A stretch of DNA of 64,000 nt from Streptomyces sp. WAC 01529 (GTDB lineage: Bacteria > Actinomycetota > Actinomycetes > Streptomycetales > Streptomycetaceae): contig NZ_CP029617.1 in NCBI RefSeq assembly GCF_003945545.1, positions 7,653,001 through 7,717,000 of the forward strand, given 5' to 3'. Below are positions 1 to 64,000 of the stretch, one piece after another. The number at the start of each line of letters is the position of its first letter. Within the stretch, counting starts at the first letter, position 1. The position numbers and the translations under genes were made by a program. The notes under the pieces were generated by a model, which was not told the origin of the DNA, made no database searches, and was given only the letters and a program-made list of their open reading frames with translations.

Positions 1-205
1 CGCCGCCGGGCTTCACCCGGCGGCGATGGCTGGTGTCGCACCACGGATACGTGCGGCTGCGGCGGCAGGTGCAGATCGCGACCGTGAAGCGCCGCGACGT
101 GAAGACGGTGCCGTCGTCGCCGACCACCTCGACGGGGCCTTCCACCAGGAGGGGCCCGTCGGGGTCGACCGTGACGCGGCGGGGGCGTTCAGCGGAGTCG
201 GGCAC
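1..205 (-). CDS. CDGSH iron-sulfur domain protein (3' end beyond window)
   Basis: Starts at a GTG (203-205 on the minus strand) inside the last codons of the upstream methyltransferase gene and is still open at base 1, giving 68 visible residues. Near residues 46-61 it has C-T-C-R-R-S-R-T-Y-P-W-C-D-T-S-H, an exact match to the CDGSH pattern CxCxx(S/T)xxxPxCDx(S/T)H. That motif binds one 2Fe-2S cluster through three Cys and one His. The family handles redox or Fe-S transfer; the specific partner is unknown. The 17-bp overlap with the methyltransferase gene suggests coupled translation. Motif identity is direct; physiological role is not shown by the sequence. Confidence 0.85.
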   Translation of the reverse strand, partial: MPDSAERPRRVTVDPDGPLLVEGPVEVVGDDGTVFTSRRFTVAICTCRRSRTYPWCDTSHRRRVKPGG

Positions 206-884
206 GGATGACCACCAGTTCCTCGCGGGTCTCCTCGTCGCCGAGAAGGTTGCGCCGCTGGAGCCAGGCCCGGCGGGAGCGCAGCACGGGCCCGAACGGG
301 ATGAACCGCCGGTCGGTGACCTTGGCGTCCATGCCGAGCCCGGCGAGCCGGGTGAGCGTGGCGTCCACACCGCACAGCGCGGAGTGCACCATCAGCAGCA
401 CACCGCCCGGCCGCAGGGCGCGGGGCGCCGCGTCACAGACACGGTCCACGACCGCCCGCCCGGCCGGACCGCCGTCCCACGCCCGCGCCGCGCCGCGCCG
501 GGGGAGCAGGGGAGAAGGGGAGGGGACGTACGGCGGATTGCTGACCACGAGGTCGTAGGGGCCCCGCGGGGCCGCGGCCGTCAGATCGCCGTGGCGCACG
601 GTCACCGACTGCCCGGCCAGGCGCGCGTTGAGGCGAGCGGTCAGCACCGCACGCCAGGAGATGTCGACGGCCGTCACCCGCGCCCCGCGCCGCGCCGCCG
701 CGACGGCGAGCGCCCCCGTACCGGTCCCCAGGTCCAGGACGGCGGTGCCGGGGCCGATGGCCTCGCGGTGCAGGGCGCGGGTCAGGAGCTCGGTGTCGTG
801 CTGCGGTGCGTACACCCCGGGCGGGGCGAGCAGATGGGCCGGGCGGACCGGCGGCGGCATCGGCGTGCGCGTCTGCGTCGTCAT
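189..884 (-). CDS. HemK/PrmC-like class I SAM methyltransferase
   Basis: 231-residue class I methyltransferase. The SAM-binding loop is DLGTGTG near residue 51, and the N6-type catalytic motif NPPY sits at about 116-119. NPPY is typical of enzymes that methylate a planar amide or amine, such as the glutamine of release factors (PrmC/HemK2) or adenine. The short length without the PrmC N-terminal helical domain fits the HemK2/YcdA-like actinobacterial group. An in-frame extension up to 1046 exists but is low-complexity, so I chose the ATG at 884. The downstream CDGSH gene overlaps its 3' end. The substrate is not determined. Confidence 0.8.
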   Translation of the reverse strand: MTTQTRTPMPPPVRPAHLLAPPGVYAPQHDTELLTRALHREAIGPGTAVLDLGTGTGALAVAAARRGARVTAVDISWRAVLTARLNARLAGQSVTVRHGDLTAAAPRGPYDLVVSNPPYVPSPSPLLPRRGAARAWDGGPAGRAVVDRVCDAAPRALRPGGVLLMVHSALCGVDATLTRLAGLGMDAKVTDRRFIPFGPVLRSRRAWLQRRNLLGDEETREELVVIRARLR

Positions 885-979
885 GCGGCATCTCCCGTCT
901 GTGGGAACTCCACGAGGGGCGCTCCTCCTTCCACGGTCCGCCGGTTCGCCAGCGGTCACCACTGGAGGCATCACAGGTA

Positions 980-991
980 GTGACTTGTCAC
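980..991. promoter_or_regulatory. Short palindrome GTGAC-TT-GTCAC, possible operator
   Basis: A 5+2+5 inverted repeat lies about 95 bp upstream of the methyltransferase start, in the gap between that gene and the DUF6328 gene. The position suits an operator, but there is only one copy and no identified regulator nearby. Confidence 0.25.
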
Positions 992-1091
992 GAACAGTGC
1001 GGATAACTTCCTGCGTCTGTCCTGACACTGGGTGCCCGTGCGGCACTGATCCACACCTGTTACGGAACGCCTCTGGCGCCGTAGGGCGGCG

Positions 1092-1613
1092 TCACTCCGC
1101 CGACGTGTGGCGGTACCTCGCCCAGAAGGGCAGCACGAACCAGAACAGCACGTACCAGGAGACGACACCGGCGACCAGCCACGGCACCAGGCTGTCGTCG
1201 GTGGCCACCCGCAGGACCAGCAGCAGCGCGGACGTGAGGGTGCCGAGCAGCAGGATCAGGCCGAGGAAGGTCAGGCGTGACGCCCACGCCACCGCCTGCG
1301 GCTTGATCCGGCGTCCGGCGACGATGCGGTGGAAGGAGACGGGGCCGATGAGGGCGCCCGTCGTGACCGAGCCGAGGATCACCGTCACGATGTAGATCGT
1401 CCGGTCTGTGTCGCTCAGCTCCTGGAAGTGCGGGGTGAAGACCACGGTGAGCAGGAAGCCGAAGAGGATCTGCACACCTGTCTGGGCCACCCGCACTTCC
1501 TGGATCAGCTCGGTCCACCGGCGGTCGGCACGCTCGGCCGCCGTCTCGCGGCGGCCGTCGTCTCTGTGCCCGGCCCCGGGCTCGTCATCACACTTATCTT
1601 TCGACGCGTTCAC
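1092..1613 (-). CDS. DUF6328 family membrane protein
   Basis: About 173 residues from a GTG start at 1613; an upstream TTG at 1649 is possible but adds a hydrophobic stretch not typical of the family. The N-terminus is charged (RADRRWTELIQEVRVAQTGVQ), followed by four hydrophobic segments: FGFLLTVVF, IVTVILGSVTTGALIGPV, LTFLGLILLLGTLTSALLLVL and WLVAGVVSWYVLFWFVLPFWA. The RVAQTGVQILFGFLL signature matches the actinobacterial DUF6328 family as I know it. No enzymatic residues stand out. It stands alone on this strand. The function is unknown; it is an integral membrane protein. Confidence 0.75.
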   Translation of the reverse strand: MNASKDKCDDEPGAGHRDDGRRETAAERADRRWTELIQEVRVAQTGVQILFGFLLTVVFTPHFQELSDTDRTIYIVTVILGSVTTGALIGPVSFHRIVAGRRIKPQAVAWASRLTFLGLILLLGTLTSALLLVLRVATDDSLVPWLVAGVVSWYVLFWFVLPFWARYRHTSAE

Positions 1614-1768
1614 GACACCGAGTCTGCCCAGGAACCACAGAAACAACAATCCGAGTGATCATCGGCTCCACGCCGATTGATCGCGGCGCGGCTGATTCGA
1701 CCGGATGAAGCCGGGCAGACGGGTCGCTGAGTGACTGTCGTACCCCCCAACCCCTCAGGGAGGCCCCC

Positions 1769-2011
1769 GTGCTGCTGGCACACCCCGCCGTGCTGGAAGA
1801 CCTGGTGGAGCGCTACAAGGCCCTTGCGGTACTCCGTGCCGATCAGGGCAGCGCCGAAGGCCGTCAGGAGTTCGAGGACATCGCGTACAGCCTGTGCGTG
1901 GCCACCGGCACCAGCGATGTCGACGCGGCGCTGGTGGCCGCCAGCCATCGGCTGCCGGGGGCCAGGACCACGGACGACTCGCTGCTGCCGCCCGAGCCGC
2001 TCTCCGCCTGA
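1769..2011 (+). CDS. DUF5133 family small protein
   Basis: 80 residues from a GTG start preceded by GGGAGG. The pattern MLLAHPAVLxDLVxRYxAL, the central YSLCVATGT and the ending HRLPGARTTDDSLLP match the short DUF5133 proteins found in many copies in Streptomyces. It appears soluble and helical with no membrane segment. It is transcribed away from the DUF6328 gene and towards the convergent aldehyde dehydrogenase gene. The function of the family is not established. Confidence 0.75.
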   Translation: MLLAHPAVLEDLVERYKALAVLRADQGSAEGRQEFEDIAYSLCVATGTSDVDAALVAASHRLPGARTTDDSLLPPEPLSA

Positions 2012-2074
2012 GGTCCCGCCCCCCAGGGGCTCCGCCCCGTACCCGTTCGTAGGGCCCCGTTCGTACGGCCCGGT

Positions 2075-3472
2075 CTACTCGGCCGGGCCGTACCAGACGG
2101 TCGTGGCGTTGCAGAACTCGCGGATGCCGTGCCCCGACAGCTCCCGGCCGTAGCCGGAGCGCTTGATGCCGCCGAAGGGCAGGCCGGGGTGGGACGCGGT
2201 CATGCCGTTGAAGAAGACGCCGCCTGCCTGGAGGTCCCGTACGCAGCGCGCGATGTCGGCGTCGTCGCGGGTCCACACATTGGAACTCAGCCCGAACGGC
2301 GTGTCGTTGGCGAGCGCCACCGCCTCGTCGAGGTCCGCCACGCGGTAGAGCGTGGCCACCGGGCCGAAGGTCTCCTCGCGGTGGATCCGCATCTTCGGGG
2401 TGATGTCCGCGAGGACGGTGGGGGAGTAGTACCAGCCCTGTTCCCGCTCCTCGGGGCGCCGGCCGCCGCAGAGCGCGGTCGCGCCGTGGCCGAGCGCGTC
2501 GTCGACGAGTTCCTCCAGGTCGTCCCGCCCCTGCTCGCTGGCGAGCGGGCCGACGTCGGTGTCCTCGCTCAGCGGGTCGCCGACGGTCAACTCCCGCATA
2601 CCGGCGACGAATCGCTCACGGAAGGCGTCGTAGACGTCGGCGTGCACGATGAAGCGCTTGGCGGCGATGCAGGACTGGCCGTTGTTCTGCACCCGGGCGG
2701 TCACCGCGGTCCGCGCGGCCCGCTCGACGTCGGCGCTCGGCAGCACCACGTACGGGTCGCTGCCGCCGAGTTCCAGGACGGTCTTCTTGATCTCGTCGCC
2801 CGCGACGGACGCCACCGAGCGGCCTGCGGGTTCGCTGCCGGTCAGGGTCGCGGCCGCCACCCGGTCGTCGCGCAGGATCTCCTCGACGGCGTCCGAGCCG
2901 ACGAGCAGCGTCTGGAAGCAGCCCTCGGGGAAGCCGGCCCGGCGGAAGAGGTCTTCCAGGTAAAGGGCCGTCCTCGGCACGTTCGACGCGTGCTTGAGCA
3001 GGCCGACGTTGCCCGCCATCAGGGCGGGGGCGGCGAACCGCACGACCTGCCAGAGCGGGAAGTTCCACGGCATCACGGCCAGCACCACCCCGAGCGGGCG
3101 GTAGTGGACGACCGCGCGGGACGCCCCGGAGTCCTCCACGTCGGCCTGCGCGGGCTGTTCGTCCGCGAGCAGCTCCTCGGCGTGCTCGGCGTACCAGCGC
3201 ATGGCCTTCACGCACTTCGCCACCTCGGCCCGGGCCGCCTTGACGGGCTTGCCCATCTCCGTGGTCATGGTGCGGGCGACGCTGTCGCCGTCCTGCTCCA
3301 GGAGGTCGGCCGCGCGGCCGAGGAGCCGGGCGCGCTCCCCGAAGCCGGTGGTGCGATAGCGGGCGTACGCGGCGTCGGCCGCCGCGATGCGGCGCTCGAT
3401 CTCCGCGGCCGCGATCGGCTCGAAGGTCTCGAGCGTCTCACCGGTGGCGGGGTTGACCGTGGCGATGGGCAT
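2075..3472 (-). CDS. gabD: NAD(P)-dependent succinate-semialdehyde dehydrogenase-type enzyme
   Basis: 465-residue aldehyde dehydrogenase of normal family length. The oxyanion Asn lies in MPWNF (about N137), the general-base Glu in LELGG (about E234) and the nucleophilic Cys in NNGQSCIA (about C268). The NPATGE start and the GQSCIAAKRF context match NADP-type succinate-semialdehyde dehydrogenases, which oxidise succinate semialdehyde to succinate in the GABA shunt. No GABA transaminase gene is adjacent, so the exact aldehyde is an inference. It is a single-gene unit; a 20-bp palindrome lies about 100 bp upstream. Confidence 0.82.
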   Translation of the reverse strand: MPIATVNPATGETLETFEPIAAAEIERRIAAADAAYARYRTTGFGERARLLGRAADLLEQDGDSVARTMTTEMGKPVKAARAEVAKCVKAMRWYAEHAEELLADEQPAQADVEDSGASRAVVHYRPLGVVLAVMPWNFPLWQVVRFAAPALMAGNVGLLKHASNVPRTALYLEDLFRRAGFPEGCFQTLLVGSDAVEEILRDDRVAAATLTGSEPAGRSVASVAGDEIKKTVLELGGSDPYVVLPSADVERAARTAVTARVQNNGQSCIAAKRFIVHADVYDAFRERFVAGMRELTVGDPLSEDTDVGPLASEQGRDDLEELVDDALGHGATALCGGRRPEEREQGWYYSPTVLADITPKMRIHREETFGPVATLYRVADLDEAVALANDTPFGLSSNVWTRDDADIARCVRDLQAGGVFFNGMTASHPGLPFGGIKRSGYGRELSGHGIREFCNATTVWYGPAE

Positions 3473-3567
3473 GCCGTTCCTCCTCGGGACGCCTGGCGGG
3501 GCGGGGTCGCGTGGTGGGGATCGCGTGGTGGGACGGGGCGGCGGCCCGCGTCTCCACCCTAGGTCGG

Positions 3568-3587
3568 CGCATGCCCGGGGGCATGCG
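3568..3587. promoter_or_regulatory. 20-bp palindrome upstream of gabD
   Basis: CGCATGCCC, two central G, then GGGCATGCG: a perfect 9+2+9 inverted repeat lying 96-115 bp before the gabD start. It could be an operator or a hairpin in the gabD leader. No cognate regulator is recognisable nearby. Confidence 0.35.
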
Positions 3588-3594
3588 GAGCGGC

Positions 3595-3628
3595 GGAGCG
3601 CGCCGTCCCGTCAAGGGCGGCGCGCTCC
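3595..3628 (-). terminator. Hairpin after CBS gene
   Basis: GGAGCGCGCCG pairs perfectly with CGGCGCGCTCC across a 12-nt loop, 17 bp past the CBS gene stop. It is GC-rich without a U-tract, as is usual in Streptomyces. Confidence 0.55.
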
Positions 3629-3644
3629 GACCCGCGGCGGGCCG

Positions 3645-4061
3645 TCAATCGGTGGACAGGGCCTCCAGGAGCTGTCCGGCCTTGGGGTCGGAGAGCGCGC
3701 GGGCGGCGTCGGCGAGGGCCACCATGCCCACCAGCGAGTGCCCGTCGATCACGGGCAGGCGGCGGACCTTGTGGCTCGTCATGGTCGCGAAGACCTCGTC
3801 GACGCTGTCGTCCGCGCCGATCGTCACCGCCTCGCTCTGCGCCAGCTCACCCACGAGGACCTTGGACGGGTCCTTGCCCTTGCCGAGGACCTTCACCACG
3901 ATGTCGCGGTCGGTGATCACGCCCTTGAGGCGGTTGTCGGTGCCGCAGATGGGAAGTGCCCCGACGTCGAGGTCCGTGAGCTTGGTGGCCGCCTGGATGA
4001 CGGTCTCCTCGGCTCCGGCGCATTCGGCGCCCGGAGTCATGATGTCGCGTGCGGTGGTCAT
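3645..4061 (-). CDS. Tandem CBS domain protein
   Basis: 138 residues, starting at an ATG preceded by AAGGAGG (about 4066-4072 on the plus strand). It begins TTARDIMTPGAECAGAEET and carries two CBS modules: roughly 5-65 with GVITDRDIVV, and 70-130 with RRLPVIDGHSLVGMVALAD. CBS pairs bind adenine nucleotides and act as energy or redox sensors. There is no catalytic or DNA-binding part, so this is a stand-alone regulatory CBS protein of the kind common in Streptomyces stress regulons. The partner is unknown. An upstream in-frame extension to 4439 is antisense to the NTF2-like gene and was rejected. Confidence 0.85.
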   Translation of the reverse strand: MTTARDIMTPGAECAGAEETVIQAATKLTDLDVGALPICGTDNRLKGVITDRDIVVKVLGKGKDPSKVLVGELAQSEAVTIGADDSVDEVFATMTSHKVRRLPVIDGHSLVGMVALADAARALSDPKAGQLLEALSTD

Positions 4062-4162
4062 GTGAGCCTCCTTGGCGGTCGATGGGCGGTCGGGCCCGGA
4101 CGTCCCGGGCCGTCGTCGTCGAATCGGGTGCCCCTCCCACAGGGACAAAACACCCCGGCGGC

Positions 4163-4636
4163 TCACAGGCCGAGATCGGTGAGCCCGGGGTGGTCGTCGG
4201 GACGGCGGCCGAGCGGCCACCGGTAGAGGCGGGCCGACTCCCGGATGGGCAGGTCGTTGATGCAGGCGTGGCGGGCGCGCATCAGGCGGTCGTCGTCGAA
4301 CTCCCAGTTCTCGTTGCCGTACGAGCGGTACCACTGCCCGGAGTCGTCGTGCCATTCGTAGGCGAAGCGCACCGCGATGCGGTGGTCGCCGTGGGCCCAC
4401 AGCTCCTTGATCAGCCGGTAGTCGAGTTCGCGGGCCCACTTGCGGGACAGGAACGCGACGATGGCCTCGCGCCCGGTGACGAACTCCGCGCGATTGCGCC
4501 AGCGGGAGTCCTCGCTGTAGGCGAGGGCCACCTTTTCCGGATCGCGGCTGTTCCAGCCGTCCTCGGCGAGCCGGACTTTCTCGGTGGCCGACCGCCGGGT
4601 GAACGGCGGTACCGGGGGTCGGGCGGGCGTGGTCAT
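4163..4636 (-). CDS. NTF2-like / DUF1348 family protein
   Basis: 157 residues from an ATG with GGAGG just upstream. It is one alpha+beta barrel of the SnoaL/NTF2 superfamily: [21 protein letters not shown] at the start, then [37 protein letters not shown] and a closing [21 protein letters not shown], which match DUF1348 proteins. Members are small cavity proteins with mostly unknown ligands. Its promoter faces the TetR gene across several operator copies, so it is the likely target of that repressor. Confidence 0.8.
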
Positions 4637-4655
4637 GTTTTCCTCCAGGGTACGG

Positions 4656-4785
4656 GAGAACGATCGTTCTCTGCGTCGGCTCGCCACGCTAGGAGAACGA
4701 TCGTTCTCGCGCAAGGGTGCTGGGGTGGCAAGCCTCGTAGTAGGGTCGGAGAACGTACGTTCTCGATGGGCTCGGGTACGTTCTC
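4656..4785. promoter_or_regulatory. Array of TetR-type palindromic operators
   Basis: Three perfect 16-bp palindromes of form GAGAACG(A/T)(A/T)CGTTCTC: 4656-4671 and 4693-4708 (both GAGAACGATCGTTCTC) and 4749-4764 (GAGAACGTACGTTCTC). A half site, TACGTTCTC, lies at 4777-4785. They fill the 188-bp gap between the NTF2-like gene and the divergent TetR gene, so the regulator probably represses both. Centre-to-centre spacings are 37 and 56 bp. Confidence 0.85.
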
Positions 4786-4824
4786 GATCACTCGCTCTCG
4801 ATCACTCGCTCGCTCGGAGACTCG

Positions 4825-5376
4825 ATGGATCTCGCGGAAGCCGAAGCCAGGCTGCTCGACGCGGCGGAGGCGCTGTTCTACGAGCGCGGCATCCAGGCCG
4901 TCGGCATGGACCAGGTCCGCGCGGCGTCCGGTGTCTCGCTCAAGCGGCTCTACCAGGTCTTCCCGTCGAAGTCGGAGCTGGTCCGCGCCTGCCTCGACCG
5001 CCGCGACCACCGCTGGCGGGCCCGCCTCGCCGCCCACGTCGAGGGGCGGCCGGAGGGCGCGGAGCGCGTCCTCGCGGTCTACGACTGGCTGTACGAGTGG
5101 TTCACCGAACCGGACTTCCGCGGCTGCGCCTTCATCAACGCCTACGGAGAGCTGGGCGCGGTGGACCCGGCGGTCGCCGACGCCGTCCGGGCGCACAAGG
5201 GCGCCTTCCATGAGTACCTGGCGGATCTGGTGGCGTCCGTGGGCGGACCCGAGCGGGCGGTCGGCCCGTTCGTCCTGCTCGCGGAAGGGGCCATGACGGC
5301 CGCCGCGATCTCCGGCTCGCCCGAACCGGCACGTCAAGCCCGGAGCGGTGCGCGGCAGTTGCTGGCCGCGACGTAA
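4825..5376 (+). CDS. TetR/AcrR family transcriptional regulator
   Basis: 183 residues. The N-terminal TetR HTH spans about 8-52: LLDAAEALFYERGIQAVGMDQVRAASGVSLKRLYQVF, with the recognition helix around VSLKRLYQ. The C-terminal ligand domain includes DFRGCAFINAYGELG, a segment shared with regulators of small-molecule responses. The start is an ATG directly after the operator array; no strong ribosome site is visible. Together with the operator palindromes this argues for autorepression plus control of the divergent NTF2-like gene. The ligand is unknown. Confidence 0.88.
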   Translation: MDLAEAEARLLDAAEALFYERGIQAVGMDQVRAASGVSLKRLYQVFPSKSELVRACLDRRDHRWRARLAAHVEGRPEGAERVLAVYDWLYEWFTEPDFRGCAFINAYGELGAVDPAVADAVRAHKGAFHEYLADLVASVGGPERAVGPFVLLAEGAMTAAAISGSPEPARQARSGARQLLAAT

Positions 5377-5405
5377 GCTCCGATCTCTCGACATGGGGAG
5401 GGGCG

Positions 5406-5843
5406 ATGGCGAAGACGTACCGTATGAACGCCGGTACGCGCGTGATCAACCGCGTGTTCCACACGATGACCCGGCTCGGGCTCGGCAAGGGCTACCGGTA
5501 CAACCTGACGGTGCGCGGCAGGAAGTCCGGCCGGCTGTACTCGACCCCGGTCGATGTGATGTCGGCCGGGGACGAGCGCTGGCTCGTCGCCGCCTACGGG
5601 GTGAGCGAGTGGGTGCGCAACGCGCGCGCCGCGGGCGAGGTCGGGCTCAGCAGGGGCGGCAGGTCGCGGACGCTGGGGGTGGTCGAGCTGGGGCCCGAGG
5701 AGAGCGTGCCGGTGCTGCGCCAGTACTGGCGTGAAGTGCCCGTCACCCGGGCCTACTTCGACGTGACCGCCGACTCGACGGACGAGGAGTTCGCCGCGGA
5801 GGTGGCCCGCCACCCGGTGTTCCGGCTGGTGCCGCCGGCTTGA
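5406..5843 (+). CDS. F420-dependent (Ddn-type) nitroreductase family oxidoreductase
   Basis: 145-residue protein of the split beta-barrel Ddn family. Diagnostic parts are LTVRGRKSGRLYSTPVDV (about 33-50), which shapes the deazaflavin phosphate site, WLVAAYGVSEWVRNARAAGEV, and a C-terminal REVPVTRAYFDVT. Family members use F420H2 to reduce quinones, nitro groups or enones. It starts 29 bp after the TetR gene on the same strand, so it may be co-transcribed and under the same control. The substrate is unknown. Confidence 0.82.
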   Translation: MAKTYRMNAGTRVINRVFHTMTRLGLGKGYRYNLTVRGRKSGRLYSTPVDVMSAGDERWLVAAYGVSEWVRNARAAGEVGLSRGGRSRTLGVVELGPEESVPVLRQYWREVPVTRAYFDVTADSTDEEFAAEVARHPVFRLVPPA

Positions 5844-5845
5844 AG

Positions 5846-5884
5846 GACCGGGCGGGCCTGACTTGGTGTCAGGCCCGCCCGGTC
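5846..5884. terminator. Bidirectional terminator between convergent genes
   Basis: Perfect 17-bp stem GACCGGGCGGGCCTGAC / GTCAGGCCCGCCCGGTC with a 5-nt loop TTGGT. It sits 2 bp past the reductase stop and 17 bp before the stop of the convergent chitinase gene. Confidence 0.85.
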
Positions 5885-5901
5885 GTCAGCGGGTTCGGCT
5901 G

Positions 5902-6792
5902 TCAGCAGCTCAGGTTCGAGCCCGGTGTGGTGCCCAGGATCTGCGTGAACGCCTTGTACTTGTCGATGCGGCTCTGCACCTGGGCGGGGTTGCCGCCGTT
6001 GCACTCCAGGGTGCCGTTGATCGCGCGGATGGTCTCACCGAAACCGGCGCCGTTGACCATGGCGTTGTGCGGGGTCATGGTGCCCGGGCCGCTCTGGGTG
6101 TTCCAGTACCAAAGGCCCGTCTGCCAGGCGATGGCCGGGTCCCGCTCCACCAGGTACGGGTTGTTCAGGAGGTCGATGCCGAGGGCGTCGCCCGCCGCCT
6201 TGTAGTTGAAGTTCCAGCTGAGTTGGATCGGGCCGCGGCCGTAGTAGGCGGCCTGTCCGGCGGGGCAGCCGTAGGGCTGGGTCTTGTCGCAGTAGTGCGG
6301 GTAGTTGTTCTGGTTCTGCTCGACGATGTGGACCAGGCCGCCCGTCTCGTGGCTGACGTTGGCGAGGAACGCCGCGGCCTCCTGGCGCTTGACGGTGTCG
6401 CTGCCGGTGTTGGCGAAGCCCGGGTAGGCCTTGAGCGCGTCGGTCAGGCCCTTGTACGTGTAGAACGAGTTCCGGTTCGGGAACATCTGGTTGAACTGCG
6501 CCTCGCTGACCACGAATCCGGACGGGTCGGGGTTGCCCGGGCCCGTGCCGCCACCGCAGGTGCCCTGGTCCGCCCAGACGTCGGAGCGGCCCGGGGTCTC
6601 GTTCTGGGTCCACCACTTGGCGGTCCAGTTGTGTCCGTTGTACGAGGCGGACTTGCCGCCCGTGTAGACGGACGAGGAGTTCCACGGCGAGGCGCACTCG
6701 GCGGCGGACGCCGAGGGGGCGGCCGGGCCCAGAACGATCATCGCGCCGACCGCGGCGAGTGCGGCCGCGAGGCTGGTGATGCGTTTGATCAT
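5902..6792 (-). CDS. Secreted GH19 chitinase with N-terminal CBM5/12
   Basis: 296 residues. Residues 1-31 form a signal peptide ending in ASAA. A CBM5/12 chitin-binding module follows (about 32-75: SPWNSSSVYTGGKSASYNGHNWTAKWWTQNETPG), then a Gly/Pro linker and a GH19 catalytic domain from about 92. Catalytic Glu is in NVSHETGG (about E149); YYGRGPIQLSWNFNY and INGTLECNG are typical GH19 blocks. It hydrolyses chitin with inversion outside the cell. The ATG at 6792 has TAGGAGA upstream; longer in-frame starts lack this. Two DasR-type sites lie in its promoter. Confidence 0.95.
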   Translation of the reverse strand: MIKRITSLAAALAAVGAMIVLGPAAPSASAAECASPWNSSSVYTGGKSASYNGHNWTAKWWTQNETPGRSDVWADQGTCGGGTGPGNPDPSGFVVSEAQFNQMFPNRNSFYTYKGLTDALKAYPGFANTGSDTVKRQEAAAFLANVSHETGGLVHIVEQNQNNYPHYCDKTQPYGCPAGQAAYYGRGPIQLSWNFNYKAAGDALGIDLLNNPYLVERDPAIAWQTGLWYWNTQSGPGTMTPHNAMVNGAGFGETIRAINGTLECNGGNPAQVQSRIDKYKAFTQILGTTPGSNLSC

Positions 6793-6866
6793 GCGACATC
6801 TCCTAACGGGCGGCGCGGGGGAGGGGGCCCGTGCCGTCATGGGGGTGTCGGTGACTCAAGCGAAAA

Positions 6867-6894
6867 TGGTCTGTACCTGTCAAGGTCTAGACCA
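6867..6894. promoter_or_regulatory. DasR-responsive element-like direct repeats of the chitinase promoter
   Basis: TGGTCTGTACCT (6867-6878) and AGGTCTAGACCA (6883-6894), 16 bp apart, lie about 75-100 bp upstream of the chitinase start. Both fit the 12-bp chitinase-promoter repeats of Streptomyces (TGGTCTAGACCA-like), known as binding sites for the GntR repressor DasR. The second is nearly perfectly palindromic (GGTCTAGACC). This implies induction by N-acetylglucosamine or chitin oligomers. Confidence 0.8.
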
Positions 6895-6971
6895 GGGTGT
6901 GAAGGTAAAACCTGATGTGAACCTGGTGCGAACGCGGTGCGCCCGACCCGGCCCCCGACGACCTCCCGGCT

Positions 6972-7002
6972 TTGACAGGTGAAACATGGGATGTTCCCAT
7001 GT
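6972..7002 (+). promoter_or_regulatory. Promoter with overlapping GntR operator
   Basis: TTGACA at 6972-6977 is a consensus -35. A perfect 8+3+8 inverted repeat, ACATGGGA-TGT-TCCCATGT (6984-7002), covers the spacer and -10 position. It lies just before the FadR-type regulator gene, so autorepression is likely. Confidence 0.65.
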
Positions 7003-7046
7003 CTGACGGAAGCGGGGGAGTGGACGCAAGAGAGAAGGTGCCGACG

Positions 7047-7967
7047 ATGCCGTTGCGCAGCGCCGCGAGGACCAACCTCGTGGACCTGGTCATCGCCCAG
7101 ATGGAGAGCCTGATCTCCGACGGCGAGTGGAAGGTCGGCGAGAAGATCCCCGCCGAGCCGCTCCTCGTGGAGCAGCTCGCCGTGGGCCGCAACACCGTGC
7201 GGGAGGCGGTCCGGGCCCTCGTGCACACCGGCATGCTGGAGCCGCGCCAGGGCGACGGCACCTATGTGCGGGCGAACAGCGACTTCGGCGCGGCCGTGCA
7301 GCGCAGACTGCGCAGAGCGGGGGTCCTGGAGGCGTACGAGGTCCGTGCCTGCCTGGAGCGGGACGCCGCCCGCCACGCCGCGGAGCGCCGCACGGAAGAA
7401 GACCTCGTGACGCTGCGGGCCGCACTCGCCGAGCGCGGGAAGGCGTGGGAGAGCGGGAACGTTGCGGCGTTCATCGACGCCGACATGGCCTTCCACCGCA
7501 CGGTCGCCGACGCGGCGCACAACAGCATCCTCGCCGAGCTGTACGGACACCTCAGCGATGTCCTGCGCGAGACGCTCCAGTCGGTCGTCGGCGCGCCGGT
7601 ACCGGACTCGGTCCGCCATCAGTTCGACGCGCACGAGGCGATCGTCGACGCCATCGAGGGGCGCGACCCGCGAGCCGCGGAGGCCGCGGTGCTCGCGCAC
7701 CTCGCCGAGGGAATGGCCGCGCTGCGGGAACAGCCGCTGGACGAGCGGCTGGCGGACGAGCGGCCGTTTGGCGAGCAGGCGCCGGGTGGACAGCCGCTGG
7801 GTGGGCCAGCGTCGGGCGGACAGGCGTTGGGCGGGCAGGTGTCGGGCGCGGGCGCGTCGGGCGAGCAGGCGTTGGGCGGACAGCCGTCGGGCGGACAAGC
7901 GTCGGGCGGGCAGCCGTCGGGCGAGTTCGGTTCCGCCGCGGGCAGGGCGGGAGCGGCGCATGAGTGA
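7047..7967 (+). CDS. FadR-type GntR regulator with repetitive C-terminal tail
   Basis: 306 residues. Winged helix at about 5-75 (PAEPLLVEQLAVGRNTVREAVRALVHTGMLEPRQGDGTYV); FCD effector domain at about 85-230, with the His-rich FHRTVADAAHNSIL block that usually binds metal and a carboxylate. After residue 230 there is a tail of about 65 residues made of Gly-Gly-Gln-Pro-Ser-like repeats that is not part of the family. The ATG at 7047 has GAGAAGG eight bases upstream; earlier GTG/TTG codons overlap the promoter. Its stop overlaps the start of the MFS gene, so the pair forms an operon. Confidence 0.85.
   Translation: MPLRSAARTNLVDLVIAQMESLISDGEWKVGEKIPAEPLLVEQLAVGRNTVREAVRALVHTGMLEPRQGDGTYVRANSDFGAAVQRRLRRAGVLEAYEVRACLERDAARHAAERRTEEDLVTLRAALAERGKAWESGNVAAFIDADMAFHRTVADAAHNSILAELYGHLSDVLRETLQSVVGAPVPDSVRHQFDAHEAIVDAIEGRDPRAAEAAVLAHLAEGMAALREQPLDERLADERPFGEQAPGGQPLGGPASGGQALGGQVSGAGASGEQALGGQPSGGQASGGQPSGEFGSAAGRAGAAHE
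7771..7926 (+). repeat. 15-bp tandem repeat encoding the (S/A)GGQ(P/A) tail
   Basis: About ten degenerate copies of a 15-bp unit (GCGGGCAGCCGTCGG-like), in frame with the GntR regulator and coding Gly-Gly-Gln-Pro/Ala-Ser/Leu. In-frame expansion by slippage is the likely origin. The antisense frames read as Arg/Leu-rich repeats and are shadows. Confidence 0.8.
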
Positions 7968-9234
7968 GTCGGTACGGTCCGCCGCCCAGGCCGACCACGA
8001 CAGCGCGGCGGCACCCGCGGGGCCGGGGCCGGGTCCGCGGGCGCCCGCCGTCGCCGGGCGCCGCGCGCTGCTCCTCGCTCTCGGGGTCGTCCTCCTCGCG
8101 CTCAACCTCCGCCCCGCCCTCGTCGCCGTCTCCCCGCTCGCCGACACCATCCGCGACGACAGCGGCATGTCGGCCTCCGCCATCAGCCTGCTCACCGCCC
8201 TGCCACTGCTCTGCTTCGGCCTCCTCGCGCCGATCGCGCCCCGGCTGGGCCGCCGCTTCGGCATGGAGCGCTCGCTGTTCGGCACGATGGCGCTGATCTG
8301 CGCGGGCACGGCGCTGCGCCTGCTCGACTCGGTCGTCGCGCTCTTCGCGGGAACCGTCGTCATCGGCGCGGGCATCGCCGTCGCCAACGTCCTGCTGCCC
8401 GGCCTGATCAAGCGGGACTTCCCCGCGAAGGCCGGCCTCATGACCGGCCTGTACTCGATGTCACTGTTCGGCGGCGCCGCCCTCGCGGCTGGCGTCACCC
8501 TGCCCGTGCAGACGGCCAGCGGCATGAACTGGCGTACCACGCTGGCCTGTTGGGGCGCCCTCGCGCTCGTCGCGCTGCTCGTGTGGCTGCCGCGGCTGCG
8601 GTCGCGGACGCGGGTGGACGCGGGGGCGGCCCGGCAGGCGGCGCACCCCGTACGCGGCCTGTGGCGCTCCCCGCTGGCCTGGCAGGTCACCGCCTACATG
8701 GGCTTGCAGTCCCTCAACTACTACGCGGCGGCCGCCTGGTTGCCGACGGTGTTCCAGGACGCCGGCATGGCCCCGGGCGACGCGGGCTGGATGCTCTCCT
8801 TCTCCTCGCTGCTCGGTATCGCGGGCTCCTTCCTCGCCCCGGTGGTCGTCGGCCGGCGGCTGCGCTCGGGCACCCTCGCCGCGCTCGGCGCCGGGCTGTG
8901 CGCGCTGGGCTTCGGGGGCCTGCTCGCCGCGCCGGTCGGCGGCGCCTACCTCTGGATGACGCTGCTCGGCCTCGGCCAGGGCGCGGCGATCAGCCTGGCG
9001 CTGCTCTTCATCGTGCAGCGCGCGCCCGACGCCCGGCACGCGGCGCAGCTCTCCAGCATGTCCCAGTGCTTCGGCTACATCCTCGCCGCGACCGGGCCGA
9101 CCGTCCTCGGCGCCGTCCACGACGCGTCGCACAGCTGGACCGTGCCGCTCGTGCTGCTGCTCGTCCTGCTCGTGCCGCAGGTCGCGGTGGGACTCGGCGC
9201 GGCGCGCGACAGGCAGGTGGCGGGCACCGGCTGA
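7960..9234 (+). CDS. MFS transporter, CynX/NimT type
   Basis: 424 residues with about twelve hydrophobic segments from residue 35 on. ALNLRPALVAVSPLADTIRDDSGMSASAISLLTALPLLCFGLLAPIAPRLGRRFG is the typical start of the CynX/NimT (cyanate or 2-nitroimidazole) MFS group. The ATG lies inside the end of the GntR gene (8-bp overlap), so the pair is translationally coupled. The regulator most likely controls expression of this transporter in response to its substrate, which cannot be read from the sequence. Confidence 0.85.
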   Translation: MSESVRSAAQADHDSAAAPAGPGPGPRAPAVAGRRALLLALGVVLLALNLRPALVAVSPLADTIRDDSGMSASAISLLTALPLLCFGLLAPIAPRLGRRFGMERSLFGTMALICAGTALRLLDSVVALFAGTVVIGAGIAVANVLLPGLIKRDFPAKAGLMTGLYSMSLFGGAALAAGVTLPVQTASGMNWRTTLACWGALALVALLVWLPRLRSRTRVDAGAARQAAHPVRGLWRSPLAWQVTAYMGLQSLNYYAAAAWLPTVFQDAGMAPGDAGWMLSFSSLLGIAGSFLAPVVVGRRLRSGTLAALGAGLCALGFGGLLAAPVGGAYLWMTLLGLGQGAAISLALLFIVQRAPDARHAAQLSSMSQCFGYILAATGPTVLGAVHDASHSWTVPLVLLLVLLVPQVAVGLGAARDRQVAGTG

Positions 9235-9325
9235 GGCGGGCGCCCCCCCGGGGCCCGCACTGGCTGAGGCAGGCGTCCAACGGTGCCCGCACCGGCTGAG
9301 GCAGGCGTCCGCCAGGGTCGGCATC
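9229..9325. repeat. Three direct repeats between MFS and GNAT genes
   Basis: GGCTGAGGC(G/A)GGCG-type units begin at 9229, 9262 and 9294, each 32-33 bp long. The first overlaps the MFS stop codon. They are not inverted, so this is a tandem duplication rather than a terminator. Confidence 0.6.
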
Positions 9326-9404
9326 GGGCGGGGCGTGCTCGGGCAGGATGCACCCGGTGCGGTTTCCTCACGGCGCACCACGGCGGATCGAGAAGGGTGC
9401 AGCG

Positions 9405-10262
9405 ATGACGGATTCGGCCCCCGGGCGGCTCGCGGTCTCACGGGCGACGCTCGACGACTGGCGTGTGGTGACGGAGTGGGCGGCGGACGAGGGCTGGAAC
9501 CCCGGCCTCGGCGACGCCCCCTCGTTCTTCGCGCAGGACCCCGACGGGTTCTTCATCGGCCGCCTCGACGGCGAGCCCGTCTCCGCGGTCTCGGTGGTCA
9601 ACTACGGCGAGAGCTACGCCTTCCTCGGCTTCTACCTCGTCCGTCCCGACCAGCGCGGCCGCGGCTTCGGCCTCGCCACCTGGCGGGCGGGTCTCGCGCA
9701 CGCGGAGGGCCGGACCGTGGGCCTGGACGGCGTGCCCGACCAGCAGCCCAACTACCGCCGCTCCGGCTTCGCACGGGAGTACGGCACGCTCCGCTACATC
9801 GGCCCGCTCACCGCGGCAGCCGCGCCCGACCGGCACGTGCGTCCCGTCGAGGCCGCGGGCCTGAAGGCGCTCTTGGCGTACGACGGCTCGTGCCTGCCCG
9901 CCGACCGGCCGCGCTTCCTGGAGAGCTGGCTCGCCGCCCCCGGCCACCGCGCCCTCGCCCGCATCGTCGACGGAAGACTCACCGGGTACGGCGTGCTGCG
10001 CCCGGGCCGCGACGCGCCGCGCGTCGGGCCGCTGTTCGCGGACACGCGCGCCGACGCCGAGGCGCTCTTGGACGCGCTGGTCGCCGAGGCCGACGGTGCG
10101 CCCGTCGCCATGGACGTGCCCGAGTCGAACACGGAGGCCGTCGCGCTCGCCGAGGCCCGCGGCATGAAGCCCACCTTCGACACGGCCCGCATGTACACCG
10201 GGCCCGTGAGGGAGTTCGCGGGGGACCGGGTCTTCGGGGTCACCTCGCTCGAACTGGGCTGA
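9405..10262 (+). CDS. GNAT N-acetyltransferase with second C-terminal domain
   Basis: 285 residues. The first GNAT domain (about 8-130) has the acetyl-CoA loop in LVRPDQRGRGFGLATWR, matching Q/RxxGxG/A. The C-terminal half (about 140-285) resembles the Acetyltransf_18-type second domain seen in YitH/HolE-like proteins: PRFLESWLAAPGH, GYGVLRPGRDAPRVGPLFADTRADAEALLDAL, DVPESNTEAVALAEARGMKP. The ATG at 9405 follows GAGAAGGG. The substrate is unknown. A strong terminator follows. Confidence 0.8.
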   Translation: MTDSAPGRLAVSRATLDDWRVVTEWAADEGWNPGLGDAPSFFAQDPDGFFIGRLDGEPVSAVSVVNYGESYAFLGFYLVRPDQRGRGFGLATWRAGLAHAEGRTVGLDGVPDQQPNYRRSGFAREYGTLRYIGPLTAAAAPDRHVRPVEAAGLKALLAYDGSCLPADRPRFLESWLAAPGHRALARIVDGRLTGYGVLRPGRDAPRVGPLFADTRADAEALLDALVAEADGAPVAMDVPESNTEAVALAEARGMKPTFDTARMYTGPVREFAGDRVFGVTSLELG

Positions 10263-10296
10263 CCGGCCGGGCTCCGGGCAGCGCGAGACAGCACGG

Positions 10297-10335
10297 CGCC
10301 ACGGGCCGGGGACACATGGTCCCCGGCCCGTGGCG
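10297..10335. terminator. Strong hairpin terminator
   Basis: CGCCACGGGCCGGGGA pairs perfectly with TCCCCGGCCCGTGGCG (16 bp) over a 7-nt loop. It sits 35 bp past the GNAT stop and 59 bp before the convergent antitoxin-like gene end, so it may serve both. Confidence 0.8.
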
Positions 10336-10393
10336 TGCGGGAGTACGCGGGCTCAGCTGCTCCAGGTGTGGACGAAGGCGTGGGCCGCCGCCG

Positions 10394-10591
10394 TCACCGC
10401 TGGGACGAGGGAGGCTCCTGGCCGCTGTCCCCGCCGAACTGTTCCCGGAGCCTGTCCTGAGCGGTGTCGACCTGTCCGCTGTACTTGCCCTGGGTCTTCC
10501 CGTCGACGAAGTCGCCGGCCTTGTCGATGCCCTGGCCGGCCTTTTCCTCGTGGCCCTTGAGCATCTGCTTGAGCTTGTCCATCACAGACAT
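10394..10591 (-). CDS. MT0933-like antitoxin family small protein
   Basis: 65 residues: MSVMDKLKQMLKGHEEKA then GIDKAGDFVDGKTQGKYSGQVDTAQDRLREQF, a pattern characteristic of the mycobacterial MT0933-type antitoxin family (also called CsbD-like in older notes). AGGAGG precedes the ATG. It is a very charged, likely helical or unstructured protein. No toxin gene is adjacent, so the antitoxin name reflects family membership only and not a demonstrated toxin-antitoxin pair. Confidence 0.75.
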   Translation of the reverse strand: MSVMDKLKQMLKGHEEKAGQGIDKAGDFVDGKTQGKYSGQVDTAQDRLREQFGGDSGQEPPSSQR

Positions 10592-10672
10592 CGTCGGCCT
10601 CCTAGGTGTGAGCCGTCGGTACCAGCATGGGGCGTCATCGCCCGCACCGCATCCGGGGCCGCTCCCGCCCCC

Positions 10673-12988
10673 TCAGGTGATCGTCAGCCGCCGCTTGGCC
10701 CCGGCCTCGGAGCTGGCGCCGACGTAGAGGTCCACCGCGCCCTCCTCGACGCGGAACTCCCCCTCCTGGGCGTTGGTCCAGAAACCGAGATCGTCGGCGC
10801 CGATCCGGAAGCGGACAGTCCTGGATTTTCCGGGCTCCAGCGTGACCCGGCGGAAACCGCGCAGCTTGCGCACCGGCTGGGTGATGCTCGCCGCGATGTC
10901 ATGGACGTACAACTGGACGACCTCGTCGCCCGCGCGGTCCCCGGTGTTGGTGACGCTCACCGACACCTCCAGAGTGTCGCCCTCGCGCAGGGCGGCCGCG
11001 GAGATGCGCTCGCGGCTCAGCCTCGGCTCGCCGATCGCGAAGGTCGTGTAGCTCAGGCCGTGCCCGAACGCGAACTGCGGGCCGGGGGGCAGGTCCAGAT
11101 ACTTCGACGTGTACTTGTTCTCCGCGTCGTAGGGGCGGCCCGTCGACTCGTGGTTGTAGTGGACCGGGATCTGTCCGACCGTGCGCGGGAACGACACGGG
11201 CAGCTTGCCGCCGGGGACTGCCTTGCCGAAGAGCACGTCGGCGATGGCGTTGCCCGCCTCCAGGCCCGGATGCCAGGCTTCAAGGACGGCGGGGGCGGAG
11301 CCGAGCCAGTCGCCCATGGTCAGCGGGCGGCCGTTGACCAGGACGACCACGAACGGCTTCCCGGTCGCCGCGACGGCCGCCACCAGCTTCTCCTGGCCGC
11401 CGGGCAGACCGATGTCGCTGCGCGCGGCGGCCTCACCGCTCATCGCGGGCGGCTCGCCCACCACGACCACCGTGACCTCGGCGGACCTCGCGGCGGCCAC
11501 CGCCTTCGGAATGCCCGCGGTGTCCCCGCCCTCCGGGGCGACGCCCCGGGCGTACGTCACCTTCGCGTCCGGTACCGCGCGCCGGACGGCGTCGAGGACC
11601 TTCACCGAGGGGTACTTCTTCACGGCACCCGCAAACGACCACGTGCCGAGGAGGTCGTCGGAGTCGCCGAACGGGCCGACGACCGCGAGGGACTTGACGG
11701 AGCGCTTCAGGGGGAGCGCCTTGTCCTCGTTCTTCAGGAGGACCATCGAGCGGGCGGCCGCCGCACGTGCCGCCTCGCGCGCGGCGGGGGTCGGGCCGTC
11801 GATGGCGGCGCTCTCGTCCACGTACGGATCCTCGAAGAGCCCGAGGTCGGCCTTGAGGCGCAGGACGCGGGTGACCGCGTCGTCGAGCCGCCGCTCGCTG
11901 ATCCTGCCCTCGCGCAGCAGCTTCTTGCCGTGCACGACGAGATGCGTGCTGGTCATCTCTATGTCGACGCCCGCGTTGAGGGAGAGGCGGGCCGCGGCCG
12001 CGCCGTCCTCGGCGAAGCCGTGCGGGATCAGCTCCTGGACGCCGGCCCAGTCGCTGACGACGACGCCGTCGAAGCCCCACTCCTTCTTCAGGATGTCGGT
12101 GAGGGTGTGGGTGTTGCCGTGCGCGGGGATGCCGCTGACGGTGTTGAAAGAGGCCATGACCGTGGCCGCGCCCGCGTCCAACGCCGCCTTGAACGGCGGG
12201 AGGTAGAGCGCGCGCAGTCGTGACTCCGAGACGTCCACGGTGTTGTAGTCGCGCCCGCCCTCCGCGCCGCCGTAGGCCACGAAGTGCTTGGCGCAGGCGG
12301 CGACCCGGTCCTTCGCGCCGTACGCCGCGCGGCCGTCGTCGTCCGGCTCGCCCTGGTAGCCCCGCACCTTCGCCGCGGCGAACGCCGCCGTCAGCCAGGG
12401 ATCCTCGCCGTTGCTCTCGGCGATCCGGCCCCAGCGGGGCTCGTGCGTGACGTCCATCATCGGGGAGAACGTCCAGTGCACGCCGTTCGAACGGGCCTCC
12501 CGCGCCGAGACCTCGCCGTCCGCCTCGGCCACGTCCGGGTCGAAGCTCGCCGCCTGCGCCAGCGGGATCGGGAACGTCGTCCAGAAGCCGTGGATGACAT
12601 CGAGCCCGAAAAGCAGCGGAATGCCGAGCCGGGACTCCTCGACGGCGATGCGTTGCAGGGCGTTGGTGGTCTTCGCGCCGTAGACGCTGAGCACCGAACC
12701 GAGCCGTCCCGCGCGGGCCGCGTCCTCCACGTCCTTCGTGGCACCGCCGCCGGGGCCGGTCTCCCAGGCCCACGGGAGCTGCTGGAGCTGCCCCAGCTTC
12801 TCTTCGACCGTCATACGGGCGAGCAGCCCCCGGATCCTGTGGTCGTGGCGGGCGGCCGCGGGCCCGGGCCGGCCGGGCGCGGCCTCGGCGGCGGCCGTTT
12901 CCGCTGCTCCGGCGGCACCCACCGCGCCTCCCGCGACCGCCGTGCCGCCGATCGCGGACAGCAGAGTACGCCTTCGTACATCGCGCAT
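10673..12988 (-). CDS. Tat-exported GH3 beta-glucosidase/xylosidase
   Basis: 771 residues. RRRTLLSAIGG at the N-terminus followed by an Ala-rich stretch is a twin-arginine signal. The GH3 N-terminal TIM barrel (about 55-390) holds KHF (about 234) and the nucleophile Asp of VVSDWAG (about D313). The C-terminal alpha/beta sandwich has GEPPAMSGEAAARSD, which supplies a loop acid. A fibronectin III-like domain closes the protein (about 680-765). This is a BglX-like layout that releases terminal beta-linked glucose or related sugars from oligosaccharides outside the membrane. It stands alone. Precise sugar specificity cannot be inferred. Confidence 0.92.
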   Translation of the reverse strand: MRDVRRRTLLSAIGGTAVAGGAVGAAGAAETAAAEAAPGRPGPAAARHDHRIRGLLARMTVEEKLGQLQQLPWAWETGPGGGATKDVEDAARAGRLGSVLSVYGAKTTNALQRIAVEESRLGIPLLFGLDVIHGFWTTFPIPLAQAASFDPDVAEADGEVSAREARSNGVHWTFSPMMDVTHEPRWGRIAESNGEDPWLTAAFAAAKVRGYQGEPDDDGRAAYGAKDRVAACAKHFVAYGGAEGGRDYNTVDVSESRLRALYLPPFKAALDAGAATVMASFNTVSGIPAHGNTHTLTDILKKEWGFDGVVVSDWAGVQELIPHGFAEDGAAAARLSLNAGVDIEMTSTHLVVHGKKLLREGRISERRLDDAVTRVLRLKADLGLFEDPYVDESAAIDGPTPAAREAARAAAARSMVLLKNEDKALPLKRSVKSLAVVGPFGDSDDLLGTWSFAGAVKKYPSVKVLDAVRRAVPDAKVTYARGVAPEGGDTAGIPKAVAAARSAEVTVVVVGEPPAMSGEAAARSDIGLPGGQEKLVAAVAATGKPFVVVLVNGRPLTMGDWLGSAPAVLEAWHPGLEAGNAIADVLFGKAVPGGKLPVSFPRTVGQIPVHYNHESTGRPYDAENKYTSKYLDLPPGPQFAFGHGLSYTTFAIGEPRLSRERISAAALREGDTLEVSVSVTNTGDRAGDEVVQLYVHDIAASITQPVRKLRGFRRVTLEPGKSRTVRFRIGADDLGFWTNAQEGEFRVEEGAVDLYVGASSEAGAKRRLTIT

Positions 12989-13128
12989 GCGTTCGCCTTC
13001 TCACCTCGGAGCGGGGATAACTTCTGCGGTGGCCACAGGAGTTGAAGCGAAAGTACGTTCCCGATACATGCGGGTCAACAGACGCGACGGGGGCGGGAGC
13101 GAGGAGTGCGCGGCGGGCGGGTGAACCC

Positions 13129-13159
13129 TTGACCTCAAGTTTGGTTGAGGTCATAACGT
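13129..13159 (+). promoter_or_regulatory. SoxR/MerR-type promoter of the ABC exporter
   Basis: TTGACC (-35, 13129-13134) and TAACGT (-10, 13154-13159) are separated by 19 bp, the over-long spacer used by MerR-family activators. The spacer region contains a perfect inverted repeat TGACCTCAA-GTTTGG-TTGAGGTCA (13130-13153), close to the SoxR box CCTCAAG...TTGAGG. The expected start of transcription is at or next to the ATG at 13167, suggesting a leaderless mRNA. Confidence 0.75.
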
Positions 13160-13166
13160 TCCTCCC

Positions 13167-15086
13167 ATGAGCATGGAAACCACCGCCTGGAACCAGCTGT
13201 ACAGCGTCATGCACGCACAGCAGGACCGCCGCCCCTTCGCCCGTGCCACGCTGCGCCGCATCGGCGCCTTCGCGCGGCCCCACCGCACACGCATCTGGCA
13301 GTTCGTGCTGCTGAGCGTCGTCACCGCACTGCTGGCCGTCGCGACCCCCGTACTCGCGGGGAAGGTCGTCAACGCCATCGTCTCCGGCGCCGACTCCGCG
13401 ACCGTCGTGCGCTACGCCCTGCTGATCGCCGCCATCGCGCTCGCCGAGGCCGGGATCGGACTGCTGAGCCGCTGGCTCTCGGCGAACCTCGGTGAAGGGC
13501 TCATCCTCGACCTGCGGACCGCCGTCTTCGACCACGTCCAGCGCATGCCCGTCGCCTTCTTCACCCGCACCCGCACCGGGGCGCTCGTCAGCCGCCTCAA
13601 CAACGACGTGATCGGCGCGCAGCGCGCCTTCAGCAACACACTCTCCGGGGTCGTCGGCAACATCGTCACCCTGCTGCTCACCCTCGTCGTCATGCTCACC
13701 CTTTCGTGGCAGATCACCCTGCTGGCGCTGGTCCTGCTCCCCGTGTTCGTCGTGCCCGCCCGCCGCATGGGATCGAAGATGGCCAGGCTCCAGCGGGAGG
13801 CCGCCCACCACAACGCCGCCATGGGCACCCGGATGACCGAGCGCTTCTCTGCGCCCGGCGCCACCCTGATCAAGCTCTTCGGCCGGCCCGGCGACGAGTC
13901 CGCCGAGTTCGCGGCGCGGGCCCACCGGGTGCGTGACATCGGCGTACGCACCGCCATGACGCAGTCCGCGTTCATCACCGCGCTCACCCTGGTCTCGGCG
14001 CTCGCCCTCGCCCTGGTCTACGGCCTCGGCGGGTACTTCGCCCTGGAGGGCACGCTGAAGGCGGGGGCCATCGTCTCGCTCGCGCTGCTGCTCACCCGGC
14101 TCTACGCGCCGCTGACGTCCCTCGCGGGAGCGCGCGTCGAGGTCATGAGCGCGCTCGTCAGCTTCGAGCGGGTCTTCGAGATCCTCGACCTGAAGCCGCT
14201 CATCGAGGAGAAGAAGGACGCGGTGCCCGTCCCCGAAGGCCCCGTGGCCGTCGAGTTCGACAACGTCCGCTTCGGCTACCCCGCCGCCGACAAGGTCTCC
14301 CTCGCCTCCCTCGAAGAGGTCGGCTCGCTCGACACCCGCGGCGGCGACGAGGTCCTGCACGGCGTGTCGTTCCGCGCCGAACCCGGCCAGACCATCGCGC
14401 TCGTCGGCTCCTCCGGAGCGGGCAAGTCGACCATCGCGCAACTGCTGCCTCGGCTGTACGACACCGACGAGGGGAGCGTGCGGATCGGCGGCGTCGACGT
14501 ACGCGACCTGACCGCCGAGTCCATGCGGGCCACCCTCGGCATGGTCACCCAGGACGGTCACCTCTTCCACGAGTCCGTCCGTGACAACCTGCTCCTCGCG
14601 AGGCCCGGCGCGACCGAGGACGAACTCTGGGACGTGCTGCGGCGCTCCCGGCTCGAAGACCTCGTGCGCTCCCTGCCCGACGGGCTCGACACGGTGGTCG
14701 GCGAGCGCGGCTACCGGCTCTCCGGCGGCGAGCGGCAGCGGATGACCATCGCCCGGCTGCTCCTGGCACGCCAGCGGGTCGTCATCCTCGACGAGGCGAC
14801 GGCCCACCTCGACAACACCTCGGAGGCCGCCGTCCAGGAAGCACTCGGCGAGGCCCTCGCGGGACGCACCGCCGTGGTGATCGCCCACCGGCTCTCCACG
14901 GTGCGCTCCGCCGACCTGATCCTCGTCGTCGAGGCGGGGCGGATCGTGGAGCGCGGCACGCACGAGGAACTGCTCGCGCTGGAGGGGCGGTACGCGGAGC
15001 TGTACCGCACGCAGTTCGCCAAGGGAGCCCACGCGGCGGAGCCTGCGGGGACGGCGGGCGCGGCGGAGCCGGTGGGTGCCGTCTGA
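13167..15086 (+). CDS. ABC exporter half-transporter (fused membrane and ATPase domains)
   Basis: 639 residues. Six membrane helices occupy about 45-320 (IWQFVLLSVVTALLAVATPVLAG first). The ATPase domain has Walker A GSSGAGKST, signature LSGGERQRM, Walker B RVVILDEAT and switch His in VVIAHRLS. It is an ABCB-type exporter that works as a homodimer, probably pumping out a hydrophobic or redox-active compound. The SoxR-type promoter links it to SoxR-controlled ABC transporters known in Streptomyces, which respond to endogenous redox-active antibiotics. The ATG at 13167 lies 7 bp past the -10, with no room for a leader ribosome site. Confidence 0.88.
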   Translation: MSMETTAWNQLYSVMHAQQDRRPFARATLRRIGAFARPHRTRIWQFVLLSVVTALLAVATPVLAGKVVNAIVSGADSATVVRYALLIAAIALAEAGIGLLSRWLSANLGEGLILDLRTAVFDHVQRMPVAFFTRTRTGALVSRLNNDVIGAQRAFSNTLSGVVGNIVTLLLTLVVMLTLSWQITLLALVLLPVFVVPARRMGSKMARLQREAAHHNAAMGTRMTERFSAPGATLIKLFGRPGDESAEFAARAHRVRDIGVRTAMTQSAFITALTLVSALALALVYGLGGYFALEGTLKAGAIVSLALLLTRLYAPLTSLAGARVEVMSALVSFERVFEILDLKPLIEEKKDAVPVPEGPVAVEFDNVRFGYPAADKVSLASLEEVGSLDTRGGDEVLHGVSFRAEPGQTIALVGSSGAGKSTIAQLLPRLYDTDEGSVRIGGVDVRDLTAESMRATLGMVTQDGHLFHESVRDNLLLARPGATEDELWDVLRRSRLEDLVRSLPDGLDTVVGERGYRLSGGERQRMTIARLLLARQRVVILDEATAHLDNTSEAAVQEALGEALAGRTAVVIAHRLSTVRSADLILVVEAGRIVERGTHEELLALEGRYAELYRTQFAKGAHAAEPAGTAGAAEPVGAV

Positions 15087-15171
15087 GGTGTGGGGCGGGC
15101 GTGGCCGGACGTCCACCAGGAGTTCATCGTTTCCCCACCAGCCACACGCCCTTCCGTGAGAGAAACCCCCC

Positions 15172-16371
15172 ATGTGTGACGACGAGTTGATACCGCCGAG
15201 CGCGGACATGACGGAGGAACAGTGGCTGCGGGCGGACCCGGCGCTCGCCGAAGGGCCGGTGGGGGAGCGGGTCCGGGAGATGCGGGCGCCCCGGCGGCGG
15301 ACCGTGCTCGGCGGCGTGGTCGCGGGGGCCGCGGCGCTGGCGGTCCTGCCGGGCGGGTCGCAGGCCCCCGCGGCGGCGGCCGCCCGCACCGGGAAGTTCC
15401 CGCTGCCGACCGGCCCCGGCAGGTCGGGGGAGTACGCGGTGCTCCTCACCGGCGACGCGGGTACCGGCGAGGAGGCGCAGCACGCGGTGGCCGCGGCGGC
15501 GCGCGAGGTCTGCCGCGCCGAAGGGGTCGGCCTCGCCGTGGGCCTCGGCGACAACATCTACGAGAACGGCCCCGAGTCCGCCGACGACTCGGAGTTCCGC
15601 ACCAAGTTCGAGGAGCCCAACGCCGGTGTGGACATCCCCTGGCTGATGGTCCTCGGCAACCACGACTGCTCCGGTCTCATCCCGGGCAGCGGCGGCGACC
15701 CCTCACGCGGTGACCGCGAGGTCGCGTACGCCAAGGCATCACCCCGCTGGTACATGCCGAGCCGCTACTACAACGTGGCGCTGCCCGCGGCCCGCGAGGG
15801 TGATCCGCTGGTGGAGTTCTTCGCCATCGACACCAACCCCGTCGCCTCGTACGTCGCCCAACTCGACCCGCACTACCGGTGGAACGGCCCCTACATGCGC
15901 GAGCAGCGGCGCTGGCTGGACGGCGCACTCAAGGCGTCACGGGCACGCTGGAAGATCGTCCTCGGCCACCACCCGTACCTCAACAACGGCAAGCACGGCA
16001 GCGCCGGTTCGTACGACGGCTTCGAGATCGGTCACTACACCAGCGGCATCCACCTCAAGGAGCTGTACGAGGAGGTGGTGTGCGGCAGAGCCGACCTGAT
16101 CCTGTCCGGGCACGACCACACGCTCCAGATCCTGGAGCCCACCACCCGCACCGGCGGCACCCGGCAGATCGTGTGCGGGGCCGCCGCCAAGTCCGGTGAC
16201 GGCAAGGCCCACTTCGGGCACCCCGCGAGCTGGCAGAACTTCTCCGACCACGGCTTCATGGTCCTGAAGGTGTCCGAGCGGGCGATGACCGTGGACGCGT
16301 ACACCGTCGATGTCGCCACCCGCGAGGCGCGCCTGGCGCACAGCCTGAAGGCCAAGTTCAGCCGAGGGTGA
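15172..16371 (+). CDS. Tat-exported calcineurin-like metallophosphoesterase
   Basis: 399 residues. A 40-residue N-terminal extension precedes RRRTVLGGVVAGAAALAVLPGG, a twin-arginine signal, unusually far in. The metallophosphatase motifs are in order: LLTGDAGTG, GLGDNIYENG, VLGNHDC, GHHPYLNNGKHG and SGHDHTLQIL, giving a full dinuclear metal site. This resembles tartrate-resistant/purple acid phosphatase-like exported enzymes that hydrolyse phosphomonoesters or diesters. Its 3' end overlaps the convergent dehydrogenase gene by 14 bp. The substrate is unknown. Confidence 0.87.
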   Translation: MCDDELIPPSADMTEEQWLRADPALAEGPVGERVREMRAPRRRTVLGGVVAGAAALAVLPGGSQAPAAAAARTGKFPLPTGPGRSGEYAVLLTGDAGTGEEAQHAVAAAAREVCRAEGVGLAVGLGDNIYENGPESADDSEFRTKFEEPNAGVDIPWLMVLGNHDCSGLIPGSGGDPSRGDREVAYAKASPRWYMPSRYYNVALPAAREGDPLVEFFAIDTNPVASYVAQLDPHYRWNGPYMREQRRWLDGALKASRARWKIVLGHHPYLNNGKHGSAGSYDGFEIGHYTSGIHLKELYEEVVCGRADLILSGHDHTLQILEPTTRTGGTRQIVCGAAAKSGDGKAHFGHPASWQNFSDHGFMVLKVSERAMTVDAYTVDVATREARLAHSLKAKFSRG

Positions 16372-17407
16372 CGACGACCTTGATGTCGTCGTCCTGCTCG
16401 GTGAAGGCCTCCTCGGCGCGCTCCAGCGGGACCCGCCTGGTGATCATCCGCTCCAGCCACGCGCGGTCCGCCTTGGCCAGGGCCTCGGCACCCTGGTGGT
16501 AGTGGCGGAGGTTGGCGTTGACCGAGCCGACGACCACGTCGTTCTCCAGGACCAGGTCCCGGTTGATCGAACCGGCGTCCACCGACAGCTGCCGCCCCGT
16601 GGGTGAGACGCCGGTCAGGCACACGACGCCGTAGGTCGCGGTGCCCGCCATCGCCTCGAAGACGACGGAGCCCGCGCCGGTGGCCTCGATCACCACGTCG
16701 GGCTGGAGCGCGGAGGTCACCTCGGCGATGTCCTCGCTGTGGTAGGTCGCCCCGAGGTCCGTGACCAGCTCCGGCTTCGGGCCCCGGGTGACCCGGTCGA
16801 GTACGTGTACGTCCAGGCCGCGCTGTAGGCCGAGCAGCGCGGCGAGCAGGCCGATCGGCCCCGCCCCGGTGACCAGCACCCGCCGCGGTGCGAACCAGGC
16901 GCGGCCGCCGACCCGCTCCACCTGCTCCCACGCCTTGGCCACCACGGTGGTCGGCTCAAGGAGCACCCCGACCGTCTCCAGGCCGGGGTCGAGCCTGACC
17001 GCGTAATCGCTCTCCACGGTCCACGACCGGCTCGCGTAGCCGTGCCGCTCCTTGATTCCGCGCTCGGTGTAGCGGCCGTTGCGGCACATGTCGAACTCGC
17101 CGCGCGCGCAGGCCCCGCACGGCTGCGGGTCCGGGCGGCGCACCACCCCGACCACCAGGTCACCGGCCGTGAACCCGCTGCCCGACGGTGCCTCGCGCAC
17201 CCGGCCCAGCGACTCGTGGCCGATGACAAGACGGTCCTCGCCGGGCGGCGTCCACCCGTACTCGCCCGCGGCGATCTCCTTGTCCGTCCCGCACACGCCG
17301 ACCGCCAGCCCGTCCACCAGCAGCTCGCCGTCGCCGGGGACCGGGTCGGGCACGTCGCGCACCTCCAGGGAGCGGGCGGTCGAAGGACGGACGGTAAGGG
17401 CGCGCAT
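16358..17407 (-). CDS. Zinc-type glucose 1-dehydrogenase family protein
   Basis: 349-residue medium-chain dehydrogenase of the archaeal glucose dehydrogenase type. Catalytic zinc ligands lie in GVCGTDKEI and IGHES; the structural zinc loop is QPCGACARGEFDMCRNG. The Rossmann motif is VTGAGPIGLLAAL. GIKERHGYASRSWTVESDYAVRLDP is characteristic of glucose dehydrogenases, which oxidise D-glucose with NAD(P)+ to gluconolactone. AGGAGA lies 5 bp before the ATG at 17407; the longer frame to 17470 lacks a ribosome site. It is monocistronic. Confidence 0.85.
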   Translation of the reverse strand: MRALTVRPSTARSLEVRDVPDPVPGDGELLVDGLAVGVCGTDKEIAAGEYGWTPPGEDRLVIGHESLGRVREAPSGSGFTAGDLVVGVVRRPDPQPCGACARGEFDMCRNGRYTERGIKERHGYASRSWTVESDYAVRLDPGLETVGVLLEPTTVVAKAWEQVERVGGRAWFAPRRVLVTGAGPIGLLAALLGLQRGLDVHVLDRVTRGPKPELVTDLGATYHSEDIAEVTSALQPDVVIEATGAGSVVFEAMAGTATYGVVCLTGVSPTGRQLSVDAGSINRDLVLENDVVVGSVNANLRHYHQGAEALAKADRAWLERMITRRVPLERAEEAFTEQDDDIKVVVTLG

Positions 17408-17499
17408 GGCATCTCCTGGTCGGTGGATCCGGCTCCGCTGCGAGTCCCACGAAACCACCACATAATTCACCCAGAGTCCCTCGGGTTTCGCGCGGTGTC

Positions 17500-18534
17500 T
17501 CAGCCGCTGATTCCCGCCGCCACCGGCCGGTGGTCGCTGCCGGTGGCGGGCAGCACCCAGGAGCTGCGCGGCTCCACGCCCCGGACCAGGATCTGGTCGA
17601 TCCGCGCCACCGGGAACCTCGCCGGCCAGCTGAAGCCGAAGCCGTCCCCGGCCGCGTCCTGGGCCGAGCGCAGATGCGAGGTGAGGCCGGCGAACGCGCG
17701 GTCCTCCATGGTGCCGTTCAAGTCACCGAGCAGCACCACCCGTTCGTTGCGCTCGGCGGCGATCGCCTTGGCCAGCGCCTGCGCGCCGCGGTCCCTGCCG
17801 CCGGTCCCGAAGCCGGTTCGGGGAAGCACCCGCACCGAGCCCAGGTGGGCCACGTACACCGCCAGGGGGCCCTCGTCCGTGGCCACCGTGGTGCGCAGCG
17901 CCCGGTTGTAGGCCATCTTGACGGCGGCTGGCTTGGTGGCCGCCAGTGGCCCGTAGTCCATCAGGGTGTCGACCGGGCGGGTGTCCGACAGCGGCAGCTT
18001 GCTCCACAGCCCGACCGTGCCCCGCACGGTGTGGTGCGGATACTCCTGCGCCAGCTCCTTCTCGTACACCGGCTTCGCCCGCGCGGTGATCTCCTGGAGG
18101 GCGAGCACGTCCGCGCCGGAGGCGGCCAGCTCACGGGCGGTGCCCGCCGGGTCGGGGTTCTCGGCGCCGACGTTGTGGCTGACCACGGTGAGATCGCCGC
18201 CCGAGCGGGACTTGTCGGTGAGCAGCCCGCCGAAGAAGCTCAGCCACACCACGACCGGCAGCAGCAGCGCGACCAGCGCGGAGGCGGAACGGCGCCACAA
18301 CGCCCCGGCCAGCAGTACCGGGATGCCCAGGCCGAACCACGGCAGGAAGGTCTCCACCAGGCTGCCGACACCCCCGCGGTCCGTGAGCTGTGCGTGCAGC
18401 AGCATGAGCAGACCCAGCAGCAGCGCGAGCACCGCGAACACCGGGCCGCGCCTCCAGGGTCCGGGACCCGCCTGACTGGTCGGCTCCGTCGTCTCGGCGT
18501 GCACGATCGCCTCTTCCTGCTCGCTACCGATCAC
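17500..18534 (-). CDS. vanJ: VanJ/StaP-like membrane endonuclease/exonuclease/phosphatase family protein
   Basis: 344 residues. Three N-terminal membrane helices (about 30-110: RRGPVFAVLALLLGLLMLL, GLGIPVLLAGALW, SALVALLLPVVVWLSFFGGLL) precede an extracytoplasmic EEP domain with SHNVGAENPDP, LALQEITA, VVLLGDLNGTM and GSDHRPV. This is the exact layout of VanJ/StaP, which protect Streptomyces against teicoplanin-type lipoglycopeptides, probably by dephosphorylating lipid carriers. The GTG start overlaps the vanY stop by 4 bp (GTGA); a GTG at 18504 behind GGAAGAGG is the alternative. Family assignment is from architecture; I infer role from linkage to vanY and vanRS. Confidence 0.8.
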   Translation of the reverse strand: MIGSEQEEAIVHAETTEPTSQAGPGPWRRGPVFAVLALLLGLLMLLHAQLTDRGGVGSLVETFLPWFGLGIPVLLAGALWRRSASALVALLLPVVVWLSFFGGLLTDKSRSGGDLTVVSHNVGAENPDPAGTARELAASGADVLALQEITARAKPVYEKELAQEYPHHTVRGTVGLWSKLPLSDTRPVDTLMDYGPLAATKPAAVKMAYNRALRTTVATDEGPLAVYVAHLGSVRVLPRTGFGTGGRDRGAQALAKAIAAERNERVVLLGDLNGTMEDRAFAGLTSHLRSAQDAAGDGFGFSWPARFPVARIDQILVRGVEPRSSWVLPATGSDHRPVAAGISG

Positions 18535-19160
18535 TTCTGCATCCTCGGGTCCTGGGTGGGGTCGGCGTACATCTGCGGGCAACCGCGCCCGATCGCTTCG
18601 GGCCGCAGTTCGTAGTGCCAGGGTTCGTTCCGGTAGATCTGACAGAGTCCGTACGCGGCGCCGTGCTCGGAAAGCCACGCCGTCGCGGGGGAGCGCCCTA
18701 TGTCGACCGCCTCCCCCGACACATGGGGGGACGTCTTCGCGGTGGCCACCCAACGGGCGGCCTCGGCTTCGGACCCGTACTCGGCGATCGCCTCGCGCAG
18801 CAGCCGCTCCTGGTACCGCGGGGAACGCCAGCCGCCGTTGACGTAGAGGGAGACTCCCTCGCTCGCGGCTTTCTCCGCGGCCCTGCGGAGGGCCTCGAGT
18901 AATTCCGGATCGAGCTTTGCCACAGCCGGAACGTCCTCGTCGAAGACCGTGGTGCCGTCGGGGACGGCACCGTGGGCGAATTTCGAGGGCGGGGCAGCCG
19001 AGGAGGAAGGGGAATGGGAGGAAGGAGGGGACGACGAGGAGTTCTGCGCCTGATATCCGAGGGTCGCGGCGATCGCCGCGATGACGGCTGCCACGCCGAC
19101 GACAAGGCGTCGGTGAAGGGGGCCGGTCGAGGTCCGCGCTGAGAGTGGTGGCTGATTCAT
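18531..19160 (-). CDS. vanY: VanY-type D-alanyl-D-alanine carboxypeptidase with TTA codon
   Basis: 209 residues. N-terminal membrane anchor (about 20-38, VVGVAAVIAAIAATLGYQA), a Ser/Pro-rich linker, then the VanY/VanX M15 domain. Zinc ligands are His and Asp of SPHVSGEAVDIG and His of EPWHYEL; YVNGGWRSPRYQ is the substrate block. It trims the terminal D-Ala from peptidoglycan pentapeptides, removing the glycopeptide target. The ATG at 19160 was chosen over an upstream TTG. A Leu codon at 18900-18902 is TTA, so translation should need the bldA tRNA. It leads a vanY-vanJ operon divergent from vanRS. Confidence 0.85.
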   Translation of the reverse strand: MNQPPLSARTSTGPLHRRLVVGVAAVIAAIAATLGYQAQNSSSSPPSSHSPSSSAAPPSKFAHGAVPDGTTVFDEDVPAVAKLDPELLEALRRAAEKAASEGVSLYVNGGWRSPRYQERLLREAIAEYGSEAEAARWVATAKTSPHVSGEAVDIGRSPATAWLSEHGAAYGLCQIYRNEPWHYELRPEAIGRGCPQMYADPTQDPRMQK

Positions 19161-19247
19161 GCCGCCAGTCAAGGCAGTGCGGTGTTGCCGGCCCGTATGG
19201 GATTTTCGATACGCCGGCGATATGCGCGGGCTCGTAGCATCGAGACC
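19161..19247. promoter_or_regulatory. Divergent vanY / vanR promoter region
   Basis: 87 bp between the vanY and vanR starts, noticeably AT-richer than its surroundings around 19195-19225 (GTATGGGATTTTCGATACG then GCCGGCGATATGC). Both promoters and any VanR boxes must lie here. A TAGCAT near 19235 is a candidate -10 for vanR. I could not define a clean repeat that would be the VanR site. Confidence 0.5.
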
Positions 19248-19943
19248 ATGCGCGTGTTGATCGTCGAGGACGAACCCTTTCTGGCGGAGGCCATCCGCGA
19301 CGGCCTACGCCTGGAAGCGATCGCGGCCGACATCGCGGGAGACGGTGGCACGGCTCTGGAAATGCTGAGCGTCAACGCCTACGACATCGCCGTCCTCGAC
19401 CGCGACATCCCCGGACCGAACGGTGACGAGATCGCGGCACGCATCGTCGCCTCCGGAACCGGCATGCCGATCCTCATGCTCACCGCCGCCGACCGTCTCG
19501 ACGACAAGGCGTCCGGGTTCGAACTCGGCGCCGACGACTACCTGACGAAACCCTTCGCACTCCAGGAACTCGCCCTCAGGCTCAGGGCGCTCGACCGCAG
19601 ACGCGCCCACAGCAGACCGCCCGTGCGGGAGATCGCGAGACTGCGGCTCGACCCGTTCCGCCGCGAGGTCTACCGGGACGGCCGCTATGTCGCCCTGACC
19701 AGGAAGCAGTTCGCCGTGCTCGACGTCCTGGTCGCCGCCGAAGGCGGTGTCGTCAGCGCCGAGGAACTCCTGGAGCGCGCGTGGGACGCGAACGCCGACC
19801 CGTTCACCAACGCCGTGCGCATCACCGTCTCGGCACTGCGCAAACGGCTCGGCGAGCCCTGGGTCATCGCCACCGTGCCGGGCGTCGGCTACCGCATCGA
19901 CACGGCACCCGGCACCGGACCTCAGGGAGGCGGGCGTGGATAG
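19248..19943 (+). CDS. vanR: VanR-type OmpR-family response regulator
   Basis: 231 residues. Receiver domain 1-118: acidic VEDEP at 6-10, phosphoacceptor D51 in AVLDRDIPG, the Thr in MLTAAD and the Lys of LTKPF. A winged-helix OmpR domain follows, about 130-222, with VSALRKRLGEPWVIATVPGVGYRID at its end. The sequence closely follows Streptomyces coelicolor VanR as I remember it. It should activate the divergent vanY-vanJ operon when phosphorylated by VanS in response to a glycopeptide. The gene overlaps vanS by 8 bp. Confidence 0.85.
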   Translation: MRVLIVEDEPFLAEAIRDGLRLEAIAADIAGDGGTALEMLSVNAYDIAVLDRDIPGPNGDEIAARIVASGTGMPILMLTAADRLDDKASGFELGADDYLTKPFALQELALRLRALDRRRAHSRPPVREIARLRLDPFRREVYRDGRYVALTRKQFAVLDVLVAAEGGVVSAEELLERAWDANADPFTNAVRITVSALRKRLGEPWVIATVPGVGYRIDTAPGTGPQGGGRG

Positions 19944-21060
19944 GGCGCCCGGGCTGAGCGTGCGCGTCAAACTCACCCTCAGCTACGCCGGCTTCCTCAT
20001 GGTCGCGGGCGCCATGCTGCTCGCCACCGTGTGGGTGTTCCTCCTGCGCAACGTCCCCGACGACTGGAACCGCCGACTACTCCACGAGAACCCCAACCGC
20101 CAGCTCCTCCTGCACAGCTTCGCCCCGGCGGCAGCGGCCGTACTGGCGTTCCTGCTCGTATTCGGCCTGCTCGGGGGGTGGATCCTCGCCGGCCGCATGC
20201 TCGCCCCGCTGACCCGGATCACGGAGGCCACCCGCACCGCGACGAACGGCTCACTCTCCCACCGGATCCAACTGCCGGGCCGCAAGGACGAGTTCCGCGA
20301 ACTCGCCGACGCCTTCGACATGATGCTCGTACGGCTCGAAGCACACGTCGCCGAACAGCGGCGCTTCGCGGCCAACGCCTCGCACGAGCTGCGCACCCCG
20401 CTGGCGATCTCGAAGGCACTGCTCGACGTGGCCCGCACCGATCCGCACCACGACACCGGCGAACTCGTCGACCGCCTCCACGCCGTCAACACCCGCGCCA
20501 TCGACCTCACCGAGGCGCTGCTCCTGCTCAGCCGCGCCGACCAGCGGTCCTTCACCCTGGAGTACGTCGACCTGTCCCTCGTCGCCGAAGAAGCCACCGA
20601 GACGCTCCTGCCCCTGGCGGAACAGTACGGCGTCACCCTGGAGACCAGCGGCGAGATCGCCTGCACGCGGGGGTCACCGGCGCTCCTGCTGCAACTGGCC
20701 ACGAACCTCGTGCACAACGCGATCGTCCACAACCTGCCCGGACAGGGGACGGTGTGGGTCCATACCGGCATCCGGACCGGGGTCCATACAGGCGTCCATA
20801 GCGGCGGCGTCCGTACCGAGACGGTGGTACTCACCGTCGAGAACACCGGCGAGAAGCTCACCCCGAAGCTGACCTCGACCCTCACCGAACCGTTCCTGCG
20901 CGGCACCCGGCGCGTCCACGCCGACGGCGCGGGCGTCGGCCTCGGCCTGGCGATCGTCCAGACCATGACACGGGCGCACGACGGAACGCTCACCCTCACC
21001 CCGCGCCCCGACGGCGGGCTCCGCGTCACCGTGGAACTGCCCGCGGCCCGCCCCCGCTGA
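19936..21060 (+). CDS. vanS: VanS-type sensor histidine kinase
   Basis: 374 residues from a GTG with GGGAGG upstream. Membrane helices at about 15-37 and 65-85 enclose a short external loop of about 27 residues (PDDWNRRLLHENPNRQ), where S. coelicolor VanS senses drug. Then HAMP (about 86-140), HisKA with H150 in NASHELRTPL, and the ATPase domain with LATNLVHNAIVHN, ENTGEKL and GVGLGLAIV. Between the N box and the ENTGE box it carries an extra His/Thr-Gly/Val repeat (about 275-294). It pairs with VanR in one operon; the loop sequence will determine which glycopeptides it detects. Confidence 0.85.
   Translation: MDRAPGLSVRVKLTLSYAGFLMVAGAMLLATVWVFLLRNVPDDWNRRLLHENPNRQLLLHSFAPAAAAVLAFLLVFGLLGGWILAGRMLAPLTRITEATRTATNGSLSHRIQLPGRKDEFRELADAFDMMLVRLEAHVAEQRRFAANASHELRTPLAISKALLDVARTDPHHDTGELVDRLHAVNTRAIDLTEALLLLSRADQRSFTLEYVDLSLVAEEATETLLPLAEQYGVTLETSGEIACTRGSPALLLQLATNLVHNAIVHNLPGQGTVWVHTGIRTGVHTGVHSGGVRTETVVLTVENTGEKLTPKLTSTLTEPFLRGTRRVHADGAGVGLGLAIVQTMTRAHDGTLTLTPRPDGGLRVTVELPAARPR
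20758..20820 (+). repeat. Short tandem repeat inside vanS ATPase domain
   Basis: In-frame copies of GTCCATACCGGC-like units code HTGIRTGVHTGVHSGGVRTE. The units alternate GTCCATA and CCGGAC/GGCGTC blocks and lie in the surface strand region after the N box, so the kinase can probably tolerate them. Confidence 0.6.
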
Positions 21061-21101
21061 AGGGGCCCACGGCGGCCGGACCGCCGCGGGCCCCGCGCTC
21101 G

Positions 21102-21428
21102 TCAGCGGCCGAGCGCCTTCTTCAGCTGCTGCTTGTTCATCGACGAGCGGCCGTCGATGTTCTTCTTCTTCGCCTCTTCGTAGAGCTGGTCCTTCGTGGG
21201 GCCCTGGGCGCCGCTGTGCGAGCGCTCGCCGCCGCGCTGCGAGGCGGACTTCGGGTCCTTCGTCGACGTCCTGCTCGCGGTCTTGGACTCGCCCGAGCGG
21301 GCCCGCTCCTTGTTGACCGTCCGGGCCGCGATCTCCTTGGCCCGGCTCTTGGAGGCGCCGCGGTCCTCGGCGCTCTCCTTGATGTGTTCGTACTGACGCT
21401 CACGCTTGTTGCTGGATCCAGCCGGCAT
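21102..21428 (-). CDS. Small charged 'plasmid stabilization'-type protein with Rho_N-like end
   Basis: 108 residues, very rich in Lys, Arg, Glu and Ser: KRERQYEHIKESAEDRGASKSRAKEIAARTVNKERARSGES at the start, and TKDQLYEEAKKKNIDGRSSMNKQQLKKALGR at the end. The C-terminal 30 residues match the Rho termination factor N-terminal (SAP-like) nucleic-acid-binding fold. Streptomyces homologues are named plasmid stabilization proteins without experimental basis. It is probably a DNA or RNA binding stress protein. It is convergent with vanS. Confidence 0.75.
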   Translation of the reverse strand: MPAGSSNKRERQYEHIKESAEDRGASKSRAKEIAARTVNKERARSGESKTASRTSTKDPKSASQRGGERSHSGAQGPTKDQLYEEAKKKNIDGRSSMNKQQLKKALGR

Positions 21429-21447
21429 GGTGACCTCGCTCTCTCAT

Positions 21448-21479
21448 GGCCACCGGACACACTGCGTGCTCCGGTGGCC
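21448..21479 (-). terminator. Hairpin between SDR and small charged protein genes
   Basis: GGCCACCGGA pairs with TCCGGTGGCC over a 12-nt loop. It lies 53 bp past the SDR stop on the minus strand and upstream of the next gene, and could end the ADH-SDR transcript. Confidence 0.5.
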
Positions 21480-21531
21480 TCCTTTCGGGCATATCGCCCA
21501 GTTTCGGCCCCCCTGTGCCCGGACGTCCCGC

Positions 21532-22545
21532 TCACCCCTTCGGGGTGTCCCCGTCCCGCTCGTTGTATGCGTCGGCGGCCCGTTCGTTCATCGCGCTCCC
21601 GGCCCGCTGGACGGTGCCGGCCACCGGCCCCCGGGGCGGGTCGATGTCCTTGCCCTCCCGCATACCCCGGGGGTGAGCGGGCGCCGCGGGCAGGAACCGC
21701 GCGGCGACGCCGCTCAGCCGGGTGGTCGTGGCCGGGGCGAGCCCGTGCGCCAGGTCGGCGACGCGCGCCCCGGGGGTGAGCACGAGGCGGGCCCGGCGCC
21801 GGACGGTGGCCCGCACGATCCGCTCGGCGGCGCGCTGCGCGTTCATCGACACCAGCGGGGCGCCCGCCAGCGTGGAGAACCACCCGTACTCCCGGTCCTG
21901 CGCGCCGCCGAACTCGGCGTGCAGATGCGAGCCGGTGCGCATCAGACCGGGGTATACGGCCGTCACGCTCACCCCGGACCCCGCCGTCTCGGCCCGCAGC
22001 CCCTCCGCGAGCGTGCCGACCGCGGCCTTGGCGCAGGCGTAGGGCAGCAGATGCGGAACGCCGAGGAGCCCGCCCACGGACGAGATCAGCGCCAGCCGCC
22101 CGCCGCCGGGGCTCTCCCTGAGGTAGGGGAGGGCCTCCAGCGACGCGTGCAGGGCGCCCTGGAAGATCGAGCGCATCGCGTCGTCGAAGTCCTCGGCCCG
22201 CAGCGACTCCAGCGGAGCGACCTGGATGATGCCCGCGTTCGCGATGACGAGATCGACGCCGCCGCAGTCCCTGTCGGCGGAGGCGAACAGCTCCCGCACG
22301 GCCGCTTGGTCCCGGACATCGCAGATCGCCGTACGCACCCTGGCCCGCGGCTGCCGGTGCAGGAGCTTGGCGCGCGCCCGGTCGAGTTCCCCGCGATCGC
22401 GCGCGGCGAGCGTGACGGCGCAGCCCCGGGAGGTCAGCCGGTCCGCCAAGAGGAGGCCGAGGCCGCGCGAACCGCCGGTCACGACGGCCGACCGCCCGCT
22501 CAGATCGTCGACAGCCCGGCCGCGGGGAGCTGATGCCTGGCGCAC
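21532..22545 (-). CDS. SDR family oxidoreductase
   Basis: 337 residues from a GTG with AAGGAG 6 bp upstream. It has a classical short-chain dehydrogenase core: cofactor loop TGGSRGLG (about 23-30), NAG in VIANAGII, catalytic Ser in LISSVGG and YxxxK as YACAK. The C-terminal 60 residues are a Pro/Arg/Gly-rich extension outside the fold. It resembles SDRs that act on lipids or hydroxy acids; the substrate is unknown. It starts 23 bp after the alcohol dehydrogenase gene, so they form one operon. Confidence 0.82.
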   Translation of the reverse strand: MRQASAPRGRAVDDLSGRSAVVTGGSRGLGLLLADRLTSRGCAVTLAARDRGELDRARAKLLHRQPRARVRTAICDVRDQAAVRELFASADRDCGGVDLVIANAGIIQVAPLESLRAEDFDDAMRSIFQGALHASLEALPYLRESPGGGRLALISSVGGLLGVPHLLPYACAKAAVGTLAEGLRAETAGSGVSVTAVYPGLMRTGSHLHAEFGGAQDREYGWFSTLAGAPLVSMNAQRAAERIVRATVRRRARLVLTPGARVADLAHGLAPATTTRLSGVAARFLPAAPAHPRGMREGKDIDPPRGPVAGTVQRAGSAMNERAADAYNERDGDTPKG

Positions 22546-22568
22546 TGGGAACTCCTTGGTCGGCCCGG

Positions 22569-23753
22569 TCACGGGCGGAGAAGGGTCTTGATCATGCTGT
22601 CTTCCTTCGCCTGGAACGTCTCGTACGCCTTGGGGCCCTCCTCCAGGGAGAGGTGGTGGGTGGCGAAGCCGTCGACGCCGAGGGGGTCGTCGTCGGTCAG
22701 CAGCGGGAGGATGTCGTCGACCCAGCGCTTGACGTTGGCCTGGCCCATGCGCAGCTGGAGCTGCTTGTCGAACATCGTCAGGAGCGGCAGCGGATCCGCG
22801 GCCCCGCCGTAGACACCGGAGAGGGAGATCGTGCCGCCGCGGCGGACGATGTCGATCGCCGCGTACAGGGCGCCCAGGCGGTCGACGCCCACCTTCCCCA
22901 TGACCTTCGCGCCGACGGCGTCGGGCAGCATCCCCACGCCCCACTGCGCCGCCTTGACCAGCGGCGCGCCGTGCGCCTCCATGCCGACGGCGTCGATGAC
23001 GGCGTCCGTGCCGCGGCCCTTGGTCAGGTCGCGCACCGCCTCGCCGATGTCCTTGCCGTACCGGCGCAGATCCAGCGCCTTGACGCCGTCCCGGGACGCG
23101 CGGCTCAGCCGTTCGGGGACGAGGTCGACGCCCACCACCAGGCTCGCCCCGCGGTGCAGGGCGATGCGGGCGGCCATCGCGCCGATCGGCCCGAGACCGA
23201 GCACGGTCACGGTGCCGCCGGGCGGGATCGCGGCGTACTCCACGGCCTGCCACGCGGTGGGCAGCACATCGGAGAGGTAGACGAACCGGTCGTCGGGCGG
23301 GCCCTCGGGGACCTTGATGGGAAGCGTGTTGCCGAAGGGCACGCGCAGCAGTTCCGCCTGGCCGCCGGGCACCTGCCCGTACAGCTTGGTGTAGCCGAAG
23401 AGCGAGGCGCCCATGCCCTGCTCGCGGTTCTGTGTCGTCTCGCACTGGGAGTGCAGTCCGGCGTCGCACATGAAGCAGTCGCCGCACGAGACGTTGAACG
23501 GCACGACGACCCGGTCGCCCACCGCCAGCTCCGTCACCCCGGAGCCGATCTCCTCGACGATCCCCATGGGTTCGTGGCCGAGGATGTCACCGGCGTCCAG
23601 ATAGGGCCCCATCACCTCGTACAGGTGCAGGTCCGAACCGCAGATGCCCGTGGACGTCACGCGGACGATCACGTCCGTCGGCTCCTTCAGTACCGGGTCC
23701 GGCACGGTCTCGACCCGCACATCGCGCCTGCCGTGCCACGTCAGTGCCCGCAT
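22569..23753 (-). CDS. Zinc-dependent alcohol dehydrogenase (formaldehyde dehydrogenase-like)
   Basis: 394-residue medium-chain dehydrogenase. Catalytic zinc residues in STGICGSDLHLYE and GHEPMGIVEEIG; structural zinc Cys in SCGDCFMCDAGLHSQC; Rossmann motif LGLGPIGAMAARIA. A long insertion including VGMEAHGAPLVKAAQWGVGMLPD groups it with FdhA-like, glutathione-independent formaldehyde dehydrogenases and related enzymes. GAGGAGAG precedes the ATG at 23753; the 150-residue upstream open frame is not coding-like. It is the first gene of the ADH-SDR pair. Confidence 0.85.
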   Translation of the reverse strand: MRALTWHGRRDVRVETVPDPVLKEPTDVIVRVTSTGICGSDLHLYEVMGPYLDAGDILGHEPMGIVEEIGSGVTELAVGDRVVVPFNVSCGDCFMCDAGLHSQCETTQNREQGMGASLFGYTKLYGQVPGGQAELLRVPFGNTLPIKVPEGPPDDRFVYLSDVLPTAWQAVEYAAIPPGGTVTVLGLGPIGAMAARIALHRGASLVVGVDLVPERLSRASRDGVKALDLRRYGKDIGEAVRDLTKGRGTDAVIDAVGMEAHGAPLVKAAQWGVGMLPDAVGAKVMGKVGVDRLGALYAAIDIVRRGGTISLSGVYGGAADPLPLLTMFDKQLQLRMGQANVKRWVDDILPLLTDDDPLGVDGFATHHLSLEEGPKAYETFQAKEDSMIKTLLRP

Positions 23754-23781
23754 CACTCTCTCCTCGCGGCGGCTGTCGTTC

Positions 23782-23804
23782 GAAGCCGCGGTGATCGCGG
23801 CTTC
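23782..23804. promoter_or_regulatory. Inverted repeat upstream of the alcohol dehydrogenase gene
   Basis: GAAGCCGCG-GTGAT-CGCGGCTTC, a 9-bp perfect inverted repeat 29 bp before the ATG. It could be an operator, or the terminator of the small secreted-protein gene that ends at 23966. Confidence 0.35.
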
Positions 23805-23965
23805 CCGCGCGCGGGTTCCCCGGTCGTGCGGCGTCATGCGGAGGCGACCGGTCGACCCCCGCGCGACGCGCACCTCGCCCTCCGGACGCGCACTCGCCCC
23901 CAGCAAAACCACATCGGCGCGCGCGTGCCAACAGCAGCGGGGCGTTCGGGTGTGGTGCGGACGCA

Positions 23966-24361
23966 TCAGGGCCGGTTGTACCACCCGCACTTGAGTGTCG
24001 AGTTCGCATCGAGGCAGATCCTGACGGCCGTCGCCCCGCCGGGCACATCCGCGGGCAATTCGGCATTGAACTGGTATATCCCGTCGCACCGAGTGCGGCT
24101 GCTCCAAGTGCCGAGTTCGTTGCCAGAGGCACCGTACGTGCTGAACCACACCCTGCCGCAGCCGACGACCCGGTGTGTTCCAGCGGCCCCGACCGACCGG
24201 TCGCGCCACGTCAGGGTCCCGCGGACGGAGCTGGCGCCGATCGTGATGTCGAAAGGGGTGGTCGGGTAAGGGGCTGTCTGCGCGCCGGCGGCGGGAGCGC
24301 CCAGCAAGGTGCCCGCGGTCAGCACGACGGAACCGAGGGCGGCGGCGAGATGAGTCTTCAT
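23966..24361 (-). CDS. Small secreted protein with four Cys (paralogue A)
   Basis: 131 residues with a clear Sec signal (MKTHLAAALGSVVLTAGTLLGAPAAGAQ, cleavage near 28). The mature part has GASSVRGTLTWRDRSVG, VVGCGRVWFSTYGASG, RTRCDGIYQF, AVRICLDAN and a final LKCGWYNRP. Four Cys suggest two disulfides. It is clearly related to the next gene, with shared blocks GAS...GT.TW..RSVG, C.RV and an ending with Cys near Tyr. No known family or catalytic residues; it may be a beta-rich extracellular binding protein. It is downstream of its paralogue on the same strand. Confidence 0.7.
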   Translation of the reverse strand: MKTHLAAALGSVVLTAGTLLGAPAAGAQTAPYPTTPFDITIGASSVRGTLTWRDRSVGAAGTHRVVGCGRVWFSTYGASGNELGTWSSRTRCDGIYQFNAELPADVPGGATAVRICLDANSTLKCGWYNRP

Positions 24362-24390
24362 GTGATCTCCAGGATGGGGACTACGGCAGC

Positions 24391-24421
24391 CCGACCGCGG
24401 CTTCGGCGAAGCCGCGGTCGG
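24391..24421 (-). terminator. Perfect hairpin between the two secreted-protein genes
   Basis: CCGACCGCGGCTTC and GAAGCCGCGGTCGG form a 14-bp stem over a 3-nt loop, 6 bp past the stop of the upstream paralogue. This suggests the two genes have separate transcripts or attenuated read-through. Confidence 0.75.
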
Positions 24422-24426
24422 CAGTA

Positions 24427-24879
24427 CTAGTGCAGGCCGTCGATGCAGTAGCCGGCGCGGTAACAGGTCTGCCCCTTGAGGTACTTCTGGTTCTCGTCGG
24501 TCATGTAGACCCAGATGCTGTCGGACCCCCCGACGACGTCCGCGATAAGGGTGAAGTCCGCCGGCCCGGATCGATTGCACCAAGTGCTGCTGCTCTTGAA
24601 GTCCAGTGAGGTGTCACCGGCCCACGCCCGCGCGTAGACCCGCCGGCAATTGCTGGCCTTGAAGGAGGCGTCGATACCCACCGACCGGTTGGACCAGGTG
24701 GCCGTGCCTTTGTAGTAACTCGCCCCGTACACGATCGAGATGTCGGCGGCAGCGGTGCCGACGGCGGTCGCGGGTGTCGCCGCGAAGGCCATCCCGGCGA
24801 CCGATGCGGCCGCGGTCACGGCCACGCCGACCCTCCTCGTGCGGCTCTTCACCTTCGGTGCGTCCTTCAACCTCACCAT
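24427..24879 (-). CDS. Small secreted protein with four Cys (paralogue B)
   Basis: 150 residues. N-terminal Lys/Arg-rich n-region, hydrophobic core VGVAVTAAASVAGMAFA and a likely cut near ATPATAVG. The mature part contains ISIVYGASYYKGTATWSNRSVGID, SNCRRVYARAWAG, SSTWCNRSG and a C-terminal GQTCYRAGYCIDGLH. It shares spacing and several identities with paralogue A, so the pair arose by tandem duplication and then diverged. The function is unknown. The ATG at 24879 has GGGAG 9 bp upstream. Confidence 0.7.
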   Translation of the reverse strand: MVRLKDAPKVKSRTRRVGVAVTAAASVAGMAFAATPATAVGTAAADISIVYGASYYKGTATWSNRSVGIDASFKASNCRRVYARAWAGDTSLDFKSSSTWCNRSGPADFTLIADVVGGSDSIWVYMTDENQKYLKGQTCYRAGYCIDGLH

Positions 24880-25014
24880 GACAACCACTCCCAGGTCCCT
24901 CGGGTGGACGTTGCTGCCGCTGTTCGGCGACACGACTTCACCACGGGGGAACGTCGCGCCGGAAAGCATTCGAGCCGGTTCAAATCCATCGCGACGACTG
25001 CTAGCGTCGGGACG

Positions 25015-25995
25015 GTGCTCACCCTGTGTGTAGACGCCGATACGGTGTCCAGGACACGGCTGGCGCCTTCACCCGCTTCGGAAGCCGTGGCGTGGCTGAG
25101 GCTCACCGCCGCGTCGGGACGGCACCCGGTCTTCGGGGATCCCGGACCACTCGCCCGAGCATCACTTGCCCATCCCGATGTCGCCCTGCTCGTCGACCTG
25201 TTGCCGCGGAACGGCGACACCTACAGACCTGACCTGCTCACCCCTCAGCCAGGAACGGACGCACAGCGCCGCGACCTGATCGACGAGCAGATCGCGCACA
25301 TCGAGGCCGTGGCGCAGGACGACCTCGAAACCCAGGTCTTCACCCACACCCGGACCCACTGGAGCAGGCCGCTGCCGACCACCACCCGCCGGATCGCGGA
25401 GTCGGGGCAGATGCAGCGCCGTCTCGCCAACGGTCTCGCCCGGTTCTGGCGTGACACCTTGGCCGAGGGCTGGCCCGAACTGCGCTCGATCATCGATCAG
25501 GACATCGCCCACCGCGCGACAGCCGGCGCCACCCACGGCGTCGGCCGGACGCTCGGAACGCTCCACCCCGACATGGCCTGGACGGGCGACGCGATCACCC
25601 TCGCCAAGCCGTGGGATGCCGAAATCGATGTCATCGGCCGGGACCTGGTCCTCATCCCCAGCGTGCTCGACCGGCCCGCCGTCATCATCCAGGTCGACAC
25701 CCCTGGGCAACTCGTCTTCTACTACCCTGCCCAGCGGATCGGAGCCGACCGGGATCGCGAGTCCGGAAAGATCGCGCAAGTGGTCGGCAACGCCCGGGCG
25801 GCCTTGCTGGCGGACCTCGAAACCGCCCGGTCCACCGCGGAACTGGCCGCCCGGACCGGATACACCCCGGGCACCGTCTCCTACCACCTCAGCGCCCTGC
25901 ACCGCGCACGCCTCGTCACCAAGGTCAGAGACGGGCGGTACGTGCTGTACCAGCGGACCGCGCACGCGGCGGGCCTCCTGGAAGAAGCCCATTGA
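25015..25995 (+). CDS. ArsR-like winged-helix regulator (DUF5937 type)
   Basis: 326 residues, read divergently from the secreted paralogues. A long N-terminal domain (about 1-230) of the DUF5937 kind contains HPDVALLVDLLP and a conserved FWRDTLAEGWPELRSIIDQDI. A C-terminal ArsR winged helix (about 260-320) reads TARSTAELAARTGYTPGTVSYHLSALHRARLVTKVRDGRYVLYQRT. It is typical of Streptomyces regulators with unknown ligands. Start chosen at GTG 25015, where conservation-like sequence begins; the ribosome site is weak. It could control the divergent secreted genes, which is only positional inference. Confidence 0.75.
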   Translation: MLTLCVDADTVSRTRLAPSPASEAVAWLRLTAASGRHPVFGDPGPLARASLAHPDVALLVDLLPRNGDTYRPDLLTPQPGTDAQRRDLIDEQIAHIEAVAQDDLETQVFTHTRTHWSRPLPTTTRRIAESGQMQRRLANGLARFWRDTLAEGWPELRSIIDQDIAHRATAGATHGVGRTLGTLHPDMAWTGDAITLAKPWDAEIDVIGRDLVLIPSVLDRPAVIIQVDTPGQLVFYYPAQRIGADRDRESGKIAQVVGNARAALLADLETARSTAELAARTGYTPGTVSYHLSALHRARLVTKVRDGRYVLYQRTAHAAGLLEEAH

Positions 25996-26130
25996 ACTAC
26001 TCGACGCTCCTACACAGTCCCGAAGGCAGGACAAGAGCCCTGGCCGGTGGCAGGATGCACCGCAACTCGCGCAGCACACAGCGCTGTTGACCTCGATCGC
26101 GCCCTGGATCGAGCCTGCCCTGGAGGTCCT

Positions 26131-26961
26131 GTGTCCGCTCGCCCCTCGAAGCCCGTTCGTTCCCCGGTGGCTGCCATAGCCCTGACCGCAGTCGCCGGAC
26201 TGCTGATGGCGGGCTGCACCAGCACCAAGCCCGACAGCGACGGCGACAAGGGCGCCGCCGGGATCAAGCTCGTCTCGTCCGGCAAAATCAAGACCTGCAC
26301 GCATCTGCCCTATCCGCCGTTCCAGTCGAAGAAGGACGGCGAGATCGTCGGTTTCGACGTGGATCTGGTCGACCTGGTCGCCAAGGAACTGGGGGTCGAG
26401 CAGGAGATCGTCAACACACCGTTCGAGGGCATCGAAACCGGCCAGGACTTCAACATCCGCAAGTGCGACCTGGCCGCCGCGGGCATGACGATCACCGACG
26501 AGCGCGACAAGGTCATGGACTTCTCGGACCCCTACTTCAACGCCACCCAGGCGCTGATCACCAAGAAGGGGAAGCCCTACAAGACCTTCCAGGACCTCAA
26601 GGGAAAGAAGCTCGGCTACCAGAAGGCCACCACCGGCGGCATCTACGCCAAGAAGGAGAGCAAGGGCCTCGACATGGAGCTCGTGGAGTACGAGGACGTC
26701 GGCCTGCTGCTCACCGCGGTCAAGGCCGGAAAAGTCGACGCGGGCATCAACGACAACGGCGTGCTCTTCGATTACATCAAGGACAACCCGGACACCGAGG
26801 TGACCGCGGAGTTCGACACCGGTGAGAAGTACGGGCTCGGCTTCCGCACGGGCAACGACTCACTGCGCAAGAAGGTCAACGAGGTCCTCAAGGAGGCTCG
26901 GACCGACGGCAGTTACGACAGGATCTACAAGAAGTGGTTCGGCACCACTCCGCAGAGCTGA
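26131..26961 (+). CDS. Amino-acid ABC transporter substrate-binding lipoprotein
   Basis: 276 residues from a GTG with GGAGG 5 bp upstream. Lipoprotein signal ending in LLMAGC, then a Ser/Asp/Gly linker. The binding domain is the polar amino-acid type (SBP_bac_3): CTHLPYPPFQSKKDGEIVGFDVDLVDLVAKELG, TPFEGIETGQDFNIRKCDLAAAGMTITDERDKVMDFSDPYF. It delivers a polar or charged amino acid to the membrane permease encoded next. It is the first gene of a three-gene import operon. Confidence 0.9.
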   Translation: MSARPSKPVRSPVAAIALTAVAGLLMAGCTSTKPDSDGDKGAAGIKLVSSGKIKTCTHLPYPPFQSKKDGEIVGFDVDLVDLVAKELGVEQEIVNTPFEGIETGQDFNIRKCDLAAAGMTITDERDKVMDFSDPYFNATQALITKKGKPYKTFQDLKGKKLGYQKATTGGIYAKKESKGLDMELVEYEDVGLLLTAVKAGKVDAGINDNGVLFDYIKDNPDTEVTAEFDTGEKYGLGFRTGNDSLRKKVNEVLKEARTDGSYDRIYKKWFGTTPQS

Positions 26962-27002
26962 CCTCAAGCACGCAAACGGCTGACCAGAGGAGTTCTGCGC
27001 GT

Positions 27003-27788
27003 ATGTCCATGTCCCGACGGCAGCGGGCACGGTTGTTCCGCGGCGTCCAGTACGCCGTGCTGTTCCTCGCCTTGGCCGTGTTCGCGCTGGTGGCCGACTG
27101 GGGGACGCTGCGCCAGGCGTTCTTCGACGTGGAGATCGCCAAGGCGCTGTTCCCCGAGGTGATCACCACCGCGCTGGTCAACACCGCCTACTACACGCTG
27201 CTCGGCTTCGGCTTCGGCCTGGGGCTCGGCATCGTGCTGGCGCTGATGCGGCTGTCCACGGTGCCTCCGTACCGCTGGATCGCGATCGCCTATATCGAGT
27301 TCTTCCGCGGCGTTCCCTCCCTCCTTGTGTTCATCGCGCTCGGCTTCGGTGTGCCGCTGGCCTTCGAGGTCGCGCTCGACATGGGCGTCACGGTGATGCT
27401 GTCCCTGGGCCTGGTGGGCGCCGCCTATATGGCCGAGACGATCCGGGCCGGCATTCTGGCGGTGCCCAAGGGGCAGACGGAGGCGGCCCGTTCACTGGGC
27501 ATGTCACCGGGGCGTGCGATGGTGTCGATCGTGATGCCGCAGGCGTTCCGGATCGTGCTGCCGCCGCTGACCAACGAGCTGATCCTGCTCACCAAGGACT
27601 CCTCACTGGTCTATCTGCTCGGCCTCTCGCTCGGCCAGTTCGAGTTGGCCAACTTCGGCCGGGACGCGCTGAACGAGCACAAGAGCCTGACCCCGATCCT
27701 GATCGCCGGACTGCTGTATCTCGTCATCACCCTCCCGCTCGGCCATCTGGTGCGGCGGCTCGAGGCCCGTACGGCGAAAGCCAGGTGA
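27003..27788 (+). CDS. Amino-acid ABC transporter permease
   Basis: 261 residues, His/Glu/Gln-type permease. Membrane helices start at about 18; the loop to the ATPase is [33 protein letters not shown], the EAA motif of this family. GAGGAG lies upstream of the ATG at 27003. It overlaps the ATPase gene by 4 bp. A single permease gene implies a homodimeric channel. It transports the amino acid bound by the preceding lipoprotein. Confidence 0.9.
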
Positions 27789-28627
27789 GCACCGTGAAGC
27801 CGGACAAGGCACCCGACGCGCCCGCACCCTCGGGCCAGGCGATCGAGGTGCGCGAGCTGCGCAAGTCGTTCGGCGATCTGGAGGTGCTCAAGGGGATCGA
27901 CCTCACGGTCGGGCGCGGTGACGTCGTGTGTGTCATCGGCCCTTCGGGCTCCGGCAAGTCGACCCTGCTGCGCTGCGTCAATCTCCTGGAACAGCCCACG
28001 TCGGGCACGGTGACGGTGGCCGGCACGGAGGTCACCGACCCCGATGTGGACATCGATCGCGTGCGCCGCCGGATCGGCATGGTCTTCCAGTCCTTCAACC
28101 TCTTTCCACACCTCACGGCGCTGGAGAACCTGACCATCGCGCAGCGCCGTGTGCTGCGGCGCGGCAAGGAGGAGGCGGAGCGCATCGCGCGGGCCAACCT
28201 CGCGCGGGTGGGCCTCGTCGACAAGGAGCGGTCCTACCCGGCGCAGCTCTCCGGGGGCCAGCAGCAGCGGGTCGCGATCGCCCGGGCGCTGTCCATGGAC
28301 CCCGAGTTGATGCTCTTCGACGAGCCGACCTCCGCGCTCGACCCCGAACTGGTCGGGGACGTACTCGCGGTGATGCGCTCGCTCGCCCAGGAGGGGATGA
28401 CGATGCTGGTGGTCACCCATGAGATGAGTTTCGCGCGCGAGGTCGCCGACCGGGTGGTCTTCATGGACGACGGAGTGATCGTCGAGGAGGGCACGCCCGA
28501 CCGTGTGGTGGGCGACCCGCAGCACGAGCGGACCCGGACGTTCCTGGCGCGCGTACTCGATCCCGCGGCGGCGGAGGTGGGCGAGGTCCCGGACACGGGT
28601 CCGCACGACAAGCGCGTGGACCGCTGA
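27785..28627 (+). CDS. Amino-acid ABC transporter ATP-binding protein
   Basis: 280 residues. Walker [15 protein letters not shown] loop [17 protein letters not shown], signature [15 protein letters not shown], Walker [15 protein letters not shown] and switch His in VVTHEMSFA mark a GlnQ-type importer ATPase. The GTG start overlaps the permease stop (GTGA). The C-terminal 25 residues beyond the fold are acidic and probably flexible. It powers the amino-acid import system of this operon. Confidence 0.92.
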
Positions 28628-28696
28628 GCGCGCCTCGGGGCGAATATCCCGGCGTACGGGCGCCTCCCGGTAGCTCATTTCGCGTAAACCGCACCA

Positions 28697-28715
28697 GGTG
28701 AGCGGCTTGCTCACC
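28697..28715 (+). terminator. Small hairpin after the amino-acid ABC operon
   Basis: GGTGAGC and GCTCACC pair over a 5-nt loop (GGCTT), 70 bp past the ATPase stop. It is a weak candidate terminator. A TACAGT at about 28765 is a possible -10 for panD; otherwise the 199-bp gap shows no gene. Confidence 0.4.
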
Positions 28716-28826
28716 GCGGTGCACGATGTGGTGAAGAGCCCTCGATTCGAAGGCTGCCCGATGTACAGTGAAAGGCGCCCCTGACCTGCAAAAAGCTGGC
28801 AGGGAGCCGTCTCTCAGGAGTTCAAA

Positions 28827-29243
28827 GTGCTGCGTACTCTCTTCAAGTCCAAGATCCATCGCGCCACGGTGACCCAGGCAGACCTGCACTACGTGGGATC
28901 CGTCACCATCGACGCGGACCTGCTCGACGCCGCCGATCTGCTGCCCGGCGAACTCGTCCACATCGTCGACGTCACCAATGGCGCCCGCCTGGAGACGTAC
29001 ACGATCGCGGGCGAGCGCGGGAGCGGGGTCATCGGCATCAACGGCGCCGCAGCGCACCTCGTCCACCCCGGCGATAAGGTGATCATCATCAGCTACGCCC
29101 AGGTCGAGGACGCCGAGGCGCGGGCGCTGCGGCCCCGGGTCGTGCATGTCGACGAAGCCAACCGCATGGTGGCCCTCGGTGACGATCCGGCCGAGGGTGT
29201 GCCGGGGGACCCGGAGAGTGTGCGGAACCCGTTGAGCCTCTGA
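28827..29243 (+). CDS. panD: Aspartate 1-decarboxylase proenzyme
   Basis: 138 residues, normal length. The self-cleavage site is Gly24-Ser25 in HYVGSVTID; Ser25 becomes the catalytic pyruvoyl group. [18 protein letters not shown] and [14 protein letters not shown] are standard PanD blocks. It decarboxylates L-aspartate to beta-alanine for pantothenate and coenzyme A, in the cytosol. GTG start with CAGGAG 7 bp upstream. panB and panC are not nearby. A GNAT gene follows, 67 bp on. Confidence 0.95.
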
Positions 29244-29310
29244 GCGGGGCTCCGCCTCCTCGACGGGCCGGCGCCGGCTGCGTGTCACGTACCGCGAGCG
29301 AGGAGAGTCG

Positions 29311-29715
29311 ATGAGCGTCGAAATCCGTGACGATCGGGGCCGGGGGGTGCTCGAAGCGTTCGACGGCGACGGTGAGGCCCTCGGGCAGATCGTGTACTTC
29401 ACGCTGGACGAGCCCGATGCCGTGCCGGAGGTCGCGCCGGAAGCCGCGCCCGAGGCGGCCCCCGTGCCGGTGGCCGTGGCCGCGCTCGTGCCGGTGCACA
29501 CGGAAGTGGCGGCCGCGCATCAGGGCGAGGGCGTCGCGGGGGCGCTCGCCGGGGAGCTGTACGCCATCGCCGGGCGGGAGGGCCTCGCGGTCGTGCCGCT
29601 CTGTCCGTACGTCGTGAAGTGGGCCGAGCGCCATCCCGAGCGGGCGCCGGCCGCCTCCGACGATCTGACGCGGGCCGCGCTGGACAAGGTCCGGACGGAT
29701 CCCTCGGCATGGTGA
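29311..29715 (+). CDS. YjdJ-like GNAT family N-acetyltransferase with Ala/Pro insert
   Basis: 134 residues. GNAT fragment of the Gcn5-related YjdJ type: VEIRDDRGRGVLEAFDGDGEALGQIVYFTLDE, HTEVAAAHQGEGVAGALAGELYAIAGREGLAVVPLCPYVVKWAERHPE. The acetyl-CoA loop is HQGEGVAG. The middle strand is interrupted by VPEVAPEAAPEAAPVPV, a repeat-like Ala/Pro/Glu insertion. GAGGAGAG precedes the ATG. It overlaps the racemase gene by 7 bp. The substrate is unknown. Confidence 0.78.
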   Translation: MSVEIRDDRGRGVLEAFDGDGEALGQIVYFTLDEPDAVPEVAPEAAPEAAPVPVAVAALVPVHTEVAAAHQGEGVAGALAGELYAIAGREGLAVVPLCPYVVKWAERHPERAPAASDDLTRAALDKVRTDPSAW

Positions 29716-30413
29716 CCCTGGGGCTGCTGCATACGTCGTCCGCTCACGTCCCCGTCTTCGACGGGTTGCGGGACGCGCACCATCCGGGCGTTGAGCTGCG
29801 GCATCACGTGGTGGAGTCGCTGCTTGAGCGGGCCCGGTCGGAAGGGCCGGAGGCGGTCGCGCCGGACGTGCGGACCGCTCTGCTGCGGGCCGCCGGGGCA
29901 GGCGCCGCGGCCGTGCTGTGCACCTGCTCCTCCATCGGCGGCGTTGCCGAGGCGATGGGGCCGGAAGTGGGCGTTCCGGTGCTCCGGGTCGACCGGCCCA
30001 TGGCTGCCGCGGCCGTCGCCGCGGGGCCCCGGATCGTGGTGCTCGCCACCGTCGAGTCCACGCTGGGGCCGACCGTGGCGCTGGTCGAGGACGAGGCGCG
30101 CAAGGCTGGGCGGGAGGCCGAGGTGCGGTCCGTCGTGGTGGACGGGGCGTGGGAGCGGTTCGCGGCGGGCGACACGGAGGGGTGCGCCGCGCTCGTGGCG
30201 CGGGCGGTCTCCGAGGTACGGGACGCCGACGCGGTGGTGCTGGCGCAGGCGTCCATGGCGGCGGCGGAGGATCTCGTTCCAAGCGGGTCGGCGCGGGTGT
30301 TCTCCAGCCCCCGGGTGGGGCTTGATGCGGCTGTGGCGGCGGCGCGGGGGGCTGGCGGGGGCGCCTTGGGTGGCGGGGCGCCTGTTGCTGGTGGGGTGTC
30401 TGGGGTGTTGTAG
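29709..30413 (+). CDS. Aspartate/glutamate racemase family protein
   Basis: 234 residues. The Asp/Glu racemase superfamily fold has two pseudo-symmetric halves, each with a catalytic Cys. The first is seen in AAAVLCTCSSIGG (about 70-82). The second expected Cys block reads DAVVLAQASMAAAED, where Ala/Gln replace the Cys, so only one half carries the usual thiol. It may therefore be a hydantoin racemase-like, decarboxylase-like or non-racemising member. The ATG overlaps the GNAT stop. The Gly/Ala-rich C-terminus is probably disordered. Confidence 0.72.
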   Translation: MVTLGLLHTSSAHVPVFDGLRDAHHPGVELRHHVVESLLERARSEGPEAVAPDVRTALLRAAGAGAAAVLCTCSSIGGVAEAMGPEVGVPVLRVDRPMAAAAVAAGPRIVVLATVESTLGPTVALVEDEARKAGREAEVRSVVVDGAWERFAAGDTEGCAALVARAVSEVRDADAVVLAQASMAAAEDLVPSGSARVFSSPRVGLDAAVAAARGAGGGALGGGAPVAGGVSGVL

Positions 30414-30454
30414 GGCGACTGGGCAGCCGGACGCGGCTGAGCGGGCCGAGGTGG

Positions 30455-30519
30455 AGCCCCGTAAGGGGCGCGGGGAACTGCGCGCCCAGCCACAACGGCC
30501 CCGCGGCCTCCCGACAACC
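30455..30519. repeat. Streptomyces interspersed intergenic repeat
   Basis: AGCCCCGTAAGGGGCGCGGG and the following AACTGCGCGCCCAGCCACAA form two nested hairpins (GCCCC/GGGGC and GGGCGCG/CGCGCCC), then a CACAACGG...CCCGACAACC end. I recognise this as a sequence seen in many Streptomyces intergenic regions. It fills the 261-bp gap after the racemase gene, where no other gene is visible, and may also act as a terminator. Confidence 0.6.
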
Positions 30520-30674
30520 ACCGAGTCCAACCGCTACCGCATCGGCCGCAGGCCGGTGGGCGCGACTGTTCGGCGGCGAGCGGCGGCGAGGCCCCGGGAA
30601 TGGTGCCAGGCTTGGGGGCGGGGGGCTCGGGTAGGCGGGGGTGGAGCCGACGAAGCACTGGCTGGAGGATCGAC

Positions 30675-30839
30675 ATGACCCATCCGTTCCCTGACCCCGT
30701 ACCGCCGGGCCCCTTCCCGGACCCGGACCCCGTGCCGCAGCCCGACCCGCGGCCCACGCCGGAACCGTCGCCGTCCCCGATCCCCCAGCCACCGGGGCCC
30801 GACCCGGTGCCCGAGCCCCAGCCGGGGCCGCTGTCCTGA
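30675..30839 (+). CDS. Very small Pro/Asp-rich protein
   Basis: 54 residues from an ATG with CTGGAGGA 6 bp upstream. Almost half the residues are Pro, in a regular PDPxPxP pattern: MTHPFPDPVPPGPFPDPDP, QPDPRPTPEPSPSP, PGPDPVPEPQPGPLS. There is no signal peptide and no Cys, and it would form a polyproline-type extended chain. The excellent ribosome site and clean GC3 support it being real. The function is unknown. Confidence 0.6.
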   Translation: MTHPFPDPVPPGPFPDPDPVPQPDPRPTPEPSPSPIPQPPGPDPVPEPQPGPLS

Positions 30840-30991
30840 CGCTGATGTGAGGGGGCGGGGCCGCCGTGCCCTGCCCCCCATCCGCCGTGTCCTGCTCACC
30901 CGGGATCCGGGCGGGAGGGCGCCCCTGCCGGACCCGGGGGCGACTGGCATAGCGTGAGCCTCCGACACCGTGTCCGAAGGAGGAGCCGCCT

Positions 30992-32014
30992 GTGCCCCAG
31001 TTCGACCTGCCCCTCGATGAACTGCGCCGTTACCGGCCCGAGTTGCCGGAGCCCGACGACTTCGACGCCTTCTGGGAGAAGACGCTGCTGGAGGCGCGGC
31101 AGCACGAGCTCGACGCGCGGTTCGAGGCGGTGGAACTGCCGTTGCGGGGCGTACGGGTCCTCGACGTCACGTACGCCGGATTCGGCGGGCACCCTGTCAA
31201 GGGGTGGCTGGTTCTGCCCGCCGGAGCCGGAGCCGGAGCCGGAGCCCGAGCCGTATCCGGGGCCGGTGCCGACGCCGGGCAGGCGCTGCCCGCCGTCGTC
31301 GAGTACATCGGCTACGGCGGCGGACGCGGTCTGCCGCACATGCATCTGCTCTGGGCCACCGCCGGGTACGCGCACTTCGTCATGGACACCCGCGGGCAGG
31401 GCAGCGCGGGGTGGGCCCAGGGCGACACCCCGGACCCCGTGGGCAGCGGACCCGCGTATCCCGGGTTCATGACACGCGGCATCGAGGACCCGCACGACTA
31501 CTACTACCGACGGCTGTACGTCGACGCGGTGCGGGCCGTCGAGGCCGTCCGCGCCCATCCGCTGGTGGACGCCTCGCGGGTCGCCGCGCTCGGGGTGAGC
31601 CAGGGCGGCGGCCTCGCCCTCGCGGTCGGCGGTCTCGTACCGGACCTCGCGGCCGTCGCGTCCGACGTGCCGTTCCTGTGCGATTTCCCGCGTGCCGCGA
31701 CCCTCACCGACCGCCAGCCCTACAAGGAGATCGGCCTCTATCTGAAGGCTCGCCGGGGCGGGCAGGAGCGGGTCTTCCGGACGCTGTCGTACTTCGACGG
31801 CGTGCACTTCGCCGCCCGGGGGCGTGCGCCCGCGCTCTTCTCGGCCGCTCTGGAGGACCAGACGTGCCCGCCGTCCACGGTGTTCGCCGCCTTCAACGCC
31901 TACGCGGGAAGCGAGCGTTCCATGGAGGTGTACTCCTTCAATGATCACGAGGGTGGCGGCCCCTACCAGCAGGAAGTCCAACTGCGCTGGTTCGAGGGGT
32001 ATTTGAGGGCATGA
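30992..32014 (+). CDS. Acetylxylan esterase (AXE1/CE7) family protein
   Basis: 340 residues, alpha/beta hydrolase of the CE7 family: FDLPLDELRRYRPELPEPDDFDAFW at the start, nucleophile Ser in GVSQGGGLALAV, acid Asp in ALEDQTCPPST and His in NDHEGGGPYQQ. CE7 enzymes remove acetyl groups from short xylo-oligosaccharides and cephalosporin C, in the cytosol. There is no signal peptide, in line with the family. An AGAGAGAGARAVSGAGADAG insertion after LVLP comes from a GGAGCC hexamer repeat (31219-31252). GGAGGAGCC lies upstream of the GTG start. Confidence 0.87.
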   Translation: MPQFDLPLDELRRYRPELPEPDDFDAFWEKTLLEARQHELDARFEAVELPLRGVRVLDVTYAGFGGHPVKGWLVLPAGAGAGAGARAVSGAGADAGQALPAVVEYIGYGGGRGLPHMHLLWATAGYAHFVMDTRGQGSAGWAQGDTPDPVGSGPAYPGFMTRGIEDPHDYYYRRLYVDAVRAVEAVRAHPLVDASRVAALGVSQGGGLALAVGGLVPDLAAVASDVPFLCDFPRAATLTDRQPYKEIGLYLKARRGGQERVFRTLSYFDGVHFAARGRAPALFSAALEDQTCPPSTVFAAFNAYAGSERSMEVYSFNDHEGGGPYQQEVQLRWFEGYLRA

Positions 32015-33346
<1,332 letters not shown>

Positions 33347-33370
33347 GGCGGGCTGCCGGCCCGGCGGCTG

Positions 33371-34141
33371 TCAGCGGGCCGGTTCGATCCCCCAGGCGGC
33401 GGCTCTGGCGGCGGCGGCCGCGCGGTTGGGGAGGTCGAGCTTGGTGAGGATGTGTTCGACGTGGGTGCCCACGGTGCGGGGCGTGATGTACAGCCGCTCG
33501 GCGATCTCCCGGTTGGTGCGGCCGGTGGTCAGTTCGGCCAGCACCTGAAGCTCCCGTGGCGAGAGCCCGCCGGGCCGCCGTGCTTCCGGGGTGGCCTCCT
33601 CGGCCGGCCCCTCGGCGGACGTGCCGACGCGGGGGTCGAGGGCCGCGGCGAGGGACTCGGTGAGCAACGTGACCACGGCGCGCGCCGGGTCGGGCGTGCG
33701 CCGGGGGCGGCGCGTGCTGACGTTCAGCATGCCGACGTACCGTCCGTCGGAGGCGAACAGGCACTGGGCCACCCCGTCCTCGATGCCGAGGGGGGCCAGG
33801 ACCTCCTGGAAGCCGGGCGAGGACGCCAGGAGCCGGCCGGGGACGTCCCTGAGCCAGAGGCCGTCCCGGGCCGGGCCGCGGAGCACGGTGAAGACCGGGT
33901 CGTGGTGGAGGCGGGCCTCGATGTAGGCCGTGGCGTCGTCCGGATAGCTCCCGGCCAGCGTGGTGTGGCGGCGACGCAGGGGATCCCACCGGGCCAGGGA
34001 CGCGTGGTCGTACTCCACCACCTCCGACAGCGCCGCCAGGACCGTGTCGACGCCGGCCGCACCCCTCGTGGCGCTCCTGGCCGCCTCGCGGACGTGGACG
34101 GCCGCGTCCAGGATGTCCGCCGTGCTCCGCTCCGTTGTCAT
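33371..34141 (-). CDS. LuxR-family transcriptional regulator with GAF-like sensor
   Basis: 256 residues. N-terminal sensor of a GAF-like fold (about 15-165: DTVLAALSEVVEYDHASLARWDPL...GVAQCLFASDGRYVGMLNVSTRR), then a C-terminal LuxR HTH (about 190-250): LSPRELQVLAELTTGRTNREIAERLYITPRTVGTHVEHILTKL. No receiver Asp, so it is not a classic response regulator. The start ATG at 34141 has GGAG almost adjacent. It lies 31 bp downstream of the amidohydrolase gene on the same strand, so the two are probably co-transcribed and it may regulate that enzyme. Confidence 0.82.
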   Translation of the reverse strand: MTTERSTADILDAAVHVREAARSATRGAAGVDTVLAALSEVVEYDHASLARWDPLRRRHTTLAGSYPDDATAYIEARLHHDPVFTVLRGPARDGLWLRDVPGRLLASSPGFQEVLAPLGIEDGVAQCLFASDGRYVGMLNVSTRRPRRTPDPARAVVTLLTESLAAALDPRVGTSAEGPAEEATPEARRPGGLSPRELQVLAELTTGRTNREIAERLYITPRTVGTHVEHILTKLDLPNRAAAAARAAAWGIEPAR

Positions 34142-34172
34142 TCTCCGAGGATGATCATGTGCCCGGAGTACG

Positions 34173-35915
34173 TCAATCGCGCTCGGTCGGGCTCTCTCCC
34201 TCGGTTGACTCCCGCTCACGAAGAGTGTCGTGCACGACCTGCCCGTCCACGACGGTGAGCACGACGGGCATTTGAGGGATGTCGTGGGGGTCGGCGCCGA
34301 GCAAGTCCCCGTCGAGCACGCAGAGGTCGGCGACCTTGCCCGGCTCCAGGGAGCCCTTCCAGTCGTCGGCGAAGTCCTGCCAGGCCGCGTCGATCGTGTA
34401 CGTACGGATCGCCTCGGCCAGACCGATGCGCTGCTCCGGGCCGCTGACCCGGCCCGCGGCCTTCGACTCGCGCAGCACCATGGTGGCGATGCCCTGGCGC
34501 CAGTCGGGGTCCGTGACCGGGGCGTCGGAGCCGCTCGCCACCCGTACGCCCGCGTCGATGGCATCCCGGTAGGGCCACGCGTACGCCGCGCGCTCGGTGC
34601 CGACGAACTCCTCCTCCATGTCGGCGACGGTCCACTTGATGGTGGGGTTCATGTTGACGCCGAAGCCGTGCGCGGCCAGCACCTTCATGCTGTGCGGGGT
34701 GAGGAAGTCGCCGTGGATGACGTAGTGGCGGGCGTCGGGCCGGGGGTGCTCGGCCATGGCCGCCGCGAAGGAGTCCGCGACGGCGTCGCAGCCCCGGTCC
34801 CCGGTGACGTGGACGCCCAACTGGTGCCCGGCGACGTGGGCGTGCCGGATCATGGCGTCCATCTCGGCGGTCCGGTCGGCGTCGGTCTCCCCGCCCACGC
34901 ACAGGGAGCCGCAGCCGCCGCCCACGTACGGCTCGTTCATCCAGGCCGTCTTGTTGGGCACGACACCGTCGGCGAAGATCTTGACCCCGTGGATCGCGAG
35001 GCGGCGCGGATCGGCCTCGCCGCACGCGGCGAGTCCGGCCAGGGAGCGGGCGAACTCCTCGGCGGTGCTCGCCATTCCGGTGGGCAGCAGCAGGACGCCG
35101 AGGCGGGCGGTGAGTTCGCCGTCGGCCAGCAGCTGACGGTAGACGTCGAGGGTCTGCGTGCCGAGCGCGCCGCGCATGATGCCGTCGCCGCCGGGGCCGA
35201 GCCCGGGCTCGGTGTAGCTGGTGATGCCGAGCCGGGCGAGCGAGGCGAGGGCCGACTTGACCGCGTCGATGCGCTCCTGCCGGCTCAGCGGCGGCAGCGC
35301 GTTCTGGATGAGGGCCTGCGCTCCCTCGTGGAGCAGCCCGGTCGGCTCCCCTTCCCCGTCCACGACGATGGCCCCGCCGGGCGGCGCGACGGTGTGCGCG
35401 TCGATCCCGATGAGTTCCAGCGCCTTGGAGTTGACCCAGGTGGCGTGCCCGGAGAAGGAGTACAGGACGACGGGGTGGTCCGGGCTCACGGCGTCGAGGT
35501 CGTGCCGCGAGGGCATCCGCGACGGATCGGCGACACACTCCGCGAGATAACCGGGGTCCCAGCCGTGCCCCGTGATCCACTGCCCGCCCGGAACACGCCC
35601 GACGGCCTCCCGTACCGAGTCGGCCACGTCCGCGAGCGAGGAGACGGCGGGGTGGCCGACGTCGAGGGAGAGCGGAGGCGACGCCATGCCGTAGGCGCAC
35701 CCGTGCAGATGGGAATCGTTGATCCCGGGAAGGAGCGTCGCACCCCGCAGATCGACGACCCGGGTGCCGGGCCCGACGAGCGGCGCGACATCGTCCCGCG
35801 TGCCGACGGCGCTGATGACCCCGCCGCTCACCGCGAGGGCCGAGGCGACGGAGAACCGCGCGTCCACGGTGACCACCTGCCCGCCGAAAAACACCAGATC
35901 CGCATACGTGTCCAC
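34173..35915 (-). CDS. YtcJ-like metal-dependent amidohydrolase
   Basis: 580 residues, amidohydrolase_3 type. Metal ligands: HLHG in NDSHLHGCAYG, carboxylated-Lys region GVKIFADGV, His in HVTGDRGCDAV and YVIHGDF, and Asp in ASGSDAPV. Other blocks are GHATWVNSKALELIGI and WRQGIATMVLRE. The family hydrolyses amides or formyl groups of diverse small molecules; YtcJ relatives act on N-acyl compounds. GTG 35915 has GAGAGGA 7 bp upstream and was preferred over 35945. It is followed by the LuxR gene. Confidence 0.83.
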   Translation of the reverse strand: MDTYADLVFFGGQVVTVDARFSVASALAVSGGVISAVGTRDDVAPLVGPGTRVVDLRGATLLPGINDSHLHGCAYGMASPPLSLDVGHPAVSSLADVADSVREAVGRVPGGQWITGHGWDPGYLAECVADPSRMPSRHDLDAVSPDHPVVLYSFSGHATWVNSKALELIGIDAHTVAPPGGAIVVDGEGEPTGLLHEGAQALIQNALPPLSRQERIDAVKSALASLARLGITSYTEPGLGPGGDGIMRGALGTQTLDVYRQLLADGELTARLGVLLLPTGMASTAEEFARSLAGLAACGEADPRRLAIHGVKIFADGVVPNKTAWMNEPYVGGGCGSLCVGGETDADRTAEMDAMIRHAHVAGHQLGVHVTGDRGCDAVADSFAAAMAEHPRPDARHYVIHGDFLTPHSMKVLAAHGFGVNMNPTIKWTVADMEEEFVGTERAAYAWPYRDAIDAGVRVASGSDAPVTDPDWRQGIATMVLRESKAAGRVSGPEQRIGLAEAIRTYTIDAAWQDFADDWKGSLEPGKVADLCVLDGDLLGADPHDIPQMPVVLTVVDGQVVHDTLRERESTEGESPTERD

Positions 35916-36218
35916 AGAAGGGTCCTCTCGAAGAACCGGGCGCACCGGGGCCGCCCGCGAACGATCTCCCGAGGACTATGGCGGCGCCCCGGCCCTCCCC
36001 GCATCGGTCGACCGACCGATGGCAGCGGGTCGGCTCAGCTGCTTTCAGGACAGTGGCGAGAAATCCGGCCAGACCTCGGTCCGCGTGATCCCGAGTACCC
36101 GGTGAAACCCTTGACGTCTCAGCAGGTGGACTATTAGCCTCATGATCGTTTAATCACATTAATTGCGGGTTCAACCTGCACGGGGGAATGCGGTAAAAGT
36201 GCTCGGAAGTTCGAGATC
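35916..36218. promoter_or_regulatory. 303-bp gap with the promoter of the six-gene operon
   Basis: No gene fits here. TTGACG at 36111-36116 and TAGCCT at 36135-36140 (18-bp spacer) give a good sigma-70-type promoter reading into the MFS gene, with about 70 bp of leader. Around 36140-36200 the sequence is much AT-richer than the region (CGTTTAATCACATTAATTGC), suggesting foreign origin or an open regulatory segment. The opposite amidohydrolase promoter must also lie here. Confidence 0.6.
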
Positions 36219-37508
36219 GTGTCCGTGACGAATAAAGAGAAGACGGAGGGAGGGAAACAGAAGGCAAAGTTCACGCCCCTCCTCAAGGCCCCGGTATTCC
36301 GGCGGTTCTTCATCAGCCGCGCCATTTCTCTCATCGGTGACGCGGTCGTGCCGACCGCCCTGGCCCTCAGTCTCGTGGCGCGCGAGGCCTCCGCCGTCTG
36401 GCTCGGCGCCATGATGGCCGCGGCGATCCTCCCCAAGGTCCTCCTCCTTGCGATCGGGGGAGTGGCCGCCGACCGACTGCCCAAGCGGCCGTTGATGGTC
36501 GCCTCCTCGGTCGTGTGCGGGCTCGCCCAGATCGGTACGGCGGCGGTCTTCCTGGCCGACCTGCCCCTGGGGTGGGCGCTCGCCTGCCAGGCCGCGTTCG
36601 GCATGTCGATGGCGATCGGCTACCCCGCGACGTTCGGCTACCTGCCGCACTGCGTCGAGCCCGCGGACCTCGGCGCCGCCAACGCCCTCGTCGGAGCGTG
36701 GACCGGGACGGCGTCCCTGCTCGGCCCCACCGTCGCCGCGGTGAGCGCCGCGCTCGGGCCGCCCTCCGTGGCGCTCGCGGTGGACGGGGCCTCCTTCCTG
36801 ATCAGCGCCGCACTCCTGGCGGGCCTGCCGCGTGGGGAGTCCACCGGACCGCCCCGGCCCGCGGGGGCCGGGCTGCGCGAGGGCTGGCAGGCGCTGCGCG
36901 GCCTGCCCTGGCTGCTGCGGATGACGGTGGTCGACAGCCTCATCCTGCTTCTGGTCGCCGCGCCCTTCATGGTGCTCGGGCCCGGCATCGTGCAGCGCCT
37001 CACCCCCCATGGGTGGGCCCTGCTGATGGTCTCCTTCGCCCTGGGCGAGCTGCTGGGCAGTCTCGCCTGCGGCCGCGCGCGGCTGCGCCGCCCGATCCTG
37101 ACCGCCGCGCTCGGACTGCTGGCGATGGGTCTGCCTCCCCTGCTGCTCGCCTCGGGCGCGGGAGTGCCGGCCCTGTGCGCCGCACAGTTCCTCGCGGGCG
37201 GAGGCATCGCCGCGTACGGCGTGCTCGTCAACACCGCCATCCAGCAGACCGTTCCGGCCGACCGGCTGTCCCGGGTCGGGGCGATCTCCTCGATCGGCTC
37301 CTTCGCCTTCCTGCCGCTCGGGTATGTGCTCGCCCCGCTCCTCGCGAGCGTCGTCGGCCCCGAGCCGTTGCTGTGGATCGCCGCGGTCTGGACGTTCGCC
37401 TCCGTCGGTGCACTGGTCTCGGACCGTGCCCTGCGTGAATTCGGCCCCCGTTCATCCGCCGAACCCGCCCGGGGTGCCTCGGGACGAGAACCTGGAAAAG
37501 AGCAATGA
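36219..37508 (+). CDS. MFS exporter, first gene of the six-gene operon
   Basis: 429 residues, twelve hydrophobic segments. FRRFFISRAISLIGDAVVPTALALSLVAREASAVWLGAMMAAAILPKVLLLAIGGVAADRLPKRPLM is typical of MFS_3-type (enterobactin-exporter-like) members; exporters of secondary metabolites are common there. The first 20 residues are Lys-rich with AT-rich codons (AAT, AAA, AAG runs), unlike nearby genes. GTG start with GGAAG 9 bp upstream. It overlaps the next gene by 4 bp (ATGATG). It presumably exports the product or provides self-resistance. Confidence 0.85.
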   Translation: MSVTNKEKTEGGKQKAKFTPLLKAPVFRRFFISRAISLIGDAVVPTALALSLVAREASAVWLGAMMAAAILPKVLLLAIGGVAADRLPKRPLMVASSVVCGLAQIGTAAVFLADLPLGWALACQAAFGMSMAIGYPATFGYLPHCVEPADLGAANALVGAWTGTASLLGPTVAAVSAALGPPSVALAVDGASFLISAALLAGLPRGESTGPPRPAGAGLREGWQALRGLPWLLRMTVVDSLILLLVAAPFMVLGPGIVQRLTPHGWALLMVSFALGELLGSLACGRARLRRPILTAALGLLAMGLPPLLLASGAGVPALCAAQFLAGGGIAAYGVLVNTAIQQTVPADRLSRVGAISSIGSFAFLPLGYVLAPLLASVVGPEPLLWIAAVWTFASVGALVSDRALREFGPRSSAEPARGASGREPGKEQ

Positions 37509-38719
37509 TGCCGGTCACCCGTCATTCCAGCGTGGCCGACTGGGCCCGCGGCATATCGCCGGGATTACCGGCACCGGAAATAGAGAGGACCGTTCCGTGG
37601 CTGACCGCGGAGGAAGGGAGAATCAGCCGTGAGCAGTACGTTCTCGGTTCCGGACCGATTGACTCCGGAAATTGCGATGCGCCGTTGCCCGGAGGTCTCG
37701 GCGCGCAATTCGCGACCTGTTATGTGATTCCGCACGACTGCCCGCACACCACCTACGCCACCTGGTCCGTCCTCTTCGGCTCCCCGGTACGGGACCTCCT
37801 GCACCGCCTGCCGGACGACGCGCGGTCGGACCGGCTGCGGCAGGCGGCGGAGCTGGGGCGGCGGGTGCGCGTGGAGGACACCGACACCCTCGCCGTCATC
37901 TCACCCGGATCGACACGGCCGGGTGTCACCGCGGGCGGGGAGCGGGCCCTGGCCGCTCTGGTGTCCGGCGCCGAGCGGATCGCGGCCGAACAGGGCCTGC
38001 CGGTGGTCGAGTTCGGCAACGTACGCGACGAACCCGAATGGACCGCGCTGCACCGGATCCTGCGCGAGCGCGGGTACGTGCCGGTGACCACCGGAGCCGA
38101 CGCGGTCCTCGACGTCCCCACCGAGGGGCTCGACGCCTACTTCGACGGTTTCCGCTCCCACCGGCGCAAGGTGCTCCGCAAGGAACGGGCCCGCTTCCTG
38201 GACCGTCGGCCCCGCGTCGCCGTCCTTGGCGCCGAGGGCCTGACCCCCGACCTGGTGGAGCTGCAGCTCGACCGGTACCGGCGCTACGGGCACGAGGCCG
38301 ACGCCGATGCCGTACGCGACCGGTTCCGGCGCGCCCTTTCGATCCCGGGACTGCGCGTCCTGCGCGCCGACGGCGAGGGCGGCCCGCTCGGGTTCGTCGC
38401 CTTCTACGAAGATCTCCCGCACCGACGCCTCGTGCCCCGCCTCGGCGCGTTCAGCACCGAGGACCGGGGCAGCTACTTCAACCTCGCCTACTACGAACTC
38501 ATCGCCCACGCGGCGCGAGGCGGCGGCTTCCGCATCCACTACGGGGAGTCGACTTACGGCGCCAAGGCCGCCCGCGGTTGCCGACTGACCCGGCTCGTGA
38601 CCTACTTCCGCGCCGCCGACCCGCACCTGCACGACGCCCTCACCGCCGCCGGAGCCCTCCGTTCCCACCTCGAAGAGCGGGAGATCACCGCCGCCGAGGG
38701 CACATACGCCGCTTCCTGA
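37505..38719 (+). CDS. FemAB-like (peptidoglycan-bridge type) GNAT transferase with TTA codon
   Basis: 404 residues. C-terminal FemAB-like GNAT domain (about 200-390): YFDGFRSHRRKVLRKERARF, GFVAFYEDLPHRR, YFNLAYYELIAHAARGGGFRIHYGESTYGAKAARGCRLTRLVTYF. The last block is the signature of FemAB_like proteins, many of which transfer amino acids from aminoacyl-tRNA. The N-terminal half (ISREQYVLGSG, CYVIPHDCPHTTYATWSVLFGSPV) matches nothing I know. Leu21 is coded by TTA (37565-37567), the rare bldA codon. ATG start overlaps the MFS stop. It could charge an acceptor in a biosynthetic pathway. Confidence 0.75.
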   Translation: MMPVTRHSSVADWARGISPGLPAPEIERTVPWLTAEEGRISREQYVLGSGPIDSGNCDAPLPGGLGAQFATCYVIPHDCPHTTYATWSVLFGSPVRDLLHRLPDDARSDRLRQAAELGRRVRVEDTDTLAVISPGSTRPGVTAGGERALAALVSGAERIAAEQGLPVVEFGNVRDEPEWTALHRILRERGYVPVTTGADAVLDVPTEGLDAYFDGFRSHRRKVLRKERARFLDRRPRVAVLGAEGLTPDLVELQLDRYRRYGHEADADAVRDRFRRALSIPGLRVLRADGEGGPLGFVAFYEDLPHRRLVPRLGAFSTEDRGSYFNLAYYELIAHAARGGGFRIHYGESTYGAKAARGCRLTRLVTYFRAADPHLHDALTAAGALRSHLEEREITAAEGTYAAS

Positions 38720-38851
38720 CCGCAGGCCACGGCCCCCGGTCACCGCGCGGTGACCTGGCCATCACACCGGGCCCGATCCGGCCCCCGGCGCGCGCACTGC
38801 CGCGTGCGGGCCGGTTCAGCTTGCCCTTCCCAGCGAGGAGAGAGACCACCC

Positions 38852-40021
38852 ATGACCGCATCCGGTACCAGGACGCCCCTCGTCGGCATGGAGGTCTTCC
38901 GTGCCGCAGCCGACGTACGGCACCTGAACTCCGTGGACGTCGCCGGCGAGACGCACCCGCTGTCCCCCGTCTCCAGCGGCTTCGTCACCCTCCGCCCCCG
39001 CGGATTCAAGGAGGACATGACCGCGGTCCTCGGCGCACTCGGCTGGGGGCGGCCCGTGGCGTTCGTCGAGGACGCCTGCGGGCTGGCCGAGTTCACCGCG
39101 GCGGCCACCGAGTCCGAGTACCTGCCGGCCGTGGAGGGCAGCGCCGAGCCCGTCGCCTTCGTGGTGCCCACCCTGTTCCGCAACCGCCGGGCCGGATCGA
39201 TCGAGCGGCGTCTGACGAAGCGGAGCGCGACTGCCTTACCGCTCCCGTGCGCCGCCGCGCCCAGAGAGGCCGCGCCCAGAGACGCCGCCCACCTCTCGAA
39301 GCCCCAGCGCGTACGCGCCGTGGGGGTGGGTCCCTGGACGCCCGCCGGAGGCGAGGAGGCCCTCGGCTCCCTGGACACCGGTTGTCCCGTGGTCATGACC
39401 GACTGGACGTACCGCCACACCTTCACCAGGACCCCCGGCCACGAACGGTTCCGGCCGCACGTACTCCCTTACCGCTACGGCGACTTCGACCAGAACATCG
39501 ACCAGGTGGACGAGGCGCTGAGCGAGCTGCACGCCGCCGGCCACGACCGCGTCGGCCTGCTCGTCGAGGGCAACCCCGACACCTACGACGTCCTCGACGG
39601 CCTCCCGCTCACCGGCCGTGAAATCCACGTCACACCCGGTATCCCGATCGGCCTGCTCGCCGCCGCGCAGACCGCCCGGTACTTCTGGGAGGACCCCTTC
39701 GACCGGTCCTTCGCCTACCTCTCGGGGCTCCACGGCCGCCACAGCCTGCCACCCCAGCAGTTCCTCGGCGAACTCACCAGCTACCTCTCCGCGGGCATCA
39801 CCTGCGTCCTGGTGGAGATGCACAAGGGCGATGTCGAACTCGCCCTCGAAGCCGTCCGGCTCTGCGGCCAGGAGAAGTCCGCCGTGCTGATGAGCAACCA
39901 CTTCTCCAGCGAGGAGGAGACGGTCTTCCTTCCCGGCACCCCGGAGGGGCTCCGGGCAGGGCTGCCCGCCGACCGAGGGGGCCTGTCCACCCTGCTGATC
40001 GCCGATGGAGGCCTGCGATGA
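38852..40021 (+). CDS. Orphan tetrapyrrole-methylase-fold (CobJ-like) SAM protein with TTA codon
   Basis: 389 residues. From about residue 145 the sequence follows the precorrin methylase fold: AVGVGPWTPAGGEEALGSLDTG, VGLLVEGNPDTYDVLDGL (place of the SGDPGIY loop), VTPGIPIGLLAAAQTARYFWEDPF, YLSGLHGRHSLP and the closing STLLIADG. The N-terminal 140 residues (LNSVDVAGETHPLSPVSSGF, VAFVEDACGLAEFT) are unfamiliar. No other corrin gene is near, so a corrin substrate is unlikely; this fold is also used to N-methylate peptides. Codon 129 is TTA (39236-39238). GAGGAGAG precedes the ATG. Confidence 0.72.
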   Translation: MTASGTRTPLVGMEVFRAAADVRHLNSVDVAGETHPLSPVSSGFVTLRPRGFKEDMTAVLGALGWGRPVAFVEDACGLAEFTAAATESEYLPAVEGSAEPVAFVVPTLFRNRRAGSIERRLTKRSATALPLPCAAAPREAAPRDAAHLSKPQRVRAVGVGPWTPAGGEEALGSLDTGCPVVMTDWTYRHTFTRTPGHERFRPHVLPYRYGDFDQNIDQVDEALSELHAAGHDRVGLLVEGNPDTYDVLDGLPLTGREIHVTPGIPIGLLAAAQTARYFWEDPFDRSFAYLSGLHGRHSLPPQQFLGELTSYLSAGITCVLVEMHKGDVELALEAVRLCGQEKSAVLMSNHFSSEEETVFLPGTPEGLRAGLPADRGGLSTLLIADGGLR

Positions 40022-40740
40022 CCCGCGACCTGCTGCCCGCCGTACTGTTCGACGCCGCCGACACCCTGCTCGAACTCACCCCCGCCTTCCCCGAACTGCT
40101 CTCCACCCCCTGGCTCGGGGACGAGGGGGCACCCTCGGCGCAGGACGTGCGCGAAGCACTGTGGGCCATCGGCGCGGAAGGCCACTGGCCCGACGACGAG
40201 GCCGACCCGGGAGCCCGGCTGACCATGTGGACCGTGTTCTTCCGGGACGCCCTGCGCCGCGCGGGCGGCGCCGACTCCCTCCCGGCCGCCCGGCGCGCGG
40301 CCCGCTACGCCCTGGACCCCGCGAACTACCGCCTGTACCCCGACGTCCTGCCCTGCCTCGACGCACTCCGGGCATCCGGCCACCAGCTGGCCCTGGTCTC
40401 CAACTTCGACGGCTGGCTGCGGGAGATCCTCGCGGCACACCAACTCACCGACCGCTTCGACGAGATCGTCATCAGCAGCGAGGTCGGCCATGAGAAACCC
40501 CGCCCGGAGATCTTCGACCTGACCTGCCGAAGGCTCCGACGCCCCCCAGGGGAGTGCGTGTTCATCGGTGACTCGCTCGTCGTCGACGTCGACGGCGCAC
40601 GGGCCGCCGGCATGCACCCCCTCCTCATCGACCGCTACGCCCGCTTCCCCGACCACCCCGGCCCCAGGATCACCTCGCTCGAGACCCTGGCGGAGCTCGT
40701 GGCCCACCTCCCGCTCGCCCTCCCGAAGGACGCACGATGA
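40018..40740 (+). CDS. HAD-family hydrolase (HDHD3-like)
   Basis: 240 residues. HAD motif I is LFDAADTLLEL: the nucleophile Asp is present but the usual Asp two residues on is Ala, as in HDHD3-like members. Motif II Ser in ALVSNFDGW, motif III Lys in SEVGHEKPRPEIF and motif IV GDSLVVDVDGARAAG are intact. It is probably a phosphatase or phosphoryl-transfer enzyme with altered acid/base chemistry. ATG overlaps the methylase-fold gene (ATGA) and its own end overlaps the kinase-like gene. In the operon it could remove a phosphate put on by the next gene. Confidence 0.82.
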   Translation: MTRDLLPAVLFDAADTLLELTPAFPELLSTPWLGDEGAPSAQDVREALWAIGAEGHWPDDEADPGARLTMWTVFFRDALRRAGGADSLPAARRAARYALDPANYRLYPDVLPCLDALRASGHQLALVSNFDGWLREILAAHQLTDRFDEIVISSEVGHEKPRPEIFDLTCRRLRRPPGECVFIGDSLVVDVDGARAAGMHPLLIDRYARFPDHPGPRITSLETLAELVAHLPLALPKDAR

Positions 40741-41768
40741 CGCACCCGACGCCCCGCGACACGGCAGCCGACACGGCAGTCGACACGGAGGTCGGCACGG
40801 CAGTGGACACCGACGCGGTGGCCCGCTCCGTCGCAGCCGAACACGGGCTGGTACCGCGCGGACCGGCCGGCGAGGGAGTGGACTTCGTGGTCCACCGCGT
40901 CGGCCGCCCCGGACTCGGCGACGCGGTGCTGCGCATCCCCCGGCACCGGCTGTACCTCTCCCCGTACGGCGACGTCGACAGCGCGGACCTGGTCCGCCAG
41001 GAGCACGCGATAGCCGCCCGCCTCGCCCCACTGGGGCTGCCCGTGGCGGCACCGCTCCAGCTGATCGAACGGCCGGACGGACTCCTCGTCTCCGTCGCCG
41101 CCCACGTCGAACACGACGACGTCCCCCTCGACGGCCGTGACGTAGGCCGCTTCCTCGCGGCACTGCACGCCACGACACCCCCCAAGACACCGCTCGCGTA
41201 CCAGGCACCAGGCGATTTCACCGGCTTCTTCGTCAAACGGCTCGGAGACCGGCACGCCAACCTGCGGCGCGCGGCTCCGACCTTGCCGCCGCTGCCCGCG
41301 CCCCCACACATCGGCGCGGCGCTGGAGGCCGTGCGCACCCCGCACCGGCTGCTGCATCTCGATGTCCGGCGGCAGAACCTGCTGAGCCGCGCGGGCCGGC
41401 TCCAGGCGGTCGTCGACTGGTCCAACGCCCTCGTCGGACCGCCGCTCATGGAACTCGCCAGAGTCGCCGAGTACGCCCTGCTGCCCGACAACGGGATCGA
41501 CGCGACCGCGGTCCTGGCCGGCTACGCGGAGTCGCTCGCCGCACCCGACCTCGAATCCCCGGCGGCCCTGCTGTACCGCCTGGACACCGCCATCATGCTC
41601 GCGCTGGTCTTCCACAGCGTGGCCCCGGACGCCGAGCGCGCCCAGATCCTCGCCGCACGGGCGGAAGACCTCCTCGGGCTCCTGCACACCGGCGGAGACC
41701 CGGCGCGGCTCGTGCGCCCCGCGGCCGGAGCCGGTAGGACTCCCGACCGAGGGGAGCGGCAGCACTGA
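40737..41768 (+). CDS. APH/choline kinase-like phosphotransferase
   Basis: 343 residues. Aminoglycoside phosphotransferase fold: a small lobe with EGVDFVVHRVG and VLRIPRH, a QEHAIAARLAPLGLPVAAP helix, catalytic loop LLHLDVRRQNLL (HxDxxxxN, catalytic Asp) and metal-binding Asp in AVVDWSNAL. The family phosphorylates hydroxyls of small molecules using ATP. The N-terminal 30 residues repeat D-T-A-V/E (DTAADTAVDTEVGTAVDTD). ATG overlaps the HAD gene by 4 bp. No resistance or antibiotic genes are near, so it may act on a pathway intermediate. Confidence 0.82.
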   Translation: MTHPTPRDTAADTAVDTEVGTAVDTDAVARSVAAEHGLVPRGPAGEGVDFVVHRVGRPGLGDAVLRIPRHRLYLSPYGDVDSADLVRQEHAIAARLAPLGLPVAAPLQLIERPDGLLVSVAAHVEHDDVPLDGRDVGRFLAALHATTPPKTPLAYQAPGDFTGFFVKRLGDRHANLRRAAPTLPPLPAPPHIGAALEAVRTPHRLLHLDVRRQNLLSRAGRLQAVVDWSNALVGPPLMELARVAEYALLPDNGIDATAVLAGYAESLAAPDLESPAALLYRLDTAIMLALVFHSVAPDAERAQILAARAEDLLGLLHTGGDPARLVRPAAGAGRTPDRGERQH

Positions 41769-42712
41769 TGGACGTCGTCGACCGCTACGGACTCACCGTC
41801 GCCGAACTCACCACCGAAGAGGCCCTCGACGTGACCGGGCCCTGGCGCGGGCCCGCCGTCGACCTGCTGCGGGTGGTCGATCCGCATCCCGACGACCGGA
41901 CCGCCCTCACGGCCGCCGGATTCGCCGTGAAGCCGAGCTGGGTCAACTGGGTCGCTCCGCTACGGGACTCCGAGGCCGCCTTCCTCGGTGCTCTCGGCGC
42001 CAACGAGCGGCGCAAGGTGCGCCGGGGCCTTGACCTCGCCGCCTCGTCCGGGCTGAGCGTGCGGGTGCGGCCGGAGCTGGAGGAGGGCCCGCTCGAGGAG
42101 TTCCTCGGCGTGTACGAGGCGCAGGTCGCCGGCATGCGCAACGGCCTGAACCTGGCCCGCGCCGAGCAGCGGACACTCCTGGAGCGCTCCGGTTCCCACA
42201 TCGGCGTCTATGCCTACGAGGGGGGCCGCATGGTGGGCGGGTGCATCTGCTGGGTGCGGGCGGAGGACTCACTCCTGCAACTGCGGTACGTGGCCACCGC
42301 CGCGGTCGACCAGCGCGGCGCCCTGACCCGCGCCGTGTACATGGCGGCGTTCCAGGCAGGCCGGGAGCTGGGCTGCGCCCGTATGTCCCTGGGGAACGAC
42401 ACTTCCCTGTACGGCCACGTCACTTCCCCCGGCCTGTACGGGTTCAAGAAGCGGCTCGGCTTCACACCGCTGCCCTCGGGGACCGTCGACCCAGGGGCGG
42501 GCGGTGACGAGGCGGACCGCTTCGTGTCGCTGCGCGCCCTGACCGACCCGTCGCTCCTGCTCGCCCACGACACGGGGTCCGGCACGGACGACTCCCGGGG
42601 CCTCCGGCTGCATGTCCTCGCCTCACGGGACGACGTGGACGTGGCGCCCTACCGCGCGGACTTCCTCAGCGGGGTCACGGTAACCGTGATCCCGGAGGCG
42701 TCGCCGTCCTAG
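41768..42712 (+). CDS. FemAB/BioF2-like GNAT transferase, last gene of the six-gene operon
   Basis: 314 residues. FLGALGANERRKVRRGLDLAASSGLSVRVRPEL is the FemAB-type helix and RYVATAAVDQRGALTRAVYMAAFQAGRELGCARMSLGNDTSLYGHVTSPGLYGFKKRLGFTPLP is the Acetyltransf_6/FemAB C-terminal block. It is a different subfamily from the 37505 gene. It probably joins an acyl or aminoacyl group to an amine. Its ATG shares one base with the stop of the kinase gene (TGATGG), the tightest coupling in the operon. Its TAG stop shares the CTAG tetramer with the convergent transporter gene. Confidence 0.78.
   Translation: MDVVDRYGLTVAELTTEEALDVTGPWRGPAVDLLRVVDPHPDDRTALTAAGFAVKPSWVNWVAPLRDSEAAFLGALGANERRKVRRGLDLAASSGLSVRVRPELEEGPLEEFLGVYEAQVAGMRNGLNLARAEQRTLLERSGSHIGVYAYEGGRMVGGCICWVRAEDSLLQLRYVATAAVDQRGALTRAVYMAAFQAGRELGCARMSLGNDTSLYGHVTSPGLYGFKKRLGFTPLPSGTVDPGAGGDEADRFVSLRALTDPSLLLAHDTGSGTDDSRGLRLHVLASRDDVDVAPYRADFLSGVTVTVIPEASPS
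42709..42712. other. Shared CTAG: both convergent genes stop in one palindrome
   Basis: The plus-strand GNAT gene uses TAG at 42710-42712 and the minus-strand transporter uses TAG at 42709-42711, so the two stops overlap within CTAG. No terminator fits between them. Confidence 0.9.
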
Positions 42713-43764
42713 GAGCCGATGCGCTCGCGGCGCCTGGAGTGCCGGTGCGGGGTCCCGCAGTGCGCCCGGGCGGGCGCCGCGGGCTGGGGCGGCACGGCGG
42801 GGAGAGTCTCAAGGGCGCGGCCCGCCTCGGCCACGACGGGCTCCGGGCGTACGCGCGGCGCTTCCTGGAGTGTGCGGTCCTGGGCCGTACGACCCTGGGC
42901 CGGGGGGCAGGGCTCGGGCGCCGTCGACGTCTCCCGGGCGATCCGCTCGCTGGTGAGCAGGATCAGGCCACCGGCCGCGACGACCGCGCAACCCAGCGCC
43001 AGGAGGGTGCCCGTCATGCCGTAGCGGAAGGTTTCTCCGAAGAGGGTCAGGCCGACCGCCGCCGCCACCACGGGGTTCACGACGGTCACCGTCGACAGCG
43101 GTGCCGCCAGGCCCGCGCCCCGGTACGAGGCCTGCGAGAGCAGCACCCCGGCCGCCGCGAGCACGGCGATCACACCGAGGCTCGGCAGCTGCTGGACGAG
43201 CGCGACATCCCGGTCCCAGTCGACCGCCACCGTCTTGGTGAAGACCGAGGCGATGCCGAACGCCGCACCGGCCGCGCAGGCGAGCAACACGCTGCGCACC
43301 ACGGGGTGCCGGTGCGCCGCGTGCGCCGCCACCATCAGGGCGAGGACCCCGCCACCCGTGACCAGGCCCAGCATGACCCGCTCCGCGCTGTCCAGGGACT
43401 GCGAGCCGGACGCCGAGGTGAGAGAAAGGAGCCCGGCGAGCCCCACCGTCGCCATGATCGCGCCGCGCCACGCGGTGGCCCCGGCCCGGCGGCGCACGAA
43501 CACGGCCGCCATCGGCAGCGCGAAGACGATCGTCAGGGCGCCCAGCGGCTGGACCAGGCTGAGCGGGCCGTAGGCGAGCGCCACCACGTGCAGGAGCGCG
43601 CCGAGGCCGTTCAGGGCGATCGCCGTCCACCAGGTGCCGCGCCGCAGCGGCGCGTACCGCTGGTCCGGCGTGGTCGCCGCCACGCGCTCCTGGAGGATCG
43701 CCCCGCCGGCGTACGCCACCGCGGAGACGAGGGAGAGCAGCACGGACAGCGCGAGGGCACTCAT
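42709..43764 (-). CDS. DMT-type (EamA-like) membrane transporter
   Basis: 351 residues. Ten hydrophobic segments in two five-helix halves: VLLSLVSAVAYAGGAILQERVAATTPDQRYAPLRRGTWW, LHVVALAYGPLSLVQPLGALTIVFALPMAAVFVRRR, then the second half from VVRSVLLACAAGAAFGIASVFTK to GLILLTSERIA. This matches the Streptomyces DMT family related to Mg2+/NIPA-like or EamA transporters. The last 60 residues form a Pro/Arg-rich cytosolic tail. The substrate is unknown. It is convergent with the six-gene operon and probably unrelated to it. Confidence 0.8.
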   Translation of the reverse strand: MSALALSVLLSLVSAVAYAGGAILQERVAATTPDQRYAPLRRGTWWTAIALNGLGALLHVVALAYGPLSLVQPLGALTIVFALPMAAVFVRRRAGATAWRGAIMATVGLAGLLSLTSASGSQSLDSAERVMLGLVTGGGVLALMVAAHAAHRHPVVRSVLLACAAGAAFGIASVFTKTVAVDWDRDVALVQQLPSLGVIAVLAAAGVLLSQASYRGAGLAAPLSTVTVVNPVVAAAVGLTLFGETFRYGMTGTLLALGCAVVAAGGLILLTSERIARETSTAPEPCPPAQGRTAQDRTLQEAPRVRPEPVVAEAGRALETLPAVPPQPAAPARAHCGTPHRHSRRRERIGS

Positions 43765-44001
43765 GAGGTGCTCCGCGGTGTGCGGTGCGTCCGGTGGTCC
43801 CGGCGAGACGAACGGTCGGCTTCCATGGTTACCACGATGCCGCGAGAATCGTCCCGCGTCGTCGTACCTGAGCAGTCAATCGGTCCTACTGCCGATGGAG
43901 TACGGCCCTCGCCGTGTCCTCCCCAAGGCGGGGTACCCCCTAGGGGCAGAGGATGACACCCCGGAGCGCACGGGCGGCGCGTGGCTTGCTGTACTGATCC
44001 C

Positions 44002-44727
44002 GTGACCACCCGTATCGACCTGGCAGAACTCGGATCCGTCGGCGGCTTCTTCGCCCTGCGCGCGGGGCCCGCGCCCGCCGCCGTGCCCTTCACACAGGTG
44101 TACGCGCCACCGACCGGCGCGGACCCGCTCACTTTCCGTGTCACGAAGGTCGCGGGGCGGCTCGGCGCGCCCGAGGACCGTATCGCCGTGTCCGTGGCCC
44201 AACTGGGGCTCGCCGCCCGGCTCTGGTCCGTGGCGCTCGGCTCCGCCGCGCTGTACGGAGCGGTGCCCGACCTCGACCCCGCCCTGCTGCGCTGGGACGC
44301 CGACGGCACCTCGCCCGACGACCTGTGGATCGGTGACGTACGCCCGCTGCCCGCCGACGCCGGGACCGTACGGGACATCGTGCAGCACGGCCATCTCGCG
44401 CCGCTCGCCGACGCGTTGCGCGCCCGGTACCGGATCTCCGCCGGGCTGCTGTGGGGCAACGCGGGCTCCGCGCTCGCGGGCGCCGTACGCGAACTGCACG
44501 GCTGGGCGGCGCGGGAAGGGCGCGAGGGCGTGGGGGAGCGGGCCATGGAGCTGGCCGCGGCGCTCTTCGACCACCCCGACCTGCGCGGCACCGGCACCCT
44601 GGACGGCACCGCCTTCCGGCGCCGCAGCTGCTGCCTCTACTACCGGTGCCCCGGCGGCGGCGTATGCGGCGACTGCTGCTTCGAACGGGCGCCGCAGCGC
44701 TCTTCCCCCGGAGCGTCGTCTGGGTGA
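44002..44727 (+). CDS. FhuF-like 2Fe-2S protein
   Basis: 241 residues. The C-terminal Cys cluster CCLYYRCPGGGVCGDCCF (about 210-227) supplies the C-C-x(10)-C-xx-C pattern of FhuF ferric reductases, which bind an unusual 2Fe-2S cluster. The N-terminal body (VYAPPTGADPLTFRVTKVAGRLGAPEDRIAVSVAQLGLAARLWSVALGSAALYGAVPDLDPALLRW) matches Streptomyces FhuF-like proteins. It may release iron from ferric siderophores in the cytosol. The GTG at 44002 lacks a clear ribosome site; 43981 is an alternative. No siderophore genes are in view. Confidence 0.78.
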   Translation: MTTRIDLAELGSVGGFFALRAGPAPAAVPFTQVYAPPTGADPLTFRVTKVAGRLGAPEDRIAVSVAQLGLAARLWSVALGSAALYGAVPDLDPALLRWDADGTSPDDLWIGDVRPLPADAGTVRDIVQHGHLAPLADALRARYRISAGLLWGNAGSALAGAVRELHGWAAREGREGVGERAMELAAALFDHPDLRGTGTLDGTAFRRRSCCLYYRCPGGGVCGDCCFERAPQRSSPGASSG

Positions 44728-44774
44728 CCATGAGGGAGCGCGGCCGACCTCAGGCGGACGACGGAGGGTTCTCC

Positions 44775-45941
44775 GTGAAAGTGGGACTGCTCACCCGGGA
44801 GTACCCGCCCGATGTGTACGGCGGCGCGGGCGTCCATGTCGAGTTCCTGGCACGGGAGTTGCGCTCCCTCGTCGACCTCGACGTGCACTGCTGGGGCGAT
44901 GGCGCGGCCGACGGGCTGACGCGCCATCAGGCCTGGCCCGCGCTCGACGGCGCCAATGACGCGCTGCGCACCTTCTCCGTGGACCTGGCGATGGCCGCCG
45001 CGCTCGCCGGGCGCGAGCTGGTCCACTCCCACACCTGGTACGCGAGCCTCGCGGGGCACGTCGGCAAGCTCCTGCACGGCATCCCGCACGTGATGACCTC
45101 GCACTCCCTGGAGCCCCTGCGCCCCTGGAAGGCCGAGCAACTGGGCGGCGGATACGCCCTGTCGAGCTGGGCGGAGCGTACCGCCGCGGAATCAGCCGAC
45201 GCGGTGATCGCGGTCTCCGGCGCCATGCGCGAGGACATCCTCGCCTGCTACCCCGCCGTCGACCCGGCGAAGGTCCACGTCGTGCACAACGGCATCGACA
45301 CCGGCCTGTACCGCCCCGACCCCGGCACGGACGTCCTGGAGCGGCTCGGCATCGACCCCGCGCGCCCCTACGTCCTGTTCGTCGGGCGCATCACCCGCCA
45401 GAAGGGCGTCCCCCATCTGCTGCGCGCGGCCCGCGAGTTGGACGCGGGAGCGCAGCTCGTGCTCTGTGCCGGGGCCCCCGACACCCCGGCGATCGACGCC
45501 GAGTTCCGCGTGCTCTTCGAGGAGCTGAGCCGGGGGCGGGCGGGCGTCCACTGGATCCCCGACATGCTGCCGCGCCCCGAGGTGGTCCAACTCCTCACCC
45601 ACGCCACGGTGTTCGTCTGCCCCTCGGTGTACGAGCCGCTCGGCATCGTCAACCTGGAGGCGATGGCGTGCGGCACGGCCGTCGTCGCCTCGCGGGTCGG
45701 CGGCATCCCGGAGGTCGTCGAGGACCACGCGACCGGAGTGCTCGTCCCGTACGAGGAGAAGGACCCGGAAGGCTTCGAACGCGACCTCGCGCTCCGGCTG
45801 AACGAGCTGGTCGCCGCCCCGGAGCGGGCCGCCGTGATGGGCGCGGCGGGACGGCGCAGGGCGCTCGGCGAATTCGGCTGGGACGCGGTCGCCCGGCGCA
45901 CGGTCGAGGTGTACGAGGAGATCCTGCACGCCGACAGATAG
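44775..45941 (+). CDS. glgA: GlgM/GlgA-type ADP-glucose glycosyltransferase
   Basis: 388 residues, GT4 family (short actinobacterial type, not the long GT5 enzyme). KVGLLTREYPPDVYGGAGVHVEFLARELR opens the N-terminal Rossmann domain; the nucleotide-sugar domain has VLFVGRITRQKGVPHLL and the E-x7-E block PSVYEPLGIVNLEAMACGTAVV. The mycobacterial homologue (Rv1212c, GlgM) makes alpha-maltose-1-phosphate from ADP-glucose and glucose-1-phosphate for the GlgE route, so that activity is as likely as glycogen elongation. GGAGGG precedes the GTG. It lies 20 bp before glgC. Confidence 0.85.
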   Translation: MKVGLLTREYPPDVYGGAGVHVEFLARELRSLVDLDVHCWGDGAADGLTRHQAWPALDGANDALRTFSVDLAMAAALAGRELVHSHTWYASLAGHVGKLLHGIPHVMTSHSLEPLRPWKAEQLGGGYALSSWAERTAAESADAVIAVSGAMREDILACYPAVDPAKVHVVHNGIDTGLYRPDPGTDVLERLGIDPARPYVLFVGRITRQKGVPHLLRAARELDAGAQLVLCAGAPDTPAIDAEFRVLFEELSRGRAGVHWIPDMLPRPEVVQLLTHATVFVCPSVYEPLGIVNLEAMACGTAVVASRVGGIPEVVEDHATGVLVPYEEKDPEGFERDLALRLNELVAAPERAAVMGAAGRRRALGEFGWDAVARRTVEVYEEILHADR

Positions 45942-45961
45942 CCGACAAGTAGGGGGCTGGG

Positions 45962-47179
45962 ATGCGCGGTGGACCTTCGGTGCTCGGAATCGTGCTTGCC
46001 GGCGGGGAAGGCAAACGGCTGCTGCCGCTCACCGCCGACCGGGCCAAACCAGCGGTCACGTTCGGCGGCACGTACCGCCTCGTGGACTTCGTCCTCTCCA
46101 ATCTCGTCAACGCCGACATCCTGCGCGTCTGCGTCCTGACGCAGTACAAGTCCCACTCCCTCGACCGGCACGTGACGACGACCTGGCGCATGTCGAGCCT
46201 GCTCGGCAACTACGTCACACCCGTGCCCGCGCAGCAACGCCTCGGCCCCCGCTGGTACTTGGGCAGCGCCGACGCGATCCTCCAGTCGCTCAACCTCGTC
46301 CACGACGAACAGCCCGACTACATCGCGGTGTTCGGCGCCGACCACGTCTACCGCATGGACCCCCGGCAGATGCTCCAGCAGCACATCGACAACGGCGCCG
46401 CCGTCACCGTCGCCGGGATCAGGGTGCCCCGCGCCGAGGCGTCCTCCTTCGGCGTCATCACGCCCGCCCGTGACGGGACGCGCGTCGAAAGCTTCCTGGA
46501 GAAGCCGTCGGACCCGCCGGGCCTCGCGGACGCCCCGAACCAGGTCTTCGCCTCGATGGGGAACTACATGTTCACCACGAAGACCCTGGTCGACGCCCTC
46601 CAGCAGGACGCCGAGGACGAGGAGTCCGCGCACGACATGGGCGGCTCGATCCTGCCCATGCTCACCGAGCGCGGCCTCGCCCAGGTGTACGACTTCGACG
46701 GCAACCACGTGCCCGGCGAGACCCCGCGCGACCACGGCTACTGGCGTGACGTCGGCACCCTGGACTCGTACTACGACGCCCACATGGATCTGATCTCCGA
46801 CCAGCCCGTCTTCAACCTGGACAACCGGCGCTGGCCGATCTACACGCACTCCAGCGGCCTGCCGCCCGCGAAGTTCTGCGCCGGCGGCATGGCGGGCGAG
46901 TCGATCGTCAGCCCCGGCTGCGTCATCCGCGGCCAGGTCACCCGCTCCGTCCTGTCGCCCGGGGTGATCATCGAGGAGGGCGCGGTCGTCCAGGGCTCGG
47001 TCCTGCACCACAACGTACGCGTGGGGCGGGGCGCGGTGGTGCGCGGCGCGGTCCTGGACAAGAACGTCGACGTACCGCCCGGCGCGACCGTCGGCGTCAA
47101 TCCGGAGCGGGACGAGGAGCTGTACACGGTGTCCGAGGCCGGAGTGATCGCCCTGGGCAAGGGGCAGCCGGTCGAGTGA
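45962..47179 (+). CDS. glgC: Glucose-1-phosphate adenylyltransferase
   Basis: 405 residues. [30 protein letters not shown] is the nucleotidyltransferase signature with the catalytic Lys/Arg. [20 protein letters not shown] contains the substrate loop, and [13 protein letters not shown] is the GlgC block. A left-handed beta-helix of hexapeptide repeats ([30 protein letters not shown]) ends the protein. It makes ADP-glucose from ATP and glucose-1-phosphate and so feeds the preceding GlgM/GlgA. The two genes form an operon with ATG 20 bp after glgA. Confidence 0.95.
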
Positions 47180-47367
47180 GGGCCCGGGGCCCGAGCTGGA
47201 CGCGGCCCGCGCACGGCGCGTGCGGGACCAGATCGGGGCCCTCCGGGCGGTGTGCGCTCCGTCACGCGTTTGGTAACGGGGGCCAGAGCTACGTAAAGTT
47301 CCGCTTTTGGGAGCTTCCGCGGACGACCAGGCAGGCCGCGGCACGGAATGACACGAGGACAGCGGCG

Positions 47368-48846
47368 ATGACGGTGACAGACGAAAGCCACGAGGGGACC
47401 GTCGCGTACGGCCCCGGCATCGACCCGGACCGCCTCGCCGTCTGCCTCAGCGTGCTCGACGAGCTGGACAAGCTGGACGTGGACCACCCCGACGCGATCG
47501 CGGTCCGCCGCGCCACCGCCGGGATCTACCGCACGGTGAAGCAGCGCCGCCGCCAGGAGCGCCGCGCCGCCAAGACCGCCCACGACCGCGCGGTCACCGA
47601 GGCCACCGCCACCGGCTCCGCCGACCGCATCGACGACGAGACGGCGGGCGTACTGCCCTCCTCCTCGGTGAAGGGCGAGATCGCGGGGATACTCCAGCGC
47701 CCCCGCTCCTGCTACACCTGCAAGACGCGGTACGTCGAGGTCGACGCGTTCTACCACCAGCTCTGCCCGGCCTGCGCCGCCGAGAACCGCGCCCGCCGCG
47801 ACGCCCGCACCGACCTGACCGGCAAGCGCGCGCTGCTCACCGGCGGCCGCGCCAAGATCGGCATGTACATCGCGCTGCGGCTGCTGCGTGACGGTGCGCA
47901 CACCACCATCACCACGCGCTTCCCGAGCGACGCGATCCGCCGCTTCAAGGCGATGCCCGACAGCGACGAGTGGATCCACCGGCTGAAGATCGTCGGCATC
48001 GACCTGCGCGACCCGGCGCAGGTCGTCGCGCTCGCCGAGTCGGTCGCCGCCGAGGGCCCCCTCGATGTACTGATCAACAACGCCGCGCAGACCGTACGCC
48101 GTTCCCCGCAGGCCTACAGCGAGCTGGTCGCCGCCGAGTCCGCCCCGCTGCCCGCCGGTGAGCTGCCCGCCTCCGAGGTGATCGGCACCTTCGGCTCCGG
48201 CGCCGTGGCCGCGCTGCCGGTCCCCGGGGGCGGCGCGCTCACCGCCGACGACGTCACCGGGCTCGCCCTGGTCACGGGCTCCGCGTCCCTGGAGCGCATC
48301 GCGGCCGGTACGGCGATCGACGCGGGCGGCCTGGTGCCCGACCTGCACGACACCAACAGCTGGATCCAGACGGTGGACGAGGTCGGCCCGATCGAGCTGC
48401 TCGAAGTCCAGCTGTGCAACTCGACGGCGCCGTTCATCCTCATCAGCCACCTGCGCCCCGCGATGGCGGCCGCCGCCGCGGCGCACGACGAGGGTCGCGC
48501 GTACGTCGTCAACGTCTCCGCGATGGAGGGCGTATTCGGCCGCGGCTACAAGGGCGCCGGACACCCGCACACCAACATGGCCAAGGCCGCCCTGAACATG
48601 CTGACGCGCACCAGCGCACAGGAGATGTTCGAGAAGGACCGCATCCTGATGACCGCGGTCGACACGGGCTGGATCACCGACGAGCGCCCGCACCCCGACA
48701 AGATGCGCCTGGCCGAGGAGGGCTTCCACGCCCCGCTCGACCTGATCGACGGCGCCGCCCGGGTCTACGACCCGATCGTGCGCGGCCAGGCCGGCGAGGA
48801 CCTGTTCGGCGTCTTCCTGAAGGACTACGCGCCCGGCAAGTGGTAG
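47368..48846 (+). CDS. SDR-fold protein with Cys4 zinc-ribbon insert and no catalytic Tyr
   Basis: 492 residues. About 60 charged helical residues at the N-terminus, then a Cys4 motif CYTCKTRY...LCPACAAEN (C115, C118, C133, C136), then an SDR domain: LLTGGRAKIGMYIAL, VLINNAAQTVRRSP, VVNVSAMEG. At the YxxxK position the text reads HTNMAK, so the catalytic Tyr is replaced by Thr. It likely binds NAD(P) without classical SDR chemistry, or uses other groups. The ATG has GAGGA 8 bp upstream. A 57-residue peptide gene follows, 233 bp on. Confidence 0.75.
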   Translation: MTVTDESHEGTVAYGPGIDPDRLAVCLSVLDELDKLDVDHPDAIAVRRATAGIYRTVKQRRRQERRAAKTAHDRAVTEATATGSADRIDDETAGVLPSSSVKGEIAGILQRPRSCYTCKTRYVEVDAFYHQLCPACAAENRARRDARTDLTGKRALLTGGRAKIGMYIALRLLRDGAHTTITTRFPSDAIRRFKAMPDSDEWIHRLKIVGIDLRDPAQVVALAESVAAEGPLDVLINNAAQTVRRSPQAYSELVAAESAPLPAGELPASEVIGTFGSGAVAALPVPGGGALTADDVTGLALVTGSASLERIAAGTAIDAGGLVPDLHDTNSWIQTVDEVGPIELLEVQLCNSTAPFILISHLRPAMAAAAAAHDEGRAYVVNVSAMEGVFGRGYKGAGHPHTNMAKAALNMLTRTSAQEMFEKDRILMTAVDTGWITDERPHPDKMRLAEEGFHAPLDLIDGAARVYDPIVRGQAGEDLFGVFLKDYAPGKW

Positions 48847-49079
48847 CCCGCTCCTGACCGGTTCCGCTGTCCGGATTCCGCCCCGCCTCGGTTTTCCATC
48901 GAGCGCGGCCGCGCTCATTTGGTTACTCTAGGGCGAACGGGTGGCCACGAGAGATCCACAAACGTCTCTCGGCCGCCCCGGGGACAGGCCGGCACCACGG
49001 CCGCGGTCCCGCCAGATACCGGCGCCACCGCGACCGAACTGCCCTTGGCCTTCCTTTACGCGACACAAAGGAGTGCGCG

Positions 49080-49253
49080 GTGACACCAGAACTGACGAAG
49101 CACGAGAAGCGACCGGCGGAACGCGGCGGCGAGCGGGCCGGGAGGCCCCACAAGCTCCGCAATCTGGAGGCGTGGGCCAAGGCGGCCCCCATCCGGCTGG
49201 CGGGTTACGAGGACGACCTCGCCGAGCCGCACATCCTCCCCGGTATCGACTGA
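49080..49253 (+). CDS. Small 57-residue peptide with conserved-looking C-terminus
   Basis: 57 residues from a GTG with AAAGGAG 6 bp upstream. Basic N-terminal half (TPELTKHEKRPAERGGERAG then RPHKLRNLEAWAKAAP), then IRLAGYEDD and a compact end LAEPHILPGID. No signal peptide, Cys or known motif. Codons are strongly GC3-biased. The layout (charged N-terminal part, short distinct C-terminal tail) is reminiscent of leader/core peptides, but no modifying enzyme is next to it. It could also be a small regulatory or ribosome-linked protein. Confidence 0.65.
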   Translation: MTPELTKHEKRPAERGGERAGRPHKLRNLEAWAKAAPIRLAGYEDDLAEPHILPGID

Positions 49254-49284
49254 TCGTTACCGCTCCGGTCGTCTGCTTCGCCCT

Positions 49285-49312
49285 GTGCCCCCCGCCTCGT
49301 GGCGGGGGGCAC
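49285..49312 (+). terminator. Hairpin after the 57-residue peptide gene
   Basis: GTGCCCCCCGCC pairs with GGCGGGGGGCAC over a 4-nt loop (TCGT), 31 bp past the peptide stop, with extra flanking GCCC/GGGC pairing. Confidence 0.8.
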
Positions 49313-49481
49313 GGGCATGTCGGGGGGCGGCCCGCTCCCGGTGGCGCGAGAGAGCGCGAGGGGCGGGCCGGTGATCCCCGTGGCCCGGACGACCGTCCCC
49401 TCCACGGCCGTCCGCCCCCGTCGCCATCTCACGCCAGTACCCCGCAGGCGCCGGGTGATTCACCGGCCCCTCCCGACACCG

Positions 49482-49511
49482 TTGACAGATGGGGGAGCGG
49501 GTGACTGTAAT
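49482..49511 (+). promoter_or_regulatory. Near-consensus sigma-70-type promoter of the fusion gene
   Basis: TTGACA (49482-49487), 18-bp spacer and TGTAAT (49506-49511). It reads into about 225 bp of leader before the ATG at 49743. The leader length and a five-codon frame with its own AAGGA suggest control at the mRNA level or a small RNA. Confidence 0.7.
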
Positions 49512-49742
49512 GGTGCGCGTGCCGCGTGGCGCCGACCAAAGAGAAGTGGGCAGGTCGGCGATCGGGCGAGCACCTTCACTCAAGGACAACGCCGATGAAC
49601 ACGTCGTGAGTTGACTCCCGGGGCATTCGCCTGATCCGCGCGCCTTCGCGCGCCATCGCCACGCCTTCTTCGCGTGGCGCTCCCTCACCTCCACCGCGCT
49701 CGACGCGGTCCCGCGCACCCTGTACGGAGATCTGACACCGTC

Positions 49743-50669
49743 ATGCCCACACCCTTCAACCAGTCCGTCATCGAGGAGTTCCGCGCCCACGGCGGCAAGG
49801 TCGGCGGCCCCTTCGAAGGCAGCGAACTCCTCCTGCTCACCACCACCGGAGCGAAGTCCGGCAAGGAGCACACCACCCCGCTCGGCTTCGTCCGCGACGG
49901 CGGGCTGCTCCTGCTCGTCGGGTCGAACCTGGGCGCGCCGCGCCACCCCGACTGGTACCACAACGTCCTCGCCCACCCCGCGGTGACCGTGGAACTCGGC
50001 ACCGACACCTTCGAGGCGATCGCCGTCCCCGCCGAGGGCGAGCGCCGCGACCGGCTCTTCGCGCGCGTGGTGGCCGCCGAACCGGGCTACGGCGACTACC
50101 AGACGCGCACCAGCCGGACCCTGCCCGTCGTCGTCCTTGAGCGGCCCGCACATGAGGCGGACATCCCCCAGGAGCCGGCCAGCCTCGCGGACAAGATGGT
50201 CCAGGTGCACCTCTGGCTGCGCGGCCAGTTGAAGCACGTACGCGAGGAGACCGAGGCGTACTTCGCCGCGCTCGCCGCGCACCAGGGGCCGGGGACGCCA
50301 CCGGCGCCCGGGCTCGGGCTGCAGATCCGCCAGCACTGCCTGGCCTTCTGCGACGCCCTGGAGTTCCACCACACCAGCGAGGACACGCATCTCTTCCCGG
50401 CGATGGCGGGCCACCACCCCGAACTGCGCGACACCTTCGACCGCCTGACGGCAGAACACCGGGAGGTCGCCCGGATCCAGGGCGAACTCGCCGCGCTCCT
50501 CGCGGACGTCGGGGGCGCGGACCCGGAGCGGTTCCGTACGGAACTGGCCCGGATGTCCGCCGAGTTGACCCGCCACCTCGACTACGAGGAGGAGTCGCTC
50601 CTGCCGCTCCTGGCCGAACTCCCCTGGCCGCCGGGGCCGCCGACCGGTGAAGGAGCCCGCCGCCACTGA
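49743..50669 (+). CDS. Fusion of F420-type nitroreductase and hemerythrin-like domain
   Basis: 308 residues. Residues 1-145 are a Ddn-type F420 oxidoreductase (ELLLLTTTGAKSGKEHTTPLGFVRDGGLLLLVGSNLGAPRHPDWYHNVLAHPAVTVELG). Residues 155-295 form a hemerythrin bundle with the iron ligands in place: QHCLAF, HHTSED, TAEHREV and HLDYEEE. The second part could bind O2 or a di-iron redox centre next to the deazaflavin site. Stand-alone forms of both are common; this fused form is found in actinobacteria. The last 88 bp overlap the convergent ligase gene. Confidence 0.85.
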   Translation: MPTPFNQSVIEEFRAHGGKVGGPFEGSELLLLTTTGAKSGKEHTTPLGFVRDGGLLLLVGSNLGAPRHPDWYHNVLAHPAVTVELGTDTFEAIAVPAEGERRDRLFARVVAAEPGYGDYQTRTSRTLPVVVLERPAHEADIPQEPASLADKMVQVHLWLRGQLKHVREETEAYFAALAAHQGPGTPPAPGLGLQIRQHCLAFCDALEFHHTSEDTHLFPAMAGHHPELRDTFDRLTAEHREVARIQGELAALLADVGGADPERFRTELARMSAELTRHLDYEEESLLPLLAELPWPPGPPTGEGARRH

Positions 50670-51775
50670 CGCGGGCTCGCGGCCGTGCGGTCGGCCAGGT
50701 CGTCGACGACGTCGGCCAGGCTGCCCGCGCGGGCGTGGACGGAGCGCTGGCGTTCGGCGCCGCCGCCGTGCGCGAACAGGCGCCGCAGGACCGCCGTCAC
50801 CTGGGGGAGTTCACCGTGCTCCGCCAGCGCTGGCCGGGCGTGCGCGAGAAGCTGCCGGACCTGGTGCGAGGTCGGCACCAGACGGTGGGTCCGCGGATCG
50901 AGGCTGTGGCCGGTCAGACCGTCGCGGGCGCACCGCCAGTACGCGGCGCGCAGCAGCGCCTCGTCCATGGCGGGCCCGGGGTCGCCGCGGCGCACCCGCT
51001 CCAGGGCCCGCACGACCAGTGCCCGCACGAGGACGGCGAAGACCGCCGCCTCCTCGACCGACGTGGCGGCGTCCATCGCCCTGATCTCCAGGGTGGGAAG
51101 GTGCGCGCACGGGCGCACGTCCCAGTACAGCGAGCGTTCGCCGAGGGTGGCGCCCGTCTCCCGCAGCGCGGAGGCGAGCGTGTCGTAGTGCGCGGCGGAG
51201 GAGAAGTACGGCGGGGGGCCCGCCACGGGCCAACGCGTGGCTCCCAGGGTCCTCCAGCTGCAGTAGCCGCTGTCCCTCTCCTCCCAGAAGGGCGAGTTCG
51301 CCGCCATCGCCACCAGGACGGGCAGCCACGGCCGCAGGTGGTTGCTGACCAGGACGGCATGGTCCCGGTCCGGCACCTGGACGTGCACGTGGAGCCCGCA
51401 GAAGGCGAACGTGTCGTACAGCGACCGGAACGTGGCGAGCTGGGCGCGGTAGTGGGCGCCTCCGTTGAGCGGGATCGGTGCCCGCATGCCGAGCAGCGGG
51501 GTGCCGCAGGCCACGGGGCGCGCGCCTTCGTCGGCCGCGGCGGCGACCACGGCGGAGCGCACCCGCCGCAGCTCCTCACGCAGCTCGCCCAGGGTCCCGC
51601 AGGGTGGTGTCTTGCCCTCCACCTGGTACCGGGACGCCTCGCCCGTCACCAGGCCTCCGAGCACCGGCTCGGCGCGAGCCAGGACCCGCGGCGCCGCCGC
51701 GACGACCGTGCGCTGGGCAGCGTCGACGAGGAAGTACTCCTCCTCGACACCGACGGTGGGGAAATGATCCGCCAT
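50582..51775 (-). CDS. GCS2-type glutamate-cysteine ligase-like (YbdK) carboxylate-amine ligase
   Basis: 397 residues. GVEEEYFLVD at the N-terminus, YQVEGKTPPCGT, CGLHVHVQVPDRDHAV (metal-binding HVHV region), NSPFWEERDSGYCSWRT and LPTLEIRAMD are the standard blocks of the GCS2 family. YbdK members couple a carboxylate to an amine using ATP; gamma-glutamyl-cysteine formation is weak in YbdK itself. GGAAGGA precedes the ATG at 51775. The last 33 residues (SSARSGRSDSSS end) come from bases antisense to the fusion gene and look low-complexity. Confidence 0.83.
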   Translation of the reverse strand: MADHFPTVGVEEEYFLVDAAQRTVVAAAPRVLARAEPVLGGLVTGEASRYQVEGKTPPCGTLGELREELRRVRSAVVAAAADEGARPVACGTPLLGMRAPIPLNGGAHYRAQLATFRSLYDTFAFCGLHVHVQVPDRDHAVLVSNHLRPWLPVLVAMAANSPFWEERDSGYCSWRTLGATRWPVAGPPPYFSSAAHYDTLASALRETGATLGERSLYWDVRPCAHLPTLEIRAMDAATSVEEAAVFAVLVRALVVRALERVRRGDPGPAMDEALLRAAYWRCARDGLTGHSLDPRTHRLVPTSHQVRQLLAHARPALAEHGELPQVTAVLRRLFAHGGGAERQRSVHARAGSLADVVDDLADRTAASPRQWRRAPSPVGGPGGQGSSARSGRSDSSS

Positions 51776-51889
51776 GTGCCGTGTCCTTCCGCAGACGCGA
51801 GCGAGGCATGCCCGTCCACTGTCCTCGCCCAAAGGGCCGACGGCGACCCCGGCGCACCCGCGCGATGGCATGCACTCGGCATACGACCG

Positions 51890-51937
51890 GCCCTAGGGCC
51901 TGTCCCGCGGCATGATCCGCCGGACAGGCCCTAGGGC
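51890..51937 (-). terminator. Long perfect hairpin at the LacI gene end
   Basis: GCCCTAGGGCCTGTCC pairs perfectly with GGACAGGCCCTAGGGC (16 bp), with an inner GCGG/CCGC stem and a 6-nt loop. The LacI stop codon lies within its right arm. It separates the LacI gene from the ligase gene downstream. Confidence 0.85.
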
Positions 51938-52995
51938 TGTTCTCGGCCTCCCCGCACCGGCCCCGTGCTCTCCCGCTCGATGAGCCGCGGCAGCGGCACC
52001 TGTACGGTCGCCGCGGGGCCGTCGTCCAGGAGGGCGAGCAGTTCGCGGGCCGCGGTGCGCCCGAACGCCACGGTGTCCCGGGAGAGCGCCGTCAGCCATG
52101 GGTGCACCATGCGGCAGAGCGCGGAGTCCTCCCAGGCCACGACCGACACGTCGGCCGGGACCGCGAAGCCCAGGGAGGACGCGGCGGCGACCCCGGCCAC
52201 GGCCATCACGTCGTTGTCGTACACCAGGGCGGTCGGCGGTTCGGCCGCCTCCAGGACGCGCCGGGTGACGGCGGCGCCCTCCGCGTCGGAGTAGTCGGTC
52301 GGCACCGAACGCACCCCGGACAGGCCCCGGCTCGCCGCCTCCGCGCGCAGGGTGCGCATCCGGCGCTCGGTGTGCGCGAGCCCTTCGAGGCCCGCGATGT
52401 GCACGATGCGGCGGTGCCCGAGCGCGTACAAGTGGCCCACGACCGACGCCATCGCCCCCGCGTCGTCCACCCACACCGTGGAGAGGCCCGGGGGACCCGC
52501 GTCCGGATCGGGCACGCCGCCCGTCACCACGGCGGGCAGCCCCAGCTCGTCGAGGAGGGCGGGACGGGGGTCGTCCGTGCGCGGGTCCACCACGAGGACG
52601 CCGTCCACCCGGTGCTCGGCCCACCAGCGGCGGTAGACCGCGCACTCGGCGGCCACGTCCTCCACCACCTGGAACAGGAGCCCCAAGTGCCGCTCGGCCA
52701 GCACCTCCTGGACCCCGGAGATGAGTTGCAGGAAGAACGAGTCGACGCCCAGGGTCGCCGCGGGCCGCGCCACGACGAGGCCCACCGTCGCCGAGCCCTC
52801 ACCGGACAGGGCGCGCGCCGCGGTGCTCGGCCGCCAGCCCAGCTGCTCGGCGACCCTGCGCACCCGGTCGCGGGTGATGTCGGAGACGCCGGGCCGGTCG
52901 TTGAGCGCGAAGGAGACGGCGCTCTCGGAGACCCCGGCACGGCGCGCGATGTCCTTCATGGTCGGCCGGCGCGTCGGTGACCGCTTGCCCTGCAC
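51931..52995 (-). CDS. LacI-family transcriptional regulator
   Basis: 354 residues from a GTG with AAGGGG 6 bp upstream. The LacI HTH sits at about 12-60: MKDIARRAGVSESAVSFALNDRPGVSDITRDRVRRVAEQLGWRPSTAARALSG. The C-terminal periplasmic-binding-like domain runs to about 345 (TVGLVVARP, GVLVVDPRTDDP, ALGHRRIVHIAG, PTALVYDNDVMAVAGVAAASSLG, SVVAWEDS). It is divergent from the mannosidase ABC operon, with two LacI-type operators between, so it is the likely repressor. The sugar ligand is inferred as a mannose-containing glycan. Confidence 0.9.
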   Translation of the reverse strand: MQGKRSPTRRPTMKDIARRAGVSESAVSFALNDRPGVSDITRDRVRRVAEQLGWRPSTAARALSGEGSATVGLVVARPAATLGVDSFFLQLISGVQEVLAERHLGLLFQVVEDVAAECAVYRRWWAEHRVDGVLVVDPRTDDPRPALLDELGLPAVVTGGVPDPDAGPPGLSTVWVDDAGAMASVVGHLYALGHRRIVHIAGLEGLAHTERRMRTLRAEAASRGLSGVRSVPTDYSDAEGAAVTRRVLEAAEPPTALVYDNDVMAVAGVAAASSLGFAVPADVSVVAWEDSALCRMVHPWLTALSRDTVAFGRTAARELLALLDDGPAATVQVPLPRLIERESTGPVRGGREQP

Positions 52996-53024
52996 CCGTT
53001 GCCCCTTTCCTGGCGCCCGCGCAC

Positions 53025-53060
53025 TAAAGCGCTTGAGCGACCAGACTCTAAAGCGCATTA
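53025..53060. promoter_or_regulatory. Two LacI-type operators
   Basis: TAAAGCGCTTGA (53025-53036) and TAAAGCGCATTA (53049-53060), with centres 24 bp apart. Both centre on a GC step in an AAGCGC(T/A)T core, typical of LacI-family sites. They sit just upstream of the LacI gene start and about 205-240 bp before the ABC operon, allowing control of both. Confidence 0.75.
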
Positions 53061-53263
53061 GTCGTTTGCCGCAAGACTTTCAACACACCCGTCTGACCTG
53101 GGGAGTTGCCCAGAAGATGAAGAGATCTTCGACAATGGGCACCCGAATCCATTGACTTTGCTCCACAGTTGGATGCAGGGTCGGCCTCGGCGTGGATCGC
53201 GCGGCTCGGACGGCTGCGGCCATCGCCGTCTCACGCTGGGCCGAGCAAAGGAGCCGTTTCACC

Positions 53264-54562
53264 GTGCGTATCTCCCGTATCCCCCGCAGAGCGGTCGCCG
53301 CAGGCGCCGTCCTCGCTGTCCTGCTGCCGCTGAGCGCCTGTGGCGACGGAGGCGACGACGGCGGCTCCACGGACGCGTCGGGCAAGATCGAAGGCAAGAT
53401 CACCTTCCAGACCTGGAATCTGAAGGCCAACTTCAAGCCCTACTTCGAGGGCCTCGTCGCCGAGTTCGAGGACAAGTACCCCGGCACCGACGTCAAGTGG
53501 GTCGACCAGCCCGGCGAGGGGTACGCCGACAAGATCAGCGCCGACGCCGCCGCGGGCACGCTGCCCGACGTCGTGAACGTCTCGCCCGACCTGGTCGCCC
53601 CGCTCGCCAAGGCCGGCCTCGCGCTCGACCTCGGCAAGGCGGCGGGCAAGTACGAGAAGGAGTACCTCCCCGGGGCCTGGAAGAGCCACCAGATACCGGG
53701 CACGGAAGGGACGTACGCCTTCCCCTGGTATCTGAACACCGGGCCGCTCTTCTACAACAAGCGCCTCTTCAAGGAGGCAGGCCTGGACGAGAACAAGCCG
53801 CCGAAGACGTACGACCAACTCTTCGGCCAGGCACTCCAGTTGGCGAAGAAGAGCGACGGCAAGGTGGCCACGCTCGCCAACGTCCCCACCATCGAGGACT
53901 TCGGGCGCTACGGCGTACCGCTGATGAACAAGGAAGGCACCGGCTTCACCTTCAACGACGCCAAGGGCGTCGAACTCCTCACGGAGTACAAGAAGTTGTA
54001 CGACGCCAAGGCGCTGGACGGGCAGGCGCTGACCGCGACCCCGGAGTCGACCGGCAAGAAGTTCCTCACCGAGGCCGTCGCCATGAACCCGGGCAGCGCG
54101 CTCGACCTGGAGAAGTTCAAGAAGGAAGCGCCGAAGCTCTACAAGAACATCGGCATCACCCCGCAGATCAGCAGCACCGGCAAGGACAACATGTACGTGA
54201 TGGGCGTGATGGTGAACGCCCGCACCAAGCAGACGCCCGCCGCCGTCGCCTTCGCGCACTTCGTCACCGACGCCGAGCACCAGATGGAGTTCGCCAAGAA
54301 GGTCGCGATCTTCCCCAGCACGCGGGGCTCCCTCGACGACCCCTACTTCACCGAGCAGGACGGCAAGGAGGAGACGCGGGTCCGTGTCGCCGCCGCCAAG
54401 TCCATCAAGACCGCGGTGAACTACACGCCCGTGCTCTTCAGCGAGCAGATGAAGGTCGAGCTGCGCAACGCGGTCGCCAAGGCGCTGCAGGGCAAGGAGA
54501 GCCCCGAGGAAGCGCTTGACAACGCTGTCAAGAACTGTGACCGGCTCCTGAAGCAGAGCTGA
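53264..54562 (+). CDS. Sugar ABC transporter substrate-binding lipoprotein
   Basis: 432 residues. Lipoprotein signal RAVAAGAVLAVLLPLSACGD, then an Asp/Gly linker. SBP_bac_1-type binding fold: KITFQTWNLKANFKPYFEGLVAEFEDKYPGTDVKWVDQPGEGYADKISADAAAGTLPDVVNVSPDLVAPLAKAG, PWYLNTGPLFYNKRLFKEAGLD. It binds an oligosaccharide outside the membrane and hands it to the two permeases encoded next. Start is a GTG with AAAGGAG 10 bp upstream. It is the first gene of the mannosidase operon. Confidence 0.92.
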   Translation: MRISRIPRRAVAAGAVLAVLLPLSACGDGGDDGGSTDASGKIEGKITFQTWNLKANFKPYFEGLVAEFEDKYPGTDVKWVDQPGEGYADKISADAAAGTLPDVVNVSPDLVAPLAKAGLALDLGKAAGKYEKEYLPGAWKSHQIPGTEGTYAFPWYLNTGPLFYNKRLFKEAGLDENKPPKTYDQLFGQALQLAKKSDGKVATLANVPTIEDFGRYGVPLMNKEGTGFTFNDAKGVELLTEYKKLYDAKALDGQALTATPESTGKKFLTEAVAMNPGSALDLEKFKKEAPKLYKNIGITPQISSTGKDNMYVMGVMVNARTKQTPAAVAFAHFVTDAEHQMEFAKKVAIFPSTRGSLDDPYFTEQDGKEETRVRVAAAKSIKTAVNYTPVLFSEQMKVELRNAVAKALQGKESPEEALDNAVKNCDRLLKQS

Positions 54563-54606
54563 GCGCCGGCGCCGTGCCGAGCCATGACCAGGGAACGACG
54601 TCAGCC

Positions 54607-55506
54607 ATGAAGACCCGCACCGCCGACAGGATCAAAATCAGGCGGCAACTGCCCACAAGCCCCTGGCTCTTCGCCGCCCCCGGGCTCGCGATCGTCGCCG
54701 TCTTCATCCTCTATCCGTTCGTCAGCACCCTCAACAACTCCTTCACCGACAAAAGGACGTTGATCCCCGGCGAGTACGTGGGCCTCGCCAACTTCCGCGA
54801 GCTGCTGCACGACGACATGTTCTGGATCGGCCTGCGCAACAGCACGCTGTACGTCCTCGTGGTCGTGCCCGCGCTGGTCCTGCTGCCGCTGCTGCTCGCG
54901 ATGCTCGTCCAGAAGCACATCCCCGGCATCACCTTCTTCCGCTCCGCCTTCTACACCCCGGTGGTCGCCTCGATCGTCGTGGTCGGTCTGATCTGGGTGT
55001 GGATGCTGGACGAACGGGGCCTGGTCAACGCCGTCCTTGAGGCGGTGGGCGTCGGCAAGGTCGGCTTCCTCAGCGACCAGTGGCTGCTGCTCTTCAGCGC
55101 CATGGCCGTCACGGTCTGGAAGGGCCTCGGCTACTACATGATCATTTACCTGGCGGCGCTCGCCAACGTGCCGCGCGAGCTGCACGAGGCCGCGGCGGTC
55201 GACGGCGCGGGGGCGGTGCGCCGCTTCTTCAGCGTCACCGTGCCCGCCGTGCGCTCCACCATGGTGCTCGTGGGCGCGCTCTCCTCGGTCGCCGCCTTCA
55301 AGGTGTTCTCCGAGGTGTATCTGATGGCGGGGCCCACCGGCGGCCCCGCGGGCGAGGACACCACGCTGGTGATGCTGGTGCAGCGCACGGGCACCGGCCT
55401 CACCGGTCGCGTCGGCTATGCCTCGGCGATCTCCGTCGTCGTCTTCGTCGTCACCGTCGCGCTCATGCTGCTCGTGCTGCGGGCGGACCGGAAGGAGGAC
55501 GCGTGA
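54607..55506 (+). CDS. Sugar ABC transporter permease (MalF-type)
   Basis: 299 residues. Six membrane segments from about 20 (LFAAPGLAIVAVFILYPFVSTLNNSF). The EAA loop is ELHEAAAVDGAGAVRRFFSVTVPAVRST, which contacts the ATPase. This is a CUT1-family permease. No ATPase gene is in the operon; a shared MsiK-type ATPase, common in Streptomyces, would be expected to serve it. The ATG has AGGGAA upstream. Confidence 0.92.
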   Translation: MKTRTADRIKIRRQLPTSPWLFAAPGLAIVAVFILYPFVSTLNNSFTDKRTLIPGEYVGLANFRELLHDDMFWIGLRNSTLYVLVVVPALVLLPLLLAMLVQKHIPGITFFRSAFYTPVVASIVVVGLIWVWMLDERGLVNAVLEAVGVGKVGFLSDQWLLLFSAMAVTVWKGLGYYMIIYLAALANVPRELHEAAAVDGAGAVRRFFSVTVPAVRSTMVLVGALSSVAAFKVFSEVYLMAGPTGGPAGEDTTLVMLVQRTGTGLTGRVGYASAISVVVFVVTVALMLLVLRADRKEDA

Positions 55507-56435
55507 GCACCACCGAGAAGGCCCCCGCGCCGGTCACCGGGCGCGGGCCCGGCGGCAGCGGCGGGGCGCTCCGCAAGCCGCGGCGCCGGATCACCGACGA
55601 GAACGGCCGCAGGATGCCCGTATGGGAGGTCGTCCTGCGCTACGGGCTGCTGCTCGCCGTCCTGGCGCTGATGATCGGACCGTTCCTGTGGCAGCTGTCC
55701 ACGTCCCTGAAGGGGCCGCACGAGGACCTCTTCAGCTCCCCGCCGAAGTTCCTGCCCTCCGACCCGACGTTCCACAACTACGAGCGGGTCGCCGACACCA
55801 TCCCCGTCTGGGACTACGCCCTCAACTCCCTGAAGGTGGCGGCCGCCAACGTCGTCACCAACTGCGTGGGCGCCGCCCTCGCGGGCTACGCCCTGGCGCG
55901 CCTGCGCTACCGCGGCCGCAAGGCGGCCACGCTCGTCTTCATCCTGGCCATGCTGGTGCCCGTGGAGGGCATCATCATCGCCCAGTTCACGACGATGCGT
56001 GAGCTGAACCTGAACAACACCCTCATCGGGGTGCTGCTGCCCGGCTGCGTCTCCGCGCTCAACGTCCTGCTGATGCGCAACGCCTTCCTCAACGTGCCCT
56101 ACGAGATCGAGGAAGCCGCGTTCGTGGACGGCGCGAACGTCTGGCAGCGGTTCACCCGGATCGCCCTGCCCGCGGTCAAGGGCACCCTCGCCGTCGTCGC
56201 GATCTTCGCCTTCATGGGCGCCTGGGACGACTTCCTGTGGCCCCTCATCGTGCTCAGCGACCCGGAGCGGTTCACCCTCACCATCGGCCTGAACTATCTG
56301 CACGGCACCTTCGCCAACGACGAACGCCTCGTCGCCGCGGGCACGGTCATCGCCGTGCTCCCGCTGATCGTCCTCTTCGCCTGCCTCCAGCGGTACTTCT
56401 TCCGCGGCGTCGGCGAGGGCGCGGTCAAGGGCTGA
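55503..56435 (+). CDS. Sugar ABC transporter permease (MalG-type)
   Basis: 310 residues. Cytosolic N-terminus of about 45 residues (ITDENGRRMPVWE), then six membrane helices; FLWQLSTSLKG is the classic MalG entry. EAA loop: EIEEAAFVDGANVWQRFTRIALPAVKGT. GTG overlaps the MalF-type stop by 4 bp (GTGA). It forms the heterodimeric channel with the preceding permease. Confidence 0.92.
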   Translation: MSTTEKAPAPVTGRGPGGSGGALRKPRRRITDENGRRMPVWEVVLRYGLLLAVLALMIGPFLWQLSTSLKGPHEDLFSSPPKFLPSDPTFHNYERVADTIPVWDYALNSLKVAAANVVTNCVGAALAGYALARLRYRGRKAATLVFILAMLVPVEGIIIAQFTTMRELNLNNTLIGVLLPGCVSALNVLLMRNAFLNVPYEIEEAAFVDGANVWQRFTRIALPAVKGTLAVVAIFAFMGAWDDFLWPLIVLSDPERFTLTIGLNYLHGTFANDERLVAAGTVIAVLPLIVLFACLQRYFFRGVGEGAVKG

Positions 56436-56473
56436 CCGGTGCCACCTCGAACTCTCAAGGACCAGGACCCGCA

Positions 56474-57727
56474 TTGCCTTCCGCATCGCCTTCGGGCACG
56501 CCGCGCTTCGGCGCCAACTACACGCCGAGCCACGGGTGGTTCCACCACTGGCTCGACTTCGACCTCGACGCCGTACGCGGCGACCTCGACGCCATCGCCG
56601 CGCTCGGCCTCGACCATGTGCGGGTCTTCCCGATCTGGCCGTACTTCCAGCCCAACCGCACCCTGATCCGGCCGCGCGCCGTCGAGCAGCTGGTGCGGCT
56701 CGCCGACGCCGCCGCCGAGCGCGGCCTCGACGTCAACGTCGACGGCCTCCAGGGCCATCTGTCCAGCTTCGACTTCCTGCCCGCCTGGACGCAGACCTGG
56801 CACCGGCGGAACCTCTTCACCGACCCGGACGTGGTGGCCGGACAGGCCGAGTACCTGCGTACGCTCGCCGCCGCGCTCGCCGACCGGCCCAACTTCATCG
56901 GCATGACCATCGGCAACGAGATCAACCAGTTCTCGGCGGGGCCGCACCCCGACCCCGACCGCATCACCCAGGAGCAGGCCGACACCTGGCTCCGCACGGT
57001 CCTCGCCGCCTGCGAGGAAGGCGCCCCCGGCAGACTGCATCTGCACGCCGAGTACGACGCCGCCTGGTACCAGGACGACCAGCCCTTCACCCCGGCGCAG
57101 GCCGCCCGGCTCGGCGGCGCGACCGCCGTGCACTCCTGGGTCTTCAACGGCACCGCCCAGCGCCACGGGCGCACCGGCACCGCTACCCGTACCCATGCCG
57201 CGTACTTGATCGAGCTGTCCAAGGCCTGGGCACTCGACCCGCGCCGCCCCGTCTGGCTCCAGGAGGTCGGCGCGCCCGCGCCGCTGATCCCCGCCGAGCA
57301 CGCGGCCGCGTTCACCGAGGAGACCATCGAGGCGGCGCTGGACTGCCAGGACGTGTGGGGCGTGACGTGGTGGTGCTCCCACGATGTCTCGCGGGGCCTC
57401 GCGGACTTCCCCGAGCTGGAGTACAGCCTCGGTCTGCTCACCAACGACGGGCAGGTCAAGCCCGCGGGGGCGGCCCTCGCGCGCATGGTCAAGGAGTGGC
57501 GCGGCCGTACGTACGCGCCGGCGGTACGGACCACGGCGGTGGTCGTCGACGACGCCGGGGCGCGGCGCTCGGCTTGCGCGCCGGGGGGAACGGTGTTCGA
57601 GGCGTTCATGCGTCTTGTCGCGGATGGGGTGCGGCCCGCGGTGGTCCTTTCCGGACGGGCGGGGGACGCGGAGCATCTCGCTGCGCGGGGCATCACGGAA
57701 GTCCTGCATCCGGAGGAGGTCCGCTAG
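56474..57727 (+). CDS. GH5_18-like beta-mannosidase
   Basis: 417 residues from a TTG start (AGGACC upstream); earlier frames do not fit. GH5 TIM barrel: GANYTPSHGWFHHWLDFDLDAVRGDLDAIAALGLDHVRVFPIWPYFQPNRTLIRP. Acid/base E149 in TIGNEINQF; nucleophile E264 in VWLQEVGAP. This pattern matches subfamily 18, whose bifidobacterial member removes the core beta-mannose of N-glycans. The C-terminal 80 residues (TTAVVVDDAGARRSAC) form a small extra domain. No signal peptide, so it works on imported sugar. Neighbouring GH38 and ABC genes support glycan breakdown. Confidence 0.8.
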   Translation: MPSASPSGTPRFGANYTPSHGWFHHWLDFDLDAVRGDLDAIAALGLDHVRVFPIWPYFQPNRTLIRPRAVEQLVRLADAAAERGLDVNVDGLQGHLSSFDFLPAWTQTWHRRNLFTDPDVVAGQAEYLRTLAAALADRPNFIGMTIGNEINQFSAGPHPDPDRITQEQADTWLRTVLAACEEGAPGRLHLHAEYDAAWYQDDQPFTPAQAARLGGATAVHSWVFNGTAQRHGRTGTATRTHAAYLIELSKAWALDPRRPVWLQEVGAPAPLIPAEHAAAFTEETIEAALDCQDVWGVTWWCSHDVSRGLADFPELEYSLGLLTNDGQVKPAGAALARMVKEWRGRTYAPAVRTTAVVVDDAGARRSACAPGGTVFEAFMRLVADGVRPAVVLSGRAGDAEHLAARGITEVLHPEEVR

Positions 57728-57760
57728 GCCGATACGACCTCCGCAGATCGCGCTTCGCGC

Positions 57761-57830
57761 TCGTCCTCAATCGCCGGACGGGCTCAAACCACCCGCGCCG
57801 CGGCTCGTCCTCGACCCCGGACGGCCTCAA
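57761..57830. repeat. Two copies of a Streptomyces intergenic repeat
   Basis: TCGTCCTCAATCGCCGGACG followed by GGCTCAA (57761-57787), and TCGTCCTCGACCCCGGACGG then CCTCAA (57805-57830), lie in the 127-bp gap before the mannosidase. This TCGTCCTC(A)A...CGCCGGACGGGCT block is a frequent Streptomyces intergenic element. Confidence 0.65.
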
Positions 57831-57854
57831 CCCTTCACACCGGGAGTACTCCCC

Positions 57855-60800
57855 ATGCATGACGACCGCACCCTCGTCGAAGCCCGCCTCAAGCGCGTTC
57901 TGGATGAGCGCATCAGGCCCGCCGTGTATCCCGCCTCCGTGCCGCTGGACGTCGCGGTGTGGAACGCGCCGGGCGAGCCCGTGCCCGTCGCCGAGGGGCT
58001 GGCCGCCGAGCCCGTGCCGACCGGTGTCGGGGAGCGGTGGGGCGCGCCCTGGGGGACCAGCTGGTTCCGGGTGAGCGGGACCGTGCCGACGGAGTGGGCG
58101 GGGAAGACCGTCGAGGCCATCCTCGACCTCGGCTTCGACGAGAACATGCCGGGCTTCCAGTGCGAGGGGCTCGTCTACCGCCCCGACGGCACCCCGGTGA
58201 AGGGCCTCAACCCGCGCAACCAGTGGGTGCGGATCGCCGCGCCCGCCGAGGGCGGCGAAGAGGTGCGGCTGCACATCGAGGCCGCCTCCAACCCCGTCAT
58301 CCTCGACTACCACCCCTTCCTGCCCACCCAGTTGGGCGACAAGGAGACCGCGGGCAGCGAGCCGCAGTACGAGCTCGCGCGCATGGACCTCGCCGTCTTC
58401 GACGAGACGGTGTGGCAGCTCGTCATCGACCTGGAGGTCCTCGGCGAGCTGATGCGGGAACTGCCCGAGGACAGCGGGCGGCGCTACGACATCGTGCGCG
58501 CGGTCGGCCGCGCGCTGGACGCCGTCGACCTCCAGGACGTGAACGGCTCGGCCGCCGCCGCACGCGCCCGGCTCGAAGGCGTGCTCAGCACCCCCGCTGA
58601 GCCGTCCGCGCACCGCATCAGCGCCGTCGGCCACGCCCACATCGACTCCGCGTGGCTGTGGCCGCTGCGCGAGACGGTGCGCAAGGTGGCGCGTACGACG
58701 TCGAACATGACCGCGCTCATCGAGGACGAGCCCGACTTCGTCTTCGCCATGTCCCAGGCGCAGCAGTGGGCCTGGATCAAGGAGCACCGGCCCGAGGTGT
58801 GGGCGAAGGTGAAGAAGGCGGTCGCCGACGGACGGTTCGTGCCCGCGGGCGGGATGTGGGTCGAGTCGGACACGAACATGCCGGGCTCGGAGGCGATGGC
58901 CCGTCAGTTCGTGCACGGCAAGCGGTTCTTCCTCGACGAGTTCGGCGTGGAGAACGACGAGGCGTGGCTGCCCGACACCTTCGGCTTCGCCGCGGGTCTT
59001 CCGCAGATCATCAAGGCTGCGGGCTCCAAGTGGCTGCTCACGCAGAAGATCTCGTGGTCGCAGACCAACCGCTTCCCGCACCACACCTTCAACTGGGAGG
59101 GCATCGACGGGACGCGGATCTTCACGCACTTCCCGCCCGTCGACACCTACAACTGCTCCATGAAGGGCAGCGAGATCGCCCACGCGGCGAAGAACTTCAA
59201 GGACAAGGGCGTCGCCCGGCACTCGCTCGCGCCGACCGGCTGGGGCGACGGAGGCGGCGGCACCACCCGCGAGATGATCGCCAAGGCGGCCCGGCTGCGG
59301 GACCTGGAGGGCTCGGCGACCGTCCGCTGGGAGACGCCGGAGCAGTTCTTCGAGAAGGCCGAGGCCGAGTACCCGAACGCCCCCGTCTGGGTCGGCGAGC
59401 TGTATCTGGAGCTGCACCGGGCGACCCTCACCAGCCAGGCCGGCACCAAGCAGGGCAACCGCCGCAGCGAGCACCTGCTGCGGGAGGCTGAGCTGTGGGC
59501 GGCCACGGCCGCCGTGCGGTGCGCCGGGTTCACGTACCCCTACGAGCAGTTGGACCGCGTCTGGAAGACGGTCCTGCTCCACCAGTTCCACGACATCCTG
59601 CCCGGCTCGTCCATCGCCTGGGTGCACCGCGAGGCCCGTGCGACGTACGCGGCGCTCGCGCGGGAGCTGAACGGCATCATCGAGGCGGCGCAGCGCGCCC
59701 TCGCCGGTGAGGGCGCCGACGAGCTGGTCTTCAACTCCACCCCGCACGCCCGCGACGGCGTGCCCGCGGGCGGCGCCAGGAACGCGGCGACCGGCGGGCG
59801 GTCGGCGATCGAGGCGCGTGCCGAGGGGGGCTTCGTCCTCGACAACGGTTTGCTGCGGGTCGAGATCGACGCGCGGGGACTGGTCGTGTCCGCGTACGAC
59901 CTCGTCGCCGACCGCGAGACCGTGGCGCCCGGCGCGGCGGCGAACCTGCCGCAACTGCACGCCGACTTCCCGAACATGTGGGACGCGTGGGACGTGGACG
60001 AGTTCTACCGGAACACCGTCACGGACCTCACGGAGGCGGACGAGGTCACCGCGGGCGAGGGCGCGTCGGTCCGGGTCGTGCGCGCCTTCGGTGACTCGCG
60101 GCTCACGCAGGTCCTGTCGCTGGCGCCGGGCGCGCGGCGGCTCGACATCGACACCGAGGTCGACTGGTACGAGACCGAGAAGTTCCTCAAGCTCGCCTTC
60201 CCGCTGGACATCCACGCCGAGCGGTACGCGTCGGAGACCCAGTTCGGGCACTTCTACCGGCCCACGCACACCAACACGAGCTGGGAGGCGGCCAAGTTCG
60301 AGGCGTGCAACCACCGCTTCGTGCACATGGAGGAGCCGGGCTGGGGTGTCGCGCTGGTCAACGACTCGACGTACGGCCACGACGTGACCCGCGCGGTCCG
60401 CGCCGACGACGCGAGTACGACCACGACCGTGCGTGTCTCGCTGCTGCGTGCACCGCGCTTCCCCGACCCCGAGACCGACCAGGGCGTGCACCGCTTCAGG
60501 CACGCACTGGTGCCGGGCGCGGCGATCGGCGACGCGGTGCGCGAGGGGTACCGCGTCAACCTGCCCGAGCGGCGGGTGAGCGGTGGCTCCGAGGTGGCGC
60601 CGCTGGTCACGGTCGACAACGACGCCGTGGTCGTCACGGCGGTCAAGCTCGCCGACGACGGCAGCGGTGACGTCGTCGTCCGCTTCCACGAGGCCCACGG
60701 CGGGCGGGCGAGGGCGACGCTGACAGCGGGCTTCGAGCCGACCTCGGTCACCGCGACCGACCTGCTCGAACGCCCGCTCGCGGACGCCGTGTCCCCGGAG

Positions 60801-60872
60801 CTGACGGGCGGCGCCGTCCCGGTGAGGCTTCGCCCGTTCGAACTGGTGACGCTGCGGTTCGGGAGGAGCTGA
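57855..60872 (+). CDS. GH38 alpha-mannosidase
   Basis: 1005 residues, full length. Zinc site HAHID (H260, H262, D264) in ISAVGHAHIDSAWLWPLRETVRKVART. Catalytic nucleophile Asp in MWVESDTNMPGSEAMARQF (about D339). DTFGFAAGLPQIIKAAG is the barrel block. C-terminal beta-sandwiches start after about 630. It cleaves alpha-linked mannose from oligomannose glycans, in the cytosol (no signal peptide). GGGAG precedes the ATG. It is the last gene of the LacI-controlled operon; read-through may continue past it. Confidence 0.95.
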   Translation: MHDDRTLVEARLKRVLDERIRPAVYPASVPLDVAVWNAPGEPVPVAEGLAAEPVPTGVGERWGAPWGTSWFRVSGTVPTEWAGKTVEAILDLGFDENMPGFQCEGLVYRPDGTPVKGLNPRNQWVRIAAPAEGGEEVRLHIEAASNPVILDYHPFLPTQLGDKETAGSEPQYELARMDLAVFDETVWQLVIDLEVLGELMRELPEDSGRRYDIVRAVGRALDAVDLQDVNGSAAAARARLEGVLSTPAEPSAHRISAVGHAHIDSAWLWPLRETVRKVARTTSNMTALIEDEPDFVFAMSQAQQWAWIKEHRPEVWAKVKKAVADGRFVPAGGMWVESDTNMPGSEAMARQFVHGKRFFLDEFGVENDEAWLPDTFGFAAGLPQIIKAAGSKWLLTQKISWSQTNRFPHHTFNWEGIDGTRIFTHFPPVDTYNCSMKGSEIAHAAKNFKDKGVARHSLAPTGWGDGGGGTTREMIAKAARLRDLEGSATVRWETPEQFFEKAEAEYPNAPVWVGELYLELHRATLTSQAGTKQGNRRSEHLLREAELWAATAAVRCAGFTYPYEQLDRVWKTVLLHQFHDILPGSSIAWVHREARATYAALARELNGIIEAAQRALAGEGADELVFNSTPHARDGVPAGGARNAATGGRSAIEARAEGGFVLDNGLLRVEIDARGLVVSAYDLVADRETVAPGAAANLPQLHADFPNMWDAWDVDEFYRNTVTDLTEADEVTAGEGASVRVVRAFGDSRLTQVLSLAPGARRLDIDTEVDWYETEKFLKLAFPLDIHAERYASETQFGHFYRPTHTNTSWEAAKFEACNHRFVHMEEPGWGVALVNDSTYGHDVTRAVRADDASTTTTVRVSLLRAPRFPDPETDQGVHRFRHALVPGAAIGDAVREGYRVNLPERRVSGGSEVAPLVTVDNDAVVVTAVKLADDGSGDVVVRFHEAHGGRARATLTAGFEPTSVTATDLLERPLADAVSPELTGGAVPVRLRPFELVTLRFGRS

Positions 60873-61086
60873 CTCCGGGATACCCGGAGGAGCTGACCCT
60901 GGAGCTGATGCCGGGGGCCGGGAGGTGCTGGCGCCGGGGCCCAGGGGAAGCTGAGGCCGCGAGGCGGTGACGGGGACGGGAGCCGGGCGCGACGAGGCTG
61001 GGCGGGGCCGGGCTTGATGGGACCGGAGCCGGGCGGAGGTACGGCCGGAGGCGGTTGCGGCCCCGCCCCCGCCGCGCGTCCCGCCG

Positions 61087-61815
61087 TCACCCGTCCAATT
61101 GCGTCCGCAGCCACTCCTCCACCTCGCCCACGTGCGCCGCCGCCGCGGCCCGGGCCGCCTCCGGGTCGCGGGCCGCCAAGGCGCGGTGGATACGGGCGTG
61201 CTCGCGGCGGGTGCGGTCGAAGGCGCCCTCCTCCTGGTAGCCGCGCCACACCCGCGCGCGGAACGTCCGTGAGGACAGGCCCTCCAGGATCGCCGCCATC
61301 GTGTCGTTGCCCGCCGAGAGGGCGATCGTGCGGTGGAACGCCAGGTCATGGAAGAGGATCCGCTCCGGGTCATCCGTGGCGTTCATCGCCTCCAAGTGCC
61401 TCTCGACATCGGCGAGTTGGTCGGGCGAGATCCGCGCGGCCGCGAGCGCGGTCGCCGTCGACTCCAGGACCCGTCGTACTTCGAGCAGTTCCACGAGTCG
61501 CGGCCCGCGTGACAGGTCGGCCACCACGCCGAAGGTCTCCAGCAGATCACCGGCCTCCAACTGCGTGACGTAGATGCCCGAACCGTGCCGGGCCTCCAGC
61601 ACGCCCATCACCGTCAGCGCCCGGATCGCCTCCCGCATGGAACTGCGCGAGAGGCCCAACTGCGCTGCCAAGTCCCTCTCGGTGGGCAGCCGTTGCCCCG
61701 GCTCCAGCCGCCCCTCGCCGATCATCGCCTTGATCTGCTCGATGGCCCGCTGCGTCACCGTGCCCTTCTGGGGCACCGCGCCCTTCCGTGGGGCGGACTG
61801 GTCTTGCTGGTCCAC
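61087..61815 (-). CDS. FadR-type GntR regulator
   Basis: 242 residues from a GTG with GGAGGAG 6 bp upstream; the ATG at 61830 lacks comparable spacing. Winged helix at about 20-85: KGTVTQRAIEQIKAMIGEGRLEPGQRLPTERDLAAQLGLSRSSMREAIRALTVMGVLEARHGSGIYV. FCD domain follows, with FHRTIALSAGNDTMAAIL (metal-binding His region). It is divergent from the sugar ABC operon with a palindromic operator in between, so it is the likely local repressor. The ligand is unknown. Confidence 0.88.
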   Translation of the reverse strand: MDQQDQSAPRKGAVPQKGTVTQRAIEQIKAMIGEGRLEPGQRLPTERDLAAQLGLSRSSMREAIRALTVMGVLEARHGSGIYVTQLEAGDLLETFGVVADLSRGPRLVELLEVRRVLESTATALAAARISPDQLADVERHLEAMNATDDPERILFHDLAFHRTIALSAGNDTMAAILEGLSSRTFRARVWRGYQEEGAFDRTRREHARIHRALAARDPEAARAAAAAHVGEVEEWLRTQLDG

Positions 61816-61865
61816 GTAACGCTCCTCCATTGGCTGGCCGGGTGCGGCGCAGTCTAGCCAGCGAT

Positions 61866-61878
61866 GTGGTCCGACCAC
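61866..61878. promoter_or_regulatory. FadR-type operator between regulator and sugar ABC operon
   Basis: GTGGTCCGACCAC is a perfect 6+1+6 palindrome in the 174-bp divergent gap. A partial copy (AGTGGTCTGAT) lies at 61930-61939. The TGGTC...GACCA core is the usual half-site of FadR-subfamily regulators. Confidence 0.78.
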
Positions 61879-61989
61879 TACGCCCCGAAAACGGGAAAAG
61901 TTGGCGCCGAAGGGTGTTGCGGTCGCCAAGTGGTCTGATAAATATTCGCGTCACCAGGTGCTGGAATCCGCTCGACGAGGAGCCGTCAG

Positions 61990-63099
61990 ATGGTCGGCAG
62001 GAACGGCAGAAACGGCAGGAACGGCAGGACAGTACGCAACAGGCCCATCAGGAAAGGCCGTTCGCGGAGGGCACGTGCCGCCGCGGCGGTCTCCTGCGTC
62101 TCCCTCGCGCTCGCCGCGTGCGGAAGCACGAAGGACACCGCCTCGCCCGGTGGCGAAGGCGGCGGCGAGGGCAGGGTCGGGGTGATCCTGCCCCTGCTGA
62201 CCTCCCCGTTCTGGCAGTCGTACAACGACTACGTGCCGAAGATGGCGAAGTCCGAGGACGTCGACGCGATGAAGACCGTCAACTCCAACAGCGACCCCTC
62301 GCAGCAGATCACCGACATCAACAACCAGCTCAACCAGGGCGTGAGGGGCCTCGTCGTGGCGCCCCTCGACAGTGCCGCCATCTCCGCCGGGCTCGACCAG
62401 GCCGAGCGCAAGGGCGTGCCCGTGGTCGCCGTCGACGTCGCGCCCGAGAAGGGCAGGGTGGCGATGGTGGTGCGGGCCGACAACACCGCGTACGGCGAGA
62501 AGGCCTGCGACTACCTCGGCGAGCGGGTCAGGACCGGCAAGGTCGTGCAGATCATGGGCGACCTGGCCTCCGTCAACGGCCGCGAGCGCTCCAAGGCCTT
62601 CCGCGACTGCGTGCGGGAGAAGCACCCGAAGCTGAAGGTCCTGGAGATCCCCGCCAAGTGGGAGTCCGACACCGCCGCCGCCAAGCTCGACACGCTGCTC
62701 AGCTCCCACCCCGACATCAAGGGCATCTATCTACAGGCGGGCGGCGTCTATCTCGCGCCGACCCTCCAGACCCTCAAATCCAAGGGGATGCTGAAGAAGG
62801 CGGGGGAGAAGGGGCACATCACCGTCGTCTCGAACGACGGCATCCCGCAGGAGTTCGACGCCATCCGCGAGGGCCGGATCGACGCGACCGTCTCGCAGCC
62901 CGCCGACGCCTACGCCAAGTACGGCATGCACTACATCAAGGCCGCGATGAACGGGAAGAAGTTCAAGCCGGGCCCGACCGACCACGGCTCCGAGATCGTG
63001 AGGCTGCCCAGCGGCAACCTGGAGGACCAGCTGCCCGCGCCCCTGGTCACGAAGGAGAACGTCGGCGACGCCGAGCTGTGGGGCAACACGGTCGGATGA
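61990..63099 (+). CDS. Sugar ABC transporter substrate-binding lipoprotein (RbsB-like)
   Basis: 369 residues. An unusual RNG repeat n-region (RNGRNGRNGRTVRNR), then hydrophobic AAAAVSCVSLALAAC with a lipobox. The Peripla_BP_4 fold follows: GVILPLLTSPFWQSYNDYVPKMAKSEDVDAMKTVNSNSDPSQQITDINNQLNQGVRGLVVAPLDS, VVRADNTAYGEKACDYLGERV, TLQTLKSKGMLKKAGEKGHITVVSNDG. It belongs to the ribose/xylose class. GAGGAG lies upstream of the ATG. Its stop overlaps the ATPase gene (ATGA). Confidence 0.9.
   Translation: MVGRNGRNGRNGRTVRNRPIRKGRSRRARAAAAVSCVSLALAACGSTKDTASPGGEGGGEGRVGVILPLLTSPFWQSYNDYVPKMAKSEDVDAMKTVNSNSDPSQQITDINNQLNQGVRGLVVAPLDSAAISAGLDQAERKGVPVVAVDVAPEKGRVAMVVRADNTAYGEKACDYLGERVRTGKVVQIMGDLASVNGRERSKAFRDCVREKHPKLKVLEIPAKWESDTAAAKLDTLLSSHPDIKGIYLQAGGVYLAPTLQTLKSKGMLKKAGEKGHITVVSNDGIPQEFDAIREGRIDATVSQPADAYAKYGMHYIKAAMNGKKFKPGPTDHGSEIVRLPSGNLEDQLPAPLVTKENVGDAELWGNTVG
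61996..62030 (+). repeat. 9-bp tandem repeat in the SBP signal region
   Basis: GGCAGGAAC/GGCAGAAAC units repeated about four times and coding Arg-Asn-Gly triplets in the n-region of the lipoprotein signal, giving a longer and very basic start. Confidence 0.7.
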
Positions 63100-64000
63100 G
63101 TACGCCGATGACCAAGCCCCCCGCCGGTGGGCGGGCCGCGCTCCCGCTCGTCGAGGCCTCGGGCATAGCCAAGCGGTACGGGCCCACCGTCGCGCTGCGG
63201 GACGGCCGTCTGACCGTCCTGCCCGGTGAGTCCCACGCCCTCGTCGGCCGCAACGGCGCGGGCAAGTCCACCCTCGTCACCGTCCTCACCGGCCTCCAGG
63301 CGCCGGACGCGGGCACCGTCCTCTTCGACGGCGAGCCCGCGCCCCCGCTCACCGACCGCGACGCCTGGCGCCGGAAGGTGGCCTGCGTCTACCAGAAGCC
63401 CACGGCCATACCGGAGTTGACCGTCGCCGAGAACCTCTTCGTCAACCGGCAGCCCACGGGCCGCGGCGGCTTCATCAGCTGGCGCAAGCTGCGCGCCGAC
63501 GCCGCCGACGTGCTCGACACCTGGGACGTACACGTCGACCCCGACGCCCGCACCGCCGACCTGCTCGTCGAGGACCGCCAAATGGTGGAGATCGCTCGGG
63601 CGTTGAGCTTCGGCGCCCGCTTCATCGTCCTCGACGAACCGACCGCGCAGCTCGACAACCGCGAGATCGAACGCCTCTTCACCCGCATGCGCGCGCTCCA
63701 GGAGTCCGGCGTCACCTTCCTGTTCATCTCGCACCACCTCCAGGAGGTGTACGAGGTGTGCCAGACCGTCACCGTGCTCCGCGACGCCCGCTGGATCACC
63801 AGCGCACCCGTCACCGAACTGCCGCGCGCCGCACTGGTCGAGGCCATGGCGGGCGAGGTCATCGCCGAGCAGACCGAGGCCGAGCAGGCCGTCACCCGTA
63901 CCCAGGTCCCCGCCGACGCGCCGGTCGTGCTGGAAGCGCGCGGCCTCACCAGTACCTCGTACGCCGACATCGACCTGACCGTCCGCGAGGGCGAGGTCGT
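63096..64000 (+). CDS. Sugar ABC transporter ATP-binding protein, double-domain RbsA type (cut at window end)
   Basis: 301 complete codons are visible; the gene is open at base 64000. Start ATG overlaps the binding-protein stop (ATGA). First ATPase domain: Walker A GRNGAGKST, YQKPTAIPELTVAENLFVNR, a degenerate signature VEDRQMVEIARAL, Walker B FIVLDEPTAQLD and switch His in FISHHLQEVYE. From about residue 280 the second domain begins (LEARGLTSTSYADIDLTVREGEV). This is the RbsA/XylG layout. Permease genes should follow outside the window. Confidence 0.88.
   Translation, partial: MSTPMTKPPAGGRAALPLVEASGIAKRYGPTVALRDGRLTVLPGESHALVGRNGAGKSTLVTVLTGLQAPDAGTVLFDGEPAPPLTDRDAWRRKVACVYQKPTAIPELTVAENLFVNRQPTGRGGFISWRKLRADAADVLDTWDVHVDPDARTADLLVEDRQMVEIARALSFGARFIVLDEPTAQLDNREIERLFTRMRALQESGVTFLFISHHLQEVYEVCQTVTVLRDARWITSAPVTELPRAALVEAMAGEVIAEQTEAEQAVTRTQVPADAPVVLEARGLTSTSYADIDLTVREGEV

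Follow-up and report, generated by a model that had tools for sequence, protein, structure and literature searches.

Genomic organization and context

Six co-directional open reading frames on the + strand occupy positions 36219-42712 of the window, the 64,000-nucleotide stretch of Streptomyces sp. WAC 01529 DNA that was analysed. They cover approximately 6.5 kb, and their successive junctions (-4, +132, -4, -4, and -1 bp) agree with the layout given in an earlier note on this DNA, namely, co-directional genes with four overlaps of 1 to 4 bp and one 132-bp gap. The absence of NRPS or PKS genes from the set, likewise claimed there, was borne out by a Pfam scan of the six genes. The features of the locus are as follows:

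33371..42712, strand not assigned: inserted segment comprising a LuxR-type regulator, an amidohydrolase, and the operon (tblastn against relatives)
33371-34144, - strand: LuxR-type regulator, inside the inserted segment (domain scan)
34173-35909, - strand: amidohydrolase, inside the inserted segment (domain scan)
36111..36140, + strand: promoter-like site, TTGACG ... TATTAG/TTAGCC (sequence; conserved in loci L005 and L006, see below)
36141..36208, + strand: conserved leader with a short inverted repeat (alignment of three loci)
36219..37508, + strand: predicted MFS exporter (PF07690, 84.2 bits versus a cut-off of 33.4)
37505..38719, + strand: FemA1, predicted FemAB-like (GNAT-type) ligase (PF04339, 19.0 bits, cut-off 27)
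38852..40021, + strand: TPM, an N-terminal domain plus a tetrapyrrole-methylase-fold domain (profile and fold comparison; no Pfam or NCBIfam match)
40018..40740, + strand: HAD-like protein (PF00702, 86.0 bits)
40737..41768, + strand: predicted APH-fold kinase with HLDxxxxNL and DW motifs (PF01636, 71.7 bits versus 23.2)
41768..42712, + strand: FemA2, predicted FemAB-like ligase with a GLYGFKKRLGF motif (PF04339, 14.7 bits, cut-off 27)

The segment at 33371-42712 was absent from all six relatives examined (tblastn, E 1e-20), in each of which the flanking genes (32150-33346 and 42709-43764) adjoin each other; at the downstream edge, the 3' ends of FemA2 and a convergent DMT gene overlap by 4 bp. 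The best reading is that the operon is a horizontally moved accessory segment. None of the 9 direct-repeat families detected in 33200-43000 pairs both segment edges in the manner of att-like repeats, and plasmid carriage was rejected because a search of 72,556 plasmid records gave no TPM match. A role in anti-phage defence was likewise set aside (no PADLOC match for any of the six genes at E 0.001). The gap between FemA1 and TPM measures 132 bp in the window, 132 bp in L005, and 121 bp in L006; a coding role for it was discarded because the window's in-frame upstream start codons are missing from the other two loci, and by eye, a palindrome within the window's gap is kept in neither.

Orthologous clusters and distant relatives

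S. xanthophaeus NRRL B-5414 (L005; 83-92% identity) and S. sindenensis JCM 4164 (L006; 73-83% identity) each carry all six genes, identically ordered; together with the window strain they make up the three Streptomyces having the complete set (type A). The search for gene set and order across Streptomyces that the earlier note had proposed thus recovered an intact, co-travelling set in three species rather than homologues that are scattered and never clustered. Values of dN/dS were 0.19-0.37 in all 18 pairwise gene comparisons among these loci, by which measure the six genes are under purifying selection. The set is nonetheless rare, with the TPM protein present in 3 of 293 genomes of the order; weak genus matches at three further loci (L002-L004; E 1.4e-4 to 7.5e-4) were dismissed, since a tblastn search of them with the operon proteins came up empty.

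Two further cluster types share parts of the set. In type B (G913 and G1056; about 9-9.5 kb), the order is LanB1-LanB2-MFS-TPM-HAD-APH, with two LanB-like proteins in place of the FemAB-like pair, and identity to the window proteins is 55-58% for TPM, 62-67% for HAD, and 57-63% for APH. In type C (G007, G280, and G036), the order is radical SAM-(X)-APH-FemB-MFS-FemA1-HAD; MFS, FemA1, HAD, and APH are retained, and a radical SAM protein stands in place of TPM. The window MFS is 62.6-63.6% identical to the three type C exporters and 27-29% identical to the two of type B, and the window FemA1 is 51-54% identical to its type C orthologues. TPM, HAD, and APH stay together between types A and B while the MFS and the ligases differ. 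These distant relatives form a modular family that exchanges parts.

Upstream of the operon, the promoter that had been placed at 36111-36140 held up as a promoter-like site within a block shared with the two other type A species. A 17-mer of the leader has one exact match in the genome; allowing 2 mismatches adds a single site, as many as a reversed-pattern control yields (1 match). Both TTA codons noted earlier are present: that at 37565 is codon 21 of the FemA1 gene, and that at 39236 is codon 129 of the TPM gene, within a variable linker. TTA-bearing genes number 3 of 44 in the window, two of them in the operon, the denominator being a crude GC-frame gene call that missed at least the operon's APH gene. 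Among type A orthologues, there is no TTA across the six genes of S. xanthophaeus and one, at a different codon, in S. sindenensis; both type B clusters have none, and each of the three type C clusters has 1-3, in varied genes. Because the codons are not conserved in orthologues, the claim that they mark developmental (bldA) gating of the set is weak, and such gating as a defining feature was ruled out. Given that at least one TTA recurs in 5 of the 8 clusters, TTA-based regulation may operate in single strains.

The TPM, HAD, and APH proteins

The window TPM protein consists of an N-terminal domain (residues ~1-150) and a tetrapyrrole-methylase-fold domain (~151-389). It had no Pfam match up to E 1 and no NCBIfam match, and its L043 homologue scored 13.9 bits for PF00590 against a cut-off of 27.8. 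By hhalign, the domain aligned to tetrapyrrole methylases with a score of 35.0 (at most 25.6 in 100 column shuffles; probability 39-48%), support that came with a larger, 10-member set, whereas two shallow profiles gave no support for homology between the domain and the CobJ-like protein encoded in the L036/L037 clusters. A Foldseek search of the PDB gave 604 matches at E <= 10, 45 of them at E <= 0.001; the query was a low-confidence AlphaFold model of the C-terminal domain (pLDDT 46.4), and TM-scores were 0.28-0.54 among the matches listed. The best 50 of the 604 are by title tetrapyrrole-methylase-fold enzymes, barring 3kwp ("putative methyltransferase") and a few PH0725 entries that carry the gene name only, other PH0725 entries reading diphthine synthase. 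Among the matches listed, the top ones were CbiL, CobJ (rank 2), and other tetrapyrrole or rRNA enzymes, and the borosin methyltransferases SonM and OphMA also appeared. The full-length model, built from 3 sequences, had a pLDDT of 39.8, and no mechanism is read from either model.

Tetrapyrrole methylases are marked by a glycine-rich GxGPGDP loop, a GDP loop, and a PG loop. Compared with the genome's 8 PF00590 proteins and two further ones, TPM keeps GVGP/GTGP and TPG, and GDP has become GNP in all four aligned homologues. The C-terminal domain looks like a CobJ-type tetrapyrrole-methylase fold; the CobJ fold proposed in the earlier note stands for this domain by profile and fold comparison with a low-confidence model and finds no counterpart in Pfam or NCBIfam. 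The likeness to tetrapyrrole (class III) and borosin N-methyltransferases lies in the fold and in the GxGP, G-D/N-P, and PG loops, whereas TPM differs from both in falling below Pfam detection, in its extra N-terminal domain, in the change from GDP to GNP, and in a gene setting outside cobalamin or known borosin clusters.

The HAD protein clearly belongs to its family; the best-scoring named NCBIfam subfamily, REG-2-like (TIGR02252), nevertheless gave 105.7 bits, short of the 155.2 required. HAD phosphatases carry a nucleophile Asp, a motif II Ser, a motif III Lys, and a motif IV Asp, with an Asp at nucleophile+2 as the usual general acid. Residues D12, S128, K160, D185, and D190 are invariant in 7 of 7 aligned proteins, but nucleophile+2 is Ala in all seven, and the general-acid Asp is therefore absent. 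The family assignment survives, and on this alignment the phosphatase label attached to it earlier is doubtful. In the APH protein, H207, D209, N214, and D227 are invariant (7/7 aligned); the earlier assignments of an MFS protein and an APH-like kinase were sound, both families lying above their Pfam cut-offs.

The FemAB-like pair

Neither FemA1 nor FemA2 reaches the PF04339 cut-off of 27, nor does any of their orthologues scanned (e.g., L033 FemA1, 24.6; L038 FemA2-like, 20.8); it was passed by 2 of 3 FemB proteins and by more distant relatives in L036, L038, and L039, and all 13 aligned FemAB-like proteins, the window pair included, match PF04339 at E <= 0.1. A profile of the family found as its best solved matches 9wqy (3.3e-7) and 9wqw (4.6e-7), each an "aminoacyl-tRNA-dependent peptide synthase," and among its 6 PDB matches (E <= 10) there was neither a FemX/FemA structure nor an aminoglycoside acetyltransferase. 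The FemA1 profile alone retrieved no related PDB chain, and that of FemA2 reached 9wqy at no better than 0.03. Of the earlier FemAB-like assignment, kinship to a tRNA-dependent enzyme is supported by the family profile, the Pfam cut-off not being reached.

All 13 aligned sequences have a Lys at the position of FemA2 Lys227, which aligns with FemA1 Lys354, itself invariant in six FemA1 orthologues; with modest alignment certainty, Lys227 falls on a Lys of 9wqw. A conserved catalytic Lys, Lys305 in FemX-Wv and Lys329 in DhpH-C, is described in PMC12945691. The pair resembles enzymes described there that draw on aminoacyl-tRNA, with which the operon shares a small cluster, an invariant Lys near the FemAB-like C terminus, and the synthase profile match; it differs from the systems described in that source by pairing two ligases with TPM, HAD, and APH. 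A Pfam scan of the six genes revealed no hallmark of phosphonate, azoxy, uridyl-peptide, or streptothricin pathways.

FemAB-type and PEARL-type ligations run in opposite chemical senses, and the exchange of FemAB-like for LanB-like pairs between types A and B therefore need not be like for like. The type B LanB-like proteins have PF04738 with no PF14028 match (4/4; few L043 neighbours were scanned for domains), as do PEARLs (pearlins), such as SnaE of threopeptin, amide-forming enzymes that use aminoacyl-tRNA according to PMC11212132. Unlike the systems described there, the type B pair sits with a TPM-HAD-APH core, and no carrier peptide or NRPS was noticed.

A proposed pathway and its alternatives

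We consider it probable that the operon is an NRPS/PKS-free biosynthetic cluster for a small amino-acid-derived compound, in which tRNA-dependent FemAB-like ligations would act on a scaffold supplied by TPM, HAD, and APH, followed by export. In outline, TPM, HAD, and APH would form the core that makes and modifies the scaffold: TPM would probably methylate with SAM, APH would phosphorylate a hydroxyl, and HAD would act on the same intermediate or on a phosphorylated one. FemA1 and FemA2 would each take an aminoacyl group from charged tRNA and attach it to the scaffold at an amine or hydroxyl; export of the product would fall to the MFS protein. Active-site motifs are kept in APH and the FemAB-like pair, as judged from alignments; what each enzyme does, in which order, with what part for tRNA and methylation, and that there is a product at all are inferences, and the product may be phosphorylated or N-methylated. 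Of the small non-NRPS/PKS pathway as the earlier note had drawn it, the conserved, co-travelling set and the kinship of the ligases to a tRNA-dependent enzyme remain, and the TTA gating and a confident HAD phosphatase have dropped away.

APH, GNAT-like, and MFS proteins are common resistance parts, and their joint presence on an accessory insertion would fit an antibiotic resistance or detoxification island with drug modification by APH and the GNAT-like proteins, drug efflux through the MFS protein, and helper roles for the remaining genes; Tet(V) and Mef models also match the MFS protein weakly, with every score far under the respective cut-off. Yet no resistance set is known to us that combines an acid-less HAD with a protein of the CobJ fold, TPM-HAD-APH stays constant while the MFS and ligases change, and the FemAB-like family profile points to an aminoacyl-tRNA-dependent enzyme, with no aminoglycoside acetyltransferase among its matches, so that we regard such an island as unlikely. 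A RiPP pathway with an unrecognized or unlinked precursor, in which TPM would N-methylate a backbone as in borosins and the ligases would extend or modify the peptide, is also improbable: it can draw on SonM and OphMA among the fold matches listed and on characterized LanB and PEARL enzymes, whose substrates are mostly ribosomal peptides, but the top fold matches are tetrapyrrole or rRNA enzymes, no precursor gene was noticed by eye in gaps and flanks, and a PEARL-like enzyme is able to act on a short non-ribosomal substrate (both substrate statements from PMC11212132).

Cell-wall tailoring, in which the FemAB-like proteins would alter peptidoglycan cross-bridges with the rest as accessories, seems very unlikely. 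The family takes its name from peptidoglycan work (PF04339), and a transglycosylase/M23/LysM gene (32150) adjoins the segment; that gene, however, belongs to the conserved surroundings and not to the insertion, and the set is rare, its other parts being ill-suited to wall synthesis.

Returning to the biosynthetic cluster, a broader version is plausible but held tentatively: that types A and B belong to a family with one core (a TPM-fold methyltransferase, an acid-less HAD, and APH) and interchangeable aminoacyl-tRNA-dependent pairs, FemAB-like or LanB/PEARL-like. On this view, one scaffold would in the course of evolution have come to be served by either of two unrelated kinds of amide-forming machinery that use tRNA, and the substrate of the TPM fold would be neither a tetrapyrrole nor a borosin peptide but a small molecule derived from amino acids. 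Among the titles and opening lines of abstracts listed by searches of open-licence literature, none describes the six-gene set; such searches would not catch a product described in a subscription journal. The clusters are short, which makes a direct test by expression in a clean host feasible. If true, the proposal would define a family of small-molecule clusters whose gene set includes neither NRPS nor PKS, give TPM-fold enzymes a new setting, and provide a natural experiment, one core being served by two unrelated types of tRNA-dependent ligase.

Conservation and genomic setting of the six-gene cluster

The cluster at 36219-42712 (plus strand) encodes an MFS exporter, a FemAB-like ligase (FemA1), the 38852 protein (TPM), a HAD protein, a kinase-fold protein (APH), and a second FemAB-like ligase (FemA2). 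On the window sequence (7653001-7717000 of a single-contig, 8.27-Mb genome), the six plus-strand open reading frames, their overlaps of 4, 4, 4, and 1 bp, and the single gap of 132 bp were where an earlier note had placed them; third-codon-position GC was 0.86 to 0.92. That note had also called for a search for the gene set and a mapping of its order, and a contig scan with the TPM protein found two loci, in S. xanthophaeus NRRL B-5414 (L005) and S. sindenensis JCM 4164 (L006), both carrying the complete six-gene set in the order seen in the window (together, type A clusters). The genes are under purifying selection, with dN/dS values of 0.19 to 0.37 in all 18 pairwise comparisons (six genes, three loci); with the conserved order, this bears out the view of an unusual but real cluster.

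The amidohydrolase and DMT genes neighboring the cluster in the window had no match within the 21-kb loci L005 or L006. The DMT protein was matched in 52 of 61 relatives, and neighborhoods were compared in six of these. In all six, a transglycosylase/M23/LysM gene (window 32150) adjoined the DMT gene; the ends of their tblastn matches were 75 to 638 bp apart in five relatives and 1378 bp apart in the sixth. Neither the LuxR-type regulator, the amidohydrolase, nor the MFS of the window had a tblastn match there at E 1e-20. Because the flanking genes adjoin in 6/6 relatives without a match to these three genes, segment 33371-42712 is accessory, most simply through an insertion in the window genome. 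The LuxR-type regulator inside it (33371-34144) has an autoinducer-binding-like domain.

Alignment revealed that the promoter-like site and ~70 following bases are kept in all three type A loci. The conserved leader (36141-36208) holds a short inverted repeat, GCGGGT...ACCTGC (GCAGGT...ACCTGC in L006), that is possibly regulatory. A 17-mer from the leader had a single exact occurrence in the genome; a further site with 2 mismatches was not above a reversed-pattern control.

Rarity of TPM and the three cluster types

TPM carriers numbered one of 295 genomes in the genus (three further short matches, E 1.4e-4 to 7.5e-4, were discarded), two of 297 in the family, three of 293 in the order, one of 70 in the genus of G913, and one of 120 relatives of G1056; these samples overlap, and each counts the window genome or its own centre genome. 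The distinct carriers were the window genome, S. xanthophaeus, S. sindenensis, G913 (same family, different genus), and G1056, as a match in G1019 had the same identities as the S. xanthophaeus cluster and is not a separate carrier. G913 and G1056 share a second arrangement (type B), in the order LanB1, LanB2, MFS, TPM, HAD, APH. Its TPM (55-58%), HAD (62-67%), and APH (57-63%) resemble those of the window, whereas its MFS shares only 27-29% identity; at E 0.01, PF04738 was the sole family matched by each of the four LanB-like proteins.

Of 392 genus genomes, 82 matched a FemA1 profile, and apart from its own genome three matched strongly (E 4.0e-133, 1.3e-118, and 3.2e-114); among 346 phylum genomes, a six-member FemA1 profile matched only its own genome at E <= 1e-20. 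The neighborhoods of the three strong matches form a third arrangement (type C):

L032 (genome G036): type C cluster
L033 (genome G007): type C cluster
L034 (genome G280): type C cluster

Type C comprises a radical SAM protein, APH, a third FemAB-like protein (FemB), MFS, FemA1, and HAD, and neither TPM nor FemA2 had a match in the three neighborhoods. Identities to the window were 62.6-63.6% for MFS, 51.1-53.8% for FemA1, 38.5-39.4% for HAD, and 29.6-36.0% for APH. The radical SAM proteins of L033 and L034 share 88% identity; that of L032, encoded 1.1 kb upstream, shares only 25% identity with that of L033, and this cluster has an additional gene, X, without family assignment. In the L032 cluster, 13710-14762 encodes a 350-amino-acid protein whose C-terminal part includes a stretch containing cysteine; it matched nothing in Pfam at 0.1 or in NCBIfam at 0.01.

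HAD and APH were common to all eight loci compared (three of type A, two of type B, and three of type C). Their 30-39% identity between types A and C carries little weight alone because both families are large; it is the shared context that lends it meaning. Types A and C are further linked by FemA1 and MFS, and TPM is partnered by FemA1 and FemA2 in type A and by two LanB-like proteins in type B.

TTA codons were confirmed in the window at 37565 and 39236, and two of the three TTA-bearing genes among 44 in the window fell in the operon, by a crude GC-frame gene call that missed at least one operon gene (APH). The proposal that TTA marks the gene set did not hold: S. xanthophaeus had none in its six genes, S. 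sindenensis had a single TTA, at a codon of FemA1 other than the window's, and across the eight loci five clusters had 1 to 3 each, in varying genes and positions. By this pattern, TTA is no marker of the cluster family; single strains may or may not be under bldA control.

Predicted functions of the encoded proteins

The window TPM protein had no match in Pfam, NCBIfam, PHROG, or PDB sequences, and its N-terminal 150 residues had none in the scans made here either. For the C-terminal domain, a tetrapyrrole-methylase fold is supported by several comparisons. The L043 (type B) homologue had a sub-threshold PF00590 match (13.9 bits) in the expected part of the protein. In hhalign, four TPM homologues against ten TP methylases scored 35.0 with a probability of 39% (48% when only the C-terminal domain was used); the match ran colinearly through residues 210-341, and none of 100 column shuffles scored above 25.6. 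The VGVGP, G-N-P, and TPG loops were in register with the genome's own tetrapyrrole methylases in a mixed alignment (gene labels our own). With a low-confidence model of the domain (pLDDT 46.4), PDB matches numbered 604 at E <= 10 and 45 at E <= 0.001; the best 50 of the 604 (TM-scores 0.28-0.54) carried the titles of enzymes with this fold (CbiL, CobJ, SUMT, RsmI, diphthine synthase, siroheme synthase, OphMA, SonM), the exceptions being 3kwp ("putative methyltransferase") and a few entries for which the title reads just PH0725. The CobJ-type fold proposed in the earlier note was a good guess.

Phosphatases of the HAD family carry a general acid two residues after the nucleophile. The nucleophile Asp, Ser, Lys, and GDS...D motif were kept in seven aligned HAD sequences, but all seven have Ala at nucleophile+2, so that of the proposed HAD phosphatase the HAD assignment stands and the plain phosphatase activity is doubtful. 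In APH, the H, D, and N of HLDxxxxNL and a second Asp were kept in 7/7.

Window FemA1 and FemA2 fell below the PF04339 cut-off; 13 of 13 aligned FemAB-like proteins (these clusters plus L035, L036, and L038) matched the family at E <= 0.1. Against the PDB, the joint 13-sequence profile had as its only significant match an "aminoacyl-tRNA-dependent peptide synthase" (9wqy, 3.3e-7; 9wqw, 4.6e-7), the next following at 0.4. Speaking against this relationship, no FemX or FemA structure was among its six matches, the FemA2 profile alone reached 9wqy at 0.03, and the FemA1 profile alone found nothing relevant. One lysine (FemA2 Lys227, FemA1 Lys354, same column) is invariant in all 13, and the joint profile set it, with modest certainty, on the Lys of the 9wqw stretch iNRFKLGFGG. 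By analogy, FemA2 Lys227 may correspond to the key residue described in the review PMC12945691 as Lys305 in FemX-Wv and Lys329 in DhpH-C. PMC11212132 describes PEARLs as LanB-like proteins without the elimination domain, one PEARL-type protein working on a short non-ribosomal substrate.

FemAB-like genes also occur elsewhere. The window's own genome has a second FemA1-like gene (L039, G000:C1:1447500-1467400), whose neighbors encode a methyltransferase, a radical SAM/PDZ protein, and a PhyH dioxygenase. At L038 (G069, 8476-10746), a FemA2-like gene (36%) adjoins a second FemAB-like gene, which matches 190 residues of FemA1 at 36%, with a DegT aminotransferase nearby and the remaining operon genes absent. 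A further type of Streptomyces cluster lies at L036 (G068), which by Pfam encodes a TP_methylase (CobJ-like by eye), a methyltransferase, and YqcI/YcgG-family, Ham1-like, Lysine_decarbox/LOG-type, and FemA1-like proteins, providing a second setting in which a FemAB-like ligase accompanies an enzyme of the TPM fold. ORFs of L035 (G084) and L037 (G123) resemble this cluster by eye; L037 likewise has a Pfam TP_methylase, and in L035 a P450 follows the ligase. The FemA1-like proteins of these three loci share 31-34% identity with window FemA1.

A modular family

The comparisons show the gene set and its order, the selection on it, its accessory location, the modular exchange of its parts, and the kept motifs. 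Beyond these, we propose that the ligases, which are probably tRNA dependent, would make two aminoacyl transfers from tRNA, that TPM would methylate, and that HAD would act on an intermediate by chemistry other than that of a plain phosphatase. APH would phosphorylate, which could serve self-protection or activation, and the product would be exported by the MFS protein. Different ligase types, putatively tRNA dependent, appear to have been exchanged around a constant core. This modular family, which extends outside the coordinates of the earlier note, is a larger finding than the operon itself.
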